NCBI GenBank assembly: GCA_009841255.1
Contig: VXMD01000042.1
Coordinates: forward strand, 1-64,000
DNA: 64,000 nt
Direction of reading: 5' to 3'
Origin: Candidatus Poribacteria bacterium
GTDB lineage: Bacteria; Poribacteria; WGA-4E; WGA-3G
Shown here: positions 1-64,000 of the stretch, piece by piece
Layout of the letters: each line of letters starts with the position of its first letter
Position numbering within the stretch: the first letter of the stretch is position 1
The notes under the pieces: generated by a model
The model's input: only the letters and a program-made list of their open reading frames with translations
The model's database searches: none
Told to the model about the DNA's origin: nothing
Position numbers and translations under genes: made by a program

Positions 1-59
1 ACTTCTATACGCTCCAGACGTCAGATTTCGCTGCGACCCGACGGATGGTTATCCTTAAG

Positions 60-196
60 TAGGTAATAGCAGCAAATATGCCTTTTGGCAAAGTTTACGA
101 GCTGAAACTTGCTGCTCAAAACAAAACGCCCCAATTTGCCGGTTGAGCTAACCGCGAAGCAACGCTGATTAGCAGTCGGCGTTGGGGCGTTTTTTT
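60..196 (+). ncRNA. Candidate structured RNA or 3' UTR ending in a terminator
   Basis: This stretch folds on paper into two consecutive branched structures. The first closes with AGCAGCA at 68-74 against TGCTGCT at 110-116 and encloses two hairpins (TGCC/GGCA at 79-90 and AGTTT/AAACT at 92-109). The second closes with 123-134 against 182-193 and encloses GGTT/AACC at 141-153 and GCT/AGC at 164-173. It ends in a run of seven T. No known RNA family was recognised (RNase P, tmRNA, SRP, 6S and common riboswitches were considered from memory). It could be a small RNA, a riboswitch-like leader or the 3' end of an upstream transcript cut off by the window. Pairing was done by eye. Confidence 0.3.
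123..196 (+). terminator. Rho-independent terminator with branched loop
   Basis: A perfect 12-bp stem (123-134 with 182-193, core CGCCCC/GGGGCG) is followed by an unbroken T run to 196. This is the classical intrinsic-terminator shape, though the apical part is long and itself folded. It closes whatever is transcribed from the left. The next gene starts immediately downstream. Confidence 0.55.
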
Positions 197-220
197 ATGT
201 GTACACAAGGGAGAAGTTTT

Positions 221-1360
221 TTGAGTTATCTGAAAAATATCTTACCGATTTATGCCGTGCTTGTGCTACTTTTCCTTACAAGCACCGACAGTGTGTTTGC
301 CTTCTCTTTCGGACCCCCGGAAGAAAAAACGGGAGCTCCGAATGAAGGCACCTGTGCAGATGCGGGTTGCCATGCTGGCAATAATCTCAACGATCCAGAT
401 GGTTTACTCATGCTCGCAGCAATTCCTGAAACCTATGAGCCAAATCAGGTTTATGAGATTATCGTCAGTCTTGCACGTGATGGGCAAAGCCGTTGGGGAT
501 TTGAAATGACTGCGTTGGATGAAAATGGCGCAAGTGCTGGCTCGTTTGAAGCCGCAGATGCAACCAACACGCAGTTGAAGGACGCGAACAGTAAGCAGTA
601 TATTATGCACACTGCTGCGGGAAGTGCCCAAGGAACAAATGATGAGAATCAGTGGACCCTTAAATGGACCGCTCCTGATGCTGACATAGGACCGATTACG
701 TTCTACGCTGCTGGGAACGCTGCCAATGGCGATTTTACCCCTGCTGGAGATTATATCTACACAACAAGTGAAGAATCAACACCCCCTGTTCCGATAGTTG
801 CCGGTGTATCCTTGGAAATCGTCGGAGACGCAGCACTTTCTACTGTGGATACCGTTGCAGGTGTAAACTATACCCTCAAAGTCACGAATACCGGTAATAT
901 GATGGACACAATAATGCTTGAAGCCTCAGCAGAGGTCGGCATTGAAGGCAGTGTTCTTGGTGCACTCAGCGACAGATCCGTTGATCTTGAAGCCGGTGCA
1001 GAGGCAGAAATAACATTGACAGTCGCAGGGGATGTATTGATAAAACCGGGTGATTACAACATCAATGTGACGGCAACCTCTAAAACAGATAGTACAATGA
1101 CTGCTGAAGTCACAACCACAACAACCATAGAAATGCCGCCACCACCCCCGACACCAGAAACGCCGCCGCCACCTCCGACCCCTTGGGATGTCAATGCGGA
1201 CGGAAAGGTGAATATTCAGGACTTAGTCTTGGTCGCAAACGAATTTGGTCAGTCTGGAGAATCCCTTAAAGGGGATGTAAACGGTGATGGAAAGGTGAAT
1301 ATTCAAGACTTAGTGCTGGTAGCATCGCGTTTCGGTGAAGATACGAGTGCTGGTCAGTAA
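221..1360 (+). CDS. Exported choice-of-anchor-V-like protein with C-terminal dockerin
   Basis: A 379-residue secreted protein. I chose the TTG at 221 because AAGGGAG lies 7 nt upstream and it gives a compact signal peptide (hydrophobic YAVLVLLFLTS, cleavage near VFA-FS). The ATG at 197 directly follows a terminator T run and has no ribosome site. The mature N-terminus has a GAP-x-E-GTC-x4-GCH motif like that of choice-of-anchor-V/Reeler-like domains, where the cysteines may hold a disulfide or bind haem. A second beta-sandwich with CARDB-like features follows, then a proline-rich linker (PPPPTP repeats), then two dockerin-type calcium loops (DVNADGKVNIQDLVLV and DVNGDGKVNIQDLVLV). Dockerins bind cohesins, but no cohesin is in the window. 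Function unknown; probably cell-surface or extracellular. Confidence 0.7.
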   Translation: MSYLKNILPIYAVLVLLFLTSTDSVFAFSFGPPEEKTGAPNEGTCADAGCHAGNNLNDPDGLLMLAAIPETYEPNQVYEIIVSLARDGQSRWGFEMTALDENGASAGSFEAADATNTQLKDANSKQYIMHTAAGSAQGTNDENQWTLKWTAPDADIGPITFYAAGNAANGDFTPAGDYIYTTSEESTPPVPIVAGVSLEIVGDAALSTVDTVAGVNYTLKVTNTGNMMDTIMLEASAEVGIEGSVLGALSDRSVDLEAGAEAEITLTVAGDVLIKPGDYNINVTATSKTDSTMTAEVTTTTTIEMPPPPPTPETPPPPPTPWDVNADGKVNIQDLVLVANEFGQSGESLKGDVNGDGKVNIQDLVLVASRFGEDTSAGQ

Positions 1361-1393
1361 AGCGTATATTTCATAGAAGATCGCGAGAACCAC

Positions 1394-1482
1394 GCTTGAA
1401 ACGAAGTGGAAAGCGATTCAGAGAAAAGCACGTCAATTTTCTAATCTATGTTTGTTACTTAACCGCAAGGAATAAATAAAAA
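1394..1482 (+). repeat. RBS-bearing mosaic repeat, copy A
   Basis: It carries an ACGAAGTGGAAAGCG module resembling the AATGAAATGGAGGGCG module of other copies, then the shared 3' end CCGCAAGG (1463-1470). A 12-nt A/T-rich spacer leads to the ATG of the next gene. AAGG within the motif is the only ribosome-binding sequence in place. Confidence 0.6.
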
Positions 1483-2556
1483 ATGGCATCTAAATATCGC
1501 GTTGGAATTATAGGATGTGGTGGTATCGCCAATGCTCATGCACGTGGCTATCAGGGCGTTGAGCAAACAGAAATTGTCGCACTTGCCGATCCAGTTCAAG
1601 TCGCTCTTGACAAATTCGCAGACACCTACGGCGTATCCGCTGAAAACTGTTATTTGGATGCGCGCGAGATGCTGGATAACGAAAATCTTGATATTGTCAG
1701 TGTCGCGACGTGGCATAGACTCCATGCCCCCATGACACTCGCAGCGTGTGCGCGAAGTCCGAAGGCAGTGCTCTGTGAAAAACCGATGGGTGTAAGTCTC
1801 GGCGAATGCGATGAAATGTTAATCGCCGCGAACCGAAGCAGCGTCAAGGTCGTCATTGGGCATCAACGCCGATTCAATTCCGCATGGACGGATGCCCGAA
1901 ACCTCATCGCTGAGGGGGCAATCGGTGAACCGCGACAAATTGTCTGCCACGGGGGGCAAGGGTTATTGAATGACTGCTCACACCTCTTTGATATGATGCG
2001 CTATGTTATAGGTGATCCCGATCCACAATGGGTCATCGGTAACGTTGAACGGAAAACGGAACGTTACGAGCGTGATATCCAGATTGAGGACCGGAGTGCT
2101 GGTGTTATCGGCTTTTCAAATGGTTGTATCGGTATGCTCTTGCAGGAGATTGGTAGACCGAACTATCAAGGGGGTATCGTCTACGGAACAGATGGTATCG
2201 CAGATGTAACGGAGGGGCGCGTCCGTCTTCTCAACAATAAGGCTACCGACTGGGAAGAACGACCTTCTGATGGAAGGGATCAGCACGTCGCACAAGCAAC
2301 TGAGCTGGTCGAATGGATCGAGGGCGGTCCTGAACACCGCGGTGAGGCAAAACATGGGCGTGCTGCTGTTGAAATTATAATGGCGATCTACGAGTCCGCA
2401 CGTATGCACGAAGTCGTCCAATTACCGCTGCGGACGCATGCCAATCCGCTGGATTTGATGATTGAAAGCGGAGAGTTGCCTATTGAACGCCCAGGGCGTT
2501 ATGACATCCGTGCGTTTTTATTGCACGGCGAATCCATGAAACCTGAAGAAAAGTAA
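1483..2556 (+). CDS. Gfo/Idh/MocA family oxidoreductase
   Basis: A 357-residue NAD(P)-dependent dehydrogenase-like protein. The N-terminal Rossmann fold shows GIIGCGGIANAH (residues 8-19), and the family EKP motif (LCEKPMG, about 97-103) contains the usual catalytic or cofactor-binding lysine. The C-terminal half is the alpha/beta substrate domain and includes an SHLFDMMRY segment in the position of the family's second conserved motif. The family oxidises or reduces sugars, inositols and their derivatives; the substrate cannot be read here. Translation begins at ATG 1483, 12 nt after the CCGCAAGG end of a dispersed repeat. A second, distantly similar oxidoreductase lies at 3896-4942. Confidence 0.85.
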   Translation: MASKYRVGIIGCGGIANAHARGYQGVEQTEIVALADPVQVALDKFADTYGVSAENCYLDAREMLDNENLDIVSVATWHRLHAPMTLAACARSPKAVLCEKPMGVSLGECDEMLIAANRSSVKVVIGHQRRFNSAWTDARNLIAEGAIGEPRQIVCHGGQGLLNDCSHLFDMMRYVIGDPDPQWVIGNVERKTERYERDIQIEDRSAGVIGFSNGCIGMLLQEIGRPNYQGGIVYGTDGIADVTEGRVRLLNNKATDWEERPSDGRDQHVAQATELVEWIEGGPEHRGEAKHGRAAVEIIMAIYESARMHEVVQLPLRTHANPLDLMIESGELPIERPGRYDIRAFLLHGESMKPEEK

Positions 2557-2643
2557 CCAGTAAAGAAGTTACCAGTGGCCAGTTAAGAGGTTTTCATTTA
2601 ACAACACCCTCTGGTAACTGGTAACTGGTAACTGGTAACCATT
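2557..2643. repeat. Heptamer repeat spacer (CTGGTAA)
   Basis: Four perfect consecutive CTGGTAA units (2611-2638) are preceded by the inverted heptamer in degenerate form (TTACCAGT, GGCCAGTTA), so the spacer can fold back on itself. Similar TTACCAG/TTATCAG/TTGTCAG arrays recur at 14164-14255 and 16923-17165. Confidence 0.7.
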
Positions 2644-3879
2644 ATGCAGATTACACAAGGGGTGACTGTGGGTTTATCAGCGCTGCAACGCAATAAGTTG
2701 CGCTCTGTGCTTACAACACTCGGGATTATCATCGGTATCGCAGCGGTTGTGGCTGTCGTTTCTGTTGGCGGTGGTGCGGAACATCTTATGCTCGCTGAAT
2801 TAGAACGAATCGGCGGGGCAGGACTGATTGTCTGCTTTCGGAAAGATACATTTCGTAGAGAGGATGGTTCGTATGTCGAAAATAAGCATCCAGCGTATAT
2901 TGAATACGAGGATCTGGATTTTCTGCTTGAGAATTGCCCCTCTCTTAAAACAGCTACAGCACTGTCAGAGTGGACGCTCACCGTATCGCACAAGCACGTG
3001 AATCAATCGCTTCAGATCGTGGGTGCTACACCTTTCTATGAAGAGGTTAATAACTGGTACGTTCAAGCCGGCAGATTTATGACACAGAGCGACATGGAAC
3101 GGAGAGAACCCATCTGTGTCATCGGTTCTGAAGTTCGCAAGGACCTCTTTGAGGGAGAAGACCCGATTGGACTTGAACTCAGAGTCGGCGAGGAACGGTT
3201 CACTGTCATTGGGGTGATGGAGGAGAAGGGCAACAGCATGGCGAGTGAGGGGTGGGATAACCGGGTAATTATCCCCATCACGACAATGGAAATTCGGTTT
3301 ATCGGGCAGCAGAAAGGTTGGATGTACTTATGGGCGCAAGCCGAGAGTTATGAAAAGGTGGAACAAGCCGTCGCTGAAATCAAAGTCGCCATGCGACAGC
3401 AGCACGGAGATGAAAAATATTTTCAATTCTTCACCGCGAAGGAGATTATAAAACAGGTAGGTAACGTCAGTCGAATCGTTCAGGTGCTCTTGGGTGGCGT
3501 TGCGAGTGTTGCTTTGTTCGTTGGCGGCATTGGAATCATGAATATTATGTTGGTCTCCGTAACAGAGAGAACCCGTGAAATCGGCTTGCGCAAAGCCGTC
3601 GGTGCAAAACGTCGTGACATCCTGATCCAATTCCTCATTGAAGCCATTGTTTTAAGCATTTGTGGTGGGCTTATCGGCATTTTCATCGGAAGTAGTCTTG
3701 CCTCTGTTTCGGGTTTGGTTATTTCAAAACTGATGAATGCGAGTTGGCCCGCTGTTGTCTCCGTCCAAGCCGCCTTAATCGCGTTTAGCGTCTCCGCATT
3801 AATCGGCATATTTTTTGGACTTTATCCAGCGAACAAAGCCTCAGGCCTCACCCCAACAGAGGCACTGCGTCATGACTAA
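2644..3879 (+). CDS. MacB/FtsX-type ABC transporter permease
   Basis: A 411-residue membrane protein with the MacB architecture: an N-terminal transmembrane helix (about 20-42, following the RNKLRSVLTTLGI motif), a large periplasmic MacB_PCD domain (about 45-275), then three helices of the FtsX core (about 280-305, 330-355 and 375-400). The segment TERTREIGLRKAVGAKRRDI is the hallmark loop of this family. Such permeases pair with a LolD/MacB-type ATPase and couple periplasmic movements to lipoprotein, peptide or drug export. No ATPase is adjacent; the nearest one of the right type is at 14271-15083 on the other strand. No good ribosome site precedes ATG 2644. Confidence 0.85.
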   Translation: MQITQGVTVGLSALQRNKLRSVLTTLGIIIGIAAVVAVVSVGGGAEHLMLAELERIGGAGLIVCFRKDTFRREDGSYVENKHPAYIEYEDLDFLLENCPSLKTATALSEWTLTVSHKHVNQSLQIVGATPFYEEVNNWYVQAGRFMTQSDMERREPICVIGSEVRKDLFEGEDPIGLELRVGEERFTVIGVMEEKGNSMASEGWDNRVIIPITTMEIRFIGQQKGWMYLWAQAESYEKVEQAVAEIKVAMRQQHGDEKYFQFFTAKEIIKQVGNVSRIVQVLLGGVASVALFVGGIGIMNIMLVSVTERTREIGLRKAVGAKRRDILIQFLIEAIVLSICGGLIGIFIGSSLASVSGLVISKLMNASWPAVVSVQAALIAFSVSALIGIFFGLYPANKASGLTPTEALRHD

Positions 3880-3895
3880 AAAGGAGCAACGTGCT

Positions 3896-4942
3896 GTGTT
3901 AAATCAAACAACGAAGGTCCGCGCCGCTATCGTCGGACTCGGTTGGCCCGGGATGCAACATCTCAAAGGTTATACTGCCGATCCGCGTTCAGAAGTGATT
4001 GCCATCTGCGATTTAGATAAGAAGCAGGTCAGGCAGGTAGCATCGGAACATAAAATACCGAATACCTATACCAGCCACTTGGAGATGTTAAAAAATAAGG
4101 ATATCGATGCCGTTAGTGTTTGTCTACCGAACTTCCTCCACGCCCCAATCGCTATTGATGCATTGAACGCTGGTAAGCACGTGCTTTGTGAAAAGCCGCC
4201 TGCTCGAAGTGCACAGGAAGCGAAGGCTATGGCGGATGCCGCCACTCAAAATGGAAAGACCTTAATGTATGCCCTCGTGCAGCGATTTGATGGAAGCACT
4301 CAGCGGCTGAAGCAGTTGATACGCGAAGGTCAACTCGGTGAGATCTACTTCGGTAAAGCGGGGTATGTTCGACGGCGGGGTGTTCCTATCGGCAGGGAAG
4401 GGTGGTTTGTTGATAAAGAACGCGCAGGCGGTGGAGCTCTCATTGATATTGGCGTCCATGCGTTAGATTGTGTGTGGTGGCTAATGAATTCTCCGAGGCC
4501 CGTTGAAGTTATGGGAACCTCCTATTCCCACTTTAAGCATCTGGTGCCTGATGACGTTAAATATGACGTGGACGATGCGACCTTCGCACAGATCCGCTTT
4601 GAAAACGGCGCGACGATTATCCTTGAAACGACGTGGGCATTGAACCTGCCGGGCGACAATTACGTTAAGGTCGCAGGAACAAAAGCAGGGGCGACCCTCA
4701 GTCCCTTCACGCTCTACACCGAAAAAGATGGCAAGGACTTGGATAAACCTCTTAACGCGCCTTCGATTAATGGTTTTGACGAAGAAGTAAAACACTTCGT
4801 AGGGTGTATTGTTGATGGTAAAGAGCCTATCTCTTCGGCGGAACAGGGTATCATGCTGATGCAGATGCTTGATGGTATCTACGAATCCGCAGAAAAGGGA
4901 CGATCTGTACCTATCGCAGATCTAAGTGCCGCAACCGGATGA
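3896..4942 (+). CDS. Gfo/Idh/MocA family oxidoreductase
   Basis: A 348-residue dehydrogenase-like protein with the N-terminal motif AAIVGLGWPGMQH and the EKP motif (LCEKPPARS), followed by the GGGALIDIGVHALDCVWW motif typical of the substrate domain. I favour the GTG at 3896 because AAGGAG at 3881-3886 lies 9 nt upstream. An in-frame ATG at 3872 overlaps the stop of the preceding permease and is the alternative. The gene is packed tightly between the permease and an ABC-2 permease (4-bp ATGA overlap at 4939), so it is probably cotranscribed with the exporter genes. Substrate unknown. Confidence 0.85.
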   Translation: MLNQTTKVRAAIVGLGWPGMQHLKGYTADPRSEVIAICDLDKKQVRQVASEHKIPNTYTSHLEMLKNKDIDAVSVCLPNFLHAPIAIDALNAGKHVLCEKPPARSAQEAKAMADAATQNGKTLMYALVQRFDGSTQRLKQLIREGQLGEIYFGKAGYVRRRGVPIGREGWFVDKERAGGGALIDIGVHALDCVWWLMNSPRPVEVMGTSYSHFKHLVPDDVKYDVDDATFAQIRFENGATIILETTWALNLPGDNYVKVAGTKAGATLSPFTLYTEKDGKDLDKPLNAPSINGFDEEVKHFVGCIVDGKEPISSAEQGIMLMQMLDGIYESAEKGRSVPIADLSAATG

Positions 4943-5754
4943 AATCCCTCTATTTGGCATTCCAGGTCTATCTGGCGTTTGCAAAGAAATCGTTCCAGAG
5001 ACGGATGCAATATCGGGTGGCAAACCTCGCGGGTTTGACAACTAATTTCTTCTTTCTGCTGGTGCATGTCTTTGTCTATACCGCTTTCTATGCGGCGCGT
5101 GCCGCTCCCCAACCCCTCAATTTGGATGAAATTATCACCTATTTCGTTTTGTGCCAGGTTTCTTTCATGCTCATGCCGTTTTGGGGGACGCGCTCTGAGG
5201 TTACGAGTGCCATTAAAGACGGCAGCGTTGCGCTCCAATTAACCAAGCCTGTCGACTTCCAAGCATACTGGTTTGCCGATGAATGCGGTAGAGCCTTCTA
5301 TTATTTACTCATGCGGGGATTTCCGACCTTTTTTATCAGTCTTCTCTTCTTCAAGGTTACAATTCCGCAACAGCCCACCGTTTTCATGGCGTTTACAGTT
5401 TCAATGATGCTCGCTGTTTTCATGAGTAATGCTATCACGATAACAATTTTTAGCTCGGGGTTCTGGACGCTGGATACAACAGGAATTTCTGGGATGTGCT
5501 ATTCCATAATCACCCTATTTTCTGGAATGTTAGTCCCAATTGCGTTATGGCCCGAGTGGTTGGCACATATCGCCAGATGGTTGCCGTTTGAAGGTTTGAT
5601 TGATATCCCGTTTAGTATCTATTTGGGCAAGATAACTGGGGTTGAGATCTGGATTGCTATCAGCAAACAGACGGTATGGAATCTCTTTTTTATTGGCTTG
5701 GGACGGCTTTTCTTAACCCGTGGCTTTTCGCGGCTGGTTATACAAGGCGGGTAG
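4939..5754 (+). CDS. ABC-2 type permease, DUF990-like (first subunit)
   Basis: A 271-residue integral membrane protein with about six hydrophobic segments and the opening YLAFAKKSFQRRMQYRVANL seen in DUF990/COG4587 permeases. It overlaps the preceding stop codon (ATGA). With the second permease (5837-6637) and the ATPase (6823-7809) it forms the usual heteromeric three-gene ABC-2 exporter. Members are annotated as drug, antibiotic or unknown-substrate exporters; the cargo is not evident here. Confidence 0.8.
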   Translation: MKSLYLAFQVYLAFAKKSFQRRMQYRVANLAGLTTNFFFLLVHVFVYTAFYAARAAPQPLNLDEIITYFVLCQVSFMLMPFWGTRSEVTSAIKDGSVALQLTKPVDFQAYWFADECGRAFYYLLMRGFPTFFISLLFFKVTIPQQPTVFMAFTVSMMLAVFMSNAITITIFSSGFWTLDTTGISGMCYSIITLFSGMLVPIALWPEWLAHIARWLPFEGLIDIPFSIYLGKITGVEIWIAISKQTVWNLFFIGLGRLFLTRGFSRLVIQGG

Positions 5755-5816
5755 GGGCTGGGAATGTAATACAAGGAATGGATTTAGTCTATTTAAAGAC
5801 TAAATCCCCCAGCCCG
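5752..5816. repeat. Palindromic element, GGATTTAGTCT family, copy 1
   Basis: GGATTTAGTCT (5780-5790) and AGACTAAATCC (5797-5807) form a perfect 11-bp stem with a 6-nt loop. An outer GGGGCTGGG / CCCAGCCC pairing and the left flank GTAATACAAGGAAT surround it. The same left flank and stem occur in inverse orientation at 31311-31355, with a different loop. The element sits between two ABC permease genes. Confidence 0.65.
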
Positions 5817-5836
5817 TATAACGGATTTCCCGAAAA

Positions 5837-6637
5837 ATGCACCATCTTTCACTCTACTTCCATTTTGTCAAACTGCGTATCCGATCGCAGATGGAGTACC
5901 GGCTCTCGTTTGTCTTTGACATATTTGCTCAGGCGAGCATCTCTGTCATTGACTTTTTTATGATCGCCCTTCTCTTTAACCGCTTCAAAGAGTTAGCCGG
6001 ATGGAGCCTATGGGAAGTAGGGTTCCTTTACGGCATGATTGGCGTCTGCTTTGCCCTTGCTGAAATGTTTGGGAGGGGTTTTGATGTCTTTCAGAGAAAT
6101 ATTGTGCGTGGCGACTTTGATACCGTCCTCATCCGTCCGCTTGGCACTTTTTTTCAAGTGTTTTCGCATGAATTTCTACTCCGGCGGTTAGGGCGGATAG
6201 CACAAGCTCTCGTTGTGTTTCTTATTGCTAATTCACAGTTAACTGTATCATGGTCGCTTACCAAAGTGGCGTATCTGTTGATCTCGTTGTTAAGTGGGAC
6301 CTGTTTTTTTGTAGGACTCTTCGTCATCGGGGCGACAAGTTGCTTTTGGACAGTCCAATCCATTGAGATTATTAATATCTTCACCAATGGCGGCGTTTTC
6401 ATGGGAAGTTACCCATTTTCCATTTATCGGTGGTGGTTTCGGCATTTTTTCACCTTTATTGTTCCATTGGCGTGTGTCAACTATTTCCCGTCTCTTTTTC
6501 TCTTGGAAAAAGTCGGGACATCGGGAGTCTCGCCGATTGGTATCCAGTTGGCACCCTTTGCAGGTTTCCTTTTTCTTGGTGTTACGATACTATTTTGGAG
6601 ATGGGGGGTCTTGCACTACCAAAGCACGGGACACTAA
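5837..6637 (+). CDS. ABC-2 type permease, DUF990-like (second subunit)
   Basis: A 266-residue, six-helix membrane protein resembling COG3694 ABC-2 permeases (opening YFHFVKLRIRSQMEYRLSFVFDIF, a cytoplasmic RGDFDTVLIRPLGTFFQV loop). It is the probable partner of the 4939-5754 permease. The 82-nt spacer before it holds a palindromic repeat, which may reduce read-through or set subunit ratios. No canonical ribosome site is obvious upstream of ATG 5837. Confidence 0.8.
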   Translation: MHHLSLYFHFVKLRIRSQMEYRLSFVFDIFAQASISVIDFFMIALLFNRFKELAGWSLWEVGFLYGMIGVCFALAEMFGRGFDVFQRNIVRGDFDTVLIRPLGTFFQVFSHEFLLRRLGRIAQALVVFLIANSQLTVSWSLTKVAYLLISLLSGTCFFVGLFVIGATSCFWTVQSIEIINIFTNGGVFMGSYPFSIYRWWFRHFFTFIVPLACVNYFPSLFLLEKVGTSGVSPIGIQLAPFAGFLFLGVTILFWRWGVLHYQSTGH

Positions 6638-6712
6638 TTTATTCGGTTCTACCCTCCTCTCCGCTACGCTTACGAGCAGGTTGCTGATGAGGGCACAACT
6701 GAAATAAGGATA

Positions 6713-6822
6713 TGTACGGCATAGCGTCAAAAACCAAGCCCGTAATGAAATGGAGGGCGACTCGAACACGAAAACGTCGAAAGACAAGTAACCGATACTT
6801 ATCCGCAAGGTAAGTTTAAAAT
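6713..6822 (+). repeat. RBS-bearing mosaic repeat, copy B
   Basis: The full module order is visible: ACGGCATAGCGTCAAAAACC, CCCGTAATGAAATGGAGGGC (6739-6758), CTCGAACACGAAAA, AAGTAACCGATACTTA, then CCGCAAGG (6803-6810) 12 nt before the ATG of the ATPase gene. Confidence 0.7.
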
Positions 6823-7809
6823 ATGATTGAAGTTGACAACCTTAGCAAAATTTTCAAGGTTTATCATCACCGCAAAGGATTTTTCGGGAGTTTTGTGAAC
6901 CTCTTTTCTCGCAAACACCGTATTGTCCAAGCAGTGGACAGGGTCTCCTTTAGTGTAGCACGCGGTGAAATCGTCGGGTATTTGGGACCCAACGGTGCTG
7001 GAAAGTCAACGACTATCAAAATGCTGACCGGCATTTTGGTGCCGACATCGGGCAGTGTAACTGTGAATGGATATATCCCGCATCGGCAGCGAAAAGAAAA
7101 CGCCAAACACATTGGGGTCGTGTTTGGACAAAGATCGCATCTGTGGTTCGATTTACCCGTTCAAGAGTCGTTTGAACTCCTACAACGTATCTATCGGATT
7201 CCGGAGACGCAATATCGCTACAACGTCGAGATGTTTGAGGAGTTGCTCGGTCTTGGTGATTTTTTCCGGATACCTGTTCGTCAGTTGAGTCTCGGTCAGC
7301 GAATGCGTGCCGACATCGCCGCTGCCCTGCTCCACAATCCGGATGTTCTGTTTCTTGATGAACCGACGATCGGTTTGGATGTTGTCGCTAAGGCGCGTAT
7401 CCGACAGTTTATCCAAAAAATTAACGCTGAACGACAGGTAACGGTTGTGTTGACAACACACGATTTAGACGATGTCGAAAAACTCTGCAAGCGTGTGATT
7501 CTCATTGACAACGCCCGTCTCTGTTTTGATGGGGAACTTGCCACACTTCGGCGGCTACTTTCAACGGAACGGCTCTTGACTGTTGATTACGCCGAAGTCT
7601 ATCCGGACATCAGTGTCCCCAACGCACATGTTACCTATCAGGACGGTGCCCGCGTGCAGTATCGATTCTCTCCTGAAGAAATCAGCACGGCGGATCTTAT
7701 CGGGACAATCCTCCAAAAGTTCAGAATTGTAGACATATCCGTCCAGGAACCGGATATTGAGGAGTTAATCAAAACCGTTTACGAGGACAACTCTTTGATT
7801 TTTCCTTAA
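6823..7809 (+). CDS. ABC transporter ATP-binding protein of the ABC-2 exporter
   Basis: A 328-residue ATPase with all nucleotide-binding motifs: Walker A GPNGAGKS (55-62), signature LSLGQR (155-160), Walker B LFLDEP (176-181) and H-loop histidine H213. The LSLGQRMRADIAAALLHNPD stretch is typical of COG4586, the ATPase group that travels with the two DUF990-like permeases upstream. About 95 residues after the ATPase core may be a dimerisation or regulatory tail. It should drive export through the 4939-6637 permeases. Its ribosome site comes from repeat copy B. Confidence 0.88.
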   Translation: MIEVDNLSKIFKVYHHRKGFFGSFVNLFSRKHRIVQAVDRVSFSVARGEIVGYLGPNGAGKSTTIKMLTGILVPTSGSVTVNGYIPHRQRKENAKHIGVVFGQRSHLWFDLPVQESFELLQRIYRIPETQYRYNVEMFEELLGLGDFFRIPVRQLSLGQRMRADIAAALLHNPDVLFLDEPTIGLDVVAKARIRQFIQKINAERQVTVVLTTHDLDDVEKLCKRVILIDNARLCFDGELATLRRLLSTERLLTVDYAEVYPDISVPNAHVTYQDGARVQYRFSPEEISTADLIGTILQKFRIVDISVQEPDIEELIKTVYEDNSLIFP

Positions 7810-7849
7810 TTGACAGAGCCGATATCTCCAGATACACAGGCGAATTGAC

Positions 7850-7879
7850 TTGACAGACTCTAAATCTATGGGGTAAAAT
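7850..7879 (+). promoter_or_regulatory. Sigma-70-like promoter for the LamG gene
   Basis: TTGACA (7850-7855), an 18-nt spacer and TAAAAT (7874-7879) match the -35/-10 consensus closely. It lies about 50 nt upstream of ATG 7933, right after the ABC exporter genes end, so the LamG gene is probably a separate transcription unit. Confidence 0.55.
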
Positions 7880-7932
7880 GTATAAAAGTTTTCACGAAAC
7901 CAGATTTCTATAACCAAAAGGAGCAATTAAAA

Positions 7933-8697
7933 ATGCGTCTCAGAAATATCAAAATAATCTGTGGACTCGCCGCACTCCTCACAGCGTTCTGCTATGTGAC
8001 AGCGGCTGATGCACAAGATTTCGTAATAGATGGACTCGTCGCCATGTATACGCTCAATGAAGCGGATATCGACGGTAAAACTGTCAAAGATGTCTTTGGG
8101 GGCAAAGATGCGAAGATTGAAGGCACCCTTAAATCCGTCGAGGGGGCAGCTGATGGCACGGGAGAAGCGTTGGAATTTGAAGGGGATAGTTACATCGAAA
8201 TCCCAGCGATGGGTGAGTTTGAGCATGTGAGTATTGAATGCTATGCGCTTGAAGGGCAGTTCGGCGGCATTCAAGGCATCGTATCTACATGGCAGTGGGC
8301 GGCTGGCAAAGTCCACTTCAAATTTGAGGGGAATCAAATCCAAGTTCATAAGAACGATGGTGTGAAAATCCGCTTAAATGCTGAGGAGGAGAGGTGGTAT
8401 CACATCATTTACACCAGCAATACCAAAGACAATGAGTTGAAACTCTATGTTGATGGCGAATTGGTTGACGAAGGGAACGCCGGCGCAACCCCTGAACTGA
8501 TGGACGAACGCCGTATCGGTAGCGAACACGACGGTAGATTCCTGATCGGTATGATTGATAACGTCCGTATTTATGACCGGATCCTTGACGAAGACGAGGT
8601 TGCACAGAATTTTGAGTCGCAGAGCGATCAATTGCCTGTTGAACCTGCTGGGAAACTCTCAGCCACTTGGGGCTACCTCAAGGCATTGAGAAATTAA
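7933..8697 (+). CDS. Secreted LamG / concanavalin-A-like lectin domain protein
   Basis: A 254-residue protein with a clear signal peptide (residues 1-28, ending ADAQ). One LamG-type jelly-roll domain follows (about 32-225), recognised by the opening DGLVAMYTLNEADIDG, the WYHIIYTSNTKDNELKLYVDGELV strand pair and the closing IGMIDNVRIYDRILDEDEV. Such domains bind glycans or protein partners and are often fused to enzymes; here it stands alone with a short tail. It has a strong ribosome site (AAAAGGAG) and its own promoter. Ligand unknown. Confidence 0.8.
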   Translation: MRLRNIKIICGLAALLTAFCYVTAADAQDFVIDGLVAMYTLNEADIDGKTVKDVFGGKDAKIEGTLKSVEGAADGTGEALEFEGDSYIEIPAMGEFEHVSIECYALEGQFGGIQGIVSTWQWAAGKVHFKFEGNQIQVHKNDGVKIRLNAEEERWYHIIYTSNTKDNELKLYVDGELVDEGNAGATPELMDERRIGSEHDGRFLIGMIDNVRIYDRILDEDEVAQNFESQSDQLPVEPAGKLSATWGYLKALRN

Positions 8698-8731
8698 AAG
8701 CGGCTTAAAGAAAACGGAGTGGAAGCCCATC

Positions 8732-9640
8732 ATTAAAAAAGCGGTTATTCCTATTGCTGGATACGGGACACGCCTGTTCCCTGCAACGAAAGCCGTGCCG
8801 AAAGCACTCTTCCCAATTGTCGCTCAGGATGGTATCGCGAAACCGATCATTCAGCTGATTATTGAGGAGGCATTGACGGCAGGTGTGGAGGAGGTGTGTC
8901 TCGTTGCCCAACCCCAGCAGGTCGAACCGATTGCAGGCTATTTTTCCAGTGACGTTGCGGATGCGATTCGCGAGAAGCCGGAATTAGCCGCACAGGCGGA
9001 TCGATTGGGAGAAATAAGCGAGCGGTTACATTTCGCGATTCAGGCAGAACCGGAAGGATTTGGACACGCCGTCTATTGTGCCAAAGATTTCGCCGCTGGT
9101 GAACCGGTCATGATTCTGCTTGGGGATCATCTCTATATTTCCGATTCAGGTATCTCCTGCGCGAAACAATTGGCGGAGATCTACACGCAGGTTGGGCAAT
9201 CTGTGACGAGTCTTGATCTCTGTCATGAAAGCGAACTCTCGCTCAACGGCATCGTTCACGGCAATCCTTCTACTGAATCCCCGAGGGGCTTTACATTGGC
9301 ACAAATCTCTGAAAAGCCGACGGCCGAGTTCGCGCAAGAACACCTCCGCGTCGAAGGTGTCCCCGATCAACAGTACCTCTGTAACTTCGGTATTGATCTT
9401 CTCAACCCCCTCCTCTTTGACATTCTGGACTATAACTACAGACACCAAATTGTGACGCATGGAGAGATTCAACTGCGGGATGCAATGTCAGAAATGATAA
9501 AACAGGAAGGCATGTACGGTTATCGCGTCGCAGGTGGGCGTTACGATACAGGAAACCCGCAGGACTTACTCAAAACTGTAAACGCCTTTGGTCTGCAGAG
9601 CCCCTATCGAGAAATGCTTGAGAATGAAAATCAACAGTGA
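8732..9640 (+). CDS. galU: UTP-glucose-1-phosphate uridylyltransferase-like nucleotidyltransferase
   Basis: A nucleotidyltransferase of about 303 residues. The nucleotide-binding signature AVIPIAGYGTRLFPATK, then VPKALFPI, lies upstream of the first ATG/GTG/TTG in frame (GTG 8795), so a start there would destroy the enzyme. The frame is open back to 8690. The likely start is ATT 8732 (or ATC 8729), giving an N-terminus like that of GalU (IKKAVIPIAG); GGAG at 8716-8719 and GGAAG at 8721-8725 are in reach. Other GalU features are ILLGDHLY and the EKPTAEFAQ region. It makes UDP-glucose or a related NDP-sugar. The GalU assignment within the family is probable, not certain. Confidence 0.75.
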   Translation: MKKAVIPIAGYGTRLFPATKAVPKALFPIVAQDGIAKPIIQLIIEEALTAGVEEVCLVAQPQQVEPIAGYFSSDVADAIREKPELAAQADRLGEISERLHFAIQAEPEGFGHAVYCAKDFAAGEPVMILLGDHLYISDSGISCAKQLAEIYTQVGQSVTSLDLCHESELSLNGIVHGNPSTESPRGFTLAQISEKPTAEFAQEHLRVEGVPDQQYLCNFGIDLLNPLLFDILDYNYRHQIVTHGEIQLRDAMSEMIKQEGMYGYRVAGGRYDTGNPQDLLKTVNAFGLQSPYREMLENENQQ

Positions 9641-9675
9641 CAAGATGTCCAACTGTTAGGAAGTAAGAAGACAGG

Positions 9676-10866
9676 ATGCCAAATAAGGAAGATCTCATCA
9701 CAACCACATTCGTAAATAGGCTCCGTCCTATGCGCCACGGATGGACGCTGACCCAACACCCATCAAAACCCTTCATCGAAAATGACAGGGAGCCAGATGT
9801 TATTGTCACTGAACCAAAGCGGAAGCCTATCGCTATTGAAGACAAGGTTGATGGCAAACACAGTCCTGATCTCAGTGGCGAAAAACAACTCAAGAATTTC
9901 TACATTGGCAAAACCCTTAAAGCGATAGGACATACAATTCACACCGGCATTGCTGTCCGATTTCCACACAGGTTCAGAGAGATAGAACAAGCCAAACTTA
10001 ATAAAAAAATGGAAAAAGCGGAGGACATTGCCTACTGCCTGCTTAGCGTGGAGGAGCCGCACCGCTTTCCGAAAGAGGGATGGCTAACGGGCAGTGTGGC
10101 GGACATTGCAACAGTTATCCGTGTTGGTGGAACCTCCATTTCTAAAATTGAGGAGGCGGTTCAGACGCTAAAAAATGGTGTTAACCACGCAGCGGCCCGC
10201 GCTGAACAGACTATCCAAGAATGTCCCGACATTGGTAAACGGATTGCCGATATCCTTGTCCAGGATCCAGGTAAGCAAACCTTACAGATGGCGATGCTCA
10301 TCATCGGAAATGCTTTTGTGTTCCAGAGTCTCCTTGCCCATAAACCCGGCATGGAAACCGTCCCAAGCCTCAGCGAAATTACCGAAGAATATAAAAACCT
10401 TTCTGTCTCCGAAGTCTTAGAAGCGTGGAAGCACATTCAGAATATTAATTATACGCCTATCTTCGGTGTGGCTGAACGGCTTGTACGTGTCCTGCAGGGC
10501 GATGATACATTAGTGGGTGATGTATTACGTATCTTGAGAAAAACTGCCCTTACCTTAGGAAGGATGGGACTCGCTCAAGAACATGAAATCGCAGGTATCG
10601 CTTTTCAAGAGTTCATCACCGAACGGAAAATCATCAAGGCAAACTACACCCGTCCCGAATCATCTGCACTCCTCTGCGCGCTGGTCTTACCACAACTAAA
10701 GAAGGATGCGAAAAATATCAAAGTCGCCGACTTTGCCTGTGGTACAGGCACACTCCTTAAAGGGAACGAAGAAGATAGGAACGTCAAACAGTGGCTTGAT
10801 GAGTATATCCAGGAGTTGGAGACAGACATTGAGTATGCAAGGATTGAGGAAGAAAGAGAGTTTTAG
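9676..10866 (+). pseudogene. Internally deleted nuclease-methyltransferase (restriction-modification remnant)
   Basis: A 396-residue frame. The N-terminus has a PD-(D/E)XK-like nuclease signature (PD41, then E55-D-K57 in IAIEDK). A helical region follows, then at about 350 the adenine-methyltransferase SAM motif ADFACGTGTLL. Directly after that, the frame runs into KGNEEDRNVKQWLDEYIQEL and stops. The rest of the methyltransferase fold, including the NPPY-type catalytic motif IV, is missing. The short tail resembles the extreme C-terminus of such enzymes, suggesting one in-frame internal deletion. Intact relatives combine cleavage and N6-adenine methylation. The TnpB element begins about 190 nt downstream. 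The product cannot methylate; whether the nuclease part works is unknown. Confidence 0.65.
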
Positions 10867-10898
10867 AAGTTTCTTACCTCGTCATGCTACTTCACAAG

Positions 10899-10919
10899 GC
10901 ACAAACTGAAAGTTTGTGC
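10899..10919. repeat. Perfect palindrome, possible terminator
   Basis: GCACAAAC and GTTTGTGC pair around TGAAA with an 8-bp stem, followed by TACAAAAAATC rather than a T run. It lies 33 nt after the restriction-modification remnant and could serve as a weak terminator on either strand or be a dispersed palindrome. Confidence 0.4.
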
Positions 10920-11012
10920 TACAAAAAATCTCTTAGCAATCTCCCGTCCCACCCCCGGTCTCCTTTAGGTAGAGGATGTAGACGGCATATAGGTTTATCG
11001 TTGAAAAAACAT

Positions 11013-11041
11013 TTGACATTCACCTAAAAATGTGGTATAAC
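11013..11041 (+). promoter_or_regulatory. Near-consensus promoter at the left edge of the TnpB element
   Basis: TTGACA (11013-11018), a 17-nt spacer and TATAAC (11036-11041) are close to the sigma-70 consensus. Transcription would enter the element through its left-end hairpin and read tnpB. It may lie just outside the element and so be host-derived. Confidence 0.55.
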
Positions 11042-11055
11042 TAAAGTATCGTGTT

Positions 11056-11098
11056 GGACCGACATGTCAAGCATTGTCTCTCGGCAATGTGTCGGTCC
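11056..11098 (+). repeat. Left-end hairpin of the TnpB element
   Basis: GGACCGACA (11056-11064) pairs with TGTCGGTCC (11090-11098), and inside it CATTG (11072-11076) pairs with CAATG (11085-11089). Imperfect subterminal hairpins of this kind are recognised by the single-strand transposase of IS200/IS605 elements. Confidence 0.65.
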
Positions 11099-11140
11099 CA
11101 CCCACTTGACAGGGGTTAAAGACACGATGCACGATATACC

Positions 11141-12253
11141 GTGAGAAAAACCTATAAACACAAGTTCCAGCACCAATCGAATACAATCAAACTTGGTAAC
11201 ATGATTGACGAGATGTGGCAGATACATGTGCATATCCTGCTGTTGGAGCGTCGGTATTATCGTATGTTTGGCAAAAATGTTTCAGCCTACAGACTCAATA
11301 GACATGTTGCGAAACTCAAAAAACGGACGAAACCGCATTGGGCAGACCTACCGAGTCAAGTTGTCCAAGACGTTGTATTGCGATATGGCAAATCACAAGA
11401 TGCTTTTTTTCAGAACAAGAAAGACCGCAAAGCAGGTAAAACAAACCGAAAAGTCGGTAAACCGAAAATCAAGCCTCGCCACAAATACAACTCTATGACG
11501 TTCACACAAACAGGCTATGCACTTGAAGAGAATCGTATTAAAATCAATTGCATAGATACCTGGTTTTCTTTCCACAAACACCGCGAAATCAAAGGACTGA
11601 TCAAGACGATCACAATCAAACGTGATAGGTGCGGAGACTATTGGATATATTTTTCGTGCGAGAATGTTGGCGATTCCAAGCCGAAATCCAAGACGGGTAA
11701 GAGCGCAGGGTTTGACTACGGAAACAAGACATTCCTCACAAGCAGCGAAGGCGATAAGATAGAATCTCCGCAGTTTTTCAAACAATCCCTCAAGACGTTG
11801 CAATCTCTCAACAAAGCCCTGAGTCGTAAAGTCAAAGGTTCTAACAATTGGTATCGTGCCTGTCGTGCTTTGGCGAGGCACCACAGAAAAGTTGCCAGAC
11901 AAAGATCAGATTGGCAGTGGAAACTCGCCACCGAACTCTGCGCACAATTTGATACGCTTTGCTTTGAAACTTTGAACCTTGAGGGTATGAAACGGTTGTG
12001 GGGACGTAAGGTCTCTGACCACGCCTTCTATCAGTTTCTGCAGATATTGGAACAGAAGTGTGCAAAGCACGGTAAAAACTTCGTTCAAATCGGACAATGG
12101 ACTGCCACGACGAAGCCTTGCAGTGATTGCGGTTACCACAACAAAGAACTCTCTCTTAACGATAGACAGTGGACATGTCCTGAATGTGGTTCTCACCATG
12201 ATCGAGACATCAACGCTGCTATCAATATCAAACAGGCAGGCTTGGCTGCCTAA
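11141..12253 (+). CDS. tnpB: TnpB RNA-guided endonuclease, IS605 family
   Basis: A 370-residue TnpB starting at GTG 11141 with the typical opening MRKTYKHKF. The RuvC residues appear intact: D192 in GFDYGNK, E276 in CFETLNLEGM and the DRDINAA motif (D354/D356). A four-cysteine zinc ribbon (C327, C330, C346, C349) sits between the last two RuvC motifs, as in active TnpBs. By family knowledge, TnpB uses an omega-RNA from the element's right end to cut DNA at the empty donor site, helping the element persist. The reading frame is undamaged. Confidence 0.9.
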   Translation: MRKTYKHKFQHQSNTIKLGNMIDEMWQIHVHILLLERRYYRMFGKNVSAYRLNRHVAKLKKRTKPHWADLPSQVVQDVVLRYGKSQDAFFQNKKDRKAGKTNRKVGKPKIKPRHKYNSMTFTQTGYALEENRIKINCIDTWFSFHKHREIKGLIKTITIKRDRCGDYWIYFSCENVGDSKPKSKTGKSAGFDYGNKTFLTSSEGDKIESPQFFKQSLKTLQSLNKALSRKVKGSNNWYRACRALARHHRKVARQRSDWQWKLATELCAQFDTLCFETLNLEGMKRLWGRKVSDHAFYQFLQILEQKCAKHGKNFVQIGQWTATTKPCSDCGYHNKELSLNDRQWTCPECGSHHDRDINAAINIKQAGLAA

Positions 12254-12336
12254 AGTGGAGCGACAGTAAGACGGTGGACTTTTTGAGAAAACCGCAGTCG
12301 CGAGGAAGCACAAGCCCCAACCTTCAGGTTGTGGGT
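12150..12336 (+). ncRNA. Putative omega-RNA at the right end of the TnpB element
   Basis: Placed by analogy: omega-RNAs overlap the tnpB 3' end and stop at the right boundary, with the guide taken from flanking DNA. The terminal hairpin (12315-12335) fits. If the boundary is near 12336, the guide would be copied from the hydrolase gene beyond it. The 5' end is a guess. Confidence 0.4.
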
Positions 12337-13052
12337 ACCTTTGACTCTAACGTTTCCCCAACCTCTAACGAAATAATTTCCACATCCTGAGACGCCGTCA
12401 ACTTACGGAGTTCTTCGGGTGTTCCTGTCAACAGTGGAAAAGTCCCATAATGAATGGGCAGAATCGCTGGGACGTTGAGCAATTGCGCGGCGTAAGCGGC
12501 TTCACGCGGTCCCATTGTAAAATGGTCGCCAATGGGGAGCAACGCAAGGTCGGGTTGGTAAATCTCACCGATAATCCGCATATCTCCGAAGACATTCGTA
12601 TCCCCGGCGTGGTAAATTTTGTAGCCGTTCCCGAATTCAATTACGTAGCCTGCGGGTTCACCCAGATAAACTGTTGTGCCGTTTTCTTCTGTGAAGCTAC
12701 TACTATGGTTTGCTGAGACCATTGTTGCTTTCACGCCGCCGACAGTGACAGTGCCACCCTTATTCATACCGATCGTGTTCTCGACCCCTTGATTACCAAG
12801 CCATCCTGCAATTTCAACGATAGACACAACTGTCGATCCATGTTTTTTCGCCAATGGTGCTGCATCGCTAATGTGATCGGCGTGCCCGTGCGTTATGAGG
12901 ATTGCATCAAGACGGTCAAAGGTCTTGAGCGCATCAGGACACACTGGGTTGTTAGTGACCCACGGATCTATGAGGAGCGTTTGCCCGTCTACTTCGATTT
13001 TAAAGGTGGAGTGTCCGAGCCATGTCAGGCGAATACCATTGTTAAGTTCCAT
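12324..13052 (-). CDS. UPF0173 metal-dependent hydrolase (metallo-beta-lactamase fold)
   Basis: A 242-residue protein with the opening LTWLGHSTF, the metal-binding motif ITHGHADH (HGHADH 55-60), a later HAGDTNVFGD segment and the closing PIHYGTFPLL, all diagnostic of UPF0173/UlaG-like metallohydrolases. Substrates are mostly unknown. The C-terminus is odd: after GETLE the frame runs SKVPTT and then stops at a TGA that lies in the loop of the TnpB element's right-end hairpin. The element has apparently supplied the last codons and the stop. It overlaps the downstream-encoded PLP enzyme start region by 11 nt, so the two are probably cotranscribed. Confidence 0.85.
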   Translation of the reverse strand: MELNNGIRLTWLGHSTFKIEVDGQTLLIDPWVTNNPVCPDALKTFDRLDAILITHGHADHISDAAPLAKKHGSTVVSIVEIAGWLGNQGVENTIGMNKGGTVTVGGVKATMVSANHSSSFTEENGTTVYLGEPAGYVIEFGNGYKIYHAGDTNVFGDMRIIGEIYQPDLALLPIGDHFTMGPREAAYAAQLLNVPAILPIHYGTFPLLTGTPEELRKLTASQDVEIISLEVGETLESKVPTT

Positions 13053-14160
13053 CGAGAATTTCCTTTAGTCTTTCGGCGATGATTTCTACCTCTCCGGGCA
13101 TTAGCGTTTGTCCATTGATGATGACACTGTTTTCCCCTGTTCCTGGGATGTCAATAGCGGGTTCGCCCTCTGCGAGTTGCTGAAGGATTTCGTTCCGTGT
13201 GATGCCGAGGTGTTCCGCATCAAATCGGATTTCGGTGCGGGGCATCGGTTGTCCGGCTTCGGAGGGAAAGATACGATGTACTGTAACACCTTGGATATCT
13301 GTGAACACTTCGTCGTAGTAGGTAACCTGATCCTCGTAGGACTGCTGTAATTTGTCGTGGTCCTGATTCAAGTACCATTCGATAGCGGCAAGGAGTCCTA
13401 CCAACTCTTCTTTCCCCACCTTCATCCCCCTACCGATAAAAGGGTGCGGGGGTCCGTTGAAGGCGGTAGCTTCAATCAACGCTTTTTTTCCGACGATTAA
13501 CCCACTGCTCTGTGGTCCGCACAAGCCTTTTCCGCCGCTAAAGAGTGCCAAATCCGCACCCATCTGTGTGAAACGCCATAGATTTTCTGGGGGTGGTAAC
13601 TGTGCGGCGGCATCAACGATAAGAGGGACATTGTGCTTTTTGGCTATTGAGATGGCTTCTTCATAAGGTACCCAGAGATGTTCCCTACTGGGGTTTGCGA
13701 AGTAGAAAATCGCGGCGGTCTTTTCCGTAATGGCGTTTTCTAATTCATCAGGGGTCGTCCCCTTTTCGTCTCCTATTTCTACGAATGTGACACCGGCCTG
13801 CCGAACGGCAAAATCGTATCCGACGCGACCGTGACGATGCACAATGACTTCACTTTTCATCGATGGATCAAGGTGAGGCAATTTTTCACGCTTGTTAGGG
13901 TCAAGTCCAGTGATACACGCCGCTGTGCTGAGTGTCAGGGCAGCAGCGGCACCACAGGAGACATACGCCGCTTCGTTGTGAGTGAGTTTCGCAATCTCTT
14001 CCCCGACCCGTTTTTGGAGTTCGATGATGTCTACAAAGTGTTTGGCAGCGTCCGCCATCGCCGCGACGACCTCGGATGGCATAATCGAACCACCGAGCCG
14101 TGTGAGCGTTGCGTTACCGTTGATGACTGTGCGAATGCCTAAGCGTTTGTAGATATTCAT
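13042..14160 (-). CDS. SelA/DgaE-like PLP-dependent enzyme
   Basis: A 372-residue fold-type I PLP enzyme opening with the characteristic RTVINGNATLTRLGGS. The probable Schiff-base lysine is K211 in FSGGKGLCGPQ, with the cofactor-binding aspartate at D183 (VDAAAQLPP). This group includes selenocysteine synthase relatives and D-glucosaminate-6-phosphate ammonia lyase (DgaE). At 372 residues and without an adjacent selB or tRNA-Sec, a small-molecule lyase or transferase is likelier than selenocysteine synthesis. Its stop region overlaps the hydrolase start by 11 nt. Confidence 0.75.
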   Translation of the reverse strand: MNIYKRLGIRTVINGNATLTRLGGSIMPSEVVAAMADAAKHFVDIIELQKRVGEEIAKLTHNEAAYVSCGAAAALTLSTAACITGLDPNKREKLPHLDPSMKSEVIVHRHGRVGYDFAVRQAGVTFVEIGDEKGTTPDELENAITEKTAAIFYFANPSREHLWVPYEEAISIAKKHNVPLIVDAAAQLPPPENLWRFTQMGADLALFSGGKGLCGPQSSGLIVGKKALIEATAFNGPPHPFIGRGMKVGKEELVGLLAAIEWYLNQDHDKLQQSYEDQVTYYDEVFTDIQGVTVHRIFPSEAGQPMPRTEIRFDAEHLGITRNEILQQLAEGEPAIDIPGTGENSVIINGQTLMPGEVEIIAERLKEILDGT

Positions 14161-14163
14161 TTT

Positions 14164-14255
14164 TTTAGGGTTACCAGTAACCGGTAAAGAAGTTACCAGT
14201 TACGCAAGCGTAAAAGGGAACTTTCTTTAACTGGTAACTGGGGACTGGTTACTTT
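14164..14255. repeat. Heptamer repeat spacer (TTACCAG/CTGGTAA)
   Basis: Inverted TTACCAG-type and CTGGTAA-type heptamers on both sides of a short loop, the same composition as at 2557-2643. It separates the PLP-enzyme gene from the ATPase gene upstream of it. Confidence 0.6.
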
Positions 14256-14270
14256 TTCACTGAAAACTAT

Positions 14271-15083
14271 TTACCCGACTTCCTCACCGTCCAATTTACC
14301 GACGTGGAGGTCAATCTCATCGCGCGACTCAATCTTGTCCACCTTACCGTCTGCCATGTGGAAGATGCGGTCGGAGACATCTAACATTTTGTGATCGTGT
14401 GTTGCGGTGATGATGGTTACGCCGTTTTCAGCATTGAGTCGACGGAGTAAGGCAATAATTTCAAGCCCGGTTTTGGTGTCCAAGTTTCCTGTCGGTTCAT
14501 CGGCGAGAACGATTGCGGGATCATTTGCGAGCGAACGTGCGATTGCGACACGCTGTTGCTGTCCACCGGAGAGTTCTAACGGCTTGTGTTGCACGCGATC
14601 ACCGAGTCCAACGAGTGTAAGGAGGTCAACGCCTTTTTCTCTGCTTTCGTCGGCACTCATACCGGCGAAGATCATCGGAAGTGAGACGTTTTCGAGTGCG
14701 GTCATAACAGGGATAAGGTTGAACGCTTGAAAGATATAACCGATCTTTCGGCAGCGGAGCCACGCGAGTTCGTACGCGTCGAGTTGTGCGATGTCCACCT
14801 CATCAATGTAGACTCTGCCTTCGGTCGGTTTATCTAAGCCACCAATCATGTTGAATAACGTTGATTTCCCTGAACCGGAGGGACCCATAATAGAGATATA
14901 CTCACCCCGCTGGATTTGGAAATTGACACCGCGGAGTGCATCCACGGTCTGTGTTCCCATCTCATATCGTTTGATGAGGTTCCGGACGCGAACTGTATTT
15001 TCCTTTGGCAGGATGCGTTGAAACTTTTCTGGTGTCTCGGAGAGAATCGCATTAACATCGCCTATTTCTGTTGGGATATTCAT
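14271..15083 (-). CDS. LolD/MacB-type ABC ATPase
   Basis: A 270-residue ATPase with Walker A GPSGSGKS (67-74), Q-loop Q119, signature LSGGQQQ (171-177) and Walker B IVLADEP (191-197). The ADEPTGNLD stretch marks the LolD/MacB/FtsE group, which powers FtsX-like permeases. An extra stretch of about 30 residues precedes the fold. The start is ATG 15083 with AAGGAG upstream. It ends a run of minus-strand genes that begins with the giant FtsX fusion (19614-26945), so it is the natural candidate ATPase for that permease. The pairing is inference. Confidence 0.85.
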   Translation of the reverse strand: MNIPTEIGDVNAILSETPEKFQRILPKENTVRVRNLIKRYEMGTQTVDALRGVNFQIQRGEYISIMGPSGSGKSTLFNMIGGLDKPTEGRVYIDEVDIAQLDAYELAWLRCRKIGYIFQAFNLIPVMTALENVSLPMIFAGMSADESREKGVDLLTLVGLGDRVQHKPLELSGGQQQRVAIARSLANDPAIVLADEPTGNLDTKTGLEIIALLRRLNAENGVTIITATHDHKMLDVSDRIFHMADGKVDKIESRDEIDLHVGKLDGEEVG

Positions 15084-15212
15084 TTTTTTCTCCTTTAATG
15101 GTTATTGGTAGTCGACTATCAGCCAGAAGGACTTGTGGTACGGAAGAACGTTGGCAACTGCTACGCGCTCTACCAACAACCGACAACTGACTCCTGATTG
15201 CCATTGTGTTAC

Positions 15213-15680
15213 TTATCGCCTCTGTAGAAATCCAAAGAACCCTGATTTTGCGGGTTCGGGTTCAGGTGTTGCAGGCGTGTTCTGTTGAGCGGTAGGGATG
15301 GCGAACCCTATGAAATTTCGTTTACCGAGTTGCTGCATAAACGTAAAGAGGGAGGTTTCCGCTTCTTTCCGCGTCAACTGATACTGTTTTTGGACCCCTT
15401 TTATAATCTGCGAAATGTTATGCTTACCGTCGCACATCTGCCATACATACGTCCCGATGGAATCCAACACGATAACCCTTTTATTTGGCAGCATAAAAAG
15501 TTTACTGGTGAGTCGGATCCAGAGTTTGTCTTTCTGTGGAACGACGAGTGAGGCTTCACCTTTGTCGTCTATCTCCCAAGTTATCAACTGATTCCGCACA
15601 GGGAAGGACTTCATCACCTGCGTTCGGTCCACATCTGGACGTTTCTTGAGTTTGAGGGTATATAGAATTCTATTTAGCAT
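15213..15680 (-). CDS. PqqD-like domain protein
   Basis: A 155-residue protein. The core (about 60-125) reads like PqqD: a conserved hydrophobic strand, then LDSIGTYVWQMCDGKHNISQ and a helical segment ending EAETSLFTFMQQLGKRNFI. PqqD-type domains are peptide chaperones that present a precursor to a radical-SAM enzyme; none is in the window. In this setting, between an ABC ATPase and a transporter-like gene, it may be an accessory peptide-binding subunit. Its ribosome site is the CCGCAAGG end of repeat copy C. The C-terminus is proline/alanine-rich. Confidence 0.65.
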   Translation of the reverse strand: MLNRILYTLKLKKRPDVDRTQVMKSFPVRNQLITWEIDDKGEASLVVPQKDKLWIRLTSKLFMLPNKRVIVLDSIGTYVWQMCDGKHNISQIIKGVQKQYQLTRKEAETSLFTFMQQLGKRNFIGFAIPTAQQNTPATPEPEPAKSGFFGFLQRR

Positions 15681-15725
15681 TTTTAATGATTCCTTGCGGT
15701 TCGGTCAGGTGGGTTTGATGCATAA
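15681..15725 (-). repeat. RBS-bearing mosaic repeat, copy C
   Basis: Reading the minus strand, CACCTGACCGAA is followed by CCGCAAGG (15699-15692) and an 11-nt spacer to the ATG of the PqqD-like gene. The same CTGACCGAA-CCGCAAGG block occurs before pyrB. Confidence 0.65.
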
Positions 15726-15735
15726 GGTGTCTTTC

Positions 15736-15872
15736 CGTATATCCGCCTGCGCCGATGTTGCAGGCTATTGTCTCCCTCATAATTCAAGACCGTAGTTCGT
15801 AATGTAATGGAGAACGGATTTAAGGAAAGCACTTCAATGATGAATCCCATGTTGTTCCTCCGCAAGATACGT
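15736..15872 (+). repeat. Mosaic repeat, copy C2, not facing a gene start
   Basis: Modules ATCCGCCTGCGCC...TTGCAGGCTA, TTCGTAATGTAATGGAGAACG (15806-15826) and a CCGCAAGA end (15860-15867) are followed by TTTAAAAATG. The ATG opens only a frame of about 34 codons, running antisense to the next gene's 3' end. This copy therefore serves no visible gene. Confidence 0.55.
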
Positions 15873-16922
15873 TTAAAAATGACATTCAATACTTTTAGCA
15901 ACTTGTTGGACAATCGAAGGCCCATCGGTACTGCCGATGGATTGGATGACATAGATGCGGTTAGACTGATTGCATCGCCATAGATGAAACACAAGTGTTG
16001 TCCGTTTAGAAAGTTTATCGAGTACCAACACAGGTGAAAGTGGGACGCCATCATAAAGCCGTGTCTGTTGTCCAATGAGGGTCAGACGTTCATCTTCTGC
16101 GTCTATATTGGCTGTGACTTCAAATCCGTAGCCACGAATCGCTTTTGCGTATTTGGCGCGAAACCACGCCTCTAATGGGTTTGGAGCGTCTTTATAGTCG
16201 CTCAGCATCACCTCTGCGGGTCCGTACCGTTCCACGCTAAGCCGTCCCTTGTCGGGTACGGACGAGGCAACCTCGCCCCTACGATCGTCTACAGCACCAT
16301 TGTTCCGTAGACGATTGCTCGCCAGTTTCGCAAGCCGGACTGCGCTCTGAAAGCGAACGGGTTTTGCAACAAAGGCAAACAGTAGGTAGCCGCTGAGCAA
16401 TTTCTGACGTTCCAACTTGTATTCTTTGGGAACCCCTAACTTAAGCCCGTAGGCACTCCACAGTGTCGATGGAGCGTCCCCATGGTCTGTGATTGATTCA
16501 AAAACCCGAAGGACCGTGGGTCGCCAATTTTCCTTGAGCCGTCCCATCACCTGCACGATCGTAATCCGTTTCCCAGTGTGGAAAATCAGCCCATTTGCAC
16601 GAATATTTCCCTTCCAACTAAAACCGAGAACGGTGCGTCCCTTAAAGAATTCGTCTTCTTTGATGAGATTAACGTTCCGACGGAAGGAGAGTTCAGTGCC
16701 TTTCTTATACGTCTTGCGAATCAACTTGAAGTATTCGTCAAGCGTTGCGTGGAGATCGGGCTTTTTGCGTCGGGTATGCGCCCATTTGAGTTCAAGGCGC
16801 GGCATCTCTGCATCGTCAAGCCGGAGATATCCTGTCTTCTGATCTCCGCTGAGTCCGCTAAGTTCCCATGTCGTTGGGATTTCCAGCTCTATACCTGCCC
16901 ACCCAAAAACAGTCCATTCCAT
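15873..16922 (-). CDS. Unknown protein with two similar halves (DcrB/PsbP-like?)
   Basis: A 349-residue protein without a signal peptide or membrane helix. Two halves look alike: each starts with a strand pattern resembling IELEIPTTWELSG or LKLGVPKEYKLER, continues with a lysine/arginine-rich stretch and ends with a strand-helix motif, as in DcrB/PsbP-type folds. I do not recognise it firmly. Residues near VDDRRGEVASSVPDKG are encoded by a short repeat that appears inserted in frame (see 16263-16315). The gene lies between the OPT-like transporter and the PqqD-like gene on the same strand. Confidence 0.6.
   Translation of the reverse strand: MEWTVFGWAGIELEIPTTWELSGLSGDQKTGYLRLDDAEMPRLELKWAHTRRKKPDLHATLDEYFKLIRKTYKKGTELSFRRNVNLIKEDEFFKGRTVLGFSWKGNIRANGLIFHTGKRITIVQVMGRLKENWRPTVLRVFESITDHGDAPSTLWSAYGLKLGVPKEYKLERQKLLSGYLLFAFVAKPVRFQSAVRLAKLASNRLRNNGAVDDRRGEVASSVPDKGRLSVERYGPAEVMLSDYKDAPNPLEAWFRAKYAKAIRGYGFEVTANIDAEDERLTLIGQQTRLYDGVPLSPVLVLDKLSKRTTLVFHLWRCNQSNRIYVIQSIGSTDGPSIVQQVAKSIECHF
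16263..16315. repeat. Palindromic insertion inside a coding region
   Basis: CGAGG/CCTCG (16263-16275) and ATCGTCTAC/GTAGACGAT (16284-16292, 16307-16315) are perfect inverted repeats within an open frame. The encoded arginine/aspartate-rich stretch interrupts an otherwise regular domain. The length keeps the frame open. Confidence 0.5.
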
Positions 16923-17165
16923 ATTTTAATAGTTATCAGTTGTCAGTTGTCAGTTATCAGTTAAGAGGTTTCCTGTAACAATTTACGACTCCCTGGAGGA
17001 CTCCAAGTTGCGGGGGATTGTCACGAAGTACGCTTAACTAACAACTATTTTCACCGTTTTATATAGTTACCAATTATCAGTTACAAGAGGTTTTTGTTAA
17101 ACGATACCTTCTTAAACTGAAAACTGAAAGGTTTGTAGAAAAACCGCACTGACAATTGACAACTA
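16923..17165. repeat. Heptamer-rich spacer (TTATCAG/TTGTCAG)
   Basis: Clusters of TTATCAG, TTGTCAG and TTACCAATTATCAG heptamers lie at both edges, with GAGGTTTCCTG and AAGAGGTTTTTG modules also seen at 2585. No gene or clear promoter was found. It is the same repeat class as at 2557 and 14164. Confidence 0.55.
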
Positions 17166-19154
17166 TTAAAACGGTTTGACGATGACGGCTTTAGAGACAA
17201 GTGCAATTGCGACGGTTCCCATACCGATGAGACCGACACCGCAGGCGAATCCTGCTGCAAGGACCGGGTTGAACATATACCAACGCCGCATCCCAAATCG
17301 CTTAATCATGTAGAACCGTCCAATAACCGCGCCGAGTAGCCGTGCAACCATGCCGCCCGGATCCGCGCCGATACCTCCGATAATTCCGTAGAACCACATT
17401 GAGGGTAGTTTAAATACCCACAACATCCCGTAGATTGCGAGGCTTGAGGTAAGCCCAGCGGAGACATAGTCCCCGCGAATCGCTTGAAGCATCTGACTGT
17501 TTCCATCCCGTAGCGACGTTTTCCAGAGACATTCATTTGTGGCATTAATCGGCCACATCATCTGTGCGAACGGATACTGCGCGCTGGGGATAGGTGCAAT
17601 CTTCCAGATGAAGTGAAGCACCACAATTCCACTGACAAGCAGAATCGGCATAATCAGCAGTGTGCCCGCGAGATTTGAGGTAAAAGTCGTCCCTGTCAAT
17701 TCAAGGACGCGCCAACTCTGGGTACCGCGTCCATAATCTTCGTCTGGGAGTGGCGCGAACCAGATATCTATCTCTTCATAGCGACTCAAAATAAAAGTGA
17801 TTTCGTGTAGATACGGTATTTCAAAGAGGTCGCGTCCCAAGACACCGAAAGTCCGTGCAGTAACATACGAATTAATCGGTGTGTATAAGAATGCGTAGCC
17901 AAGCAAGAAACTCAGCGGGAAATTCGGGACCATCCAGTGGATGAGCCAGATAAATCCACCCATACCGACAAGCCACATTAATCCCATCAACCATATCGGG
18001 AAATCGCCACGGTTCGGAGGCGTCGAGAAGGATCCTCGTTCGCCAGCGGCTTTTTGGGTCTTCCGTAGTTTGATCACCATCGGAATTGAAGCCGCCATTC
18101 CAACGATTGCCAGACTAAAATTCTTACCCATCCCGTAACTAATCCAGAAATCCAGACCGTTGAACAAGCCGACACCGCGGACATCCAAACCTGGAGTCCA
18201 CTGGTGGAGAATCTCATACCGGTACAGAATTTGTGGGTTCAAAATGAATTGCGTCGCCATTGCAGTGATAAACTCTGTCATGACAACTGGGAACGGTAGC
18301 ACGAACCCAAAAAGCATCTGTCCGAAGTCGGTTCGGAAAGCGAAAACGCCTGTTGGTGCGAAGCCTTCGATGCTCTGCGTGAAATCTATCCACGGGATCT
18401 TCAAAATCTGAATCGGTTGGCTCATCATAACACCGGTGAGCGAAGGCACACCGATATAGAGGAAACCCCAGATAAGTCCTGCCATAGAGCCGATAGAGAA
18501 GACGCGCCATCGCCACGTTTCTTCCTTGCCTGTCGTTTCTGCGAGCGCCGTTGCCCCCTGCGCACTAATCGGTGCCATCGGATATGGGAGTCGCTCAAGG
18601 TCCGCCGTGAGCCGGAACAAGATATACTGTCCACTGACAAAACGCAACGTACCGAGCAATTTCCCAATGAGGTAGATACCGATAGGCAGGAACCAGTCTG
18701 GATGTATCAGAGTTCGCGTAAGCACGCCGACAGAATCACCTGCCGGTACAATCCAGTCTGGGATTTTGTCGGCGATCTCGTAGGATGCTGCTTGTGGCGT
18801 GTTGATAAAATAAGCGTACCAGATAAAGTTCCGGTACTGAAGCCCACTTCCGACAGCCGCACCTGTTAACCCGAGGAGCATATAAAGCTCCTGCCGTCGG
18901 GCAGTTGTAAAGGAACGCCGCGCGAGTTCAGTAAATAGAATAACGGCAACCCAAGGTGCTGCACCAGCCCCGGATTCACCGGATACGTAACTGAGATAAA
19001 TGGAACCCGGCATCATCAGCAAGCCAACGAAAAGTGCTCCAACGAACACCTTAACTGTTAGTCCCGACTCAAAGGTACGGATACCGCCTTCAATGTCGTA
19101 TCGCTGTGCCCAAGCTTGCCATTCATCTGCTTGTGATACTCTTTCTCTCGCCAA
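17166..19154 (-). CDS. OPT-like multi-pass membrane transporter
   Basis: A 662-residue protein with many hydrophobic helices (roughly 12-15). The conserved-looking stretch LERLPYPMAPISAQGATALAE resembles the proline-containing loop of oligopeptide-transporter (OPT) and related DUF6785-type proteins. The segments ANLAGTLLIMPILLVSG and LGAVIGRFYMIKRFGMRRW support a transporter. The start is TTG 19154 with AGGAG about 10 nt upstream. A related-looking protein is encoded at 52760-54754. In this minus-strand run it lies between the small membrane protein and the unknown two-half protein. Substrate unknown. Confidence 0.6.
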   Translation of the reverse strand: MARERVSQADEWQAWAQRYDIEGGIRTFESGLTVKVFVGALFVGLLMMPGSIYLSYVSGESGAGAAPWVAVILFTELARRSFTTARRQELYMLLGLTGAAVGSGLQYRNFIWYAYFINTPQAASYEIADKIPDWIVPAGDSVGVLTRTLIHPDWFLPIGIYLIGKLLGTLRFVSGQYILFRLTADLERLPYPMAPISAQGATALAETTGKEETWRWRVFSIGSMAGLIWGFLYIGVPSLTGVMMSQPIQILKIPWIDFTQSIEGFAPTGVFAFRTDFGQMLFGFVLPFPVVMTEFITAMATQFILNPQILYRYEILHQWTPGLDVRGVGLFNGLDFWISYGMGKNFSLAIVGMAASIPMVIKLRKTQKAAGERGSFSTPPNRGDFPIWLMGLMWLVGMGGFIWLIHWMVPNFPLSFLLGYAFLYTPINSYVTARTFGVLGRDLFEIPYLHEITFILSRYEEIDIWFAPLPDEDYGRGTQSWRVLELTGTTFTSNLAGTLLIMPILLVSGIVVLHFIWKIAPIPSAQYPFAQMMWPINATNECLWKTSLRDGNSQMLQAIRGDYVSAGLTSSLAIYGMLWVFKLPSMWFYGIIGGIGADPGGMVARLLGAVIGRFYMIKRFGMRRWYMFNPVLAAGFACGVGLIGMGTVAIALVSKAVIVKPF

Positions 19155-19199
19155 ATTGAATGTTCTCCTACAGACATGTCACCCCTACGGGGTTCAAGA

Positions 19200-19300
19200 A
19201 ATACCAAAACCGCGTAGCGCGTAACGAAGTGGAGCGCGGATTTAAGAAGAAACCGTGAAGACCCGAACCCCGTTGTTTTTCCGCAAGGTACGTTTAAAAA
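19200..19300 (+). repeat. Mosaic repeat, copy D, not facing a gene start
   Basis: GCGTAACGAAGTGGAGCGCG (19219-19238) matches the AATGAAATGGAGGGC module. CCGCAAGG (19281-19288) and GTACGTTTAAAAA follow. No gene starts after it: the next coding region on the right is the 3' end of a minus-strand gene. Confidence 0.6.
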
Positions 19301-19308
19301 ACTAATTC

Positions 19309-19497
19309 TCACTCTTCGCCTGATTCTTCGGTATCATCGGTGTCTCGTAATTCTTCCCAGAAATGCGCCCAGAAAATACCAACTATCAGTACAAGAGCCG
19401 AGAATATCTGCCATTGCCAGCGCCCTTCGAGGGCAAGAACGCTGAACAGCCATAAGAAGGTGCCAAGGATGATGATAAAACTTGCTACTTTTTCCAC
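19309..19497 (-). CDS. Small membrane protein, two helices
   Basis: A 62-residue protein when started at GTG 19497, which has AAAGGACAG about 8 nt upstream; the frame stays open to 19569, but that part is polar and unlikely. Two hydrophobic segments (ASFIIILGTFLWLFSVLA and WQIFSALVLIVGIFWAHFW) are separated by a short loop, with an acidic C-terminus (EELRDTDDTEESGEE). No homology recognised. It lies between the giant permease and the OPT-like gene and may be a small subunit or unrelated. Confidence 0.55.
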   Translation of the reverse strand: MEKVASFIIILGTFLWLFSVLALEGRWQWQIFSALVLIVGIFWAHFWEELRDTDDTEESGEE

Positions 19498-19613
19498 GTT
19501 TTCTGTCCTTTCATTATAGCCATCGGTTTTCAGCGGATGCCCCCTCGGTTTCCGTAACTCTCGTCTCACGAGGAAACCAAATTTACTGATGGCTGACTAC
19601 CGACGGCTGACAA

Positions 19614-22600
19614 CTAATCTGCGGGTGCCGGTACTGGATCCATCTGTCCTGCTTCTTCTGCCGAGGGGTCCATGCCTTCGGTTCTGCCGCGCTCATGGAA
19701 CTCTGCTCGGATATCGACACTGAATGTCCGCCAAATCAAAAGCTGTTTCCGCAGCAGATTGAGGAAACGTCGGTTGACCCGCTTCCAAGAGGCAATCTCA
19801 CCACTCTCGCGATGTACATCCAACGTGATTTTATAGAGATCCTCTTCTTCACCGCCTACTGGAGATGTAACGAACTGAATAGACTGGCTCACACCCAAGT
19901 CATAAGGCGCCAACCAGACCATCATCCCGATCTGATAGGAATCTTCGGCTTCTGTTTGGCTGAATGCAACCTGGTCCGTGTAGAAATCACTGGCAGATTC
20001 GTCCGCATGTGCCTCAAAATAATCCCGCATAAAGACGTTCAGACCGAGGGCTTCTTCTTCGAGGACGGTAAAGGGTAGGTTGAAGTGCCAGACATCCCCT
20101 TCAGGTTCCGGGAGTTTCCACTTACGTTCGATATCGGGGACTGCCATCCGTGAGGCTTTGATTGCTGGATACAGGGTACTTAACAACACGACAGCCATGA
20201 CGATGATTGTTGCAACAACAGTGGACATTGATGAGTAATTGAGCGTCAGCCCGGCAAGCCAGCCGAAGTGCACCAAGGTTGTCGCTATTGCTTGTCCCAT
20301 GAGATAACCTAACACCGCACCAACGATAGCGTATACGCATGCTTCTGCAAGGAACAGGAAGGCGATATGCACAGGCGCGAGTCCCACGGAACTGTAAATG
20401 CTGATTTCGCGGACCCGTTCATAGACAGCACCAAGCATGGTGTTAAGAACGATGAGGGCCGCGATCAAGATCGGCACAAACAAGTTACCCATACCGCTGA
20501 AACTCGTCATTCCGATACTACTGTAGAGGTATGTATCTTTATCCCGCCCTACAAAGAAGTCAAGGGCGATACGGTTCATGAGGGGTGCCATAATGAGATC
20601 TAACTTATCTATTGCCCCTAACAACTGCGGATCGTCCTCTTGCGGTTCCATGTTAACGGCAACACTTCGGAGTGTGCCGCCTTGATTCATAACCACCGCG
20701 TATGGCAGAATGGCAACACTATCTGGTGTGAGATGGAGATATTTTTGTAACTCACCCTCAAGTGTCTCATCACCCGTCGCACCTCGGCTCCGTTGCTGTT
20801 GCATCAACTGATAGTCGACGGGCGTAAGTTCTTCGCCATCGTTATCGGTGAGATCCTTGAAACCGATACCAAGAACACCGACGACGGTAAAGTCCGCACC
20901 GTAAACAGAAACGGTAGCTTTACCCATATCGCTTTCGGTAATCTTGAGCAACTCTGCCATCCCTTTAGGTAACACAATGGCGTAGGGCCACTCCGTTGGC
21001 CATTCGGCGGCATCTGCCGGGGTAAACCACTTCCCGTATTGAAGGTATCTGTCAATACCACTGACACCCGGTTCTGATTCATTCATACCCACGAGCATAT
21101 TTGCAGCAAAGGTCAATGCTTCACCCGTTAGTTGATGGGTCGGAGGCGATGGATCTGCTGGGTTTGCCGTGCGTGTAAGTTGGACAAACGATTGATCGCC
21201 GGTTCCTGAGGATTGATACCATGCACGCGGTGCGACGACGTTCCGAACAAATAAGACGGATTCTTCGTCGACCTTTTCAATGAAGCCACCCTCTTCTAAA
21301 GCCGTGCGTGCTTCCGCGAGGTCAACAGGTTGTTGTCCCTGTTTGACCAAGAGTTCATTCTTGCGTTGCAAAAGTCGTTCTAAGGCAGTGAGTGTGATCT
21401 GCGTCTTTTGCATATCATTTAGCACAGAGGTAAGCACAGGTTCTTCAAGTGGACGCCAGTATTGGTCACGAATGAGAAGTCCTGTATAGCGCGGTGTTAC
21501 TTGCGGGAGACTCGTTCTATTCGGATGCATAAACGTCCGCACGGAGGTAAACGATATAACAGTAAAGGTCAGAATTACCAACGTACAGCAGGTCAAGATC
21601 GTCCGTCCTTTCCGTTTCCGCATGTTGGAGATACCTAAACTGAATGCGGCGGCACTCGCGCTTAGTCTACCAACATCTGCTTTATAAACCTTACTTCCCT
21701 CTTGCCGGATCTTTTCGAGTTGCTCCTCGAATTTTCGGACAATAATGCTAATGACGATAACCGTCAATGCCAGCACTACGAACGCGATGAGGATAATCAC
21801 GGGTGTGGTGGTAATCTGGAATGCAGGGTGAACTTGACTGAGAAAGAAAAAGACAAGTAAAAAGATACCGAAGGATCCCAAAATCTGCTTGTGGATATTC
21901 GGGAATCCAAAAATGAGCCGCTCCATAAAGTACGCGAACGGCATGAGTAAAGCGAGATAGAACATTACGCCATTAACAACATCGTTACCCGTCTGTTTGA
22001 CATCCGGATAGGCCCGTGATTCGTAACCCCACGCGGCGCGAGCGAGTTTGAGGGCTTGTTGATAGTCGCTTTGGAGCAATTCAGTTTCTGCCCGTGCAAG
22101 GTAATCGTTCGCAAATTGATGGAGTTTATCAAGCCGATCGCTCGAGATACCGAACCGTTTATAAAGTCGTGAGCGGTTTTCATCGAGCCACCACATATCC
22201 CGGACAACGACATACGGCGTGAGACGAATTTGCCCGTTTTCGCGGACAACAAATCCTTCACCGGTATAAAGCGTCGGATTCTTCATACCGCTCTTCGTTG
22301 CTTTGATGAGTAGGAGTCGTTTGCCGATCTGTCCATACGCCATTCCGACTTTAATGCGGGTGTTTGGTTCGCTATACACGAGTGCGATAGGTTCGGCTGC
22401 AGACACACCTTCCTGTTGCCACGGTTTGGACATCCCGAATTTCTCCGGCGAACTGTCAGTGAGTGCATCATAGACTTCGAGTTCCCGCAGCGTTCGCAGG
22501 TACCGCTGATCCACCAAGTCGTAGATAGTTGTAGATACACAAGGGAATGTGACAACCCGACACCCGCGTCTACGCGTATTGATGGGAATTTCATTCGGGA

Positions 22601-25600
22601 GCAGTTTAGCACCGTAATTCCCTAAATCGGGTGCGTAGATGATATCACCAGAATCTGGATCGAGAATATAGGCTTCGACTTCTTGTTTCCCTTTGAGACG
22701 TCGTGTGGCTCTACCTTCCATGGCTAACCCGGCAACTTCAAAATTTCCCTTGTTGTCGCCCATCACAAACAGGTCCCCGCGGACCCCCATCATGGTTTTA
22801 TTCTTTCTACGCAGTGTGATGATAGGATAGGGGACGGGTTTATTCGGGAGTGCGGACTCGCGTGCATCAAATTCAACGACATCACCGAAGAGATTGCAGT
22901 AGAAATTCCCGACCCGTGCAGCGGTAGGCATTTCTTCGTCCCGGAGTGCTTGGATGAGTAGCGATGCCAGGGTCTGTGCTTGCTGATGGAGGTTACCGTC
23001 TTTGTGCAAGTCTACGCGTTCAATCGTATCGAGGGGTGTATCCGTTAAGACGCGGGCGTCTTCGATGGTTGCAAAAGCGATTCCGGTCTTTCCGACAAGC
23101 GTTGCTACCTCACTGTCAAAAGCGATTTTACCGGGGATATAAGTTTTCCAAGTCTTTCCACCGCTTGCGGAGATGGCGTTAACAAAGTTTGACTCACCGC
23201 CGAGACCCGCGATCGAAATAAGCGTTTTAATGTCCTCGATTTCTTCATCGGAGAAAGTTTCCGGATCTTCATGTCGAAGTCGGAGCATTGCGTCGAGTTG
23301 CTCACGTGTACGGATGTTATTCTTTCGATTTTTCTTTGCAGTGCGGACATCATTTCGGATGAAACGCTCGACCTCTTTTCGGATATAATCCATATCCTTG
23401 AGCATATCCTCAGAGGGTTCACCTTGGTTGCGCCACTGTTCAAACTGCATTTTCATCAGTCGACTCACGCCGCTGAGACCCGTGAGTTTATTGAAGTGCG
23501 AACTCAGTAGCGTTTCAAGGGTCTTTCCTTCAAGGGCGGCTTTATCAGAGATTCCATTTGCGACCGTCCATTGACGTGCCATAACGGCTTGTCGAATTTG
23601 GTCATCTGTCCACTGCCAAAGTTTCCGGACACGGACACCAAAATCAGCATCTTCGGCGTAAGAGGCAAGTTTATTGCCGATGCTTGCAAACTCGCGACGT
23701 AATACAAATTCGGGTTGCTGGTCATAGAACCATCCCTTATTGAACACCCCGAACTGATTCGATTGTGAGGAGAGGTCAATACTAATGTAGAGGGAGGTAT
23801 AATATCGGTTGAACAGGTCTTGAAGGGCGATAGCGGCCTCAATCTGACCGAGTTTTCGGTTGTATTCATCGGTGTCGATGCGCAGCATCTTTTCAATGCG
23901 ACTCTGGATGTTACGGAAACGGGCGTTGCGGAGTGTCAACATGTTATCGCGAAGAAGCACTTTCGTTTCTTCATCCAAATCGGTATCTAATGTGGGTAAC
24001 CGTTCAATGAGGTTTTCGAGTGCTACGATATCTGTGTCTGCACGCTTTTTGACGATTTCTAAGAGTTCTTTTTCGTTAATGTGTGATGAGATGCGCGAAC
24101 GCAACGAAAGTGCCTGTTCAACTTCATCCTCTGATAGGTAATTTTCCAAAATGAGACGTTCTTCATCCAAGTATTCCCGCCCTAACGTTCCGGCTGTTGC
24201 GATCAAATTCTGGATACGCGTTTGTTCCAATCGGGCATTCCGGAGCGCAATTTCAAAGATACCCTGTTTATCTTTCAGAAGATCTGCTATCAATATGGCA
24301 GCATCAACAACGTCTTCAGATTCGTTGAGCCGCTGTCGAAGTTGGGTGTCGATAGTATTAAGGCGCTCTATCCCGGGCTTCGACAAAAACTTACCACCGT
24401 AAATTAGAGCATCGCCGCTTGATTTTCCCATCGGCGTTTCTTTGAGTCTCCGAATGCTGACTTTAATCTCGTCTTCAACGGGTTGGCTATCAGGGATTTG
24501 TGCCAGAACCTTTTCAAGGAGTTGGACCTCTCGCTGAATCGCGACGGCTTGGGTGTCGTTGGCATCGCGCAAAACACTGCGGGCATCTTTCGCTTTATTG
24601 AGTGAGTGTAGGTCGAGATGCCGGTCGAGTATTTTCTCGGGAGTCCACATCAGCGCAAATTTGCGTTTGTCGCTCATCTCCCAGTTTGCGAGGGTTGTGT
24701 TAAGCATCTCTATATCAGGAACGAGTTCTTGTGGAAGATCCGCTGGGATAGGGATTTGCCAGTCTGACCCCTGTTCTATCGGAATAAGGTAGGCATCGTT
24801 TGGATGGGTCCTATATTCGTCGGTACCGCCAGTCTCTATAGCCTGAATGAGTTTCTTGACTGCCCATGTGTCAAGACGGGCAATCGGTAGCCCAAGCGTT
24901 TCGATTAATTCGCGCTGCGCGGATCGGCTTGTATTGAGGGCAACAGCACGAACCTCGGCTAACCTACCGACAATATCTCGAAGGAAATGTGTCGTTTGCA
25001 GCGCCTCTTTCTTCGAGCGGGCAAGATTTGCTAACAGACGACTCTTCTCTTCACCTGTGAACCCCTGTTTCTCACGTTTTCGATTCCTATCTGTTTGCTT
25101 CTTCTGGCGTTCTGAAAAGTCCCGCTGTTGCTCCGTGAGAGATTCAATCTCAGACCGTGTTTCTGCCAAACCATCGAGAGTCGTCGTCAGGGAGTCCAAG
25201 TCAGACTTTACGTTATGTATGCCGTGGAAAAAGTTGGCTGGGAGATCGACGAGGACACTCCGGTCAATGGAGAGCAGAAGCCTTCTACCCAATTCTTCAA
25301 ATTCGAGGACATCTGTAGAGAGTCCACGGCGCAGTCCGTGCATCGTTGGTGTACCGGGTGAATCGGTATCAGAACCTACAATATCTTGTCCAATGCCTTC
25401 CATGAAGGCACGCATGCCAGCAAGCCCTTGGAAGTGTCCATCAACTGCAACAAAGAGGACAGAGTAACCGGGCCGATATTGGGGCTGACTAAAAAGACGC
25501 GCCAGTTCCATAAGGGTCGCGATCCCGCACGTCGGATCAGCGCCGGGAGCCATCGCAGGGACGACGGACATGGCGTCGTAGTAGGCTGTGAGAACGATGA

Positions 25601-26945
25601 GTTCATCGCGTAAGGTCGGATCTCCACCTTCCAAAAATCCACGTATATTTTGTCCGACGCGACGTTCCCAGGTCATCTTACCCCTGACGCGAACGTTAAC
25701 TTGATTGCCCTGAGCGTGTTGTTCTTCCAATAAATCGGTGAGGACAGCCGCATCTTCTTTGGCGATCCAGAATCGCGGTATATTGGCAGGGACCGTACCG
25801 AATTTATTTTCTGCTTCGCCTCGAATGGTTGTTTCGGGTTCAATAAAGATAACGGCAGTGCCCCCGAGCATTGCCGCATTGATATAACGGGTGCTGGAGT
25901 TAAAATCGAGAAGGACTATCGCCCCTTTCGGGATAAAGATGTGTGACTCACTCGCGGCGACAAACTCTCCGGATTCATCGACTTGTCCATTGTTGTTATT
26001 ATCGATTCCATCGGTATCGTCTCCTGGCGTTTCGTCTGTCCAGCCATCTGCGTCGTTGTCAATGCCATCTGTTCCCCACCCTAAGATTTCAGAAAGCAGG
26101 GGGATTTCGCCGTATTCATCAATAGTGCCATCCTCATCATTGTCAATACCATCGGACGCTTTTTGCAAATGTTCATTAAGTATATCATCGGTGATGCTGG
26201 CTTCGGTAATACGATAACGTCGGGCGAGTGTTGTGAGCGTATCCCCATCTTGGAGTTTGTGCCAAAATCCACCAATGTTGGTGCCGTTAAAATCGGCGAG
26301 TTCAGCATCGTCGCCGTAAAGAAGGGGACCCGACAAACCGCCTGTTGGAATAAATACGGTGCTGCCTTCGACAACCGGGGTCGCCAAAAATTTGTTCCGG
26401 TCATCTGCGCGGATAACCGTTTCGTCAATTTGGTAACTTTCTGCGATGTCTTGAAGTGTTTCACCCGCTAACACGGTATGTTTAATTCCGTCTGCTAACA
26501 GGGAGGTCCGCACAAGATTGGGCCAGAGTGGGGCAAGTTTAAAGGCGTGTAATAGATCGGCTTCCGGAGAGAATACTTCAATGATACTATCACCATGGTC
26601 AATCGGCACAGTGACGGAAAACTCTCGGCTTTCTACGTTTTGTAAGCCGGTTTCGACGAAACGGTCAAAAATGTATTTGCTGCCACTCGCAGCTTGTGGG
26701 TAGCCCGTTACTCGGCTGTCGAGGCTTGAGAGGCGTGCAATGTCCTTTCGAATGTTGCCAATAGAGAGATCATCGCGGATCTGAATAGCTGCGGATTTCA
26801 GGTTTCCCGTACTGGAAACGGCTTGGGCATAAGCAGTATCGGACAGTTGCCCAGCGACAAACAAAACGGAAAGGAAAAAAATTGATACGTTTATGAGCGC
26901 ACTGAAGCGTCGCAAGCGGCACGCGTGTCTACTATGAATTTTCAT
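19614..26945 (-). CDS. Giant fusion: inactive M28 peptidase, LysM modules, coiled coil, FtsX permease
   Basis: A 2443-residue envelope protein. After a signal sequence (about 14-40) comes an M28/PA-domain region. It is interrupted by one LysM (about 155-200) and by a second LysM (about 228-338) that is itself split by calcium-loop repeats of the DGIDND type (265-327). The PA strands resume at GAIVLLDFNS (341). The M28 core (about 445-520) has lost key metal-site residues: AYYD replaces GHYD (Y455) and GHFQG replaces GEEQG (H504, F505); GAD (468-470) is kept. About 1100 mostly helical, coiled-coil-like residues follow. The membrane part starts near 1660, with FtsX-core helices near 1790 and 2140-2260 and the family loop YERVREISIYSSVG. 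A soluble tail of about 160 residues ends it. Start ATG 26945 has GGGAG upstream. Confidence 0.85.
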   Translation of the reverse strand: MKIHSRHACRLRRFSALINVSIFFLSVLFVAGQLSDTAYAQAVSSTGNLKSAAIQIRDDLSIGNIRKDIARLSSLDSRVTGYPQAASGSKYIFDRFVETGLQNVESREFSVTVPIDHGDSIIEVFSPEADLLHAFKLAPLWPNLVRTSLLADGIKHTVLAGETLQDIAESYQIDETVIRADDRNKFLATPVVEGSTVFIPTGGLSGPLLYGDDAELADFNGTNIGGFWHKLQDGDTLTTLARRYRITEASITDDILNEHLQKASDGIDNDEDGTIDEYGEIPLLSEILGWGTDGIDNDADGWTDETPGDDTDGIDNNNNGQVDESGEFVAASESHIFIPKGAIVLLDFNSSTRYINAAMLGGTAVIFIEPETTIRGEAENKFGTVPANIPRFWIAKEDAAVLTDLLEEQHAQGNQVNVRVRGKMTWERRVGQNIRGFLEGGDPTLRDELIVLTAYYDAMSVVPAMAPGADPTCGIATLMELARLFSQPQYRPGYSVLFVAVDGHFQGLAGMRAFMEGIGQDIVGSDTDSPGTPTMHGLRRGLSTDVLEFEELGRRLLLSIDRSVLVDLPANFFHGIHNVKSDLDSLTTTLDGLAETRSEIESLTEQQRDFSERQKKQTDRNRKREKQGFTGEEKSRLLANLARSKKEALQTTHFLRDIVGRLAEVRAVALNTSRSAQRELIETLGLPIARLDTWAVKKLIQAIETGGTDEYRTHPNDAYLIPIEQGSDWQIPIPADLPQELVPDIEMLNTTLANWEMSDKRKFALMWTPEKILDRHLDLHSLNKAKDARSVLRDANDTQAVAIQREVQLLEKVLAQIPDSQPVEDEIKVSIRRLKETPMGKSSGDALIYGGKFLSKPGIERLNTIDTQLRQRLNESEDVVDAAILIADLLKDKQGIFEIALRNARLEQTRIQNLIATAGTLGREYLDEERLILENYLSEDEVEQALSLRSRISSHINEKELLEIVKKRADTDIVALENLIERLPTLDTDLDEETKVLLRDNMLTLRNARFRNIQSRIEKMLRIDTDEYNRKLGQIEAAIALQDLFNRYYTSLYISIDLSSQSNQFGVFNKGWFYDQQPEFVLRREFASIGNKLASYAEDADFGVRVRKLWQWTDDQIRQAVMARQWTVANGISDKAALEGKTLETLLSSHFNKLTGLSGVSRLMKMQFEQWRNQGEPSEDMLKDMDYIRKEVERFIRNDVRTAKKNRKNNIRTREQLDAMLRLRHEDPETFSDEEIEDIKTLISIAGLGGESNFVNAISASGGKTWKTYIPGKIAFDSEVATLVGKTGIAFATIEDARVLTDTPLDTIERVDLHKDGNLHQQAQTLASLLIQALRDEEMPTAARVGNFYCNLFGDVVEFDARESALPNKPVPYPIITLRRKNKTMMGVRGDLFVMGDNKGNFEVAGLAMEGRATRRLKGKQEVEAYILDPDSGDIIYAPDLGNYGAKLLPNEIPINTRRRGCRVVTFPCVSTTIYDLVDQRYLRTLRELEVYDALTDSSPEKFGMSKPWQQEGVSAAEPIALVYSEPNTRIKVGMAYGQIGKRLLLIKATKSGMKNPTLYTGEGFVVRENGQIRLTPYVVVRDMWWLDENRSRLYKRFGISSDRLDKLHQFANDYLARAETELLQSDYQQALKLARAAWGYESRAYPDVKQTGNDVVNGVMFYLALLMPFAYFMERLIFGFPNIHKQILGSFGIFLLVFFFLSQVHPAFQITTTPVIILIAFVVLALTVIVISIIVRKFEEQLEKIRQEGSKVYKADVGRLSASAAAFSLGISNMRKRKGRTILTCCTLVILTFTVISFTSVRTFMHPNRTSLPQVTPRYTGLLIRDQYWRPLEEPVLTSVLNDMQKTQITLTALERLLQRKNELLVKQGQQPVDLAEARTALEEGGFIEKVDEESVLFVRNVVAPRAWYQSSGTGDQSFVQLTRTANPADPSPPTHQLTGEALTFAANMLVGMNESEPGVSGIDRYLQYGKWFTPADAAEWPTEWPYAIVLPKGMAELLKITESDMGKATVSVYGADFTVVGVLGIGFKDLTDNDGEELTPVDYQLMQQQRSRGATGDETLEGELQKYLHLTPDSVAILPYAVVMNQGGTLRSVAVNMEPQEDDPQLLGAIDKLDLIMAPLMNRIALDFFVGRDKDTYLYSSIGMTSFSGMGNLFVPILIAALIVLNTMLGAVYERVREISIYSSVGLAPVHIAFLFLAEACVYAIVGAVLGYLMGQAIATTLVHFGWLAGLTLNYSSMSTVVATIIVMAVVLLSTLYPAIKASRMAVPDIERKWKLPEPEGDVWHFNLPFTVLEEEALGLNVFMRDYFEAHADESASDFYTDQVAFSQTEAEDSYQIGMMVWLAPYDLGVSQSIQFVTSPVGGEEEDLYKITLDVHRESGEIASWKRVNRRFLNLLRKQLLIWRTFSVDIRAEFHERGRTEGMDPSAEEAGQMDPVPAPAD

Positions 26946-27452
26946 GTTGTAAAGTCTCCCGCCTTTTTCTGGTTTTTCAGAGTTTTCTTTTTCGCGCGTT
27001 TAGATGTTCCTAAGAGGGTCCACAGGAATACAGCGCGCAAAGAGGTTACCCCTCAGCATCCGCTCATTTTTACAAGATGGGATGCGGTTCATATATATTT
27101 TTCTCTCGGCTCCGCTGTTCTTTCGATTCAGTGGTCCCGTTTCTATCGCCCTTTATAAGTGCTGGTCAGTAACATACGGGTATGAAGTCGTCGCTTTTTG
27201 CTATAGATTTCCGTTTTCGGAGCCTACTGGCGTAATTTTAGCAGGTAACATGTATATTGTATATTATTATTGCAATTTTTGTCAAATAAAAATTTGCATT
27301 TAAGGCTTTTTTAGGTTAAAATATATTTCACGTTTTTGCCTTTCATCGAAGTAGGATTCTCTTCAAACTACATTTCGCTGCAATACTAAAGAATTTAAAA
27401 AACTCAGCGGCAGTCTAACACTCATTTTGCTGTTTGATATAAGGAGCCAAAC
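26946..27452. other. Divergent intergenic region
   Basis: About 500 nt between the giant permease gene (leftward) and the XRE regulator (rightward). It has no convincing gene and becomes A/T-rich toward the right (27240-27340). It must hold promoters for both directions; only the rightward candidate below was identified. The lack of repeat modules is unusual for this window. Confidence 0.5.
27294..27322 (+). promoter_or_regulatory. Candidate promoter for the XRE regulator
   Basis: TTGCAT (27294-27299), a 17-nt spacer and TAAAAT (27317-27322) in an A/T-rich tract, about 130 nt before the GTG start of the regulator gene. Confidence 0.35.
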
Positions 27453-27812
27453 GTGGGCAAGGAATCAAAAGACTCAAGTACAGATAAAGTCGTCTCACGT
27501 ATAAAACTACGTCGTCGTGAACTGAAGTTGACGCAAACGGAACTCGCGAAGGTGGCGAATCTAACACCTGCTGCGATCTCGCAATTTGAATCAGGTGCCC
27601 GAAAACCTTCCTTTAAAACACTTTCAAGCCTTTCCGATGCTTTAAAAGTTACGACCGATTACCTACTTGGAAAAGCCGACAAAAGCTACGATGACCTTTT
27701 AGCCGACCCAAAGATTAGTGCTATGTTCAAGGGGATGATGGAATTTACGGAAAAGGACAAGGAAACGCTCTACGAATTCTATGAATTTCTTAAGATGAAA
27801 GCGGACCAGTGA
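27453..27812 (+). CDS. XRE-family HTH transcriptional regulator
   Basis: A 119-residue protein starting at GTG 27453 with AAGGAG upstream. Residues about 15-70 form a Cro/C1-type helix-turn-helix: LRRRELKLTQTELAKVANL, then PAAISQFESGARKPSFKTLSSLSDAL and VTTDYLLG. The acidic C-terminal helical tail (about 75-119) may dimerise. It is transcribed away from the giant permease gene across a 507-nt gap, so regulation of that gene is possible but not shown. Confidence 0.88.
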   Translation: MGKESKDSSTDKVVSRIKLRRRELKLTQTELAKVANLTPAAISQFESGARKPSFKTLSSLSDALKVTTDYLLGKADKSYDDLLADPKISAMFKGMMEFTEKDKETLYEFYEFLKMKADQ

Positions 27813-27895
27813 TTATTGTGGTTATTATGATTCGTTATGATGAGGGCTCCGATTATTGGGGTAGTCCTTCAACCCATTAAATCATAGTTCAGACT

Positions 27896-28954
27896 TTAAC
27901 TCTCAGTTTCTCTTGGACAAAGGCAAATTTTCCCAAAATTTTGACGGTTCTCTAATAGCAGGTGTGCTTCACCCGCATGATGGAGCGGTAAAACCCTGTC
28001 AATAATGGGTTCCAGTTCTCCACGTCCAGCGAGATGGACAAGTGTTCGGAGTTCAGCGACTGTGCCGAGGGCTGAACCCATCACTGTTAACTGCTTTTGG
28101 TACATCTTTCGGATATTAATTGTTCCAATGTTGCCGGTTGTTACACCGCACGAAACAAGCCTTCCATTTTTCGCGAGACTCGCGATGCTCTGATCCCATG
28201 TCGCAGCACCCACATGCTCAAGAACAACATCTATACCGCGTCCGTTGGTTACATCGAGCACAACCTCCGAAAAATCTGTATCTTTGTAGTTAATCGTAAC
28301 ATCAGCGCCCATCTGTCGTGCCCGTTCAAGTTTCTCATCGCGACTCGCTGTCGCAAAAACTCTGGCACCTGTTAGCTTTGCGATTTGGAGTCCTGCACTT
28401 CCGACACCCCCCCCGACGCCGAGAATCAAGATATCGTCCTCAGGGCGAAGTTGCGCACGCGTCATGAGCATATGCCACGCTGTGAGATACGCGATCGGCA
28501 TCGCAGCGGCGTTAACGAATGACAGTGACACTGGCATCTGAATAGCGTTTTGGGCAGGGGCTTTTACGTATTCTGCGTATCCGCCGTTTGTTTGGAAACC
28601 GATGAGTTCTTGCGTGTCACACAAGTTTTCGGCACCGCGATGGCAGTCGCTACAAATACCACACGGAATGCAGGGCGCGAGGACGACTCGGTCCCCGACT
28701 GCAATACCGCGGACTGCGTCACCAATTTCGGCGATTGTCCCGGCGATATCGGAGCCGAGTATATGGGGCGTATCCCCCCGACGGAGTTTCGCTTCTATCT
28801 CAGGGCGGTTCCGCCGGGCATGAATATCCAGATAGTTCACCGCACAGGCTTCGACTTTAACCAGCACTTCGTTCGTATCAGGTATCGGTTTAGGTACGTC
28901 CGTGTACTGAAGGACCTCCGCGCTACCCTGTTTTGAGAAAACAATTGCTTTCAT
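27896..28954 (-). CDS. Zinc-binding MDR-family alcohol dehydrogenase
   Basis: A 352-residue medium-chain dehydrogenase/reductase. The GroES-like N-terminal half has the structural-zinc cysteines C-x2-C-x2-C-x7-C (CIPCGICSDCHRGAENLC). The Rossmann half has ILGVGGGVGSAGLQIAKL, the NAD(P)-binding glycine motif. It ends with EPIIDRVLPLHHAGEAHLLLENRQNFGKI, common in the quinone-oxidoreductase branch. The substrate is an alcohol, aldehyde or enone and cannot be specified. A nucleotidyltransferase gene lies 18 nt upstream on the same strand. Confidence 0.88.
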   Translation of the reverse strand: MKAIVFSKQGSAEVLQYTDVPKPIPDTNEVLVKVEACAVNYLDIHARRNRPEIEAKLRRGDTPHILGSDIAGTIAEIGDAVRGIAVGDRVVLAPCIPCGICSDCHRGAENLCDTQELIGFQTNGGYAEYVKAPAQNAIQMPVSLSFVNAAAMPIAYLTAWHMLMTRAQLRPEDDILILGVGGGVGSAGLQIAKLTGARVFATASRDEKLERARQMGADVTINYKDTDFSEVVLDVTNGRGIDVVLEHVGAATWDQSIASLAKNGRLVSCGVTTGNIGTINIRKMYQKQLTVMGSALGTVAELRTLVHLAGRGELEPIIDRVLPLHHAGEAHLLLENRQNFGKICLCPRETES

Positions 28955-28972
28955 TTTTTTATGGTGAGAGAT

Positions 28973-29794
28973 TTAAAGTCTATGTAACACATCTAAGCAA
29001 TTAGGGAGTCCTAATATCTGCAATTCTCTGGAGATATAACTCAGGACGGCTTTTTCCAATGCCAACGGATAAACGACGCCGTGTTGTTTTGCAATATCCG
29101 GTCCGTCCCGTTGCATAATCGCTGCTAACCGGAGATGCACTTTTGCAATGCCTTCTCTATTAAGCCTTTGTAGTGTTAAGGCAGCTTCGATGTCTTCTCT
29201 GATAACGTCTGGGACGAAAGCATTAATGTTTTTTACGCCTCTGTCTCTTCGGTTCCCACTTCCTATGATGAGGATTTCTATTAGTGACATCACAGCGAAT
29301 GTGGTTCCCATAGATCCTGCAATGCGTTCCTCGCGTCCCAAGACTGTAGGCAGGATGGCAAGCACACGCCAAAACTCGTTAAAATGCTGCTTTAGTACCG
29401 AGCAAACATCTTTTGATTCTTGGTCTCTACAGGTTTCCTTGAATTGAATACAGCTTTCAGCAGCAGACAGGACGCGAATTTTCGTACGTTCAAGGGTGAT
29501 GGTATCTCCTGTATGTAACCAAACATCAACTCGCAAACCTGCTGTGGTGATGCAAGTCACCATCTGTCCAGGAAACGTGTCTTTGAAGAGAACCAACGAC
29601 TGAATATCGGATAGCCAAGATTTTAATCCCTGTTGGAAGGTTTCTTTATTCTCTTCGGCGACCAGTAGATGAAGGTCAATATCTGAATATCTGTCGGCAG
29701 TACCTGTAGCGAAACTCCCTTCAATCCATGCTCCTAATACGCGGACGTCTGATGCGGCTTTACCTGCAAAAGTTTCCAGATATTCTTGATGCAT
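28973..29794 (-). CDS. Nucleotidyltransferase-fold protein (aminoglycoside-adenylyltransferase-like)
   Basis: A 273-residue protein started at ATG 29794 (AGGA 6 nt upstream); an ATG 21 nt further upstream is possible. The polymerase-beta-type active-site motif GSFATGTADRYSDIDLHLL gives the G-S and D-x-D metal ligands, and the later LRVDVWLH supplies the third acidic residue. The C-terminal part is helical, as in streptomycin/lincosamide adenylyltransferase-like proteins or HEPN-associated forms. Substrate unknown; it need not be a resistance enzyme. Confidence 0.75.
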   Translation of the reverse strand: MHQEYLETFAGKAASDVRVLGAWIEGSFATGTADRYSDIDLHLLVAEENKETFQQGLKSWLSDIQSLVLFKDTFPGQMVTCITTAGLRVDVWLHTGDTITLERTKIRVLSAAESCIQFKETCRDQESKDVCSVLKQHFNEFWRVLAILPTVLGREERIAGSMGTTFAVMSLIEILIIGSGNRRDRGVKNINAFVPDVIREDIEAALTLQRLNREGIAKVHLRLAAIMQRDGPDIAKQHGVVYPLALEKAVLSYISRELQILGLPNCLDVLHRL

Positions 29795-29854
29795 TTCTGA
29801 TCCTGTGCGACACATTGCGCAGCCATACTATATCTGTCGATATCGCGCGAAAAT

Positions 29855-30664
29855 CTACCCGTAGGCACCGTGATTGAGGAATCCGAGCAGGCGTCGCAAA
29901 CGGGGACTTGCATCTTTGTAAACGGACTCTGGCATGCTGTAATTCATAAACGGATAGTATTTATGCCCAACAAGCCGGCGTCCGTAGGTCACCTGTGTAA
30001 TATATCGGATGCGGTCGCTCTGATTTGGACCCCCGCGATGCCATACCTGATTGTTGAACATGATAACGCTTCCAGCGTTTCCGAGGTTATACTGAACTTT
30101 GTCTTCCCACTCGGTTCCCTCTATCGGATTCGGAGGCGATGCGCCGAAAAGGTGTGAACCCGGGACGACTTCTGTGCCACCGTGTTCAATTTCAGTGACA
30201 TCAGTGAGATAGTAATTTGCCGTGAAGAGCAGCACCGGTAACCGGACGTTCTTTGGGGGTTCCCCTTCGGTCACGATATAGTGTGGGGCATCGTCTTGAT
30301 GCCACGATGTGATTCCACCACCGGGGAAAGTCTGGAAAGAGTTGTTGTGAATGACGTGACAGTTTTCCGCGACGAGTGCTTCAGCAAAGGAGACGATCGG
30401 TTCAAGATCGAACAGTCGACGATTCGCTTCGCTGTGTTCAAACATCCGATGGCTTAAGTGCATACGACCCGCGGGACTTCCACCATTTAAGCCGTTCGGG
30501 TCGTTTTTGAGTGCCCATTCTAAATCTTGTCGAAGTTGCGCGCATAAGTCAGGCGGTAGGACGTTTTGCAGAAACAGACAACCGCGCTGGTGGAACGTCT
30601 CTACCCATTCCTGGATTTGTACCTCGCTGGTGACCTGATCTGCCAAGTAGGTTGTTTGTGCCAT
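29855..30664 (-). CDS. Phytanoyl-CoA dioxygenase (PhyH) family protein
   Basis: A 269-residue Fe(II)/2-oxoglutarate oxygenase-like protein. ATG 30664 is preferred over the GTG three codons upstream. The iron triad is visible: H122 and D124 in SWHQDDAPHY and H209 in VWHRGGPNQSDR, with a following arginine suited to 2-oxoglutarate binding. HGGTEVVPGSHLFG is the usual PhyH strand before the distal histidine. The family hydroxylates lipids and many secondary metabolites and is strongly expanded in Poribacteria and other sponge-associated bacteria (established knowledge). Substrate unknown. Confidence 0.85.
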   Translation of the reverse strand: MAQTTYLADQVTSEVQIQEWVETFHQRGCLFLQNVLPPDLCAQLRQDLEWALKNDPNGLNGGSPAGRMHLSHRMFEHSEANRRLFDLEPIVSFAEALVAENCHVIHNNSFQTFPGGGITSWHQDDAPHYIVTEGEPPKNVRLPVLLFTANYYLTDVTEIEHGGTEVVPGSHLFGASPPNPIEGTEWEDKVQYNLGNAGSVIMFNNQVWHRGGPNQSDRIRYITQVTYGRRLVGHKYYPFMNYSMPESVYKDASPRLRRLLGFLNHGAYG

Positions 30665-30792
30665 TTTTCCCACCCTTTTTCTAATTATTAAGTTTTCGCT
30701 CTGCCCTCCACTTCATTTAGGACAGGTTTTCGCGAAGATCGCGAGTGGATCAGTAACTTCTACGGAACGAAAGCAATTGACAAAGAGGGCAA

Positions 30793-30811
30793 GTGCGGTT
30801 TGAAACCGCAC
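30793..30811. repeat. Perfect palindrome
   Basis: GTGCGGTTT and AAACCGCAC flank a single G, giving a 9-bp inverted repeat in the spacer between the DUF350 gene and the PhyH gene. It may act as a bidirectional terminator or be a dispersed REP-like element; no T run follows. Confidence 0.45.
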
Positions 30812-30893
30812 CTCCCTACATCGTAGCCTTCTCGTTACTGATGGTTTCCTACAGGAACCGGCAGCGCGGCTATACTTACTGATAACGCTTGTG

Positions 30894-31232
30894 CTAACCC
30901 ATCGCTGCGGCGACGATAATACCGAGTGAGATGAGGACACCCGCAACGGCGATACCAGCGGCGGTGTTGTTCTCTTCGGCAATTTGGCGGTTGAGGTCGT
31001 AGGGTGTTGCCATATCGAAGACTTTGTAGCCTACCATCAAAATGATTAAACCGACGATGCTGAAGACAATGCCTTCAATGATAAAACCCCCCAAGACTTT
31101 GAAGTCTATCATCGGGCCATCTCCAGACGCGTCGGCGTCAGATTGGGCAACAGCGTTATGTGAAAATAGGACAAAGGCAGTAATTGCTACAGTAACCAGG
31201 ATAAGCGTGGTGAATACAATTCTCTTAGCCAT
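30894..31232 (-). CDS. DUF350 family membrane protein
   Basis: A 112-residue protein with a signal-anchor or signal peptide (about 5-30), then two hydrophobic helices: VLGGFIIEGIVFSIVGLIILMVGYKVFD and AAGIAVAGVLISLGIIVAAAM. The small motif ATPYDLNRQIAEENNTAAGI between them is characteristic of DUF350, a family of unknown function often encoded near tellurite/stress or envelope genes. It has a strong ribosome site (AAGGAG). Confidence 0.8.
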   Translation of the reverse strand: MAKRIVFTTLILVTVAITAFVLFSHNAVAQSDADASGDGPMIDFKVLGGFIIEGIVFSIVGLIILMVGYKVFDMATPYDLNRQIAEENNTAAGIAVAGVLISLGIIVAAAMG

Positions 31233-31260
31233 TTTAAAATCTCCTTCTTTTAAATTTTCC

Positions 31261-31438
31261 TATACGGCATAGCATCAAAACCTGAGCCTGCAACAATACG
31301 CAGAAATACCGGATTTAGTCTGGGGATAGACTAAATCCATTCCTTGTATTACATTGCAAAAACACGCAGGCGACTCGAACACGAAAAACACCAATATCCA
31401 GGAACCACTGATACTTACCCGCAAGGTATAATTAAGAA
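31261..31438 (+). repeat. Mosaic repeat, copy E, with embedded palindrome copy 2
   Basis: Modules include GCCTGCAACAATACGCAGAAAT (31286-31307), the GGATTTAGTCT palindrome with flank (31311-31355), CTCGAACACGAAAA, CCAATATCCA, GATACTTACC and CCGCAAGG (31419-31426), then TATAATTAAG. No plus-strand gene follows. Instead the TAATTAAG end supplies the stop codon (31432-31434) of the 1361-residue minus-strand gene. Confidence 0.65.
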
Positions 31439-34400
31439 ATTTCGAACTGCACATCCGTGGCGGCGTGCAGATACTTTACCAATATAGCGTCCTTATCTTC
31501 AATATAAAGCCATCCGGATTCGACCGCTTCGAGCGTTTGCACACCCGCGATTTCGATCTCCGCGTATTTATCCTGTGTGTTAACGGATTCAGAATCGTCA
31601 TCGGTAGTTGCGGACTCGTCGATTGATGATGAAAACTGATAGCGTGCCCGAAGTGCTTGTGGGGCGCGTCCATAACCGACAATTAGGGTATAACTCGCTT
31701 CGTTATCGGCGTAGCTAAGTTGCCAGTTCAGTTGCCCGTTATCGGTTAAGGTAAGTCCATTTACCATTGCCCCGGAACTGAGGTGTATCTCTCCGGCGAT
31801 AGCGGTTTTAATTCCGGGATCGAGCCCGCGGAGTGTATAAACGTTCACCATGATATCTTCGGGATTCAGGTGTGGTCCCTTACCTTCGGTGCAGAAGCCA
31901 TAAAATCCATCGGGATAGGTACCCTTAAGTTCACCCTCCTCCCACTGTTGATACATCGCACTTACCGTAATACCCTCAGCAATTTGAAGCCATCTATCAT
32001 CTACGGTATGCCGGTTTAAGCGTTGTAAGTAATAGGCGAGAACCAATCCGTTCCATTGAACAGGAACACCAAACCACGGATGCGTATAGAAGCTTGTCCC
32101 GAAAACTGGGATTGAGGCGAACTGCATACCGGGTCGGTCTGGGAGATGCCAATGGTAGAGAAATGGCAACGCTGTCGCCGCCCAATACGTTGCGCGTTTG
32201 AGATATTCTTTTTCCGCTGTTAATTCGTAAGCCTCAACATAAGCACCGATGGCATGAGCAGCCGCAAGAACATCTGGTTGATACATCGGGCATTCCCACA
32301 TCTGTGCGCCGCGTGGCACGGAGAATTGCTGAATAAACGCCAGGGCTTTCAAACCTGCCTCACGCGAGGTTTTATTTCCGGTAATCCGAGCATGTTTAAG
32401 GAGGAGAAGTGCGGATTCTGCACAGGTGCCGAGCACTGCTTCACCTGCCGTTCCGAGGGAAGCGGTTTTCGCGTGTGTTGGGCGCCATCGCCAGCTTCCA
32501 TCCGACTCTTGTGTAGCGATGCGTTGCCGCGTTTCTTCCTCCATGTAGGAGAATCCGGCATCGATATTACCGATATAGAATGGAAATTCCCATCTTAAAA
32601 TGTGACACGAACCACGGGCAGCCAAGGCCTCTGCTCCGGATTCAGTTATGGTATTTTGAGCAATTTCTAACACCCGTTCCTTTACATGTTCATCTTTTGT
32701 AGCAAGGTAGTCGTACCAAAGTAGGGTGCCGAAGCCCGGTTCGTTGTGCGGTGCCCAGTCTACGCAGTGACGGGATTTTCGAGTGACTTCATCCCATGTC
32801 GTCTGCATAAATCCGTGCCGCGAAAGTAAGAGTTCTTCTTCGTCGTTACGGGGTGGTGATAACGGTTCAGGGGCACCGTAGGCATCGTTCCAATGTGCTA
32901 TGGCATCTAAGACAGAGGCATTCTCATCCACAATGATTTCAGTTTTGATGGAGACCGGACGCGACGGTATCAATGGATATGGGATAGAAGCCTCTGTTTG
33001 ATTTTCTGGGACCCAGGCTGGCACAGTCGGGATGAATACACCGAGGGCGTGATTTTTCTGATATTGATGCCAATTGGGCGAAGCGAATACTGCAGAGAGC
33101 ATCCGATTCTCACCATCCCAAGTGTCCAAAGGATTCCAGATGAGACCGACCATTGATTTCTGCATCTCTACTGCCATGACGGGCACTGTAATTTTATACG
33201 GATGTGGGACAAGACGGTTGTTAAATGGCGGAGCTGCGTCGCGTGTGCTTGAAGAACGTTCATCGGTTTCCAAGAATTCAAGCCCAGGGAAAAGTGCGGC
33301 GGTTTTCTTTTCGCGGTTCCGTCCTTGTCCCGTGTAAAGCATCGGACCCCGAAAGACAAGGAGTTCTCTGTTCCCATCCGTTTGCAACTGGTATTCCGTT
33401 TTCACCCGTGTCGCACTTTCGCTGAGCGTCCACTGCATCTCGTAAGTCCACTCAACACCATCTACATCTGTGTTCGAACCCCTTAGGCGGACAATTGACT
33501 CCCCTCGATTGTTTCCAGCGAGTTGATAATCTGTCGGCGAAAGCTGCGATGTTTGACGGTTTTGTGATGCGTCTAAATAGACAACCTCAGAGAGTGCTGG
33601 ACAGGTGGCCACCTGCTGATAGTTCCCACCTTTTGCAACAAAGATTATGCAATACGCAAATCCTTCCTCAACACCCTGAGTCTCTTGTTTATTTTCCTTG
33701 CTGATTTTTGATGTTGCTTCGGGGCCACGGACGAAAACGATACGAAGGTGTTTATTCCCCATCACAACACTACCGTTTTCCGTGTAGGTGTGCAGTTCTT
33801 TTACCACCTTGGCAGCGAGTTTAGGTGGTTCGGGGAGAACCGCAATGCTGTCTTTGGCGGTTTGACGTTCTTCGCCTGCTGAAGTTTGACATTTAAGCGA
33901 GACAGAAACGGGAGCTACAGTCGGGTTTGGGAGACGACGAGCTACCCAGGAGACAGAGGTTTCTTCACTGGGTTCAATTTCTTTAATGGTTTGGCTCGGA
34001 CGTCCACGCCGTAGTTTCATGCCGTTGATAGAAATTCGTGCCGTATCTGCTTTACCGAGTGGGGCAGTGCCGGTGTTCCGAAGCGTGCATTGCACTTCAA
34101 AATCTTCGCCTGCAGTGACAACCGCAGCTGTCGCACCTATGTTCACAATTTCTAATTTCGGCTGTGCGGCGTAAAGCGATATTTTGACAGGAGATGCTTT
34201 TGGTTTGTACGACTCGAGACAAATGTCTACTAAATCGGAAATCGGCGTTGATGTCGGTTGGCTAAACTCACGGAGCTGTATCGTGTCGTCACTGGCGTGT
34301 AAGATAGCGATTCCACAGCGTACTTCCGGTTCGGTGTTTCTTGTCCCTTTCCGGAGGGAGGTCTGTTTGAGTTTGCGTAACTGCGGCTTGCCCCACAAAG

Positions 34401-35517
34401 CCCACGCGTAGTTACTATTACCTTCTATGTTACATTCCGTCAGAAATGAGATGACGACTTCTTTACCCGCATAGGACGTGAGTTCGATACTTTCTTCTAC
34501 CCACTGACATTCGGTTGATACGGATTCAAAGTATCTTTCCGGTGTGGCTTCTAAGCCTGTATTAAGAAGATCGAAAATTTCGATAGCAAACTTTACACCA
34601 CCGGGCGGTCGCTCCGCGTCGTCAAAAACAACACCATCCCGTAATCCGATGGAGAAATGCAGGAAGAGTTTCTCTTTTTTATCAACATCCGGAAGTGACA
34701 ACGTGTAGTCGATTTTTGCGGCTTCTGTTGGGGTTGGGTGTTCAAAGATAGCCGGCTTTATCACGCCGCCGGAATAATCTATTCCGCTGACGGATGCTTG
34801 ATCTGTACCGGAAACGGTACTTTGTCCAAACATCTCCACAAAGTCGTAAATCTCTTCAATAATGCCGAGTTCTGACAGTATTATTTCCGGCTCTACTTCG
34901 GAAGTTTCTGTTTCAGTATCGTCGCTTCCGTCTGTTTCCTGCGGTGGCGGCGATTCAACGTCAGAGACCTCTGCGTGCTGTGCTACAGCCTCCTCACTTT
35001 CCTGTTCAGATATTACAATCTCCGTTGCGCATTCTGTTTCGTCTTCGGGAACAGGATCAGTGTCATCCGATGGCTCCGTTGCTGCATCATCAGACGACGC
35101 GAGATCGACGATTTCGATGACAGATGCTTCTTCTGTGCTGGGTGTGTCGGGAATCTCCTCCGCACTCGCGTGAGCCTCTTCGTCTATAGAGATAGGTAAG
35201 ACTTCACTGTCGAATTGTGTTTGCGGGGTATCATCATCTGTAGCGACAGACGGAGACCCATCGTCTTCAGAGGGTGTTGCCTCCGACGCAGCCGGGGCGT
35301 CAGCGTTTTCGATTTCCGAGGGTTCAGAAACTGGGATATCGGAGGTATCTGATGCTACGGATTCAGGATCCTTCGTGGAATTATCGTCAGTCATGAATTC
35401 TAATTCCGTTTGGTGTTCGTCACTCTGCTGTGCATCGGTAGTTGGATCGTTCTCTTCCTCTGTATTTCCGATACAAGCGGCTAAAAACTGTTGAACGATA
35501 TAGGGGGCGGTGAGCAT
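31432..35517 (-). CDS. Large multidomain protein with acidic N-terminus and toroid-like C-terminal region
   Basis: A 1361-residue protein of unknown function. Residues about 16-215 are low-complexity and very acidic (Asp, Glu, Ser, Thr-rich). A carbohydrate-binding-like sandwich (about 230-380) and a CARDB/Ig-like domain (about 445-560, QPKLEIVNIGATAAVVTAGE) follow. Another beta region is next, then a helical C-terminal half (about 860-1260) whose repeated aromatic motifs (LLWYDYLATKDE, AYVEAYELTAEKEYLKRATYWAATAL) resemble an alpha/alpha toroid as in glycosidases and lyases. FLAAC near residues 11-15 looks like a lipobox, but no basic n-region precedes it, so export is uncertain. Neighbouring sugar genes suggest a polysaccharide role (inference). 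Confidence 0.65.
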   Translation of the reverse strand: MLTAPYIVQQFLAACIGNTEEENDPTTDAQQSDEHQTELEFMTDDNSTKDPESVASDTSDIPVSEPSEIENADAPAASEATPSEDDGSPSVATDDDTPQTQFDSEVLPISIDEEAHASAEEIPDTPSTEEASVIEIVDLASSDDAATEPSDDTDPVPEDETECATEIVISEQESEEAVAQHAEVSDVESPPPQETDGSDDTETETSEVEPEIILSELGIIEEIYDFVEMFGQSTVSGTDQASVSGIDYSGGVIKPAIFEHPTPTEAAKIDYTLSLPDVDKKEKLFLHFSIGLRDGVVFDDAERPPGGVKFAIEIFDLLNTGLEATPERYFESVSTECQWVEESIELTSYAGKEVVISFLTECNIEGNSNYAWALWGKPQLRKLKQTSLRKGTRNTEPEVRCGIAILHASDDTIQLREFSQPTSTPISDLVDICLESYKPKASPVKISLYAAQPKLEIVNIGATAAVVTAGEDFEVQCTLRNTGTAPLGKADTARISINGMKLRRGRPSQTIKEIEPSEETSVSWVARRLPNPTVAPVSVSLKCQTSAGEERQTAKDSIAVLPEPPKLAAKVVKELHTYTENGSVVMGNKHLRIVFVRGPEATSKISKENKQETQGVEEGFAYCIIFVAKGGNYQQVATCPALSEVVYLDASQNRQTSQLSPTDYQLAGNNRGESIVRLRGSNTDVDGVEWTYEMQWTLSESATRVKTEYQLQTDGNRELLVFRGPMLYTGQGRNREKKTAALFPGLEFLETDERSSSTRDAAPPFNNRLVPHPYKITVPVMAVEMQKSMVGLIWNPLDTWDGENRMLSAVFASPNWHQYQKNHALGVFIPTVPAWVPENQTEASIPYPLIPSRPVSIKTEIIVDENASVLDAIAHWNDAYGAPEPLSPPRNDEEELLLSRHGFMQTTWDEVTRKSRHCVDWAPHNEPGFGTLLWYDYLATKDEHVKERVLEIAQNTITESGAEALAARGSCHILRWEFPFYIGNIDAGFSYMEEETRQRIATQESDGSWRWRPTHAKTASLGTAGEAVLGTCAESALLLLKHARITGNKTSREAGLKALAFIQQFSVPRGAQMWECPMYQPDVLAAAHAIGAYVEAYELTAEKEYLKRATYWAATALPFLYHWHLPDRPGMQFASIPVFGTSFYTHPWFGVPVQWNGLVLAYYLQRLNRHTVDDRWLQIAEGITVSAMYQQWEEGELKGTYPDGFYGFCTEGKGPHLNPEDIMVNVYTLRGLDPGIKTAIAGEIHLSSGAMVNGLTLTDNGQLNWQLSYADNEASYTLIVGYGRAPQALRARYQFSSSIDESATTDDDSESVNTQDKYAEIEIAGVQTLEAVESGWLYIEDKDAILVKYLHAATDVQFEIS

Positions 35518-35617
35518 TTTTTAATTGTTCCTTGCGGTTCGGTAAGCTGGGGTTGGGGATTTGATGTGCCTTTCCGTATATCCGCCTTCCACTCCGTTTC
35601 AGGCTAAGTGCTTTGGC
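35518..35617 (-). repeat. RBS-bearing mosaic repeat, copy F
   Basis: On the minus strand, modules GCCTGAAACGGAGTGGAAGGCGGATATACGG and CTTACCGAA lead to CCGCAAGG (35537-35530), 12 nt before the ATG of the 1361-residue gene. Confidence 0.65.
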
Positions 35618-36763
35618 TTACGACCGGCTCCATTTCTGTTTCATCTGCTTCATTTCATCGTTGAGCACGATTTCTGCTGCGGGTGTCTGTGCAGAAGCCT
35701 CAATCTGCCACGCGCCGGATTCATCCTTCAGCACGGGCTTGCGTTGCGCAACAGGTAGCACACCGAAGGGCGTATGCGGTTCAATTTGATACCAGTATGC
35801 GACAGAGGACATCTCATTGCTGAGATGGTTTCCGTGTCCGTGCTCTATCGTGACCCGAATTTCCTTCTCAAAGCGGATCGGGTTTTCAATGTGATAGACA
35901 TAAGAGGTCTGATAACCGTCGGTATTGTCTTCGTGCATAGAGGAACCGTTGTGTGCAAAAGCGTTCTGTTGCATTCCCCAGGCTTGATTGAGGTAGTCTT
36001 CTGAACCAGTGCCGTGCAGATCCGGGGGCCACTTGTAGCCATCGACCCAGATCATATCATCGCCTTCACCCCACCACGTGCCTTGGAAGTTGGTAACCGA
36101 TAGGTTACAACCGATATAGTGTCCCTTACCTTCGGCGGACAGAATCAGGTAATTGGTGTCCCAGGCGAGGCGTTCAGCGTTGATAATATTGGCTTCTGGG
36201 GTGTTCACAGTAATTTCATGTCCCCACCCGTCACACGGGTTTTCACGGTGGAATTGGGCGTGGAAATAGGCGATATCCTCGCCGTGTGGCTCCGTGTACT
36301 GCTCATAGTCGATATAGAAGTATTGGCGGTGGGTTGTATCACCTTCGTTGACGAGTTCGATCCGTGCGCTGCGGTTAAAGGGCATCTGCAAGTAGGCGTT
36401 AAGCGCGCAACCTGTATTGAACGTGTTGTTTTGATGTGTGGAGGCGGAGAACGGGATAGAATCGTAGGAGTTAATGATTTCGTTGCCGAGTCCGAAGAAG
36501 TCGCCTAACGGACAGAGGACACTCGGGTGTTCCTCATCGTCCCAAAACATCCGGATCAGGACGTTTCGATACCCGTTTGGCTGCGTCATCCAGATATGAT
36601 TGATACAGCCGGGTCCTTGAAGGTCGGCGATAACACGGGTTTCGCCGGGTTCGACGTTCCAAGCGTCGCTGTTTCTACCTGTTATGTCCCATGAAGAAGC
36701 ACGTAACGAACGTGCTTTTTTAACGCGCGTCAGCGATGACAATAATCCGTCAACGTAAGTCAT
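35618..36763 (-). CDS. DUF2961 / glycoside hydrolase family 172 protein
   Basis: A 381-residue protein with the signature regions of DUF2961 (GH172): ARSLRASSWDITGRNSDAWN near the N-terminus, ADLQGPGCINHIWMT, VLCPLGDFFGLG, QGTWWGEGDDMIWVDG and HGTGSEDYLNQAWG, which includes probable active-site acidic residues. GH172 includes difructose-anhydride synthase and arabinofuranosidase activities acting on furanosides. No signal peptide is seen, so it may be cytoplasmic. It precedes the large toroid-like gene on the same strand and follows two sugar isomerase genes. Confidence 0.85.
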   Translation of the reverse strand: MTYVDGLLSSLTRVKKARSLRASSWDITGRNSDAWNVEPGETRVIADLQGPGCINHIWMTQPNGYRNVLIRMFWDDEEHPSVLCPLGDFFGLGNEIINSYDSIPFSASTHQNNTFNTGCALNAYLQMPFNRSARIELVNEGDTTHRQYFYIDYEQYTEPHGEDIAYFHAQFHRENPCDGWGHEITVNTPEANIINAERLAWDTNYLILSAEGKGHYIGCNLSVTNFQGTWWGEGDDMIWVDGYKWPPDLHGTGSEDYLNQAWGMQQNAFAHNGSSMHEDNTDGYQTSYVYHIENPIRFEKEIRVTIEHGHGNHLSNEMSSVAYWYQIEPHTPFGVLPVAQRKPVLKDESGAWQIEASAQTPAAEIVLNDEMKQMKQKWSRS

Positions 36764-36889
36764 TCAACTTTATCCTTATTAATTTTTTGCGTTCCCCGCT
36801 CAGAAGTGCGAGGAGACATATAAGACGTTCATACTACTATTATACCACATACGCGTGGAAAATCAATACGCTTTTTGGCATTTGCGATT

Positions 36890-37705
36890 TTAAGAGTCGG
36901 GCAGAACGGCTTTCATCTTTTCTAACCCGATGCGTGCGACTTCTGCGGGATCTTGTTCCCAATAGTTGGGATTGAACAATTCTAAGGAGATGACACCGGT
37001 ATAATTTGCATCTTGCAGGATGGAGATCATCTGTCCAAGGTCCAGGATACCGTCGCCCGGATATACCCTATCAGCGTCTGTTTGTTCTGCACGCGCAGGT
37101 TCGGCAGGCGCGTCATTGAAATGGAACACAGCGATTTTTTCGCCAGGGATGCCTCGCATGTCGTCTATCTCCCCACCCCCGCGATAGATATGGAACGGAT
37201 CGAGGACAATCGTGCTGTCCGGGTGATCCGCCACTTCCATGACTTCCCAGGCGTGCTTGACTTGATTGACACCATCGACGAAGCCGAGAAATTCCATGGC
37301 GGGTTTAACGCCGAATTCGCGTCCGAGTTCAAGCAGTTCGCGGTAATTCTCGCCCCCTAATTGGAGGTCTGCTACCTCACGTGGTGGACTTGAAACGATG
37401 TAGGGCGATCCGACAGCGGCGGCTTGTGCCATGCGCCGTTTTGCCTCTGCGATCGCTTCCTGATGTTCTTCACCTGTCGTGTTGAGCCAACCGTGCAAAG
37501 CGATAACGGTAGGTACTGAAAGCCCGTGATCATCGAGTGCTTTCTTGACATCCGAGAGCGAACCGCCCTGTTCCTCGTGAGCCGTTAAATCGTCATTCCA
37601 TAACTCGATCGCTGTATAGCCGGTTTCGGCAGCGATCCGAATCTTATCCATTAATCCGGCGGGGCGGATTGTGCTGGTATTTAAACCCAATTGAAATTGT
37701 GCCAT
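36890..37705 (-). CDS. Sugar phosphate isomerase/epimerase-like TIM barrel
   Basis: A 271-residue xylose-isomerase-like TIM barrel. The opening QFQLGLNTSTIRPAGLMDKIRIAAETGYTAIELW and acidic/histidine metal-site stretches (MEFLGFVDGVNQ, IVLDPFHIYRGGG, KIAVFHFNDAP, GVISLELFNPNYW) match the AP-endonuclease-2/sugar-isomerase superfamily. It probably isomerises or epimerises a sugar or inositol derivative. It lies 15 nt downstream of a second barrel protein (37721-38521), so the two are likely cotranscribed. Confidence 0.85.
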   Translation of the reverse strand: MAQFQLGLNTSTIRPAGLMDKIRIAAETGYTAIELWNDDLTAHEEQGGSLSDVKKALDDHGLSVPTVIALHGWLNTTGEEHQEAIAEAKRRMAQAAAVGSPYIVSSPPREVADLQLGGENYRELLELGREFGVKPAMEFLGFVDGVNQVKHAWEVMEVADHPDSTIVLDPFHIYRGGGEIDDMRGIPGEKIAVFHFNDAPAEPARAEQTDADRVYPGDGILDLGQMISILQDANYTGVISLELFNPNYWEQDPAEVARIGLEKMKAVLPDS

Positions 37706-37720
37706 TCTATCTATTTTCCC

Positions 37721-38521
37721 TTATTTGTCCATCAGACCTCTGATGAACCGTACATCTATACGCGCAAGGTCTATGACGGTGTCTACGGGTTCTCCGCTGT
37801 ATTCGCTGTGGAAACTCACGGGACCTGAGAATTCTATTGTTTGTAGCGTATTGACTGCCGTTTCCCAGTCAACGAAGCCTTTTCCCATTCGGACGACGCT
37901 GCCGCCGCGCATGCCGGGCGAACGCGCAAGGTCCTTGAAGGCGATAACGGCGAGATGCGATTTGACGATATCCAGTGCCATGTCGATCGGTTCCCCAACG
38001 ATGGAGAGATGCCCTGTGTCTGAAAAAACGCCGACGTGCTGCGCGTCAAAGCCTTTTACGAGGTTCATCACCGCACACGAGTTCAGTCCCATGGAAGTGC
38101 CAGAGTGGTTATGGATGCATGTTCGCGGTCCATATTGGGCGGAGAGTTTTGCAAACCCGTCCAGTTGCTTGCGAATGAAATCGACCTGTGTCCAGTAGCC
38201 GCCATCTTCTGCATGCCAGTGCCAGTATCCGAGTTTGATGTTTTCAACACCTGCTTCACCCGCAGCGGCGTAGACACGGCGCGTCTCTTCTTGTGCTGGA
38301 TCGAGAAAATCTCCTGGTGTTGTGACGAGGGGGATGGACAAGCCAGCAGCGGCGAACTGCTTTGCGGCAGCGGGTAATGCTTCCGTCGCGTTTTCTGGGT
38401 TCACCGGATAGCCGGGACGCACACACAGATCGGCACCGCTCACGCCGACCGATTGCAACGCCGTGATAATATCTGGAATTTCTAAACCTTCCAGATGTTT
38501 CGTGAACATAATAAATTGCAT
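37721..38521 (-). CDS. Sugar phosphate isomerase/epimerase-like TIM barrel
   Basis: A 266-residue relative of the 36890-37705 product. Metal-site strands are visible in TCIHNHSGTSMG, VGVFSDTGHLSIVGEP, LAVIAFKDLA and GPVSFHSEYSGEP. The start at ATG 38521 follows ATTAAAAA, similar to the A/T spacer of the RBS-bearing repeats but without a complete CCGCAAGG. A remnant repeat lies just upstream (38545-38625). Substrate unknown. Confidence 0.82.
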   Translation of the reverse strand: MQFIMFTKHLEGLEIPDIITALQSVGVSGADLCVRPGYPVNPENATEALPAAAKQFAAAGLSIPLVTTPGDFLDPAQEETRRVYAAAGEAGVENIKLGYWHWHAEDGGYWTQVDFIRKQLDGFAKLSAQYGPRTCIHNHSGTSMGLNSCAVMNLVKGFDAQHVGVFSDTGHLSIVGEPIDMALDIVKSHLAVIAFKDLARSPGMRGGSVVRMGKGFVDWETAVNTLQTIEFSGPVSFHSEYSGEPVDTVIDLARIDVRFIRGLMDK

Positions 38522-38544
38522 TTTTTAATCTATGGACTCCTGCT

Positions 38545-38625
38545 CTGCCCTCCAAATGTAAAGCAAAGACAAATTATGCCATTTAAGGCATAATTTCATT
38601 ACGGGCAGGTTTTCGGTTACATCGA
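38545..38625 (-). repeat. Mosaic-repeat remnant with nested hairpin
   Basis: On the minus strand, AACCTGCCCGTAATGAAAT is separated from GGAGGGCAGAGC by about 45 nt containing TATGCC-TTAAAT-GGCATA. In other copies these halves are contiguous (CCCGTAATGAAATGGAGGGC), so a smaller hairpin element appears to have entered the repeat. Confidence 0.5.
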
Positions 38626-38710
38626 GAACAATTAAGGAACTGAACAGTCTTTTAAAGATTTAATCCACACTTTTTCACCGGATTACGGCACATCGAAACA
38701 GGGCTATTCC

Positions 38711-39814
38711 TTACCAATCGACAACGGAGCCGTCATCCGGATGGTACGTCACAGGATTCTCCCAATCGTGGTCAATCTTGTCTTCGAGGGCGTCTTCATC
38801 GAGTTCGATGCCGAGTCCAGGACCCGTGGGCAATTCAACGAACCCATCTTTGAAGACAAAGGGGTTCTTGAGATATCCTTCACCGAGGGTCGTGTGCTCC
38901 TGCATCAAAAAGTTCGGGATCGAGGCATCTAACTGAATGCACGCCGCTAAGGAGATGGGACCGAGAGGATTGTGCGGGGCGATACCGCCGTAGTAGGCTT
39001 CCGCCATACCGGCGATGATGCGTACCTCGTTGATACCCCCGGCGTGACAGAGGTCGGGTTGGAGAATAGATGCTGCCTGTTTCTCTAAAATTTCACGGAA
39101 CCCCCACTTTGTAAACACACGTTCACCTGTCGCGATTGGAATGTGCGTACTCCGCGCGATTTCGGCGAGGGTATCCACATTCTGGCACTGAATCGGCTCT
39201 TCAATGAACATCGGTTGGTAGGGTTCTAACGCTTTAATCAGAACTTTTGCGGTTTGTGGGCTGATTGCGCCGTGGAAGTCAATCGCGAGATCAACCTCTG
39301 TGCCTGCGGCTTCGCGCAACGCTGCGAAGTGATCCACGGCTCTGTCAATAAAGGCTTTGTTTTCGATGATGCGTGCGGGTCTGCCCCCTGCGGGACCTGT
39401 TTTGAATGCGGTGAACCCTTTGTCAATCCACTCTTTGATTCCGTCTGGATCGCCACCGCCTTTGTAGAGCCTGATACGGTCGCGTGTCGGTCCACCGAAA
39501 AGTTGATAAACGGGGACACCGAGCGATTTCCCTGCGAGATCCCAGAGAGCTTGCTCTACACCGCTCAATGCGCTTGTGAGGATCGGACCGCCGCGGTAGA
39601 ATGCGTGGCGATACATCGCTTGCCAGTGGTGGACAACGCGTCTCGGATCTTGACCGATGAGGTAGGGTGCGAGTTCCTCGACGGCTTGCGCACACGTTTT
39701 CGCACGTCCTTCCAGAATGGGCTCACCGAGTCCGACTAAACCTTCATCCGTATGGATTTTAAGGAAGAGCCAGCGCGGTTGCACCAGGAAAGTTTCCAAT
39801 TTTGTTATCTTCAT
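38711..39814 (-). CDS. Enolase-superfamily dehydratase, D-galactonate-dehydratase-like
   Basis: A 367-residue mandelate-racemase-type enzyme. The N-terminal capping domain begins MKITKLETFLVQPRWLFLKI. The barrel metal ligands are seen in DLAIDFHG, MFIEEPIQ and IATGERVF. The catalytic histidine of the galactonate-dehydratase group is in GIAPHNPLGPIS, and LMQEH follows. The LYKGGGDPDGIKEW region also fits that group. It probably dehydrates an aldonic acid to a 2-keto-3-deoxy acid; galactonate is the best guess, not proven. RBS from repeat copy G. Confidence 0.8.
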   Translation of the reverse strand: MKITKLETFLVQPRWLFLKIHTDEGLVGLGEPILEGRAKTCAQAVEELAPYLIGQDPRRVVHHWQAMYRHAFYRGGPILTSALSGVEQALWDLAGKSLGVPVYQLFGGPTRDRIRLYKGGGDPDGIKEWIDKGFTAFKTGPAGGRPARIIENKAFIDRAVDHFAALREAAGTEVDLAIDFHGAISPQTAKVLIKALEPYQPMFIEEPIQCQNVDTLAEIARSTHIPIATGERVFTKWGFREILEKQAASILQPDLCHAGGINEVRIIAGMAEAYYGGIAPHNPLGPISLAACIQLDASIPNFLMQEHTTLGEGYLKNPFVFKDGFVELPTGPGLGIELDEDALEDKIDHDWENPVTYHPDDGSVVDW

Positions 39815-39960
39815 TTTTTAATGGTTCCTTGCGGTTAAATGACGCGGGTTTGGACGTTAGCGTTCCTCTCTCGAATCCGCTCTCCATTTCATTACGAGCT
39901 ACGGTTTCTATTTTACGGACCCCTTTTAATGATTCCTTGCGGTTAAATGACGCGGGTACG
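39815..39960 (-). repeat. RBS-bearing mosaic repeat, copy G, duplicated
   Basis: Two 3' ends occur in tandem on the minus strand: CCGCAAGG at 39834-39827, 12 nt from the ATG of the dehydratase gene, and another at 39942-39935. Both are preceded by ACCCGCGTCATTTAA. Between them lies the GTAATGAAATGGAGAGCGG module. The second end faces no gene. Confidence 0.65.
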
Positions 39961-40083
39961 GATTGCTTTCTATATTATGGCGTTATGTTATCACTTTCTT
40001 TTAATTTTTGCAAGGGAATAATCGGCGGAGGTTTCGTCGCGCGAACTGTATAAAGTTTAAGAATTTAGTTCGGTTCCGAGAAT

Positions 40084-40125
40084 TTCATAGTATTTCATAG
40101 TGATTCATAGTATTTCATAGTAAGC
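40084..40125 (-). repeat. 10-bp minisatellite ACTATGAAAT (about 4 units)
   Basis: On the minus strand the units read ACTATGAAAT, ACTATGAATC, ACTATGAAAT, ACTATGAAAT. Unit length and core match the longer array at 55000-55167. Confidence 0.65.
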
Positions 40126-40173
40126 ATTTCGGGAAAGGTCGTTGTAACCCGCGCAAAACGTAGGTGTGGCGTA

Positions 40174-40330
40174 GGATTAGAGCCACTTGGAGAATATTAC
40201 ATTTTTTGTTGTTTACTATGAAATTTTAAAATTGGGGCTCGGTCCAACCCCTTGAAAACCCTGTCACAGTGTGGGTTTAGAGCCACTTTGGGAATTTCGT
40301 GTTTTTTCGAGTTACTATGAAATTTTTTGT
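40174..40330 (+). repeat. Imperfect direct duplication, about 100-bp period
   Basis: TTAGAGCCACTTGGAGAAT...TTTACTATGAAATTTT (40174-40227) recurs as TTTAGAGCCACTTTGGGAAT...GTTACTATGAAATTTT (40273-40327), offset by 99-100 nt. Confidence 0.6.
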
Positions 40331-40587
40331 TAATAAAAATATAACATATTGATATTTAGGTATATCCGTCTATGAACTCGGCAAAAATGTGAAATTTCCC
40401 CTAAACTTTTTCAATTTCATTTCTATATTTAAAATAAGGGCACAAATCATCTGAATTGCGTAAATTCTGTAATATTGATAATATGGGTATGTTTGGTTCT
40501 CTTGTAAGTCGTTTTTATATCATGTTTAGATTGCGGTTGGATGTATTCTTAAAAAGAATTTCAGATGCCCAAAGGGAGACTTTTACA

Positions 40588-41841
40588 ATGCGTCGATCTT
40601 ATGTTCCTGCTTTTGTAGTTTGTATTAGCAGTATCGCACTTCTGCTTTCACTGTCTTTCCAGAGTGCGGCTACGACTTTTTCCGGTCGCGTTGTTGACGA
40701 GACGGGAAAACCGGTTTCTGACGTTGAGGTCGCCCTACCTGGATTCAGAGTGACGACACCGCAGGACCAAGATGAGCCTGTGTTCCTTCCCTCTCAACAG
40801 AGTGAAACGAATGAAGTCGGCGAGTTCCTGATTAACGATATTATTTCACCTTCCGTTCAATTGGTGTTGCTTCCCTTCCGTGAGGCAGCGTATGAAATTC
40901 GCGCTGCCACAATTGAGGGGGTATCCTTCTATATTGATGAAGATCGGGGTCGTTATGGGGGTCTCACGTTCGCGATTGCACCGGGAGCAGATGTCGAAGA
41001 TGTGGAGATAATTGTTCGTCCGAGGATGCGGATTCGGGGACGCGTTCTTTCTGCCGACGGCACCCCACTTCGTAATGAACGCGTTAGCATCAGGGTAGAC
41101 CGCCGCAATATAGAAGGTAGAGGCAGAGGCGGTGGTGAAAGCGGGAGAGTGCTCGATGCCGATGGTTACTTTGTGGAGTATGTGAAAAGGTCTGCCTATT
41201 ATACCATTTCTGTGGGATATCAAGGACAGTTCGCAAAGTCGGAGGAAATATTACTTGAAGACGGGGAACGTCATGATAAACTCGTCTTGATGCTCGACGA
41301 TAAACCGCCGCTGAAGCGCCCCCGAGCGGTCGCTCGTCCTCTCGACAGAGAACAGTTTCAAGCGGCGTGGAACCGCGATCGTCAAGGTATGTGGGCAGTC
41401 AATCCCGAAAACCGACATGCCTACAAAAGAGTTTATTGCGAAAGCCGTGAGGAGGCGCGCACCCGCGCTGTCGATCAAGGGGCACATCTCGTTGCTATCA
41501 ACGATGCAGCAGAACAGGAATGGCTCCTTGAAGTCTTTGGACGTGAAAACTATTGGATTGGACTCACCGACGCCTCAGAAGCGGAGAATCCACACTGGGA
41601 TAACGGTGAACCTGTCACATATACCAGCTGGAGTTCGTCAGAGAAGATGGCTGGCGGTGAGGGGACCGGTCAAACGGATGATGCAAGCCAGAATTACACT
41701 GTTCTCATCGGATTGACAGGGAAATGGCAAGAGACGCGTCGGGGCAACCCTCTCGCCCGCCTGACGCAACGAGCGATTCTGGAGAAAGAGCATTTCACCG
41801 TTGGAGCACCTGAATTAGACGGCGACGTTGAAAAGCGTTAG
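40588..41841 (+). CDS. Secreted regulatory-like/C-type-lectin-like protein 1 of 4
   Basis: A 417-residue protein started at ATG 40588 (AAGGGAG 9-10 nt upstream, good signal sequence AFVVCISSIALLLSLSF). Two carboxypeptidase-regulatory/CnaB-like sandwiches follow: SGRVVDETGKPVSDVEVALP and MRIRGRVLSADGTPLRNERV. The C-terminal domain (about 270-410) is C-type-lectin-like: NRHAYKRVYCESREEARTRAVDQGAHLVAIND, YWIGLTDASE, WDNGEPVTYTSW and NYTVLIG. Only one cysteine is left of the usual four. It is the first of four adjacent paralogues. Glycan or protein binding outside the cell is likely; no enzyme motif is seen. Confidence 0.8.
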   Translation: MRRSYVPAFVVCISSIALLLSLSFQSAATTFSGRVVDETGKPVSDVEVALPGFRVTTPQDQDEPVFLPSQQSETNEVGEFLINDIISPSVQLVLLPFREAAYEIRAATIEGVSFYIDEDRGRYGGLTFAIAPGADVEDVEIIVRPRMRIRGRVLSADGTPLRNERVSIRVDRRNIEGRGRGGGESGRVLDADGYFVEYVKRSAYYTISVGYQGQFAKSEEILLEDGERHDKLVLMLDDKPPLKRPRAVARPLDREQFQAAWNRDRQGMWAVNPENRHAYKRVYCESREEARTRAVDQGAHLVAINDAAEQEWLLEVFGRENYWIGLTDASEAENPHWDNGEPVTYTSWSSSEKMAGGEGTGQTDDASQNYTVLIGLTGKWQETRRGNPLARLTQRAILEKEHFTVGAPELDGDVEKR

Positions 41842-41868
41842 GCGAGCAGGACACGAGGAGATATTGAA

Positions 41869-43191
41869 ATGAACCGAACCTATGTTAGACCGAAATTAGT
41901 CGCACTTGCATTGATACTTTGGTTTGCCGTGGTAGGCATTGAAACGGCGGCAGAACAGTTTAGTGGGCTTTCGGGAAAAGTCGTCGATTTAGCGGGAAAC
42001 GCCGTCGCTGGTTTTACATTTGCTGTTCGACCCGTCCAACTCCACGCTGGTTTTCTGGAACCGGAGCACGGATTCCGAGCCGATTTACCCAAGGGCGAAA
42101 CGGATGCTGCGGGAGCTTTCACCATCAACGATATCCAGCCGGGGCTTGTTCAATTAATCGCGCTTCCAGCTCCGTTGCTTGATGCTTTTGAGATGTTGGA
42201 TCCAGAGCGATTCCCGGCAGAAGGGGCGATTCCACCGGAATTGATGAGCCGTGGCGGGCTTAAGCCGGATCAACAGATTCTCTCTATTCAAGTCGGAACG
42301 GTCACCTTCTTCAATATAGGAGATCACCACTTTTCTGAGGGACTCACGTTTGCACTCGAACCCGGTGTGATTATTGAAGATGTCGCAGTTACCGTTAAAC
42401 CGCGGCTCCGAATTCGTGGACGCGTTGTTTACGCCGATGGCACGCCTCTCGCCAACGCCGAGGCGGACCTTGGCATAGAACAGAATCATGAGACCCGTCC
42501 GAATCACAGTAGCGGCCTTAGCACCAACTTTTTTACGGATGCCGGAGGTTACTTTACGGAATATGTGGAGGAACCTGGGTTCTATACACTCTCTGTAGAA
42601 TATAACGACCTTTCTGCGGGCGCGGGGCCCTTTCTGCTCAAGGACGGCGTGCAGCCAGGGGAGATTGTCTTAACGCTTGAAGGTAAACCGGAGCCCGTTG
42701 AACCGCCCGCTGATGACCTTCCAGTTCCCGGTAACATCAAGTTCCGCCAGCCACCCGCACCGCCGTTAGCAAAAAGCGTGTGGATCATTAATCCCACGAA
42801 TGGACACGCTTACAAAAAAGTTCTTTGTGAAGACTGGCAGGATGCCCAACGCAAGGCTGTTGAAGAGGGCGCGCACCTCGTCTCTATCAACGACGAAGTC
42901 GAACAACATTGGCTTGAGGTCATCTTTACGCACAAACCCTTTTGGATCGGACTCACCGATGTAGAAAAAGAGGGGGAATGGCGGTGGGATAGCGGTGAAC
43001 CCGTCACCTATACCAACTGGGCAACCCATCCAAGTTTCCCGGATAGACTTTCGGATGCCGAGAAGGACTATGTCGTGGTCACCTTTAGGCAGGGTGGATG
43101 GCAATCCGCGGGTCCTGAAAGCCCGCTCTGGCGTATGGCACGATGGGCGGTCATCGAAAAGGACGGATTGGTTTCTACGATAGGTGAATAG
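41869..43191 (+). CDS. Secreted regulatory-like/C-type-lectin-like protein 2 of 4
   Basis: A 440-residue paralogue of the preceding protein, with GAGGAG before ATG 41869. Signal sequence LVALALILWFAVVGI; first sandwich SGKVVDLAGNAVAGFTFAV; second sandwich LRIRGRVVYADGTPLANAEADL; lectin-like domain from WIINPTNGHAYKKVLCEDW with FWIGLTDVEKEGEWRWDSG and EPVTYTNW. A proline-rich linker precedes the lectin part. The 27-nt gap to gene 1 suggests one operon. The longer first sandwich and low linker similarity show an old duplication. Confidence 0.8.
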   Translation: MNRTYVRPKLVALALILWFAVVGIETAAEQFSGLSGKVVDLAGNAVAGFTFAVRPVQLHAGFLEPEHGFRADLPKGETDAAGAFTINDIQPGLVQLIALPAPLLDAFEMLDPERFPAEGAIPPELMSRGGLKPDQQILSIQVGTVTFFNIGDHHFSEGLTFALEPGVIIEDVAVTVKPRLRIRGRVVYADGTPLANAEADLGIEQNHETRPNHSSGLSTNFFTDAGGYFTEYVEEPGFYTLSVEYNDLSAGAGPFLLKDGVQPGEIVLTLEGKPEPVEPPADDLPVPGNIKFRQPPAPPLAKSVWIINPTNGHAYKKVLCEDWQDAQRKAVEEGAHLVSINDEVEQHWLEVIFTHKPFWIGLTDVEKEGEWRWDSGEPVTYTNWATHPSFPDRLSDAEKDYVVVTFRQGGWQSAGPESPLWRMARWAVIEKDGLVSTIGE

Positions 43192-43227
43192 GTTGTCTTT
43201 ATACGCTTTTGTAAGGAAATAAGAACA

Positions 43228-44460
43228 GTGGAACGTTTGTATTTCAGAAGGGAAATCTTCACACTTCTCATTGGAATTGTAGTGCTTTTCCTCTTAAGTG
43301 CGTTGGAGAGCGGCGCGCAGGAGGGTGTGTTAACCACTTTCGCAGGTCGCGTCGTTGATGAGGCAGGACATCCGATTGCCGGACTGACGATCGTTCTTGT
43401 TCCTGTCCAAGACGGTCATGGCGCATGGTTTCCAGTTGAGATCAATGAACGTGAATGGCCCGATGATCCGATGGCGTTCCAAGCGGAAACCGATGCGGAA
43501 GGGTGTTTCGTCATTACTGATACTATTGTTGGTCCCGTGTTGTTAGGATTGTTTCCGTATCATAAGCCAGAGGCACATATCTTAAAGGTCCAAATCGGCG
43601 ATATATTTCTCTATGCACCTGAGGAATCGTGGGGACGTGGCATCGTGTTTTCTGTGGAACCGGGGGAGTCCCTTGTGGATGTTGAAATCACGGTGCAGCG
43701 GTTTCTACAATTCCGAGGGAAAGTTCTAAAAATGGATGGGAATCCGCTCGCCAATGCGCAACGTGTCAAGTTCAGGGTAAGGCAACTCAGCTTAGATGGA
43801 GAATACGATGGTAGGAGATCATGGGGCACAGAAACGAATGCCGAGGGGAACTTCGTGCAGTACATTCCCCCTTATGTAAATGGACCTATGTTTTACTTCC
43901 TGTCTGTCACATGTCGGGACGGAAGCGCACAATTGGATCCAATTGTGGTTAGACCCTCAGATTTAATGCACGAGGCGATCTTCAGGTTCGAGACCCCGCT
44001 AATCCCTGATGTGCCCGGGAATGCTGTCCCTCGTTTCCATGGGGGTAGGCTTGACGCGAAAGATGTATGGATCGTCAATCCAGCGAATGGTCACGCCTAC
44101 AAAAAGATCCGTTTTAGCGGCGTAGAAGATGCTATCGCGCAAGCAGCTAAAGAAAATGCTCATCTCGTCGCGATTAACGATGACACGGAACAGCAATGGT
44201 TGGAACGAGTCTTTTCTCCGATGCGAACCTTGATTGGGCTCAGCGATATTGAGGAAGAGGGACAGTGGCAGTGGCACAGCGGGGAACCCATCACCTATAC
44301 GAACTGGGCACAGTATGAACCACAGGACACTGACAATGGAGATGAAGATTACGTCATTATGATGGGTGATAAATGGATAGACATTGGTCCTGGAGACGTC
44401 CGATGGCGTTTTATTAGCTCAGTACTCCTTGAAAAAGAAGGAGTGCTTCCAAAAAAATAA
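43228..44460 (+). CDS. Secreted regulatory-like/C-type-lectin-like protein 3 of 4
   Basis: A 410-residue paralogue starting at GTG 43228 (AAGGAAA upstream). Signal sequence FTLLIGIVVLFLLSALESGAQ; first sandwich AGRVVDEAGHPIAGLTIVLV; second sandwich LQFRGKVLKMDGNPLANAQRV; lectin-like domain from WIVNPANGHAYKKIRFSG. The single cysteine seen in the other three is replaced here (FSG for YCE), so this domain has no disulfide. The WIGL motif reads TLIGLSD. It is spaced 36 nt after gene 2. Confidence 0.8.
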   Translation: MERLYFRREIFTLLIGIVVLFLLSALESGAQEGVLTTFAGRVVDEAGHPIAGLTIVLVPVQDGHGAWFPVEINEREWPDDPMAFQAETDAEGCFVITDTIVGPVLLGLFPYHKPEAHILKVQIGDIFLYAPEESWGRGIVFSVEPGESLVDVEITVQRFLQFRGKVLKMDGNPLANAQRVKFRVRQLSLDGEYDGRRSWGTETNAEGNFVQYIPPYVNGPMFYFLSVTCRDGSAQLDPIVVRPSDLMHEAIFRFETPLIPDVPGNAVPRFHGGRLDAKDVWIVNPANGHAYKKIRFSGVEDAIAQAAKENAHLVAINDDTEQQWLERVFSPMRTLIGLSDIEEEGQWQWHSGEPITYTNWAQYEPQDTDNGDEDYVIMMGDKWIDIGPGDVRWRFISSVLLEKEGVLPKK

Positions 44461-44527
44461 ACTTTGATGTGTTCCAATTCACTGTTTGAGCGCAGTTTCT
44501 AACCACATGCCTTGTCAGGAGAAAACC

Positions 44528-45952
44528 ATGAAACATTCAGATTCTAAAGGACAAGCTTTGTTGGTGTTAATAGTGGTCATGGTATCTCTCGTCGGTTTGG
44601 TTTCGAACGGTATCCCTCAGGAAGATGCGGGAACCGTTACGGGACGCGTTATTGATCTGGAAGGAAATCCAGTTGCCGAGTTGCCGATATTTATTGCGCC
44701 CCTTGACGATGATGGCGATGGATACATGTCACCAGTGTTTTTACCGAATGAGCACGCGCAGTTACGCCGAGCATACACAGATTTAGAAGGTCGGTTTTCC
44801 GTAACAGATGTCCCCTCGGGTCCCATACACATCGATGCTCTTCCTTATGACATAGATAGACTCCTGCCCGAGGACTTTGAGAAGATTATAGATGATTTCG
44901 CATCCAGAGATTGGACGGAACTTACACAAGACGATATAGATGCGTTCGTTTCCAGTAACTTCGGCACGGATCCAAATGACTTTGAGCCAGATGTTGAAAT
45001 TTTGTCCCTCCGTATCCAAGGGTTAACCCTATACCCGCGTAATGATCACGATGAAATCGCGTTCGGTCTCCAGTCGGGGGCGCATATTAAGCATGTGGAG
45101 GTCACTGTGCAACCTCGGATGCGAGTTCGTGGACGTGTCCTTTTCACGGACGGGACACCGCTTGCCAATACCCGCGTCCGCGTCCACATCCATTATCGTA
45201 ATGTGGATGGTGCCGGTTCCGGCAGTAGCGGTGCAGACCTACGGACAAACGCTAAAGGATACTTCGTCCTCTATATAGATGAGAAGGATGATGCTGCGTT
45301 CTACACGTTTTCTGTGGAATACCAAGGGCTTTCTGTGGAGGCTAAGCCGATTCGCCTGGATCCAGGCGACCGATTTGAGGGACTGACGTTGACGTTTGAC
45401 AGGGAACCGATTCCGCCCAAACGACCCTCTCAAAAAACGGAAGCAGACGAGCCTGAACCGTCTCTGCCGGTACCAGAAGCACCGTTGAGGTCAACGTCTT
45501 ATGATGTGTGGGTCGTCAATCCCGAGAATGGACACGCCTATAAACGGGTTTACTGCGAAACTCGCGACGCTGCGATTGTCCAAGCAACCGAGGAGAAAGC
45601 GCATCTTGTTGTAATTAATGATGCCGAGGAGCAGGCGTGGTTAGAGGCGGTTTTCGGACATAAATTCTATTGGATAGGACTCAAACGTGTCCCCGTGACA
45701 GGTGCGCTTTCTAAACGGACAAAAGAGTGGTGGCAATGGGATAACGACGATCCTATCACCTATGCAAACTGGGTACCCAACGATTTCTTTTCTGAGTCCT
45801 TGGATGCCAGCGAAAGGGACTATGTCGTTATGACCCTCCCTGATGGAAAATGGTATGCCGTGAGCCTTGACAGTGTTATCTGGCGTATGACGAAAATGGC
45901 AATTCTCGAAAAAGCAGATGCGCTTGATGGTTTCCCTACCGAGGAAGAATGA
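44528..45952 (+). CDS. Secreted regulatory-like/C-type-lectin-like protein 4 of 4
   Basis: A 474-residue paralogue started at ATG 44528 with AGGAG 6 nt upstream. Signal sequence ALLVLIVVMVSLVGLVSNGI; first sandwich TGRVIDLEGNPVAELPIFIA, with an acidic insertion (about 120-160, DDFASRDWTELTQDDIDAF); second sandwich MRVRGRVLFTDGTPLANTRV; lectin-like domain from WVVNPENGHAYKRVYCETR with YWIGLKRV and WDNDDPITYANW. It is closest in sequence to gene 1 at the lectin part (YKRVYCE). It ends the tandem array; pyrB follows on the other strand. Confidence 0.8.
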   Translation: MKHSDSKGQALLVLIVVMVSLVGLVSNGIPQEDAGTVTGRVIDLEGNPVAELPIFIAPLDDDGDGYMSPVFLPNEHAQLRRAYTDLEGRFSVTDVPSGPIHIDALPYDIDRLLPEDFEKIIDDFASRDWTELTQDDIDAFVSSNFGTDPNDFEPDVEILSLRIQGLTLYPRNDHDEIAFGLQSGAHIKHVEVTVQPRMRVRGRVLFTDGTPLANTRVRVHIHYRNVDGAGSGSSGADLRTNAKGYFVLYIDEKDDAAFYTFSVEYQGLSVEAKPIRLDPGDRFEGLTLTFDREPIPPKRPSQKTEADEPEPSLPVPEAPLRSTSYDVWVVNPENGHAYKRVYCETRDAAIVQATEEKAHLVVINDAEEQAWLEAVFGHKFYWIGLKRVPVTGALSKRTKEWWQWDNDDPITYANWVPNDFFSESLDASERDYVVMTLPDGKWYAVSLDSVIWRMTKMAILEKADALDGFPTEEE

Positions 45953-45995
45953 GGGGATCAGAGGAGAAAAAACGTGTAAATTGGGTGTGGTCGCG

Positions 45996-47075
45996 TTACG
46001 AGAGCAGGTTTCCGCAGTAGGCGCAAGCGTCCAACGTGACATCCCCTTTAAACGTTTCACGTTCAGGAGTGAGGTACGTCTCGTGATTCGTGACGCAGTT
46101 TGTATTTTCACACGTCCGTGTAGAAGAAGCGATCTCTCGTTCTGGGGGTTGTGTCAAGATGAGTTGTTCCAATCCCACAAGGCTAGCGATCAGTGCCATT
46201 CGAACCGGCACTGCGTTCGCGGATTGCTCGAAATAGGCGGCGCGGGGATCATCATCTAATTCATAGGCGAGTTCATTGACACGCGGGAGCGGATGCATAA
46301 TCATCGCATCGGGTTTGGCGTGTTTCATAACGGATGCATTCAGTAGGTAGCTGCCTCGGACAGCAGCGGCATCCATATTCGGTGGGAGTCGTTCCTCCTG
46401 AAGTCGATTGACGTAGATGACATCCAACCTATCAATCACTTCTGTAATACTTTCTACCTCAAGCGGTATCTGTCTGTGGCGTTGCTCCAGTTGTGCGAGC
46501 ACCCACGGCGGCATTTGTAGCGGTTTCGGCGCGATGTGAATCAGGTTTCCGCCGAATCGCGCCACTGCGAGGGCAAAGGAGTGTGCCGCCCGTCCGAACT
46601 GAAGATCGCCACAGATGCCGATGGTTAAGCCGTCTATCTGCGATTTTCGCTGTATAATGGTATAAAGATCCGCGAGTGCCTGTGTCGGATGCGTATGGCT
46701 GCCGTCGCCGCCATTGATGACGGGGACGTGTGCGTATTGTGCGATGACACGTGCCGCGCCTGCCCAGTTGTGCCGCACGACAATGAGATCGGCGTAGTTT
46801 GTTACCATTCGTGCGGTGTCGGCAAGCGTTTCTCCTTTAGTCGCGGAAGTTGCTTGCGGATCGGCGAAGCCGAGCGTGCCGCCATTGAGCCGTCCCATCG
46901 CACTTTCAAACGAGAGTCGTGTCCGGGTGCTGGGTTCATAAAAGAGGGTTGCCAGCAATTTACTTCGACAGATACCTCCCCACGTCTCCAAGTGCGACTG
47001 CATGCCTGCCGCGAGCCGAAAGATTTGTTCAATCTCAAAATTCGACAAATCGTCGAGTGTTACCAAATGCCTCAT
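45996..47075 (-). CDS. pyrB: Aspartate carbamoyltransferase with fused PyrI-like zinc knuckle
   Basis: A 359-residue enzyme of pyrimidine synthesis joining carbamoyl phosphate and aspartate. The carbamoyl-phosphate loop FYEPSTRTRLSFE (STRTR 49-53), HPTQALADLYT and MHPLPRVNEL are intact. Bacterial catalytic chains end near residue 305. Here a tail carries C322-x4-C327-x23-C351-x2-C354 in CENTNC...CAYC, with FKGDV between, the pattern of the PyrI regulatory-chain zinc domain. The allosteric nucleotide-binding half of PyrI is absent. The zinc knuckle may sit where PyrI normally docks. The gene is next to pyrD. RBS from repeat copy H. Confidence 0.92.
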   Translation of the reverse strand: MRHLVTLDDLSNFEIEQIFRLAAGMQSHLETWGGICRSKLLATLFYEPSTRTRLSFESAMGRLNGGTLGFADPQATSATKGETLADTARMVTNYADLIVVRHNWAGAARVIAQYAHVPVINGGDGSHTHPTQALADLYTIIQRKSQIDGLTIGICGDLQFGRAAHSFALAVARFGGNLIHIAPKPLQMPPWVLAQLEQRHRQIPLEVESITEVIDRLDVIYVNRLQEERLPPNMDAAAVRGSYLLNASVMKHAKPDAMIMHPLPRVNELAYELDDDPRAAYFEQSANAVPVRMALIASLVGLEQLILTQPPEREIASSTRTCENTNCVTNHETYLTPERETFKGDVTLDACAYCGNLLS

Positions 47076-47112
47076 GTTCCTTTTTTAAATTTTCCTTGCG
47101 GTTCGGTCAGGT
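47076..47112 (-). repeat. RBS-bearing mosaic repeat, copy H (3' end only)
   Basis: CTGACCGAA-CCGCAAGG (47101-47094) lies 18 nt before the pyrB ATG. Its TGA (47109-47107) is the stop codon of pyrD, so the repeat end joins the two genes. A second AAGGAAC immediately before the ATG may be the working ribosome site here. Confidence 0.55.
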
Positions 47113-48048
47113 AGTTGTTGTCGAATCGACTTGCAAACTACCAACCAATTCCTTGATTGATCCCATGTCTGTCTTTTTGAGGTAGGCGTGGAGACCTTTT
47201 ACCACTTTTATCGATGCCTGCGGATTGACGAAGTTTGCTGTCCCGACCGCTACGGCAGATGATCCAGCGATGAAGAATTCCACAGCGTCCGTGGCAGTCA
47301 TAATGCCTCCCATTCCAACGATGGGGATAGAGACGCTTTTGTAAACCTCCCACACCAATCTTAATGCCACCGGCTTTATCGCGGGACCGGAGAGACCCCC
47401 TGTCACATTTGCGAGTTCCGGTCGCCGTGTTTCCGCATTAATCGCCATGCCGAGAAGCGTATTGATAGCAGAGAGGGCGTTCGCACCAGCGTCCTCAACT
47501 GCGCGGGCAATCAGCGTAATATCTGTGACGTTTGGGGAGAGTTTTACCAGTAGCGGTAGATTGGTCTTCACTCGGACCTCTGTGACGAGTTGGTGTGCCA
47601 ATGTCGCATCGACACCGAAACTCATGCCACCACAGTCTAAGTTCGGACAGGAAATATTGAGTTCTATACCGGCGATACCCTCTGCCCTGTTCAGTTTCTC
47701 GGTTACGATGAGATATTCTTCGACTGTTTTGCCACAGACGTTGACAATCACCGGCACATCAAAGTCACGCAGATAGGGGAGTTTCTCCGAGATAAAGCCG
47801 TCTACACCGACGTTTTGGAGTCCAATCGCGTTCAGCATACCGGACGGGGTTTCCATGATGCGTTGCATCGGGTTGCCGGGCCACGGCACACTCGTAACGC
47901 CTTTAACGACGACCGCACCGAGTCGGTTCAGATCCACAAAATCGACGTATTCACTGCCGTAGCCGAAGGTGCCGGATGCCGTCATGACGGGGTTTCGCAT
48001 CTGAATCCCGCCGATATTCACACTGAGTGATAAATCTGTTGTGTCCAT
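47107..48048 (-). CDS. pyrD: Dihydroorotate dehydrogenase, class 1B-like
   Basis: A 313-residue FMN enzyme of pyrimidine synthesis. The N-terminal NPVMTASGTFGYG, the loop NAIGLQNVGVDGF, NISCPNLDCGG with cysteine C134 as the class 1 catalytic base, and GGLSGPAIKPVALRLVWEVYKS are all typical. Cysteine rather than serine at the base, and the overall sequence, point to class 1B, which works with the PyrK electron-transfer subunit; pyrK is not in the window. Its stop overlaps the repeat that precedes pyrB, so the two are probably one operon. Confidence 0.92.
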   Translation of the reverse strand: MDTTDLSLSVNIGGIQMRNPVMTASGTFGYGSEYVDFVDLNRLGAVVVKGVTSVPWPGNPMQRIMETPSGMLNAIGLQNVGVDGFISEKLPYLRDFDVPVIVNVCGKTVEEYLIVTEKLNRAEGIAGIELNISCPNLDCGGMSFGVDATLAHQLVTEVRVKTNLPLLVKLSPNVTDITLIARAVEDAGANALSAINTLLGMAINAETRRPELANVTGGLSGPAIKPVALRLVWEVYKSVSIPIVGMGGIMTATDAVEFFIAGSSAVAVGTANFVNPQASIKVVKGLHAYLKKTDMGSIKELVGSLQVDSTTTT

Positions 48049-48119
48049 CAGAAATAATAATAGCAGATTTGCGTAGAAATTTCAAGATTAGATTCTATCC
48101 TAATTGTTGTGGGCATAAT

Positions 48120-48148
48120 TTGCTGTTTTCCCGAAGGTGTTGTATACT
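48120..48148 (+). promoter_or_regulatory. Promoter for the WD40 gene
   Basis: TTGCTG (48120-48125), a 17-nt spacer and TATACT (48143-48148), about 100 nt upstream of ATG 48250 in the A/T-rich region between divergent pyrD and the WD40 gene. Confidence 0.45.
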
Positions 48149-48249
48149 CTAATCATTATATTTAGGCTTTATTATTTTTTAATTAAAATATTAAGTTAGA
48201 ATTGACTTATTATAACTATAGTAAAACCTGAAAAGGAGTTCAACCTTCA

Positions 48250-49002
48250 ATGCTTAGAAAAAAAATACAATTTTTGACGTTTACACTCTTATTCGTCTCT
48301 ATTTTTTTTCTGCCCACACGCATAGCAACTGCTAAACTCAAAGCAACGCTTGAAGGACACACAGACAATGTCTGGGACGTTGCCTTCAGCCCGAACAGTC
48401 AGACCCTCGCCAGTGCAAGTTGGGACCAAACTGTTCGTCTCTGGAATGTAGATACAGGACAACTCCTGCACACCCTCACAGGACACACCCATGATGTTAA
48501 TAGCGTAGCATTCAGTCCCGATGGTCAGACCCTCGCCAGTGCCAGCTGGGACGCAACAATCCGCTTATGGAATCCAAACAACGGAAAACACATTACGACC
48601 CTCACAGGACATACGAATCATACAGGACGCATGATGTTCAGTCCCGATGGAGCAACCCTTGCCAGTGGGAGTCGGGATGAAACGGTTCGGCTATGGAATC
48701 TAAACACAGGACAAGAGGAAAGAATCCTTCCCAATCCATCAGGGTGGAGAAGTCCAGTGGCATTTAGTCCCGATGGTAGCGTCCTCGCGATCGGAAACAG
48801 GGGAATCTCACTGTTGAATATGGAGACGGGTCAATACAAAAAACCCATCGCTGGAGATATAGGGAATGCCCTATCTGTTGTTTTCAGTCCAGATGGACAG
48901 ATGGTTGCGAGCGGGAGCCAAGACAACAAGGTTCGCTTGTGGGAATACAATCCGGAGGATTACGAGTTCCCTCTATCACCACGAACCCCATGGTTCGGTT
49001 GA
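48250..49002 (+). CDS. Secreted WD40 propeller, 5' part of a frameshifted gene
   Basis: A 250-residue frame with AAAAGGAG before ATG 48250, a signal peptide (LTFTLLFVSIFFLP, ending ATA) and about five WD40 repeats of the LTGHTxxVxSVAFSPDGQTLASASxDxTIRLWN type. It reads WEYNPEDYEF, then changes to unrelated residues and stops at 49002. The next frame (48939-52358), offset by -1, overlaps this end and continues with a metalloprotease. Together they look like one secreted multidomain protein broken by a single-base indel near 48950-48990. Confidence 0.75.
   Translation: MLRKKIQFLTFTLLFVSIFFLPTRIATAKLKATLEGHTDNVWDVAFSPNSQTLASASWDQTVRLWNVDTGQLLHTLTGHTHDVNSVAFSPDGQTLASASWDATIRLWNPNNGKHITTLTGHTNHTGRMMFSPDGATLASGSRDETVRLWNLNTGQEERILPNPSGWRSPVAFSPDGSVLAIGNRGISLLNMETGQYKKPIAGDIGNALSVVFSPDGQMVASGSQDNKVRLWEYNPEDYEFPLSPRTPWFG
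48939..49002 (+). other. Frameshift zone between WD40 and protease frames
   Basis: The upstream frame must shift by -1 (or regain one base) to continue. The zone includes the run ACCCCATGG at 48985-48993, where a one-base contraction would explain the break. No classical X-XXY-YYZ slippery heptamer is present in the upstream frame, so programmed frameshifting is less likely than an indel. Confidence 0.55.
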
Positions 49003-52000
49003 TTAACTTTATTCCTAATGACCGATCTGTCCAACCCGAAAGAGTGTCAGCGCTTCGCCAATTCATCAAAGACACGCAGCAGTATTTCGCTGAAGAAATG
49101 GAACGTCATGGATTCGGTAGAAAAACCTTCTCTATTAGAACCAATAAAAATGGAGAACCTGCTGTGCATCGCATTGATGGTAAGTTTCCCGATGAACACT
49201 ATTCCAGACCATTTCTTGGTTGGAAAGTCTGGACAGAAGTTCGCGAACACTTTGACGATAGTGATTTGCAGGACATCCTTTTAGTTATAATAGACGGTAA
49301 GGATTTAGGTGGGGAAGCGACTGTCAATTACTACAGTAAAAATAGTGCCAGGGTTGACTGGCGACATTCGCACGTAACACAAGGGGAAGAAGCATATGGA
49401 GGCTTTGCCGTTGTCGCCGGGTCTGATGATTACTTTATCGGTTTAACCGCCCACGAACTTGGACATGCGTTTGGCTTGCTTCATGATTATCGGGAAGGGC
49501 ACGAAGACACTCTTATGGGGGGATCAAAACATCGATTATCAAAATGTGCTGCTGAATGGTTGTCGGTCCACCATTTCTTCAATGCCGAGCCCATAGCTCC
49601 CAATACGCCAGCGGACATTCAACTTCTCTCTACGCGGGCTTATAGTCGCGAAACAATAAGCCTCCGTTTTAAAGTAACAGATCCCGATGGGCTTCATCAT
49701 GCTCAGTTGCTGCTACCCGAACTTAATCCAGATGGTGTCTCGGTCCCCCGTACTATGTTTGACTGTAAACGATTAAACGGCAAGACAAGTACATTTGAAT
49801 CCGCCGTTAGGACGGCAGCACTCATTGACAGAGCCACGCTTCAGATTATTGATGTGAATGGTAACATCACATGGGCGACATTCTCTATCGAGTTAAATTC
49901 AGTGGTATCTGACCAAAACGTCTTAGATATTAACAGCGATGGCGTTGTGAATACCTCGGATTTGACACACATTGCCTCTCAGTTCGGACAACGCGGGCAA
50001 AATCCAGCGGACGTTAACGAAAATAGGATCGTCGATGTCGCGGATCTGCTTTTGGTTGCTGCAAGTTTATCCTCTCTCTCTCAACAGGCAGTTGAGACAC
50101 TTGTTGCTACAGACGTTCAGAAATGGCTAAACGATGCCAAGCAACTTAGTGTTGAAAATGAATTCCAACAGAAAGGAATTGTCTTTCTTGAACACCTTTT
50201 GGCAGAGATAGACCTGTCGTCAAAACCTACAAAGGCAGGAACAGGGGCGCTTAAAGCAGTCTTTGAGGCACATACAGATGTTGTCAACAGTGTTGCGTTC
50301 AGTCTCGACGGACAGACACTTGCCAGCGCAAGTCAGGATAGGACCATTCGATTGTGGGACCCACACACGGCGGAATTCAAAACCCTCCTCATAGGTCATA
50401 CAGATGTTGTCAACAGCGTTGCGTTTAGTCACAACGGGGAAACGCTGGCGAGTGCGAGTCCAGATACAACCATACGATTATGGGATACACGCACCGGTGA
50501 ACACAAAACAACGCTCAGGGCGCATTCAGGATACGGATACATAGGTTTCTATTCCGTTGCGTTCAGTCCGGATGAACAGACACTTGCCGCCGGTGGTAAT
50601 TATAGGGATCCTTCCATTCGGTTGTGGGACATAGATAAAGAAGAAAACATAAGAACACTCACGGGGCATACAGAGCGAATCATGTCAGTGGCATTCAGTC
50701 CCGACGGACAGATACTTGCCAGTGGGAGCGCGGATAACACCGTCAGATTATGGAATCCACACAATGGAAATCTCGTAAGAACGCTTACAGGACATACAGA
50801 CGTGGTTGAGTCGGTTGCGTTCAGTCCCGACGGGCAAACGCTAGCGAGTGCAAGTAGGGACACAACAATTCGCTTGTGGAATCCACACACGGGAGAGAAA
50901 AAGAAAACACTCACCGGGAACACAGATTGGATTAAGATGATAGGGTTTAGTCCAGACGGGGAAAGACTTGCGAGTGGAAGTCTGGATCGTAGAGTTCGGT
51001 TATGGGAGATACAGACCGGTGAATACGTAGATGTTCTCGAGGAGGATGCGCACAGTGTTAGGGCAGTAGCGTTCAGTCCCGACGGACAAACACTTGCCAC
51101 CAGCAGAGCAAATGCAACGGTTCAGCTATGGGATGTCCAAACGCTACTTGAGCAGAATCCCACTTTGGAACCCGGTCTAAACAAAATTACCGGTCCCTGG
51201 CTCTGGATGATTGCCCCGACAGAAATTGGTCAAGGTGGGGCAAATTCCACAGATGTGGATTCCCTCGCTGATGCCAGTGGCGGGAATGTGACGGAAGCGG
51301 AGGTCGCCGCAAACGGTGCCAGAGAAGGTGATGCCGTTGGCAATTATGTATGGACACTTGGTGCGATTTCCCCTACTGGTGGTGGTAATGTTAATAACCT
51401 CGTAAATAAAATCGGCTTGGGTAAAGGCGATGTGGATGACCATTCGTCTTATGCCCTTATTACGCTCGAATCTACCACCGCTCAAACAGATGTAGAAATG
51501 AGAGTCGGGAGTGATGATTCCATCAAAGTTTGGCTCAACGGCGAAGTCGTTCATAACAACCCTATCAATCGAGGCGCGAATGATTTTCAGGACATTTTTA
51601 AGGTTAATCTCGTTGCAGGCGATAATCTTTTGCTCATGAAAGTCAGTGAACGCGACCGGGGTTGGAGCATGTTCGTCGGTATTGATGCGGACGTAAATGC
51701 CGTCTATAAACCCACTTCTGATGCCATAGCCCCCGTAAATGTGGCCGATGTTAATGAGGATGGGAACGTCAACGCAACCGATTTGCTCTTGGTCGTAACT
51801 GCACTTAGCAAAAACGCAACACCTCACCCACGCTCGGATGTCAATGGAGATGGTGCCGTTAACGTAGCGGACTTGCTACTTGTAATTGAGAACTTGGATG
51901 ACCCGGTGAATGCTGCCGCACCTACAAACAAAGAGATAGCTACTTCTCTGGATCCAGCAATGCTGGAGGGGCAACTCAACATCTTACGCGCTGAGAGCGA

Positions 52001-52358
52001 TGGATCTCGTAAATACCAGCAAGCAATCGCTTTTCTCCAAAGTCTTTTAGCGGTAACGCTCCCTGATAAGACGCAGCTCCTCGCAAACTATCCGAATCCG
52101 TTCAACCCGGAGACATGGATACCCTATCAATTGTCGGAACCCGCAGAGGTGACGGTTCACATCTATGCGATAGATGGCAGATTGATTCGGAGGTTGACGT
52201 TAGGGCATCAGCCTGCGGGAGTGTATCAGAGCAAAAGCCGCGCAGTGTATTGGGATGGCAGAAATACGGTAAGCGAACCCGTGGCGAGTGGAATTTATTT
52301 TTTTACACTCACAGCAGGGGACTTCACTGCAACACGGAAAATGTTGATCCGGAAATAG
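48939..52358 (+). CDS. Metzincin-like protease, dockerin, WD40, FlgD-like protein (3' part of frameshifted gene)
   Basis: A frame of up to 1139 residues without its own signal peptide; the GTG at 48939 is probably not a real start. Order: a protease domain (about 18-215) with the metzincin motif HELGHAFGLLHD (H172, E173, H176, H182); a beta domain (to about 325); a dockerin pair (DINSDGVVNTSDL, DVNENRIVDVADLLLV, about 328-375); about eight WD40 repeats (about 435-735); a sandwich domain (about 750-920, DDSIKVWLNGEVVHNN); a second dockerin pair (about 930-990); and a C-terminal FlgD-like/sorting-type domain starting YPNPFNPETWIPYQL. It is likely extracellular when joined to the 48250 frame. 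Confidence 0.75.
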   Translation: MGIQSGGLRVPSITTNPMVRLINFIPNDRSVQPERVSALRQFIKDTQQYFAEEMERHGFGRKTFSIRTNKNGEPAVHRIDGKFPDEHYSRPFLGWKVWTEVREHFDDSDLQDILLVIIDGKDLGGEATVNYYSKNSARVDWRHSHVTQGEEAYGGFAVVAGSDDYFIGLTAHELGHAFGLLHDYREGHEDTLMGGSKHRLSKCAAEWLSVHHFFNAEPIAPNTPADIQLLSTRAYSRETISLRFKVTDPDGLHHAQLLLPELNPDGVSVPRTMFDCKRLNGKTSTFESAVRTAALIDRATLQIIDVNGNITWATFSIELNSVVSDQNVLDINSDGVVNTSDLTHIASQFGQRGQNPADVNENRIVDVADLLLVAASLSSLSQQAVETLVATDVQKWLNDAKQLSVENEFQQKGIVFLEHLLAEIDLSSKPTKAGTGALKAVFEAHTDVVNSVAFSLDGQTLASASQDRTIRLWDPHTAEFKTLLIGHTDVVNSVAFSHNGETLASASPDTTIRLWDTRTGEHKTTLRAHSGYGYIGFYSVAFSPDEQTLAAGGNYRDPSIRLWDIDKEENIRTLTGHTERIMSVAFSPDGQILASGSADNTVRLWNPHNGNLVRTLTGHTDVVESVAFSPDGQTLASASRDTTIRLWNPHTGEKKKTLTGNTDWIKMIGFSPDGERLASGSLDRRVRLWEIQTGEYVDVLEEDAHSVRAVAFSPDGQTLATSRANATVQLWDVQTLLEQNPTLEPGLNKITGPWLWMIAPTEIGQGGANSTDVDSLADASGGNVTEAEVAANGAREGDAVGNYVWTLGAISPTGGGNVNNLVNKIGLGKGDVDDHSSYALITLESTTAQTDVEMRVGSDDSIKVWLNGEVVHNNPINRGANDFQDIFKVNLVAGDNLLLMKVSERDRGWSMFVGIDADVNAVYKPTSDAIAPVNVADVNEDGNVNATDLLLVVTALSKNATPHPRSDVNGDGAVNVADLLLVIENLDDPVNAAAPTNKEIATSLDPAMLEGQLNILRAESDGSRKYQQAIAFLQSLLAVTLPDKTQLLANYPNPFNPETWIPYQLSEPAEVTVHIYAIDGRLIRRLTLGHQPAGVYQSKSRAVYWDGRNTVSEPVASGIYFFTLTAGDFTATRKMLIRK

Positions 52359-52440
52359 TATCAAATGACCATAGGATAGTTGGGATGCTGATGTTTATTG
52401 GTGTCCCAGCGATCTTTTCTGAGCGGATTCAGCAGTATAA

Positions 52441-52675
52441 CCGTAGGTTGGGTTGAACGGATAGACACGCAAAAACACCACGACTTTCCAGTAGTGCTAC
52501 CCCAACATAACCTGAAATACCAGAGAACGAGTGAAACCCAACGCTTTATCACATGCACCTCGATGGGGATGTTGGGTTTCGCTATACCAACTTCCAAGAA
52601 CAGCGGATTGAAAAGCAACATTCTCGGTATAAACGATAGGTCTTTGATGCTTTCACCACTCAACCCAACCTACGG
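52441..52675. mobile_element. MITE-like element with 16-bp perfect terminal inverted repeats
   Basis: CCGTAGGTTGGGTTGA (52441-52456) and its exact complement (52660-52675) bound a 235-nt non-coding element. Inside, GAAACCCAAC and GTTGGGTTTC form a second inverted pair (about 52531-52580). No coding capacity and no clear target duplication were seen. It fills most of the spacer between two convergent genes and could also act as a terminator structure. Confidence 0.6.
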
Positions 52676-52759
52676 GAACTTTAGGGAAGATGGTTGAGAA
52701 CAATCAACTCAAACAAGATCGGATGTCAAGCAATTTTCGCATTCTTTTCGTAAGAGGTC

Positions 52760-54754
52760 TTACCAACTCAGATAGACGACACGGAAATCGAAAATCAGTC
52801 CCAGAATGCTAATAATAGAGGCAACGATTACATCCCCGATAACCAAGCTGATGAAAAAGGGAATCGAACGTCTATATAAGCGAACACCGCCTGTTGAAAG
52901 TAAAATCCGTTTGATTATCCAACTGATGAGGAGCGGAAACCAGAGTCCGGTAAAGGTCCACCAACTTGAAACGACGTAACCGACGGGGTGTAGGGGCCAC
53001 TGAACGAATCGCCATCGCAGGAGCAAAAGGCTGACGGCAAACGCAAATCCACCCGTGGTATAGAGCATACCGCTGACACTCGTTTCGCTCGGATTATAGA
53101 GCCATCCTGCGAGTCTGTTGAACGCGGCGCGGGCGTACCAGGAACGCGCTTGTTCTAAACCGACTTGGTAGGAGAGATGTAGATGTCCCCAAGCGGCGGA
53201 GAGCGCGCCTACAAAAATAGCGATCGCTAATACCCACAGCAGGTGGGTCGGGTTGAAACGGGTTTGATGTGCGAGTTTCAGTCCCTCCAATTGGTGCGGC
53301 ATCGGGTGCGCCCGATAGGAGAGGTGGTTCAGCCAGAAAAAGAGCGACATCACCGAGAGATTCCGATTCCCGATGCGTCGTGTGCCTAAGGCGTCTGTCA
53401 GGAGCAAGTCCGGACCGGCGTTGTAAAGGTCGTGTGCGGGGGGTCCCAATTCGGCGCGGATACGGGTGATTGTCACCGACATGGCGAAATAGAGAACGAA
53501 AAATAGACCCGCAAACCAGAGCGACATGCCTGCCTTGAGGCAAAACCCCATAATCAAGATGAATCCAACGAGTACCCCGATTCCAGCAGTTCTGTAGCCT
53601 AACGCTTCGCCTTCATCATTCGTAGGCGCAGGGTTTCCCTGCCTGCGCGGACGAGGGGACCTTGGGGAAACACCCAAGCAAAAACCCCCTACGAAAATCG
53701 TCTGCAGCACTACCTTGACGTGTGCGCGTCCCATCCACAAGGTCCAGAGAAAGAGTGCGATCCATACACCCCGAATTTGTGCCATCTCTCGCGGGAATCC
53801 GATAGCGCCTCGCCAACCGAACATCTCGCCGACGATCCGTTGGAAGTGCCAAAACAGATGAAAGAACCAGCAGGAGAACCCCAAATCCAGCGGAATCAGG
53901 AAGCCTACGCCAATCGCAAACGGGAAGAAACTGATACGGAAACCCGGGTTGTTCATCGCGCTCCACGGCTTATCGGGGAGTCGAAATCCGCGATATAACG
54001 GAATTGTAGGGAAAGCAGGATCGATTTGGTGTAAACTATAGAGGAGGTTCAGGACAGCGGCGATGCATAAGCCGACAACCATCATCCGTTTATTAAAAAA
54101 TAGATGAGACGTCGTTCGCATGGAATTTCCTACATTTGAAGCTGCGCGTGTGATCTCGTAAGGGAGTTGGGCGATCGGATAGGTGAGTCGTTCATGTTCC
54201 TGCCACTGCTTGCGTAAAAGCACGTTGAGACAGAGCATTGTCACCCCGATGACCAGGCAGAAACCTACCCATATCAGGGTCGGCAGCAACCATGCCTCTA
54301 TGTTTGTCTGAAGATAGAATGTGGATTCGCCTTTGTAGAAGCCTTGCAGAACCTCTTGTTTTCCGACGACAAGCCATTCGGGGAGGTGTTGATGGAAGAG
54401 TTGTGCCCATTCGTTTTCGGTTGTTGCGTACCAGAAACCGTTACCCATCAACGGCACCAAAACTTGTAGCATATCACGTCCTGCGAAAACGGAGGCTTGG
54501 CATAGCATCGCATAGATGGTTAGCAACTCGCTCTGTGTAAACGCCAAGGTTGGACGTAAACGCCGCAGGACCGCACTGAACCCGATAAGGACAAGCAAGG
54601 TGAATAGGACGTTAAACAGTAATGCTAAACTCGTGGGTCGGTTGGAGTCCCAGATATAACTGAGATGTAGAACCCAGTAGCTATTAAAGGGGATGAGAAG
54701 GATACCGATCAGCGTTGCGCGTAGCGTAATAGGACTTTTTGAAGGGTGTTTCAT
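52760..54754 (-). CDS. DUF6785/OPT-like multi-pass membrane protein
   Basis: A 664-residue protein with about 12-14 hydrophobic helices. The loop EHERLTYPIAQLPYEI and the region VTITRIRAELGPPAHDLYNAGPD are typical of the DUF6784/DUF6785 group often found in Planctomycetes-like genomes and distantly related to OPT transporters. The stretch RSPRPRRQGNPAPTNDEGEA in the middle is encoded by a repeat-like, GC-rich segment and probably forms a cytoplasmic loop. It is divergent from the small protein at 54773 with only 18 nt between starts. Function unknown. Confidence 0.65.
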   Translation of the reverse strand: MKHPSKSPITLRATLIGILLIPFNSYWVLHLSYIWDSNRPTSLALLFNVLFTLLVLIGFSAVLRRLRPTLAFTQSELLTIYAMLCQASVFAGRDMLQVLVPLMGNGFWYATTENEWAQLFHQHLPEWLVVGKQEVLQGFYKGESTFYLQTNIEAWLLPTLIWVGFCLVIGVTMLCLNVLLRKQWQEHERLTYPIAQLPYEITRAASNVGNSMRTTSHLFFNKRMMVVGLCIAAVLNLLYSLHQIDPAFPTIPLYRGFRLPDKPWSAMNNPGFRISFFPFAIGVGFLIPLDLGFSCWFFHLFWHFQRIVGEMFGWRGAIGFPREMAQIRGVWIALFLWTLWMGRAHVKVVLQTIFVGGFCLGVSPRSPRPRRQGNPAPTNDEGEALGYRTAGIGVLVGFILIMGFCLKAGMSLWFAGLFFVLYFAMSVTITRIRAELGPPAHDLYNAGPDLLLTDALGTRRIGNRNLSVMSLFFWLNHLSYRAHPMPHQLEGLKLAHQTRFNPTHLLWVLAIAIFVGALSAAWGHLHLSYQVGLEQARSWYARAAFNRLAGWLYNPSETSVSGMLYTTGGFAFAVSLLLLRWRFVQWPLHPVGYVVSSWWTFTGLWFPLLISWIIKRILLSTGGVRLYRRSIPFFISLVIGDVIVASIISILGLIFDFRVVYLSW

Positions 54755-54772
54755 GGGAGGAGATAAGAAGAA

Positions 54773-54994
54773 ATGGTAATGATGGCGGTATTCGGTTTCG
54801 TTGTTGTTGTTATGATAGGTGGTGGCGTGTTGCTCGCACGGCTGGCAACGGTTGCTAAATCCAAAAAGTCGTGGCTATGGGGATTTTTCATTCTCATTGT
54901 GCTTATCTGTATTCCACTTTTTCTGTTAGGTCTCGGTGTATGGTTTCTCCACTTCAGTGGGATATCGGCCGGACGTTTTACGCCATTCGGTTAA
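54773..54994 (+). CDS. Small two-helix membrane protein
   Basis: A 73-residue protein with GGAGGAG upstream of ATG 54773. Two hydrophobic helices (AVFGFVVVVMIGGGVLLARLA and GFFILIVLICIPLFLLGLGVWFL) flank a short basic loop (KSKKSW), giving a positive-inside hairpin. No family recognised. The good ribosome site and clean helix pattern support it as real. Confidence 0.5.
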   Translation: MVMMAVFGFVVVVMIGGGVLLARLATVAKSKKSWLWGFFILIVLICIPLFLLGLGVWFLHFSGISAGRFTPFG

Positions 54995-54999
54995 AGTCT

Positions 55000-55167
55000 G
55001 GACTATGATGGACTATGATGGACTATGATTATTATGATTTACTATGATGGACTATGATTTACTGTGATTTACTGTGATTTACTGTGATGGACTATGATTT
55101 ACTATGATGGACTATGATTTACTGTGATGGACTATGATTATTATGATGGACTATGATTATTATGATT
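55000..55167 (+). repeat. 10-bp minisatellite ACTATGATNN, about 17 units
   Basis: Units GGACTATGAT, TTACTATGAT and TTACTGTGAT (10 bp) alternate with a 9-bp TATTATGAT variant over about 165 nt. Variant units are mixed, suggesting repeated slippage or gene-conversion-like events. It follows the small membrane protein gene and has no open frame. Confidence 0.85.
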
Positions 55168-55221
55168 GAAGGGACAACACATCACGGCAAACTAATCCGA
55201 ATTATGGTGAATCATAAAAAA

Positions 55222-55917
55222 TTACAGTTCGGTATCTTCTTCGGTAAGTGTTTGTTGGTCAGTCGAGGTCTTGCCTGAGAGATAGAGAAACCATAAAGTG
55301 AGTCCAATGGCGATGATAATCCATAGAATCCCCCAAACCTCAGTCGGAATACCTGTTACCTCTGAGAGCATTCGGGCATCCGAACGGAGGTTGGATCTGT
55401 CCAAGACATCGCTTTTAATGTCGAGAATCGCGTAGAGGCAACTCGTTACGCCGATAATACGGAGAATCCAATCGTTGACTGCCTCTGGGAGATAGAAACC
55501 GATGGCGATCAGTGCGACGCCAAAGCCGATACCGAACAGATACGTGAATGTGCTCTCGCCAAAGCCGATGGAGATAGCCACCATACCGATGCCGATCAGG
55601 ATACTAATCGCTTTATCGAAACGGGTTCTCGCTGCCAAGAGTAAGATGAGTCCGCCCCATAGCAGACTCCCGAGGTAACCCGCGGTCAACGTCCAGAACC
55701 GAGAGCCTCCTTGTGTCAAGGCGTGTCCTCCCTGCTGTGGGTTAATCTGAATCTCTACGATACGCCCTCCCGTCGCAATCGCCGCAAGTCCGTGGCTCAC
55801 CTCATGCATAAAGACGACAAAGATTTTCAGTGGATACACAAACAATGTATTCCATAGAAAGACGATACCGATGAAAATCAGGAGCAACGCAATGTAACGT
55901 TTAAAAATTGATACCAT
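55222..55917 (-). CDS. M50B-like intramembrane metallopeptidase
   Basis: A 231-residue membrane protein with HEVSH (H38, E39, H42) within an early helix, as in the peptidase M50B-like family. The downstream GGRIVEIQINPQQGGHALTQGG resembles the family's beta-hairpin. About six helices follow. These proteins may cleave membrane substrates, but many have no known activity. RBS from repeat copy I. Confidence 0.8.
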   Translation of the reverse strand: MVSIFKRYIALLLIFIGIVFLWNTLFVYPLKIFVVFMHEVSHGLAAIATGGRIVEIQINPQQGGHALTQGGSRFWTLTAGYLGSLLWGGLILLLAARTRFDKAISILIGIGMVAISIGFGESTFTYLFGIGFGVALIAIGFYLPEAVNDWILRIIGVTSCLYAILDIKSDVLDRSNLRSDARMLSEVTGIPTEVWGILWIIIAIGLTLWFLYLSGKTSTDQQTLTEEDTEL

Positions 55918-56050
55918 GTTTTAATTTTTCCTTGCGGAGAAACAACGTGGGTTAGAATTATCGGCTGCCTTTCTTATACCTGAAGAACCCCCAAGCAAAA
56001 ACCCTTCCATTTCATTACAGGCTATAGGTTTTGAGGTTATCTTAAGAGGA
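55918..56050 (-). repeat. RBS-bearing mosaic repeat, copy I
   Basis: On the minus strand, ATAGCCTGTAATGAAATGGAAGGG is followed, after an inserted AAGCAAAAACCC-type segment, by CCGCAAGG (55937-55930), 12 nt before the ATG of the M50B gene. Confidence 0.65.
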
Positions 56051-56183
56051 ACCCTGTGTTATTGGAAGGCAGGGCAGAAACCCAATAGTTAAAAATCCTT
56101 GCTTTTTGGGATGAAATTTGATACAGTATACCATAAGATGTTCAAAATATACAATCCTAACAACCGACAACCGATAAAAAAAA

Positions 56184-57305
56184 ATGAATACATTCGGTCA
56201 TCTTTTTCGGATTACGACTTGGGGCGAATCGCACGGTGGCGCCGTCGGCGTTGTCGTTGATGGGTGTCCACCGCAAATCGCTTTGGATATATCCACAATA
56301 CAATTTGAACTGGATCGGCGGAGACCGGGACAGAGCCATCTCACGACACCGCGTCAGGAGAGCGATGTCGTTGAAATACTTTCGGGTGTCTTTGAAGGGA
56401 AGACACTCGGAACACCTATCTCCATGCTGGTGTGGAATAAGGACGCCCGTCCGTCAGCCTACGAGCACCTGAAAGACCTTTACAGACCCTCGCACGCCGA
56501 TTTTACATATCAACAGAAATACGGTATCCGAAACTGGCAAGGTGGCGGTAGAGCGAGTGCACGGGAAACCATCGGACGCGTCGCCGCGGGAGCAATTGCG
56601 AAGCAGGTCTTGCGTGAGATGTCCGGCACCGAAACGCTTGCGTATGTCAAACAGATTCATACGTTGGAAGCCGAAGTGGATGCAGACAGGGTGACGCTTG
56701 AGGAGATAGAAGCGAGTCCTGTCCGGTGTCCGGATCCGATTGTGGGTCCGAAGATGGCGGAACGCATTGATCAGGCACGACGCGATCTTGACTCTCTTGG
56801 GGGTATCATTGAATCGGTTGCGCGGAATGTGCCTGTGGGGCTCGGTGAACCGGTATTCGACAAACTCAAGGCGGATTTGGCGAAGGCGATGATGTCTCTC
56901 CCGGCGACGATGGGGTTCCAAATCGGTTCCGGCTTTGACGGCATTACGATGATGGGGTCTGAACATAACGATCCGTTTTATCTCGAAAAGGAAGACGAGC
57001 CGGCACGCATTCGGACGCGCACGAACAATTCCGGGGGCACACAGGGCGGTATTTCAAACGGCGAAAATATTCTGTTCCAGGTCGCTTTTAAGCCGACAGC
57101 AACAATCGGGAAACCACAACAGACTGTTGATGTGCAGGGGAATGAGGTGACGTTAGAGGCAAGCGGACGACACGATCCGTGTGTGTTAGTGCGAGCCCCC
57201 GCGATTGTTGAAGCAATGGCGGCACTCGTCCTCACGGATCATCTCCTCCGCCAGCGCGCTCGAAGTTCACGCGATCATGATTATCATAATGACGTGCCTC
57301 TGTAA
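56184..57305 (+). CDS. aroC: Chorismate synthase
   Basis: A 373-residue shikimate-pathway enzyme converting 5-enolpyruvylshikimate-3-phosphate to chorismate with reduced FMN. Diagnostic motifs are complete: [27 protein letters not shown] at the start, [38 protein letters not shown], and [18 protein letters not shown] followed by KPTATI. Length is normal. No other shikimate gene is adjacent. Confidence 0.96.
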
Positions 57306-57353
57306 TCATCGTGATGGCGTGCCTTCGCAAAAATTCTAATTGGAATGCAACAC

Positions 57354-57836
57354 ATGGCTACAGAACCGGACCTTAAAGGAATAGCGCCTGACGAAACCTT
57401 GGAAACCTGCGCTCGACAGATAATCGTGCGTTACTTTCAGGAGATGATGTCCTACAAAGCGGGTGCCAAAGAGGGGATTGATATAGCGTTTGTCCACGAT
57501 ATGCGAGTCACGGCGCGTCGCTTGCGAGCCGTAATGGACAATTTCGCTGACTGTTTTCCAAAGCAGTCGTTCAAAAGACATTACAAACAGATAAAGGCGA
57601 TAACCCAAACGATGGGTGCTGTGCGAGATCTGGATGTCCTCATCGCTCGTTTTCAGAACGAATTGGCGAATCTGACGGTAGTGGAGCAGGCAGACATCCG
57701 AGGGTTAATTGAACACCTACAGCGGAAACGGAAGGAAGCACGGGAACCGATGCTGACACTCTTTGAGGAACTCGAGGAAACCGGTTTTGAGACCGAGTTT
57801 TTGAAATTTTTTAATTATTCGCAAGGCGTTAGATGA
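57354..57836 (+). CDS. CHAD domain, N-terminal half
   Basis: A 160-residue helical protein with the first CHAD repeat: FVHDMRVTARRLRAVMDNF and MGAVRDLDVLIARF. ATG 57354 is preferred over 57345, which has no ribosome site. CHAD domains (usually 250-300 residues, two repeats) bind polyphosphate. The second repeat is missing here and is found in the next gene (58023-58541), so this is apparently half of a gene. Its last codons (FNYSQGVR) derive from a TTAATTATTCGCAAGGCG sequence like the repeat end. Confidence 0.75.
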   Translation: MATEPDLKGIAPDETLETCARQIIVRYFQEMMSYKAGAKEGIDIAFVHDMRVTARRLRAVMDNFADCFPKQSFKRHYKQIKAITQTMGAVRDLDVLIARFQNELANLTVVEQADIRGLIEHLQRKRKEAREPMLTLFEELEETGFETEFLKFFNYSQGVR

Positions 57837-58022
57837 AGTCTAATCTTCATTGAAGATTTTTTCTTATATCCGCCTGCGCCGTTGTTGCAGGCTACCGCCT
57901 TCGGTTACAGCATGAAGAATAAAGTTAAATAGTGAGCCCGTAATGAAATGGAGGGCGGGTATACGGAGAGGCACTTAAAGGTCTCCAACCCACTTCATCG
58001 ACCCGCAAGGAAAGATTAAAGA
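57837..58022 (+). repeat. RBS-bearing mosaic repeat, copy J, between CHAD halves
   Basis: Modules TTATATCCGCCTGCGCCG and TTGCAGGCTA (57869-57895), GCCCGTAATGAAATGGAGGGC (57937-57957) and CCGCAAGG (58003-58010) are followed by a 12-nt spacer and the ATG of the second CHAD half. Confidence 0.7.
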
Positions 58023-58541
58023 ATGGCGAAAGCGCGTAAAATTACCGGCGTTGCACCGCTGCAGAGTTATCACGACAACGCACGTATCATTCTGCCACAA
58101 AGACTTGAAGAGGTTTATACGTGGGAACCGTTCATTCGGGATGAGACGAGGCGTGCGGAACTCCACAATATGCGTATTTCCATTAAACGCCTCCGATATA
58201 CAATGGAACTTTTTCGTGTGGCGTATGGAGCGCCGACGCCTAACAGCCAATACGCTGAATTTCTCGCGGTGATCGTTGATTTACAAGAGATACTCGGCGA
58301 TGTCCATGACGCTGATGTCGTCTTGGAAGTTTTAGCCGATTATCCGTCTCAATCGGGAAACCGAGGCACACAAATGGATGCCCCTCCGGGTGTTGCTACG
58401 CTCATCGCTCAGACAAAGGAAACCCGCAAGGCGGATTATGAAACGTTTTTAGGAAAGTGGGACCAACTCGCCGTCGCAGGTTTCAAGCAGAAATTGTTAT
58501 CATTTTTAACTGATCAGCCCTCGTTCATCGTTCCACGATGA
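58023..58541 (+). CDS. CHAD domain, C-terminal half
   Basis: A 172-residue helical protein containing the second CHAD repeat: ELHNMRISIKRLRYTMELF and LQEILGDVHDADVVLEVL. The preceding segment (IILPQRLEEVYTW) is the inter-repeat helix of a normal CHAD domain. Together with the 57354-57836 product it would make one complete domain. Its ribosome site and start codon spacing come from repeat copy J. The two halves could still assemble as a heterodimer. Confidence 0.75.
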   Translation: MAKARKITGVAPLQSYHDNARIILPQRLEEVYTWEPFIRDETRRAELHNMRISIKRLRYTMELFRVAYGAPTPNSQYAEFLAVIVDLQEILGDVHDADVVLEVLADYPSQSGNRGTQMDAPPGVATLIAQTKETRKADYETFLGKWDQLAVAGFKQKLLSFLTDQPSFIVPR

Positions 58542-58637
58542 TTTCTGGTGAGTTCTAACATGACTACGGATATGTAAGTTGTCAATTTTAAAGGAGACTG
58601 AACCCCGTAGGGGTGAAATCTCTGTAGGAGATTTTTT

Positions 58638-59612
58638 ATGAGCGCTAACGTTATCGGTGTGGATATGGGCGGCACCAAGATTCTGTCTGCTGTCATTGAT
58701 GCAGAGGGGAATATCTTAGGCACCGCCAAAGTCCCAACGAAAGCGGACAAAGGGGCATCCCAAGTGATTGATCGGATCGCAGGCTCTGTCCAAAAAGCGA
58801 TTGACAAATCGGGTGTCGCCTCCGATTCAATTCAAGCGATCGGCATCGGTGCTCCAGGACCGCTTGACCCTGCAACAGGCGTTGTCATTTTTGCACCGAA
58901 TCTCGGATGGCGGGATGTTCCACTGAAGACGGAGTTGGAAACACGCACCGGCTTTCCAACTTTTGTTGACAATGATGTGAACGTCGGAACGCTCGGTGAA
59001 CACGTATTTGGTGCGGGGAGAGGCGTTCAGAACGTCGTTGGGATTTTTGTCGGCACGGGTATTGGCGGTGGTATCATTCTACAGGGTGAACTGTTCCACG
59101 GTGCGAGCAAGACAGCCGGTGAAATCGGACACATCATCGTTAAAGCAGGGGGTCCGCGCTGCGGCTGTGGCACGCGCGGCTGTTTGGAAGCGATCGCCAG
59201 CCGCACGGCAATGACAAAGCAATTCCGGCGGGCTATTCTGAAGAAGGGAAAGCGGAGCGTGATTTCTGAACTCACCGGCGGTGACCTGAGTGCTATTCGG
59301 AGTGGGGTCTTGGCGAAGGCGATTCGTTCAAATGATGCGTTGACCCTCAAAATTTTCAAAAAAGTAACGAAATACCTTGGAATCGGCATCGGTTCCATTG
59401 TGAATTTCTTGAATCCGGAGATGATTGTGCTGGGTGGCGGGGTCGTTGAAGCGCTCGACGATACGTTCTTAGACGATATCCGTGCCGCCGCGGAAAAATA
59501 CGCACTGCCCAATACGTTGAGCGGGGTTCAAATTGTGCCCGCAGAACTCGGGGACAACGCTGGTATCCTTGGCGCCGCTGCCTTGGCACGACAGCGAGCC
59601 CAAGCGGCATAG
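58638..59612 (+). CDS. ROK-family sugar kinase (glucokinase-like)
   Basis: A 324-residue kinase. The phosphate-binding DMGGTK near residue 9 and VGTGIGGGIILQG are typical ROK. The zinc motif GH...GPRCGCGTRGCLEA (H-x-CxCGxxGCxE) is complete, as in ROK glucokinases and N-acetylmannosamine kinases. DNDVN holds the catalytic aspartate. It phosphorylates a hexose with ATP; glucose is most likely. The nearby CHAD genes invite thoughts of polyphosphate as donor, but no polyphosphate-glucokinase hallmark was recognised. Confidence 0.88.
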   Translation: MSANVIGVDMGGTKILSAVIDAEGNILGTAKVPTKADKGASQVIDRIAGSVQKAIDKSGVASDSIQAIGIGAPGPLDPATGVVIFAPNLGWRDVPLKTELETRTGFPTFVDNDVNVGTLGEHVFGAGRGVQNVVGIFVGTGIGGGIILQGELFHGASKTAGEIGHIIVKAGGPRCGCGTRGCLEAIASRTAMTKQFRRAILKKGKRSVISELTGGDLSAIRSGVLAKAIRSNDALTLKIFKKVTKYLGIGIGSIVNFLNPEMIVLGGGVVEALDDTFLDDIRAAAEKYALPNTLSGVQIVPAELGDNAGILGAAALARQRAQAA

Positions 59613-59699
59613 CAAAACCGAGACTTGACGGTATCGTTTTACTTTTCTATAACAAGTTTTGGCTTGCAAGCTGCGCCAAAATCGAGGGAGGGTAAATCC

Positions 59700-61376
59700 A
59701 TGTTAGTTGATGATAACAGAGAAGAACATCGGATGATAATTTTCGGCAACGATAGCCAGTTCGTTCAAGAGCGGTTGATCGTGGAAAAGGACACAAAGCC
59801 CGACGGAATCTTGGCACAGAAGGTTCACGCCGACTCCTATACCGTCACGCTGTATGTGTTGCTGAAGGATTACGGGCTCACACCTGTCTTTCGCATCAAG
59901 CCACGCATCCGCTTCCATCGCTCTAACTACGATAACCTCTCTTCAAGCGCACCGCTTCAGTATCGTCTTGATGACATCATCCATTTCGCTGAATTGAAAC
60001 GCGGCATTGACTTGACAGAGAAGATTGATGACGTCAAGCTCGCGGAAATCCTCGGAGACGCCCCTGCATTTAAGGACGTAACAGATGATCCGGCGTTGCA
60101 GCTCGTCTCGCAGCGCGATGTGTCTCTCAGGAACCCACCTTTTAAAACGAAAACCAAGGTTTTTGGAAAAAATGAAGATGAAGGGGTAGAAGAAGGGGGA
60201 CTTCAGATTGGAACGTTCCTTGACGCGCTGAATCAACCGAAACAGACTGAGCAAATTTTCAAACGTTTTGCAAAAGGAAAAGAATTTGCCCGTGATTTGC
60301 GTAAAGCCTTAGCGCCTTACGAAGATTTTGAATTTCAGTTCGGGCTTTATTCTCGGTATGAACGGCGGGATTGCGTGTTAGCGGATGGAGATGCGGAAAC
60401 CAGCGGCAACTACCGTGCGACATTCGATCCATGGACAGCACTCGGGTATATCCGGACTGCTGGTGATACGCAGCAGTTCCAAATTTTAATGCATGAACGC
60501 GGCACCCGGTGGGAGCACAAAGTTATGTTGGAGCAGCTGGATCCCCCAACGCTTGAGCGGCTTGCTACGGAGATCCCCGGGCTCCGCCGCCAATATCTGA
60601 TCGGACGGGTTTTATCGAAAAGCCAGACGGCGCTGACCCGATTAGCTGAACTTCGCCAATCCCAACTGAATCTCGCAACCGATTTGCATACCGGATATAC
60701 GCTCCAGTTAGAAATGCCCGTCGCGAAGAAGCGGTTTTCTGTCATAGAACATCGTCGAAAATTGCGGAGTGTTTTTAACGGTGGCGGTGCTTATTGCCTG
60801 CATCCACTGAACGGGGAGTTTGTTGAAAGGCATCATAACATGGCGAAAGGCATCCGAGAGGGTATCGTCTGGACGTTAGATGCTGTTGATTTGTTTACAG
60901 GGCAACCGCCATTAAAGGATCAGAATGAAGAGTTTCTTATCATCAAAACGCCGCATCAGAACAAATTCGTGGTCCGCTCTGCCCAGGAACTTCGCGAACG
61001 CCTCCCTCAAAACGGATTTGAAAAGTGTTGGAACGAAGCTGTCGATGTGGGAGGGTATACCATCCTCAGTCGAATGAGCGGCAGGGTCTATCTCGTGAGT
61101 TATGGTCGAAGGAATACCGGCAGTATCCATGAAGGCAACATTACTCAAGACGGGGTTGCACATTATCTCTCAATTGAATACTTGGGGTTGGAACCTGACC
61201 GTATTGGAACTTCGCGTTTCGGGATGCCGCTCGATATTCAACAAGGTTTCTTTGAGAGAATTTTCAGCAGGCGACCTGTCCCGCCCATCTTCAGCCAATT
61301 GATGCAAACCGAGGCGCAGGTCATCGCAGAGATGAAAATCCTCGCTCGGCACTGCAAAGAAAAACTGGAGATTTAG
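59700..61376 (+). CDS. Unknown protein of 558 residues
   Basis: Started at ATG 59700 because GGGAGGG lies about 8 nt upstream; the frame extends to 59625, but that part is unlikely. No signal peptide or membrane helix. It has an alpha/beta start (HRMIIFGNDSQFVQERLIVEK), a basic strand cluster (VFRIKPRIRFHRSNYDN), an arginine-rich centre and a C-terminal beta-rich portion (GGYTILSRMSGRVYLVSYGRRN). No family recognised. It follows the ROK gene by 87 nt on the same strand. Confidence 0.6.
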   Translation: MLVDDNREEHRMIIFGNDSQFVQERLIVEKDTKPDGILAQKVHADSYTVTLYVLLKDYGLTPVFRIKPRIRFHRSNYDNLSSSAPLQYRLDDIIHFAELKRGIDLTEKIDDVKLAEILGDAPAFKDVTDDPALQLVSQRDVSLRNPPFKTKTKVFGKNEDEGVEEGGLQIGTFLDALNQPKQTEQIFKRFAKGKEFARDLRKALAPYEDFEFQFGLYSRYERRDCVLADGDAETSGNYRATFDPWTALGYIRTAGDTQQFQILMHERGTRWEHKVMLEQLDPPTLERLATEIPGLRRQYLIGRVLSKSQTALTRLAELRQSQLNLATDLHTGYTLQLEMPVAKKRFSVIEHRRKLRSVFNGGGAYCLHPLNGEFVERHHNMAKGIREGIVWTLDAVDLFTGQPPLKDQNEEFLIIKTPHQNKFVVRSAQELRERLPQNGFEKCWNEAVDVGGYTILSRMSGRVYLVSYGRRNTGSIHEGNITQDGVAHYLSIEYLGLEPDRIGTSRFGMPLDIQQGFFERIFSRRPVPPIFSQLMQTEAQVIAEMKILARHCKEKLEI

Positions 61377-61655
61377 TAAGTCCGTAATGGGGGAGGACTA
61401 TACAAAATGGCACTTATCTGAATCGCGGATTATCGCGGATGACACAGATTTCGCTGATTTTTGGCATAAACTTCTGGTTTGTGTGGATCTAACGAAAACC
61501 AAGCCTGCAACAATACGCAGAAATCCGCAGAAATCCGCAGAAACGCCCAAGCAAAGACCCCAAGCAAAAACCCCGAGCAAAAGCACGCAGACGACTCGAA
61601 CACGAAGAGCGTCAATATCCAAGTAACCGATACTTACCCGCAAGGTATAATTAAA
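61377..61655 (+). repeat. RBS-bearing mosaic repeat, copy K, with inner microsatellite
   Basis: Modules AGCCTGCAACAATACGCAGAAAT (about 61501-61523), then tandem CGCAGAAATC units and CAAGCAAAGACCCC-type units (61515-61580), ACTCGAACACGAA, TCAATATCCAAG, CCGATACTTACC and CCGCAAGG (61638-61645), 10 nt before the epimerase ATG. The start and end match copy E closely. Confidence 0.7.
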
Positions 61656-62483
61656 ATGGAAAATCGTAAGAAAATCCTTATCACTGGTGCCTCTGGCTAT
61701 ATCGCCGGACGGATGCTGCCAGAGTTTCGCCAACGTTATGAGCTCGTCCTGTTAGACGTGAAAACCACGAATCGGCAGGGAGAAGAGGTCGAAGGCATTC
61801 AAATTGCTGAACTGACCGATCCCAATCGCGACGCATACCGCCACCATTTTAGAGGTGTTGATGCAGTCGTCCACTGTGCTTTTAAAGGCGGCAGTTTCGA
61901 GAATGAACTTGCTAACGTCCAGATGGCATACAACCTCTACCAAACCTGCCTTGAAGCCGATGTCCGACGCGTTGTCGTCTGTAGTTCCAACCACGCCGCC
62001 GATTATTATGAGCGTCTCATCTGGGCGGATAAATGGGATGTGGTGACCCCAGAGATGCGTCCGCTCTCTGATAACTTCTACGGATGGGCGAAAGAGGCGT
62101 ATGAGCATCTCGGCTTTGTCTTTGCGACGGGACACGTTGACGGTAAGAAATTGCAGAACGTTCAGTTGCGTATCGGTGGACCGCGTGAGACAGATATGGC
62201 GAATTCCTCAGCCGCCGATTTGAAGGCGATGCACCGAGGGCTCGGTGCGTATTTGAGCATCCGGGATCAGGTCCAACTCTTCATCAAGAGCATTGAGACA
62301 GAAGATATAGAGAACGAAAACGGGGTCCCATTCCAGATCTTCTACGGCATCAGCGACAATTCGCATAAATTCTGGAGTATCGCCAATGCGCGGAAGGTAA
62401 TAGGCTATGCACCGGAGGACGACAGCCAACGCCGTTTTGCTGACCGCTTGGCAGAATTATTACAGCAAGCGAAAAAGACATAG
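61656..62483 (+). CDS. NAD-dependent epimerase/dehydratase (uronate-dehydrogenase-like)
   Basis: A 275-residue extended SDR protein from ATG 61656. The Rossmann motif is ILITGASGYIAG near the N-terminus. The catalytic serine lies in VVVCSSNHAADYY and the Y-x3-K pair in NFYGWAKEAYEHLG. SSNHA and the RIGGPRETDM stretch resemble uronate dehydrogenases and their relatives, which oxidise hexuronates. The open frame upstream (from 61479) is repeat sequence, not protein. Confidence 0.8.
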   Translation: MENRKKILITGASGYIAGRMLPEFRQRYELVLLDVKTTNRQGEEVEGIQIAELTDPNRDAYRHHFRGVDAVVHCAFKGGSFENELANVQMAYNLYQTCLEADVRRVVVCSSNHAADYYERLIWADKWDVVTPEMRPLSDNFYGWAKEAYEHLGFVFATGHVDGKKLQNVQLRIGGPRETDMANSSAADLKAMHRGLGAYLSIRDQVQLFIKSIETEDIENENGVPFQIFYGISDNSHKFWSIANARKVIGYAPEDDSQRRFADRLAELLQQAKKT

Positions 62484-62529
62484 CGCGTAATTTGCCGCTT
62501 CTGTAGGAGCGACCTTTGTCCAAAGTTTT

Positions 62530-63081
62530 TCAAACGAAAAATGGGATGAGGTCTTCTCGGAGTTGGAGTCGTGCGTTGCGGAGATGTGATTTGATAGTGC
62601 CTTCAGAGCGGTTCAGGCGGGTGGCAATCTGTTTTATCGACAGATCCTGAGCGTAGTAGAGGAGAAAGACTTGTCTGCGGATGGGCGTGAGTTGCTGGAT
62701 AGCAGCGCGCAAGTGTTTGCGAAGTTCGGTGCGTTCCACGTCATGACTCGGACACGGGTGTGTTTGTGTGACTCGACGTTCCTCAATCAGATGCAGCGGT
62801 TCTGTGTCGTGTTTCTGCTTGCGAAAAAAGTCGATGCAGACGTTTTCCGCAATACGGTAAAGCCATGAAGAGAACGCCGATGTCCCTCGGAACGTGTGGA
62901 TAGCTCGGAACGCCTTTAACCAGGTCTCTTGTGTGAGGTCTTTGGCAACTTCTGCATCAGTGACACGGCGCGTAATGTGGGTATACAGGCGGGATTGGTA
63001 TTTTTCTACCAGTGGACTAAAAGCTTCAGGGTTGCCGGCTTGCGTGCATTCAATCAGATGTTTTTCGTTGAGGGTTAACAA
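62530..63081 (-). CDS. ECF RNA polymerase sigma factor
   Basis: A 183-residue sigma-70-family protein starting at TTG 63081 (AAAGGAA about 12 nt upstream). Region 2 is YTHITRRVTDAEVAKDLTQETWLKAFRAIHTFRG with SAFSSWLYRIAENVCIDFFRK. Region 4 is LTPIRRQVFLLYYAQDLSIKQIATRLNRSEGTIKSHLRNAR. No anti-sigma gene is adjacent on the 3' side; the gene upstream encodes a PilP/GspC-like protein. The regulon is unknown. Confidence 0.9.
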   Translation of the reverse strand: MLTLNEKHLIECTQAGNPEAFSPLVEKYQSRLYTHITRRVTDAEVAKDLTQETWLKAFRAIHTFRGTSAFSSWLYRIAENVCIDFFRKQKHDTEPLHLIEERRVTQTHPCPSHDVERTELRKHLRAAIQQLTPIRRQVFLLYYAQDLSIKQIATRLNRSEGTIKSHLRNARLQLREDLIPFFV

Positions 63082-63097
63082 AGTTTTGGTGTTCCTT

Positions 63098-63604
63098 TCA
63101 TTTTATCCAGGGTGTGGTGTTGAGTTTTAAGGTTCTCAGCACGCCTGCGTTTTCAAGTGTTACCTGTTTCGGCTGGATGTCGGTAACAGTGGTGTCGGCG
63201 TCAAGTGTATCGCCGATCGTGACAGTGTAGATTCTTCCGACAGGGATCTTTTGAAGGATCACCTGTTTGGGGGTGTTTGCGTCTGTCGGCAGGATCGTGC
63301 CGAGCAAGCGATAGGGTTCTCTGGGGCGTGGCGGTCGCCAACCGAGGGGGCGGAAAAGGTTGTTGTCGACAATCGTCAGGTAGAACGCCGAGGACTGAAA
63401 GTCTCTCAGCGTCTCCTGTGGTGTTGATAACGGTTTGCCTAACACTCGGGGAGAGAACGGGAGAGGCATCTCGGTTTGTGTTTCGGTTTTCGGTTGCGTC
63501 GAGGCGGCTGTCTGTATGCGTCGTGTCCCGAAGACCCCGAAGATCAGAAAAACAAACACACCGAGGCTGATGAATACAATCGTTTTTAGGTGCTTCGTGG
63601 ACAT
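63098..63604 (-). CDS. PilP/GspC-like type II secretion or pilus assembly protein
   Basis: A 168-residue protein from ATG 63604, with AGGAAA upstream. One N-terminal membrane anchor (TIVFISLGVFVFLIFGVFG) precedes a linker and a small beta domain: NNLFRPLGWR, EPYRLLGTI, PVGRIYTVTIGDTLDADTTVTDI and QVTLENAGVLRTLKL. This is the homology-region pattern of GspC and PilP, inner-membrane linkers of type II secretion and type IV pili. No partner gene is visible in the window. Confidence 0.65.
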   Translation of the reverse strand: MSTKHLKTIVFISLGVFVFLIFGVFGTRRIQTAASTQPKTETQTEMPLPFSPRVLGKPLSTPQETLRDFQSSAFYLTIVDNNLFRPLGWRPPRPREPYRLLGTILPTDANTPKQVILQKIPVGRIYTVTIGDTLDADTTVTDIQPKQVTLENAGVLRTLKLNTTPWIK

Positions 63605-64000
63605 GAGGGTTTCCTGATGAAAAAGAAGAAGAAAGGAATCCCTCGCAGCAGACAAACACTCACTGTAAGGGTTGCGAGGATCAGACTCCCTTGTTCCAAG
63701 AAAGGGCTTTGGAAAACGGTCGCGCTTGCGAGACTGATGAAGGTGAACATTTTCAGCCCTCCGTAAAGCCCACGACTGATTCGGGAATGGGTCAGGGTGT
63801 ATGTCCATCCGTTTTTGGGATAACCGTGTGTCCGTTGCAAAGTATCCGTGAGAATGCCGCGTGTCATCACAGCGATCGGCATCCAGACGAGGATCAGTCC
63901 GTTAGCAGAAAAGTAAATCCAAAACGTATTTTCAACGATCCGGTCAGCAATCGTATCGAGTAACGCCCCTGTCTCGGAGGTTTCATTGCGTTTACGGGCA
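63586..64000 (-). CDS. CDP-alcohol phosphatidyltransferase, partial (runs off window)
   Basis: The frame enters from beyond 64000 and stops at 63586, overlapping the PilP/GspC-like start by 19 nt. At the window edge it reads ARKRNETSETGALLDTIADRI, the second part of the family motif D-G-x2-A-R-x8-G-x3-D-x3-D that binds CDP and metal. Several membrane helices follow. It probably makes a phospholipid such as phosphatidylglycerophosphate; the exact head group cannot be told. The 5' part is missing. Confidence 0.75.
   Translation of the reverse strand, partial: ARKRNETSETGALLDTIADRIVENTFWIYFSANGLILVWMPIAVMTRGILTDTLQRTHGYPKNGWTYTLTHSRISRGLYGGLKMFTFISLASATVFQSPFLEQGSLILATLTVSVCLLRGIPFFFFFIRKPSCPRST

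Follow-up and report, generated by a model that had tools for sequence, protein, structure and literature searches.

This locus raises the question of whether a frame of 2443 residues, read in an initial annotation as a secreted peptidase-like module fused to an FtsX permease, encodes a real protein, and what such a protein would do. Type VII ABC systems usually have small permeases with a modest periplasmic domain, and Poribacteria, in which the frame occurs, are sponge symbionts that are hard to culture. The window analysed here, 64,000 nucleotides of contig VXMD01000042.1 of a Candidatus Poribacteria bacterium, contains this frame at the head of a gene cluster. Our analysis indicates that the cluster probably encodes an unrecognised cell-envelope transport machine.

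The frame, its size and its coordinates (19614-26945) stood as first annotated, and the gene lies on the minus strand; the plus frame over the same interval is riddled with stops. The protein, called the giant below, is present in 82 of 85 genomes and 21 of 22 genera of the phylum Poribacteria, in most of them as one unbroken full-length frame, which excludes chance or a mis-join. An assembly fusion, named at the outset as a possible objection, is ruled out by this recurrence and by long single contigs that carry the same frame. The giant is a near-universal protein of Poribacteria. Identity is about 89-96% within a genus, about 70% within the order and 52-64% across the rest of the class, and the nearest named relatives, among the best 80 of 136, are Candidatus Poribacteria MAGs. 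Homologues of about 1550 aa were found in 195 of 291 Armatimonadota genomes and in both Desantisbacteria genomes. A search elsewhere for the order M28-LysM-FtsX had been proposed as a check; the M28-FtsX order recurs in hundreds of genomes. In one locus (L155:2269-6919) the giant is split over two frames, and the gene of its membrane partner, described below, comes only after a gap of about 1 kb; a frameshift or sequencing error is possible there. Two genomes of one Poribacterial family have a second giant, 61% identical (L033:6911-14593 and L035:6001-13680), and the other genes of the cluster are absent from the stretch read around these copies.

The features of the gene, from the N-terminus, are as follows.

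19614..26945 (-), the whole gene: giant predicted type VII ABC permease, its ectodomain a pseudo-M28 fold, 2443 aa
26826..26945 (-), predicted signal peptide, residues 1-40 (hydropathy 11-35)
26496..26768 (-), M28 fold, N-terminal segment, residues 60-150 (short homologues aligned by profile with M28 enzymes encoded in the same genome)
26343..26483 (-), LysM 1, residues 155-201; its acidic loop is lost here and kept in relatives
25926..26270 (-), LysM 2, residues 226-340, broken by three DGIDNDxDG acidic (calcium-type) loops; absent in short homologues
25746..25931 (-), PA-like subdomain within the M28 region, residues 339-400 (weak Pfam PA)
25398..25649 (-), M28 core, residues 433-516, with Y455, D457, D470 and G503-H504 at catalytic positions
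23826..25397 (-), charged, helix-like insert within M28, residues 517-1040 (HSP boundaries)
22956..23825 (-), M28 fold, C-terminal segment, residues 1041-1330, with D1057 and D1302-T-P
21981..22955 (-), conserved periplasmic region without assigned fold, residues 1331-1655 (conservation)
21723..21980 (-), three extra TM helices ahead of the FtsX core, residues 1656-1741 (hydropathy)
21540..21608 (-), FtsX TM1, residues 1780-1802 (hydropathy)
20508..21539 (-), MacB/LolC-type periplasmic core domain, residues 1803-2146 (Pfam MacB_PCD, TM spacing)
20145..20507 (-), FtsX TM2-TM4, residues 2147-2267 (Pfam FtsX; MacB and LolC in the PDB)
19617..20138 (-), highly conserved cytoplasmic C-terminal tail, residues 2270-2443 (cross-phyla hhalign 100%, E 3e-67)

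That an M28-fold ectodomain and an FtsX permease share a single chain was borne out by Pfam, with FtsX at residues 2157-2267 (46.1 bits, cut-off 25.5) and M28 at residues 433-516 (30.7 bits, cut-off 21.3). LysM was also above its cut-off (27.6 against 20.9 bits), while the PA and MacB_PCD matches of this copy were below the gathering score. MacB_PCD matched at E<=0.1 in all of 16 diverse Poribacterial giants, with a best value of 2e-9, and a profile search of the PDB found MacB (1e-7) and LolC (2e-7) as well as M28 entries. Hydropathy gives the order signal peptide, about 1620 periplasmic residues, three TM helices, TM1, a periplasmic domain of about 345 residues and TM2-TM4, and the large periplasmic part first estimated at about 1600 residues is thereby confirmed. 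The three extra helices put the chain inside before TM1, so that the topology is consistent. The FtsX fold, the MacB-type periplasmic domain and the LolD-type ATPase encoded in the same operon together mark the giant as a predicted type VII ABC permease. Its C-terminal tail matches no known family, and a comparison with the 349-aa protein of the operon showed no relation.

A single M28 fold with inserts makes up the periplasmic part as far as the conserved region at residues 1331-1655. The M28 domain extends to about residue 1330 and is interrupted by an insert of about 720 residues. Compared with a 1535-aa homologue (L112), the giant has about 160 additional residues at 179-340, containing the two LysM domains with DGIDNDxDG loops, and about 720 aa at residues 517-1236 (517-1040 plus about 1100-1236) where the homologue has 72 aa. 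Calcium loops had been claimed for this part, and the acidic loops are indeed present and conserved. LysM was found in none of 20 short homologues and not in Armatimonadota. Both the LysM/calcium-loop insert and the insert of about 700 residues are Poribacterial additions. The cell-wall link through LysM proposed in the initial annotation is thus restricted to Poribacteria and cannot be the core function, and the link to the outer surface was not supported. One of the 20 short homologues, by sequence the Desantisbacteria copy, has an F5/8-type-C domain in place of LysM. The M28 fold of the giants thus looks like a scaffold on which inserts that bind the surface or the wall can be exchanged. 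In the Desantisbacteria giant (L111:6820-11745) this F5/8-type-C (galactose-binding) insert apparently lies inside M28, at the site of the Poribacterial long insert.

A functional peptidase module was not supported by the residues of the M28 domain. The ectodomain core of short homologues aligned with the M28 enzymes of the window genome over 396 columns (probability 99.6%). We take the reference positions of the Aeromonas aminopeptidase to be His97, Asp117, Glu151, Glu152, Asp179 and His256; in the register of the profile alignment the giant of the window has, in order, Tyr455, Asp470, Gly503, His504, Asp1057 and Asp1302. Thus G or A stands in for the catalytic Glu, Y for the first ligand His, H for the Glu ligand and D for the last ligand His. 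In alignments of 16 diverse Poribacteria, Tyr455, His504, Asp1057 and Asp1302 are invariant. Two of these, the His and the last Asp, persist across phyla, being invariant or nearly so among the 20 short homologues (H329, D479-T480). Of 118 copies longer than 1400 aa, 105 were scored at the first ligand position and 102 of them have Y there. At the EE position all 108 scored copies read xxH[F/H], and all 110 scored at the last ligand position have D in place of His, although the search patterns themselves demanded H and D and the unscored copies (10 and 8) are possible exceptions. The alignments that show the catalytic replacements do not depend on these patterns. His at the first ligand position is rare (2 copies) and suggests descent from an active enzyme. 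M28 aminopeptidases rank first in the profile search of the PDB, and the best match to the giant in a single-sequence search is nicalin (3.7e-5). With the catalytic Glu and two metal ligands replaced in nearly all copies examined, the M28 domain is, as far as residues can tell, a pseudopeptidase. The conservation of the replacement set implies that the pocket is retained for something other than standard hydrolysis.

The giant is the first gene of a small operon that is kept across Poribacteria and much of Armatimonadota. Its other genes in the window, in the order of transcription, are as follows.

19309..19497 (-), protein of 62 aa, two TM helices predicted, in the interval between giant and transporter, probably unannotated
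17166..19154 (-), 662-aa transporter of predicted OPT fold (AlphaFold and Foldseek)
15873..16922 (-), probable tandem-repeat protein, 349 aa, lacking a signal peptide
15213..15680 (-), PqqD-like protein, 155 aa (PF05402, 43.1 bits, cut-off 23.4)
14271..15083 (-), LolD-type ABC ATPase, 270 aa, with Walker A, signature and Walker B intact

The 662-aa, 349-aa, PqqD-like and ATPase genes follow the giant on the same strand with intergenic gaps as small as a few bases, and no promoter or terminator was found when the interval from giant to transporter was scanned. Of 58 Poribacterial loci that extend 7 kb or more downstream, 54 have these five genes in this order, which answers the question raised earlier of whether the giant co-occurs with the ATPase at 14271; in 6 of the 54 complete loci the 662-aa gene is doubled. 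The initial annotation was partly supported as a whole, and had missed the OPT-fold transporter, the tandem-repeat and PqqD-like proteins, the 62-aa membrane protein and an unlinked mini-FtsX. The 62-aa protein is conserved in most Poribacterial loci and missing from the deepest Poribacteria and from Armatimonadota. Upstream lies a 1361-aa ORF (31432-35517, minus strand) that close relatives also have beside the giant at many loci, and the window also contains, at 2644-4942, an FtsX-type permease of ordinary size (411 aa) followed by a 375-aa ORF.

Nine complete loci in Armatimonadota have the same order with a mini-FtsX, a 220-aa FtsX without periplasmic domain, between PqqD and the ATPase. 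In the Desantisbacteria locus a block of 349-aa, PqqD-like, mini-FtsX and ATPase genes is ahead of the giant. In other loci the mini-FtsX and ATPase genes precede the giant, or the giant is accompanied by the 662-aa gene only. An apparent fusion of the ATPase in one locus (L143) spans N bases and is an assembly gap. No further conserved neighbours emerged in Armatimonadota, where the recurring frames were known genes, mostly antisense shadow frames. Mini-FtsX is present in 28 of 30 Poribacteria and is unlinked to the operon; in the window genome it is encoded elsewhere, with its own adjacent ATPase. One such locus (L127:4796-6222) shows the mini-FtsX followed by its own LolD-type ATPase. Since it has its own adjoining ATPase, the Poribacterial mini-FtsX may form a separate complex. 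The operon ATPase is 71% identical to that of the Armatimonadota operon and 62% identical to the second, mini-FtsX-linked ATPase of its own genome. PqqD was matched at E<=1 in 10 of 10 members of the PqqD-like family, and Pfam has no family for the 349-aa protein.

Pfam likewise has no family for the 662-aa protein, in 13 members, and no sequence relative was found in the PDB. An AlphaFold2 model built from 95 sequences had a pLDDT of 85 and a pTM of 0.84; a model from 13 sequences (pLDDT 40) was discarded. In a Foldseek search of the PDB two barley YS1 entries were the only significant matches (E 6e-10, TM-score 0.60-0.65). YS1, a member of the OPT family, carries iron-phytosiderophore in an elevator-like manner (PMC9691689). 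A comparison with DUF6785/OPT by hhalign gave 0.5%, which is not significant. Membership of OPT or DUF6785 is thus unconfirmed by sequence profiles, and the OPT label is a fold assignment: the 662-aa protein is, in the model, an oligopeptide/metal-chelate transporter (OPT) by fold and not by sequence family. The window genome has 33 DUF6785 (OPT-like) genes and its relatives have 17-39, a large expansion. In 291 Armatimonadota genomes, counted with incomplete MAGs included and phylogeny uncorrected, giant and OPT-fold gene are both present in 189, one only in 8 and 6, and neither in 88, so that 189 of the 203 genomes having either have both. The OPT-fold protein is an obligate-looking neighbour of the giant. 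Adjacency and co-occurrence, with phylogeny uncorrected, do not prove that the two form a joint complex.

From the parts, motifs, linkage and conservation observed, we infer coupling, substrate and direction. We give about even chances to an ATP-driven type VII mechanotransmission complex that binds a peptide-like ligand through its dead-peptidase ectodomain and cooperates with the OPT-fold transporter. The giant and mini-FtsX would form a heterodimer with two ATPases, in which ATP binding and hydrolysis would set the periplasmic stalk and the M28 pseudopeptidase in motion. The latter would bind a peptide-like or amino-acid-like ligand without hydrolysing it. The OPT-fold protein would pass this ligand, or a product, through the inner membrane, with the ABC motor loading, gating or unloading it. 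Cytoplasmic roles might fall to PqqD, which is a peptide-binding fold, and to the 349-aa protein. In Poribacteria the insert with LysM and calcium loops would anchor the ectodomain to peptidoglycan, as an add-on and not as the core function. A peptide-like ligand is suggested by the peptide-related folds (M28, OPT and PqqD), and its identity is a guess from these folds. That motor and OPT-fold carrier constitute one complex, in which ATP hydrolysis drives or gates a secondary-type transporter through the dead-peptidase ectodomain, is a bolder proposal that we regard as possible though doubtful.

An extractor or exporter like Lol, MacB or YbbAP is unlikely, though worth serious attention. Here the giant would extract substrates (lipids, lipoproteins or hydrophobic compounds) out of the inner membrane and pass them to its ectodomain, and the OPT-fold gene would be a mere neighbour. 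The giant core is nearest to LolC and MacB, the ATPase is nearest to LolD, and there is a precedent in E. coli YbbAP-TesA, in which a type VII ABC system acts with a periplasmic hydrolase on extracted lipids (PMC12646458). However, the giant scores 19.3 bits against a cut-off of 362 for the NCBI LolCE equivalog, and the same genome has a better LolCE-like gene (240 bits, still below the cut-off). The near-obligate OPT-fold partner is also left unexplained, and the position of the hydrolase is taken by a dead peptidase. A regulator of peptidoglycan remodelling like FtsEX, sensing the wall via LysM and activating hydrolases, would share the type VII ABC mechanism and make use of the two LysM domains of Poribacteria. 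It is nevertheless very improbable, as LysM is absent in 20 of 20 short homologues, the operon has no hydrolase, canonical FtsE and FtsX genes are present in the same genome, and the FtsX_Gneg score is 14.4 against a cut-off of 255. A replacement of LolCE or FtsX by the giant is likewise unlikely, as separate genes are present in the genome. Similarly low is the probability of ribosomal peptide handling, in which PqqD would bind a precursor that the ABC/OPT pair exports: the PqqD fold is a known peptide-binding module in the RRE literature, but the loci compared have no modifying enzyme or other conserved gene, and such clusters are rarely universal in a phylum. An active secreted peptidase, tethered to an exporter and breaking down peptides at the membrane, has the M28 homology above the Pfam cut-off, and its two metal-ligand Asp, mostly kept, with His or Asp at other ligand sites might form a non-standard metal site, but we reject it on the catalytic residues as least probable, since a small residue for the catalytic Glu and Tyr for the first ligand His in nearly all copies are a loss of the same kind as in nicalin, the nearest single-sequence PDB match.

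The mechanotransmission complex working with an OPT-fold transporter is the reading that we prefer. Because the giant is near-universal in Poribacteria and common in Armatimonadota, its system is probably central to the envelope or nutrition of these phyla. A type VII ABC permease can bear an entire pseudoenzyme, and can stay beside a transporter of unrelated fold over very long evolutionary times. The analysis names five to seven concrete, testable genes and gives a first lead on function for two families without a Pfam entry. If true, an ABC motor that drives or gates an OPT-fold carrier would be a hybrid transport class not described before. All components with an assignable fold belong to known fold classes; the fused architecture and the operon appear to be new, as neither an M28-FtsX fusion, nor a characterised family of this architecture, nor such a Poribacterial system was found in the libraries or literature searched.

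The giant resembles several known systems in part. Nicalin and nicastrin also have a membrane-linked M28 fold without catalytic residues, but are eukaryotic and have no ABC permease. The 662-aa partner shares the fold of the OPT/YSL carriers (barley YS1), whereas it has no detectable OPT or DUF6785 sequence membership and sits in an ABC operon. The FtsX fold and, in Poribacteria, the peptidoglycan link via LysM are reminiscent of FtsEX; unlike in FtsEX, the operon of the giant has no hydrolase, LysM is not conserved in the giant family, and canonical FtsEX is separate in the same genome. MacB and LolCDE have in common with the giant the FtsX-type TM core, the MacB-type periplasmic domain and the LolD-type ATPase. 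The giant differs from them by an extra periplasmic module of 1600 residues, three extra TM helices before TM1, a half-size FtsX partner and an OPT-fold partner, and it is below the LolCE cut-off. YbbAP-TesA is similar in combining a type VII ABC system with a periplasmic hydrolase-fold protein (PMC12646458). It has a separate, active esterase and a duplicated permease of 10 TM helices, whereas in the giant an inactive peptidase fold is fused to the permease and the second half-permease is a separate gene.

Follow-up and report, generated by a model that had tools for sequence, protein, structure and literature searches.

The window, by which we mean the whole 64,000-nucleotide stretch of the Candidatus Poribacteria genome analysed here, carries a tandem array of four genes. 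We read their products, with moderate confidence, as exported A/B partner pairs, paralogues of a membrane-tethered sigma-factor sensor to which they were probably coupled in the past. In this family duplication, loss and retention act on the A-B pair, not on the single gene. In the arrays of two relatives (L012 and L008) a transmembrane segment links an A member to an ECF sigma factor.

A four-gene array of sandwich and lectin-like proteins

The sequence-only reading had described four tandem genes of one architecture, each with a ribosome site of its own, and this description held. The genes are intact, co-oriented reading frames on the + strand (Table 1), separated by stop-to-start gaps of 27, 36 and 67 bases; a purine-rich ribosome site lies upstream of each, and Pfam domains were found in each product. 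The profile search that had been proposed returned Lectin_C above the cut-off in all four proteins (E-values of 9e-10, 3e-13, 9e-9 and 2e-8) and CarboxypepD_reg above it for genes 1 and 4 and just below it for genes 2 and 3. Gene 2 shares 36-37% identity with the other three window genes and with a fifth paralogue located elsewhere in the genome. A hydrophobic N-terminus is present in all four proteins (by eye and in a hydropathy scan), and the four products are predicted to be exported.

Alignment of eight upstream regions revealed the ribosome site as the only conserved DNA 5′ of gene 1, and scans for promoters and terminators gave counts near or below those of shuffled sequence. A 25-base intergenic repeat is located at 39825-39849 and 39933-39957 of the window; it occurs at 8 places in the genome with at most two mismatches, and its reversed control at none. 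On its - strand the window also has a 2443-aa ORF (19614-26945) that matches M28 peptidase and FtsX permease; a further match, to LysM, is weak for each single stretch.

Table 1. Positions of the array genes, of their neighbour and of the sigma fusion of a relative. Positions without a locus name are those of the window; CTLD, C-type-lectin-like domain.
Feature	Position	Strand	Description
Gene 1, type A, orthogroup A1	40588..41841	+	417 aa; hydrophobic N-terminus, two CarboxypepD_reg/CnaB-like sandwiches, CTLD without EPN/WND-type site
Gene 2, type B, orthogroup B1	41869..43191	+	440 aa; architecture as gene 1; CTLD without EPN/WND-type site
Gene 3, type A, orthogroup A2	43228..44460	+	410 aa, GTG start; architecture as gene 1; CTLD with EPQD...DEDYV...KWID
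Gene 4, type B, orthogroup B2/3	44528..45952	+	474 aa; architecture as gene 1
Putative recombination junction	45900..45952	+	60-base identity profile follows L012 gene 4, then L012 gene 6
Flanking pyrB (aspartate carbamoyltransferase)	45996..47075	-	named from its sequence; site marker in L012, L010 and L007
Sigma fusion, fifth gene of the L012 array	L012:12185-14233		682 aa; sigma regions 2 and 4, hydrophobic segment, sandwiches, CTLD

The C-type-lectin fold that had been proposed for the C-terminal domains is present: besides the four Lectin_C matches, residues 279-405 of an AlphaFold2 model of gene 3 (pLDDT 79.7, pTM 0.54) match CTLDs, with a Z-score of 14.7, an rmsd of 2.5 and 30% identity across 118 aligned residues of a mannose-receptor fragment. 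The sandwich part of the same model matches pilin/CnaB and BOS-complex chains (E < 1e-5) with low TM-scores. The window domains differ from the mannose-receptor-family CTLDs in that they have no disulfide pair and that the EPN/WND-type residues are gone in three of the four copies. The absence of the usual disulfides had been noticed before and was confirmed, since the CTLD contains one cysteine in genes 1, 2 and 4 and none in gene 3. Across the family, in a set of 224 CTLDs (25 of the 249 family ORFs were left out), 186 have one cysteine, 27 none, 10 two and one eight. Two sequence motifs had also been highlighted: WIGL is kept in the array except in gene 3, which reads LIGL, whereas EPVTYTNW is not an exact shared string (EPVTYTSW in gene 1, EPITYTNW in gene 3, DPITYANW in gene 4). 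The EPVTYTNW-type motif aligns with the CTLD core W.W..G.P..Y.NW, and the sugar-binding EPN loop comes C-terminal of it.

Paired genes at a conserved site

Poribacteria are an uncultured phylum known from marine sponges. The earlier suspicion of a sponge-type lineage agrees with the genome, which is that of a poribacterium; the sponge association itself is drawn from the phylum. In the available text of PMC8546597 the phylum is divided into sponge-associated and free-living members. Among the best 80 of 153 matches in a species-genome collection, 72 loci were found, all of them from Poribacteria, the closest being 85-88% identical to gene 2. The family is present in 50 of 60 genomes including the window's own, that is, in 49 of the 59 relatives: 35 of 35 in the same genus, 8 of 14 in the same order and 6 of 10 in the same class, where the matches are mostly weak or partial. 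Five copies are found in the own genome and up to 19 per genome in relatives. We collected 249 family ORFs from 74 sources (the 72 loci, the window and a stretch of contig C82); all 248 ORFs in the loci and the window share the strand of the match. Three short family ORFs of 263-274 aa (L009:3859-4650, L028:12336-14013, L030:8670-9494), located within or after arrays, contain the sandwiches and lack the CTLD. The solitary fifth paralogue (L005:1354-2685 / L006:9983-11317) adjoins a laminin-G-like protein and two ORFs that resemble permease parts.

A tree was made with the 201 of the 249 ORFs that cover model positions 40-395 (74 sources). Its clades follow array position and are positional orthogroups; these are old and conserved in position, and we rejected the possibility that the copies are recent variants. 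The 125 adjacent labelled pairs, which come from related species with several loci per genome and are therefore non-independent events, comprise 90 AB, 32 BA, three AA and no BB pairs, so that 122 of 125 alternate. (Three of the 201 rows are unlabelled and three are labelled X; a single B-X neighbour pair is outside the 125.) In runs of at least three genes 77 of 80 alternate, versus a maximum of 62 of 80 among 300 shuffles; the names A and B were assigned after the positions had been seen, which is allowed for by using the best relabelling of each shuffle. In all 90 AB pairs the A gene is followed by the B gene of its own clade (A1-B1 43, A2-B2/3 26, A4-B4 10, A5-B5 11). From this pairing we suppose that A and B proteins function jointly, in the simplest case as heteromers. 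Tandem duplication of a block of two genes could also have produced the pairing as a side effect, which counts against a partnership. On a tree of 61 rows (a random draw from which four long-branch rows were barred) the A/B labels need two changes, and A5 and B5, which sit at loci other than those of the A1-A4 types, cluster together; the A/B division may therefore either have arisen twice or have been blurred by conversion.

At the pyrB site the array has two genes in L007 (the contig ends within gene 1), four in the window and in L010, and six in L012. L008 contains five consecutive genes of the six-gene order, its contig beginning within gene 2. Comparison in 60-base identity blocks showed that gene 4 of the window follows L012 gene 4 until approximately position 45900 and then L012 gene 6 together with its flank. 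Gene 4 of the window is a gene-4/gene-6 hybrid, which we read as the scar of a lost sigma-fusion gene and its B partner. The sigma-plus-B block is also present in L015, with the gene order of L012. Being common to both, the block probably predates the split of these species, and loss is then the best explanation for its absence from the window and from L010. In a further locus, the orthologue of gene 4 (L062:7938-9398) has a gene-2-like end (DGLVSTIGK), and 3′ ends of B genes look exchanged between paralogues.

Sigma-factor fusions in relatives

Pfam searches with the L012 fusion found Sigma70_r2, Sigma70_r4 and Lectin_C above the cut-off and the sandwiches below it. Its hydrophobic segment spans approximately residues 221-239, giving the make-up of a membrane-tethered ECF sigma factor with a topology predicted from hydropathy alone; AlphaFold modelled the fusion poorly (pLDDT 52.9). 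The sigma part was matched in 18 of the 249 family ORFs, and a hydrophobic 19-mer is located C-terminal of it in all 18. Twelve of the 18 extend to the CTLD, and all 12 fall into A clades of the tree, most of them into A2, the clade of gene 3. The other six are not full length (sandwiches only, or interrupted) and are outside the tree. A full-length fusion occurs in at least 12 of the 59 relatives, 10 of them from the same genus, with up to 19 candidates scored per genome; among these 12, the G005 fusion has one in-frame TAG and the G016 fusion covers positions 1-606 only.

No sigma fusion with a CTLD was found in the own genome, which is 96% complete and covers the array site, when all 66 candidates were scored, and none of the four window proteins has a Pfam match to a sigma domain. 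Arrays in most genomes, the window's included, have no detected fusion, which indicates that the exported copies today do not need the sigma link. The own genome contains 54 matches to the fusion profile, approximately 20 of which span the sigma part, the membrane segment and the linker, in frames of about 440-1050 aa. Such other sigma fusions, which are often clustered in relatives, were sampled at four locations (G000:C82:182873-183784, L006:13841-16864, L018:784-3702, L023:9767-12310); two of the proteins end in BNR/sortilin propellers, one in WD40 repeats and one in an M61 peptidase with a weak PDZ match. A stand-alone ECF sigma factor of approximately 183 aa is encoded on the - strand of the window (62530-63081).

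Among the closest known counterparts is the ECF52 protein SCO4117 of Streptomyces coelicolor, in which, according to the available text of PMC8999054, an ECF sigma factor is likewise fused to a transmembrane part and to an outside region that includes a carbohydrate-binding domain. The poribacterial fusion differs in its outside part (two CnaB-like sandwiches and a CTLD), in the location of the sigma gene, which has a B partner and lies within an array of otherwise unfused paralogues, and in its lineage, Poribacteria, where the window's own genes have no sigma part. According to the same portion of that source, proteolytic processing is the favoured mode of SCO4117 activation, and IutY provides a precedent for a tethered sigma factor activated by proteolysis (PMC8999054). 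ECF57 proteins combine an ECF sigma factor with a large, WD40-like C-terminal extension, and Poribacteria have a WD40 version in L023; neither a CTLD nor a pair structure is part of the ECF57 description in the available text (PMC8999054). Eukaryote-like proteins of Poribacteria are surface proteins of the same phylum with domains shared with animals (PMC3909097, available text), in whose main text, as available, the word "lectin" is absent. No description of a poribacterial family with a lectin fold or a sigma fusion turned up in our literature search; subscription papers were outside its scope, so absence from print is not established.

Possible functions of the exported pairs

In the preferred reading, that of exported pairs related to a tethered sensor, two A-B pairs would be exported from the window, each protein carrying a C-type-lectin fold on two CnaB/transthyretin-like sandwiches. 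In the fused A member the sandwich-CTLD part would be an outside sensor, connected by one transmembrane helix to the cytoplasmic ECF sigma factor, and the B protein next to it would serve as a soluble partner. The sigma factor might be set free when a ligand or partner binds, probably by regulated proteolysis, in analogy to other membrane-fused ECFs. Recombination in the window lineage would have removed the sigma-bearing pair, leaving two exported pairs of putative recognition proteins. A more far-reaching version, which we offer tentatively, sees obligate A/B pairs as heteromeric outside receptors, with one A welded across the membrane to the ECF sigma factor for direct reading of a host or matrix cue; the window would have kept the receptors and shed the switch.

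The proteins might instead be exported lectins or adhesins, whose CTLDs bind glycans of the sponge matrix or of neighbouring bacteria, with the sandwiches as stalks and copies that differ in sugar. We consider this doubtful. It has in its favour the CTLD fold, found by profile in all four proteins and by model in gene 3, and the distribution of the calcium/sugar site. A strict EPN...WND-type pattern, composed after inspection of the sequences, is present in 34 of 201 array members and only in A2, A5 and B5, including 13 of 16 unfused A2, 6 of 10 fused A2 and 12 of 13 B5 members. Class-level homologues (L113, L123, L136, L115) read EPN...WND in the CTLD, and the ancestor may have been a calcium-dependent lectin; L131 of the same class reads EPN...WSD and has two sandwiches and no sigma part. 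On these two observations, the EPN...WND of the class-level homologues and the confinement of the pattern to A2, A5 and B5, the family probably began with a calcium-type site that most array members have lost. Against lectins or adhesins, however, the pattern is absent in A1 (0/50), B1 (0/46) and B2/3 (0/28), the clades of window genes 1, 2 and 4, and in A4 (0/11) and B4 (0/10). Neither the pattern nor inspection by eye found the EPN/QPD and WND residues of calcium site 2 in genes 1, 2 and 4, and protein or non-canonical contacts are the more likely use of their CTLD surface. Gene 3 (EPQD...DEDYV...WID) keeps three acidic positions and not the asparagines, making it a candidate for a partial calcium/sugar-type site.

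The loops are also not fast-evolving, which counts against the lectin or adhesin reading. In 15 pairwise comparisons of window genes with their orthologues, whole-gene dN/dS was 0.14-0.30; the CTLD core gave 0.05-0.19 and the loop half (the CTLD after the NW motif) 0.01-0.34, compared to 0.04 for the flanking pyrB; values near or above 1 were seen only in the N-terminal segment and, for gene 4, in the linker. Genes 1-4 are under purifying selection. The loop comparison, proposed by the sequence-only reading, thus gave no sign of diversification, and at the level of pairwise dN/dS we rejected diversifying CTLD loops. With low loop values, old orthogroups and the EPN...WND residues gone in genes 1, 2 and 4, that reading's idea of a diversified lectin array for glycan recognition was not borne out.

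Structural envelope or matrix proteins, with CnaB/transthyretin-like stalks and the CTLD as an assembly or protein-protein module, would be neither sensors nor lectins. The sandwiches of the gene 3 model are similar to those of pilins and other surface proteins, and the loss of the sugar residues in three of four copies and the purifying selection would fit as well. Nevertheless, we regard this as unlikely: the same domain set is fused to sigma in relatives, which points to sensing, at least there, and inspection of the window proteins by eye revealed neither a sorting nor an anchoring signal. That the genes are non-expressed, decaying copies is very improbable; a gene pair was lost in the window and sigma fusions are broken in relatives (G005, G016), but the four intact frames, their ribosome sites and the whole-gene dN/dS values argue against decay. 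Lectin-fold proteins are classical variable proteins of diversity-generating retroelements, and the C-terminal CTLD fold would suit such targets, but this origin is scarcely credible and was rejected, because the sole reverse transcriptase match of the genome (RVT_1) is on contig C82, not on that of the array, approximately 105 kb from the fifth paralogue, and the loop half is strongly conserved across species.

The family offers an array that gains and loses genes pairwise at one fixed site, and a lectin fold that is shedding its sugar residues inside one bacterial class. If the pairing is functional, it would be a lineage-specific surface recognition family of an uncultured, sponge-linked phylum. 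An outside lectin-fold part coupled to a sigma factor would, if true, give such bacteria a concrete route to read their surroundings.
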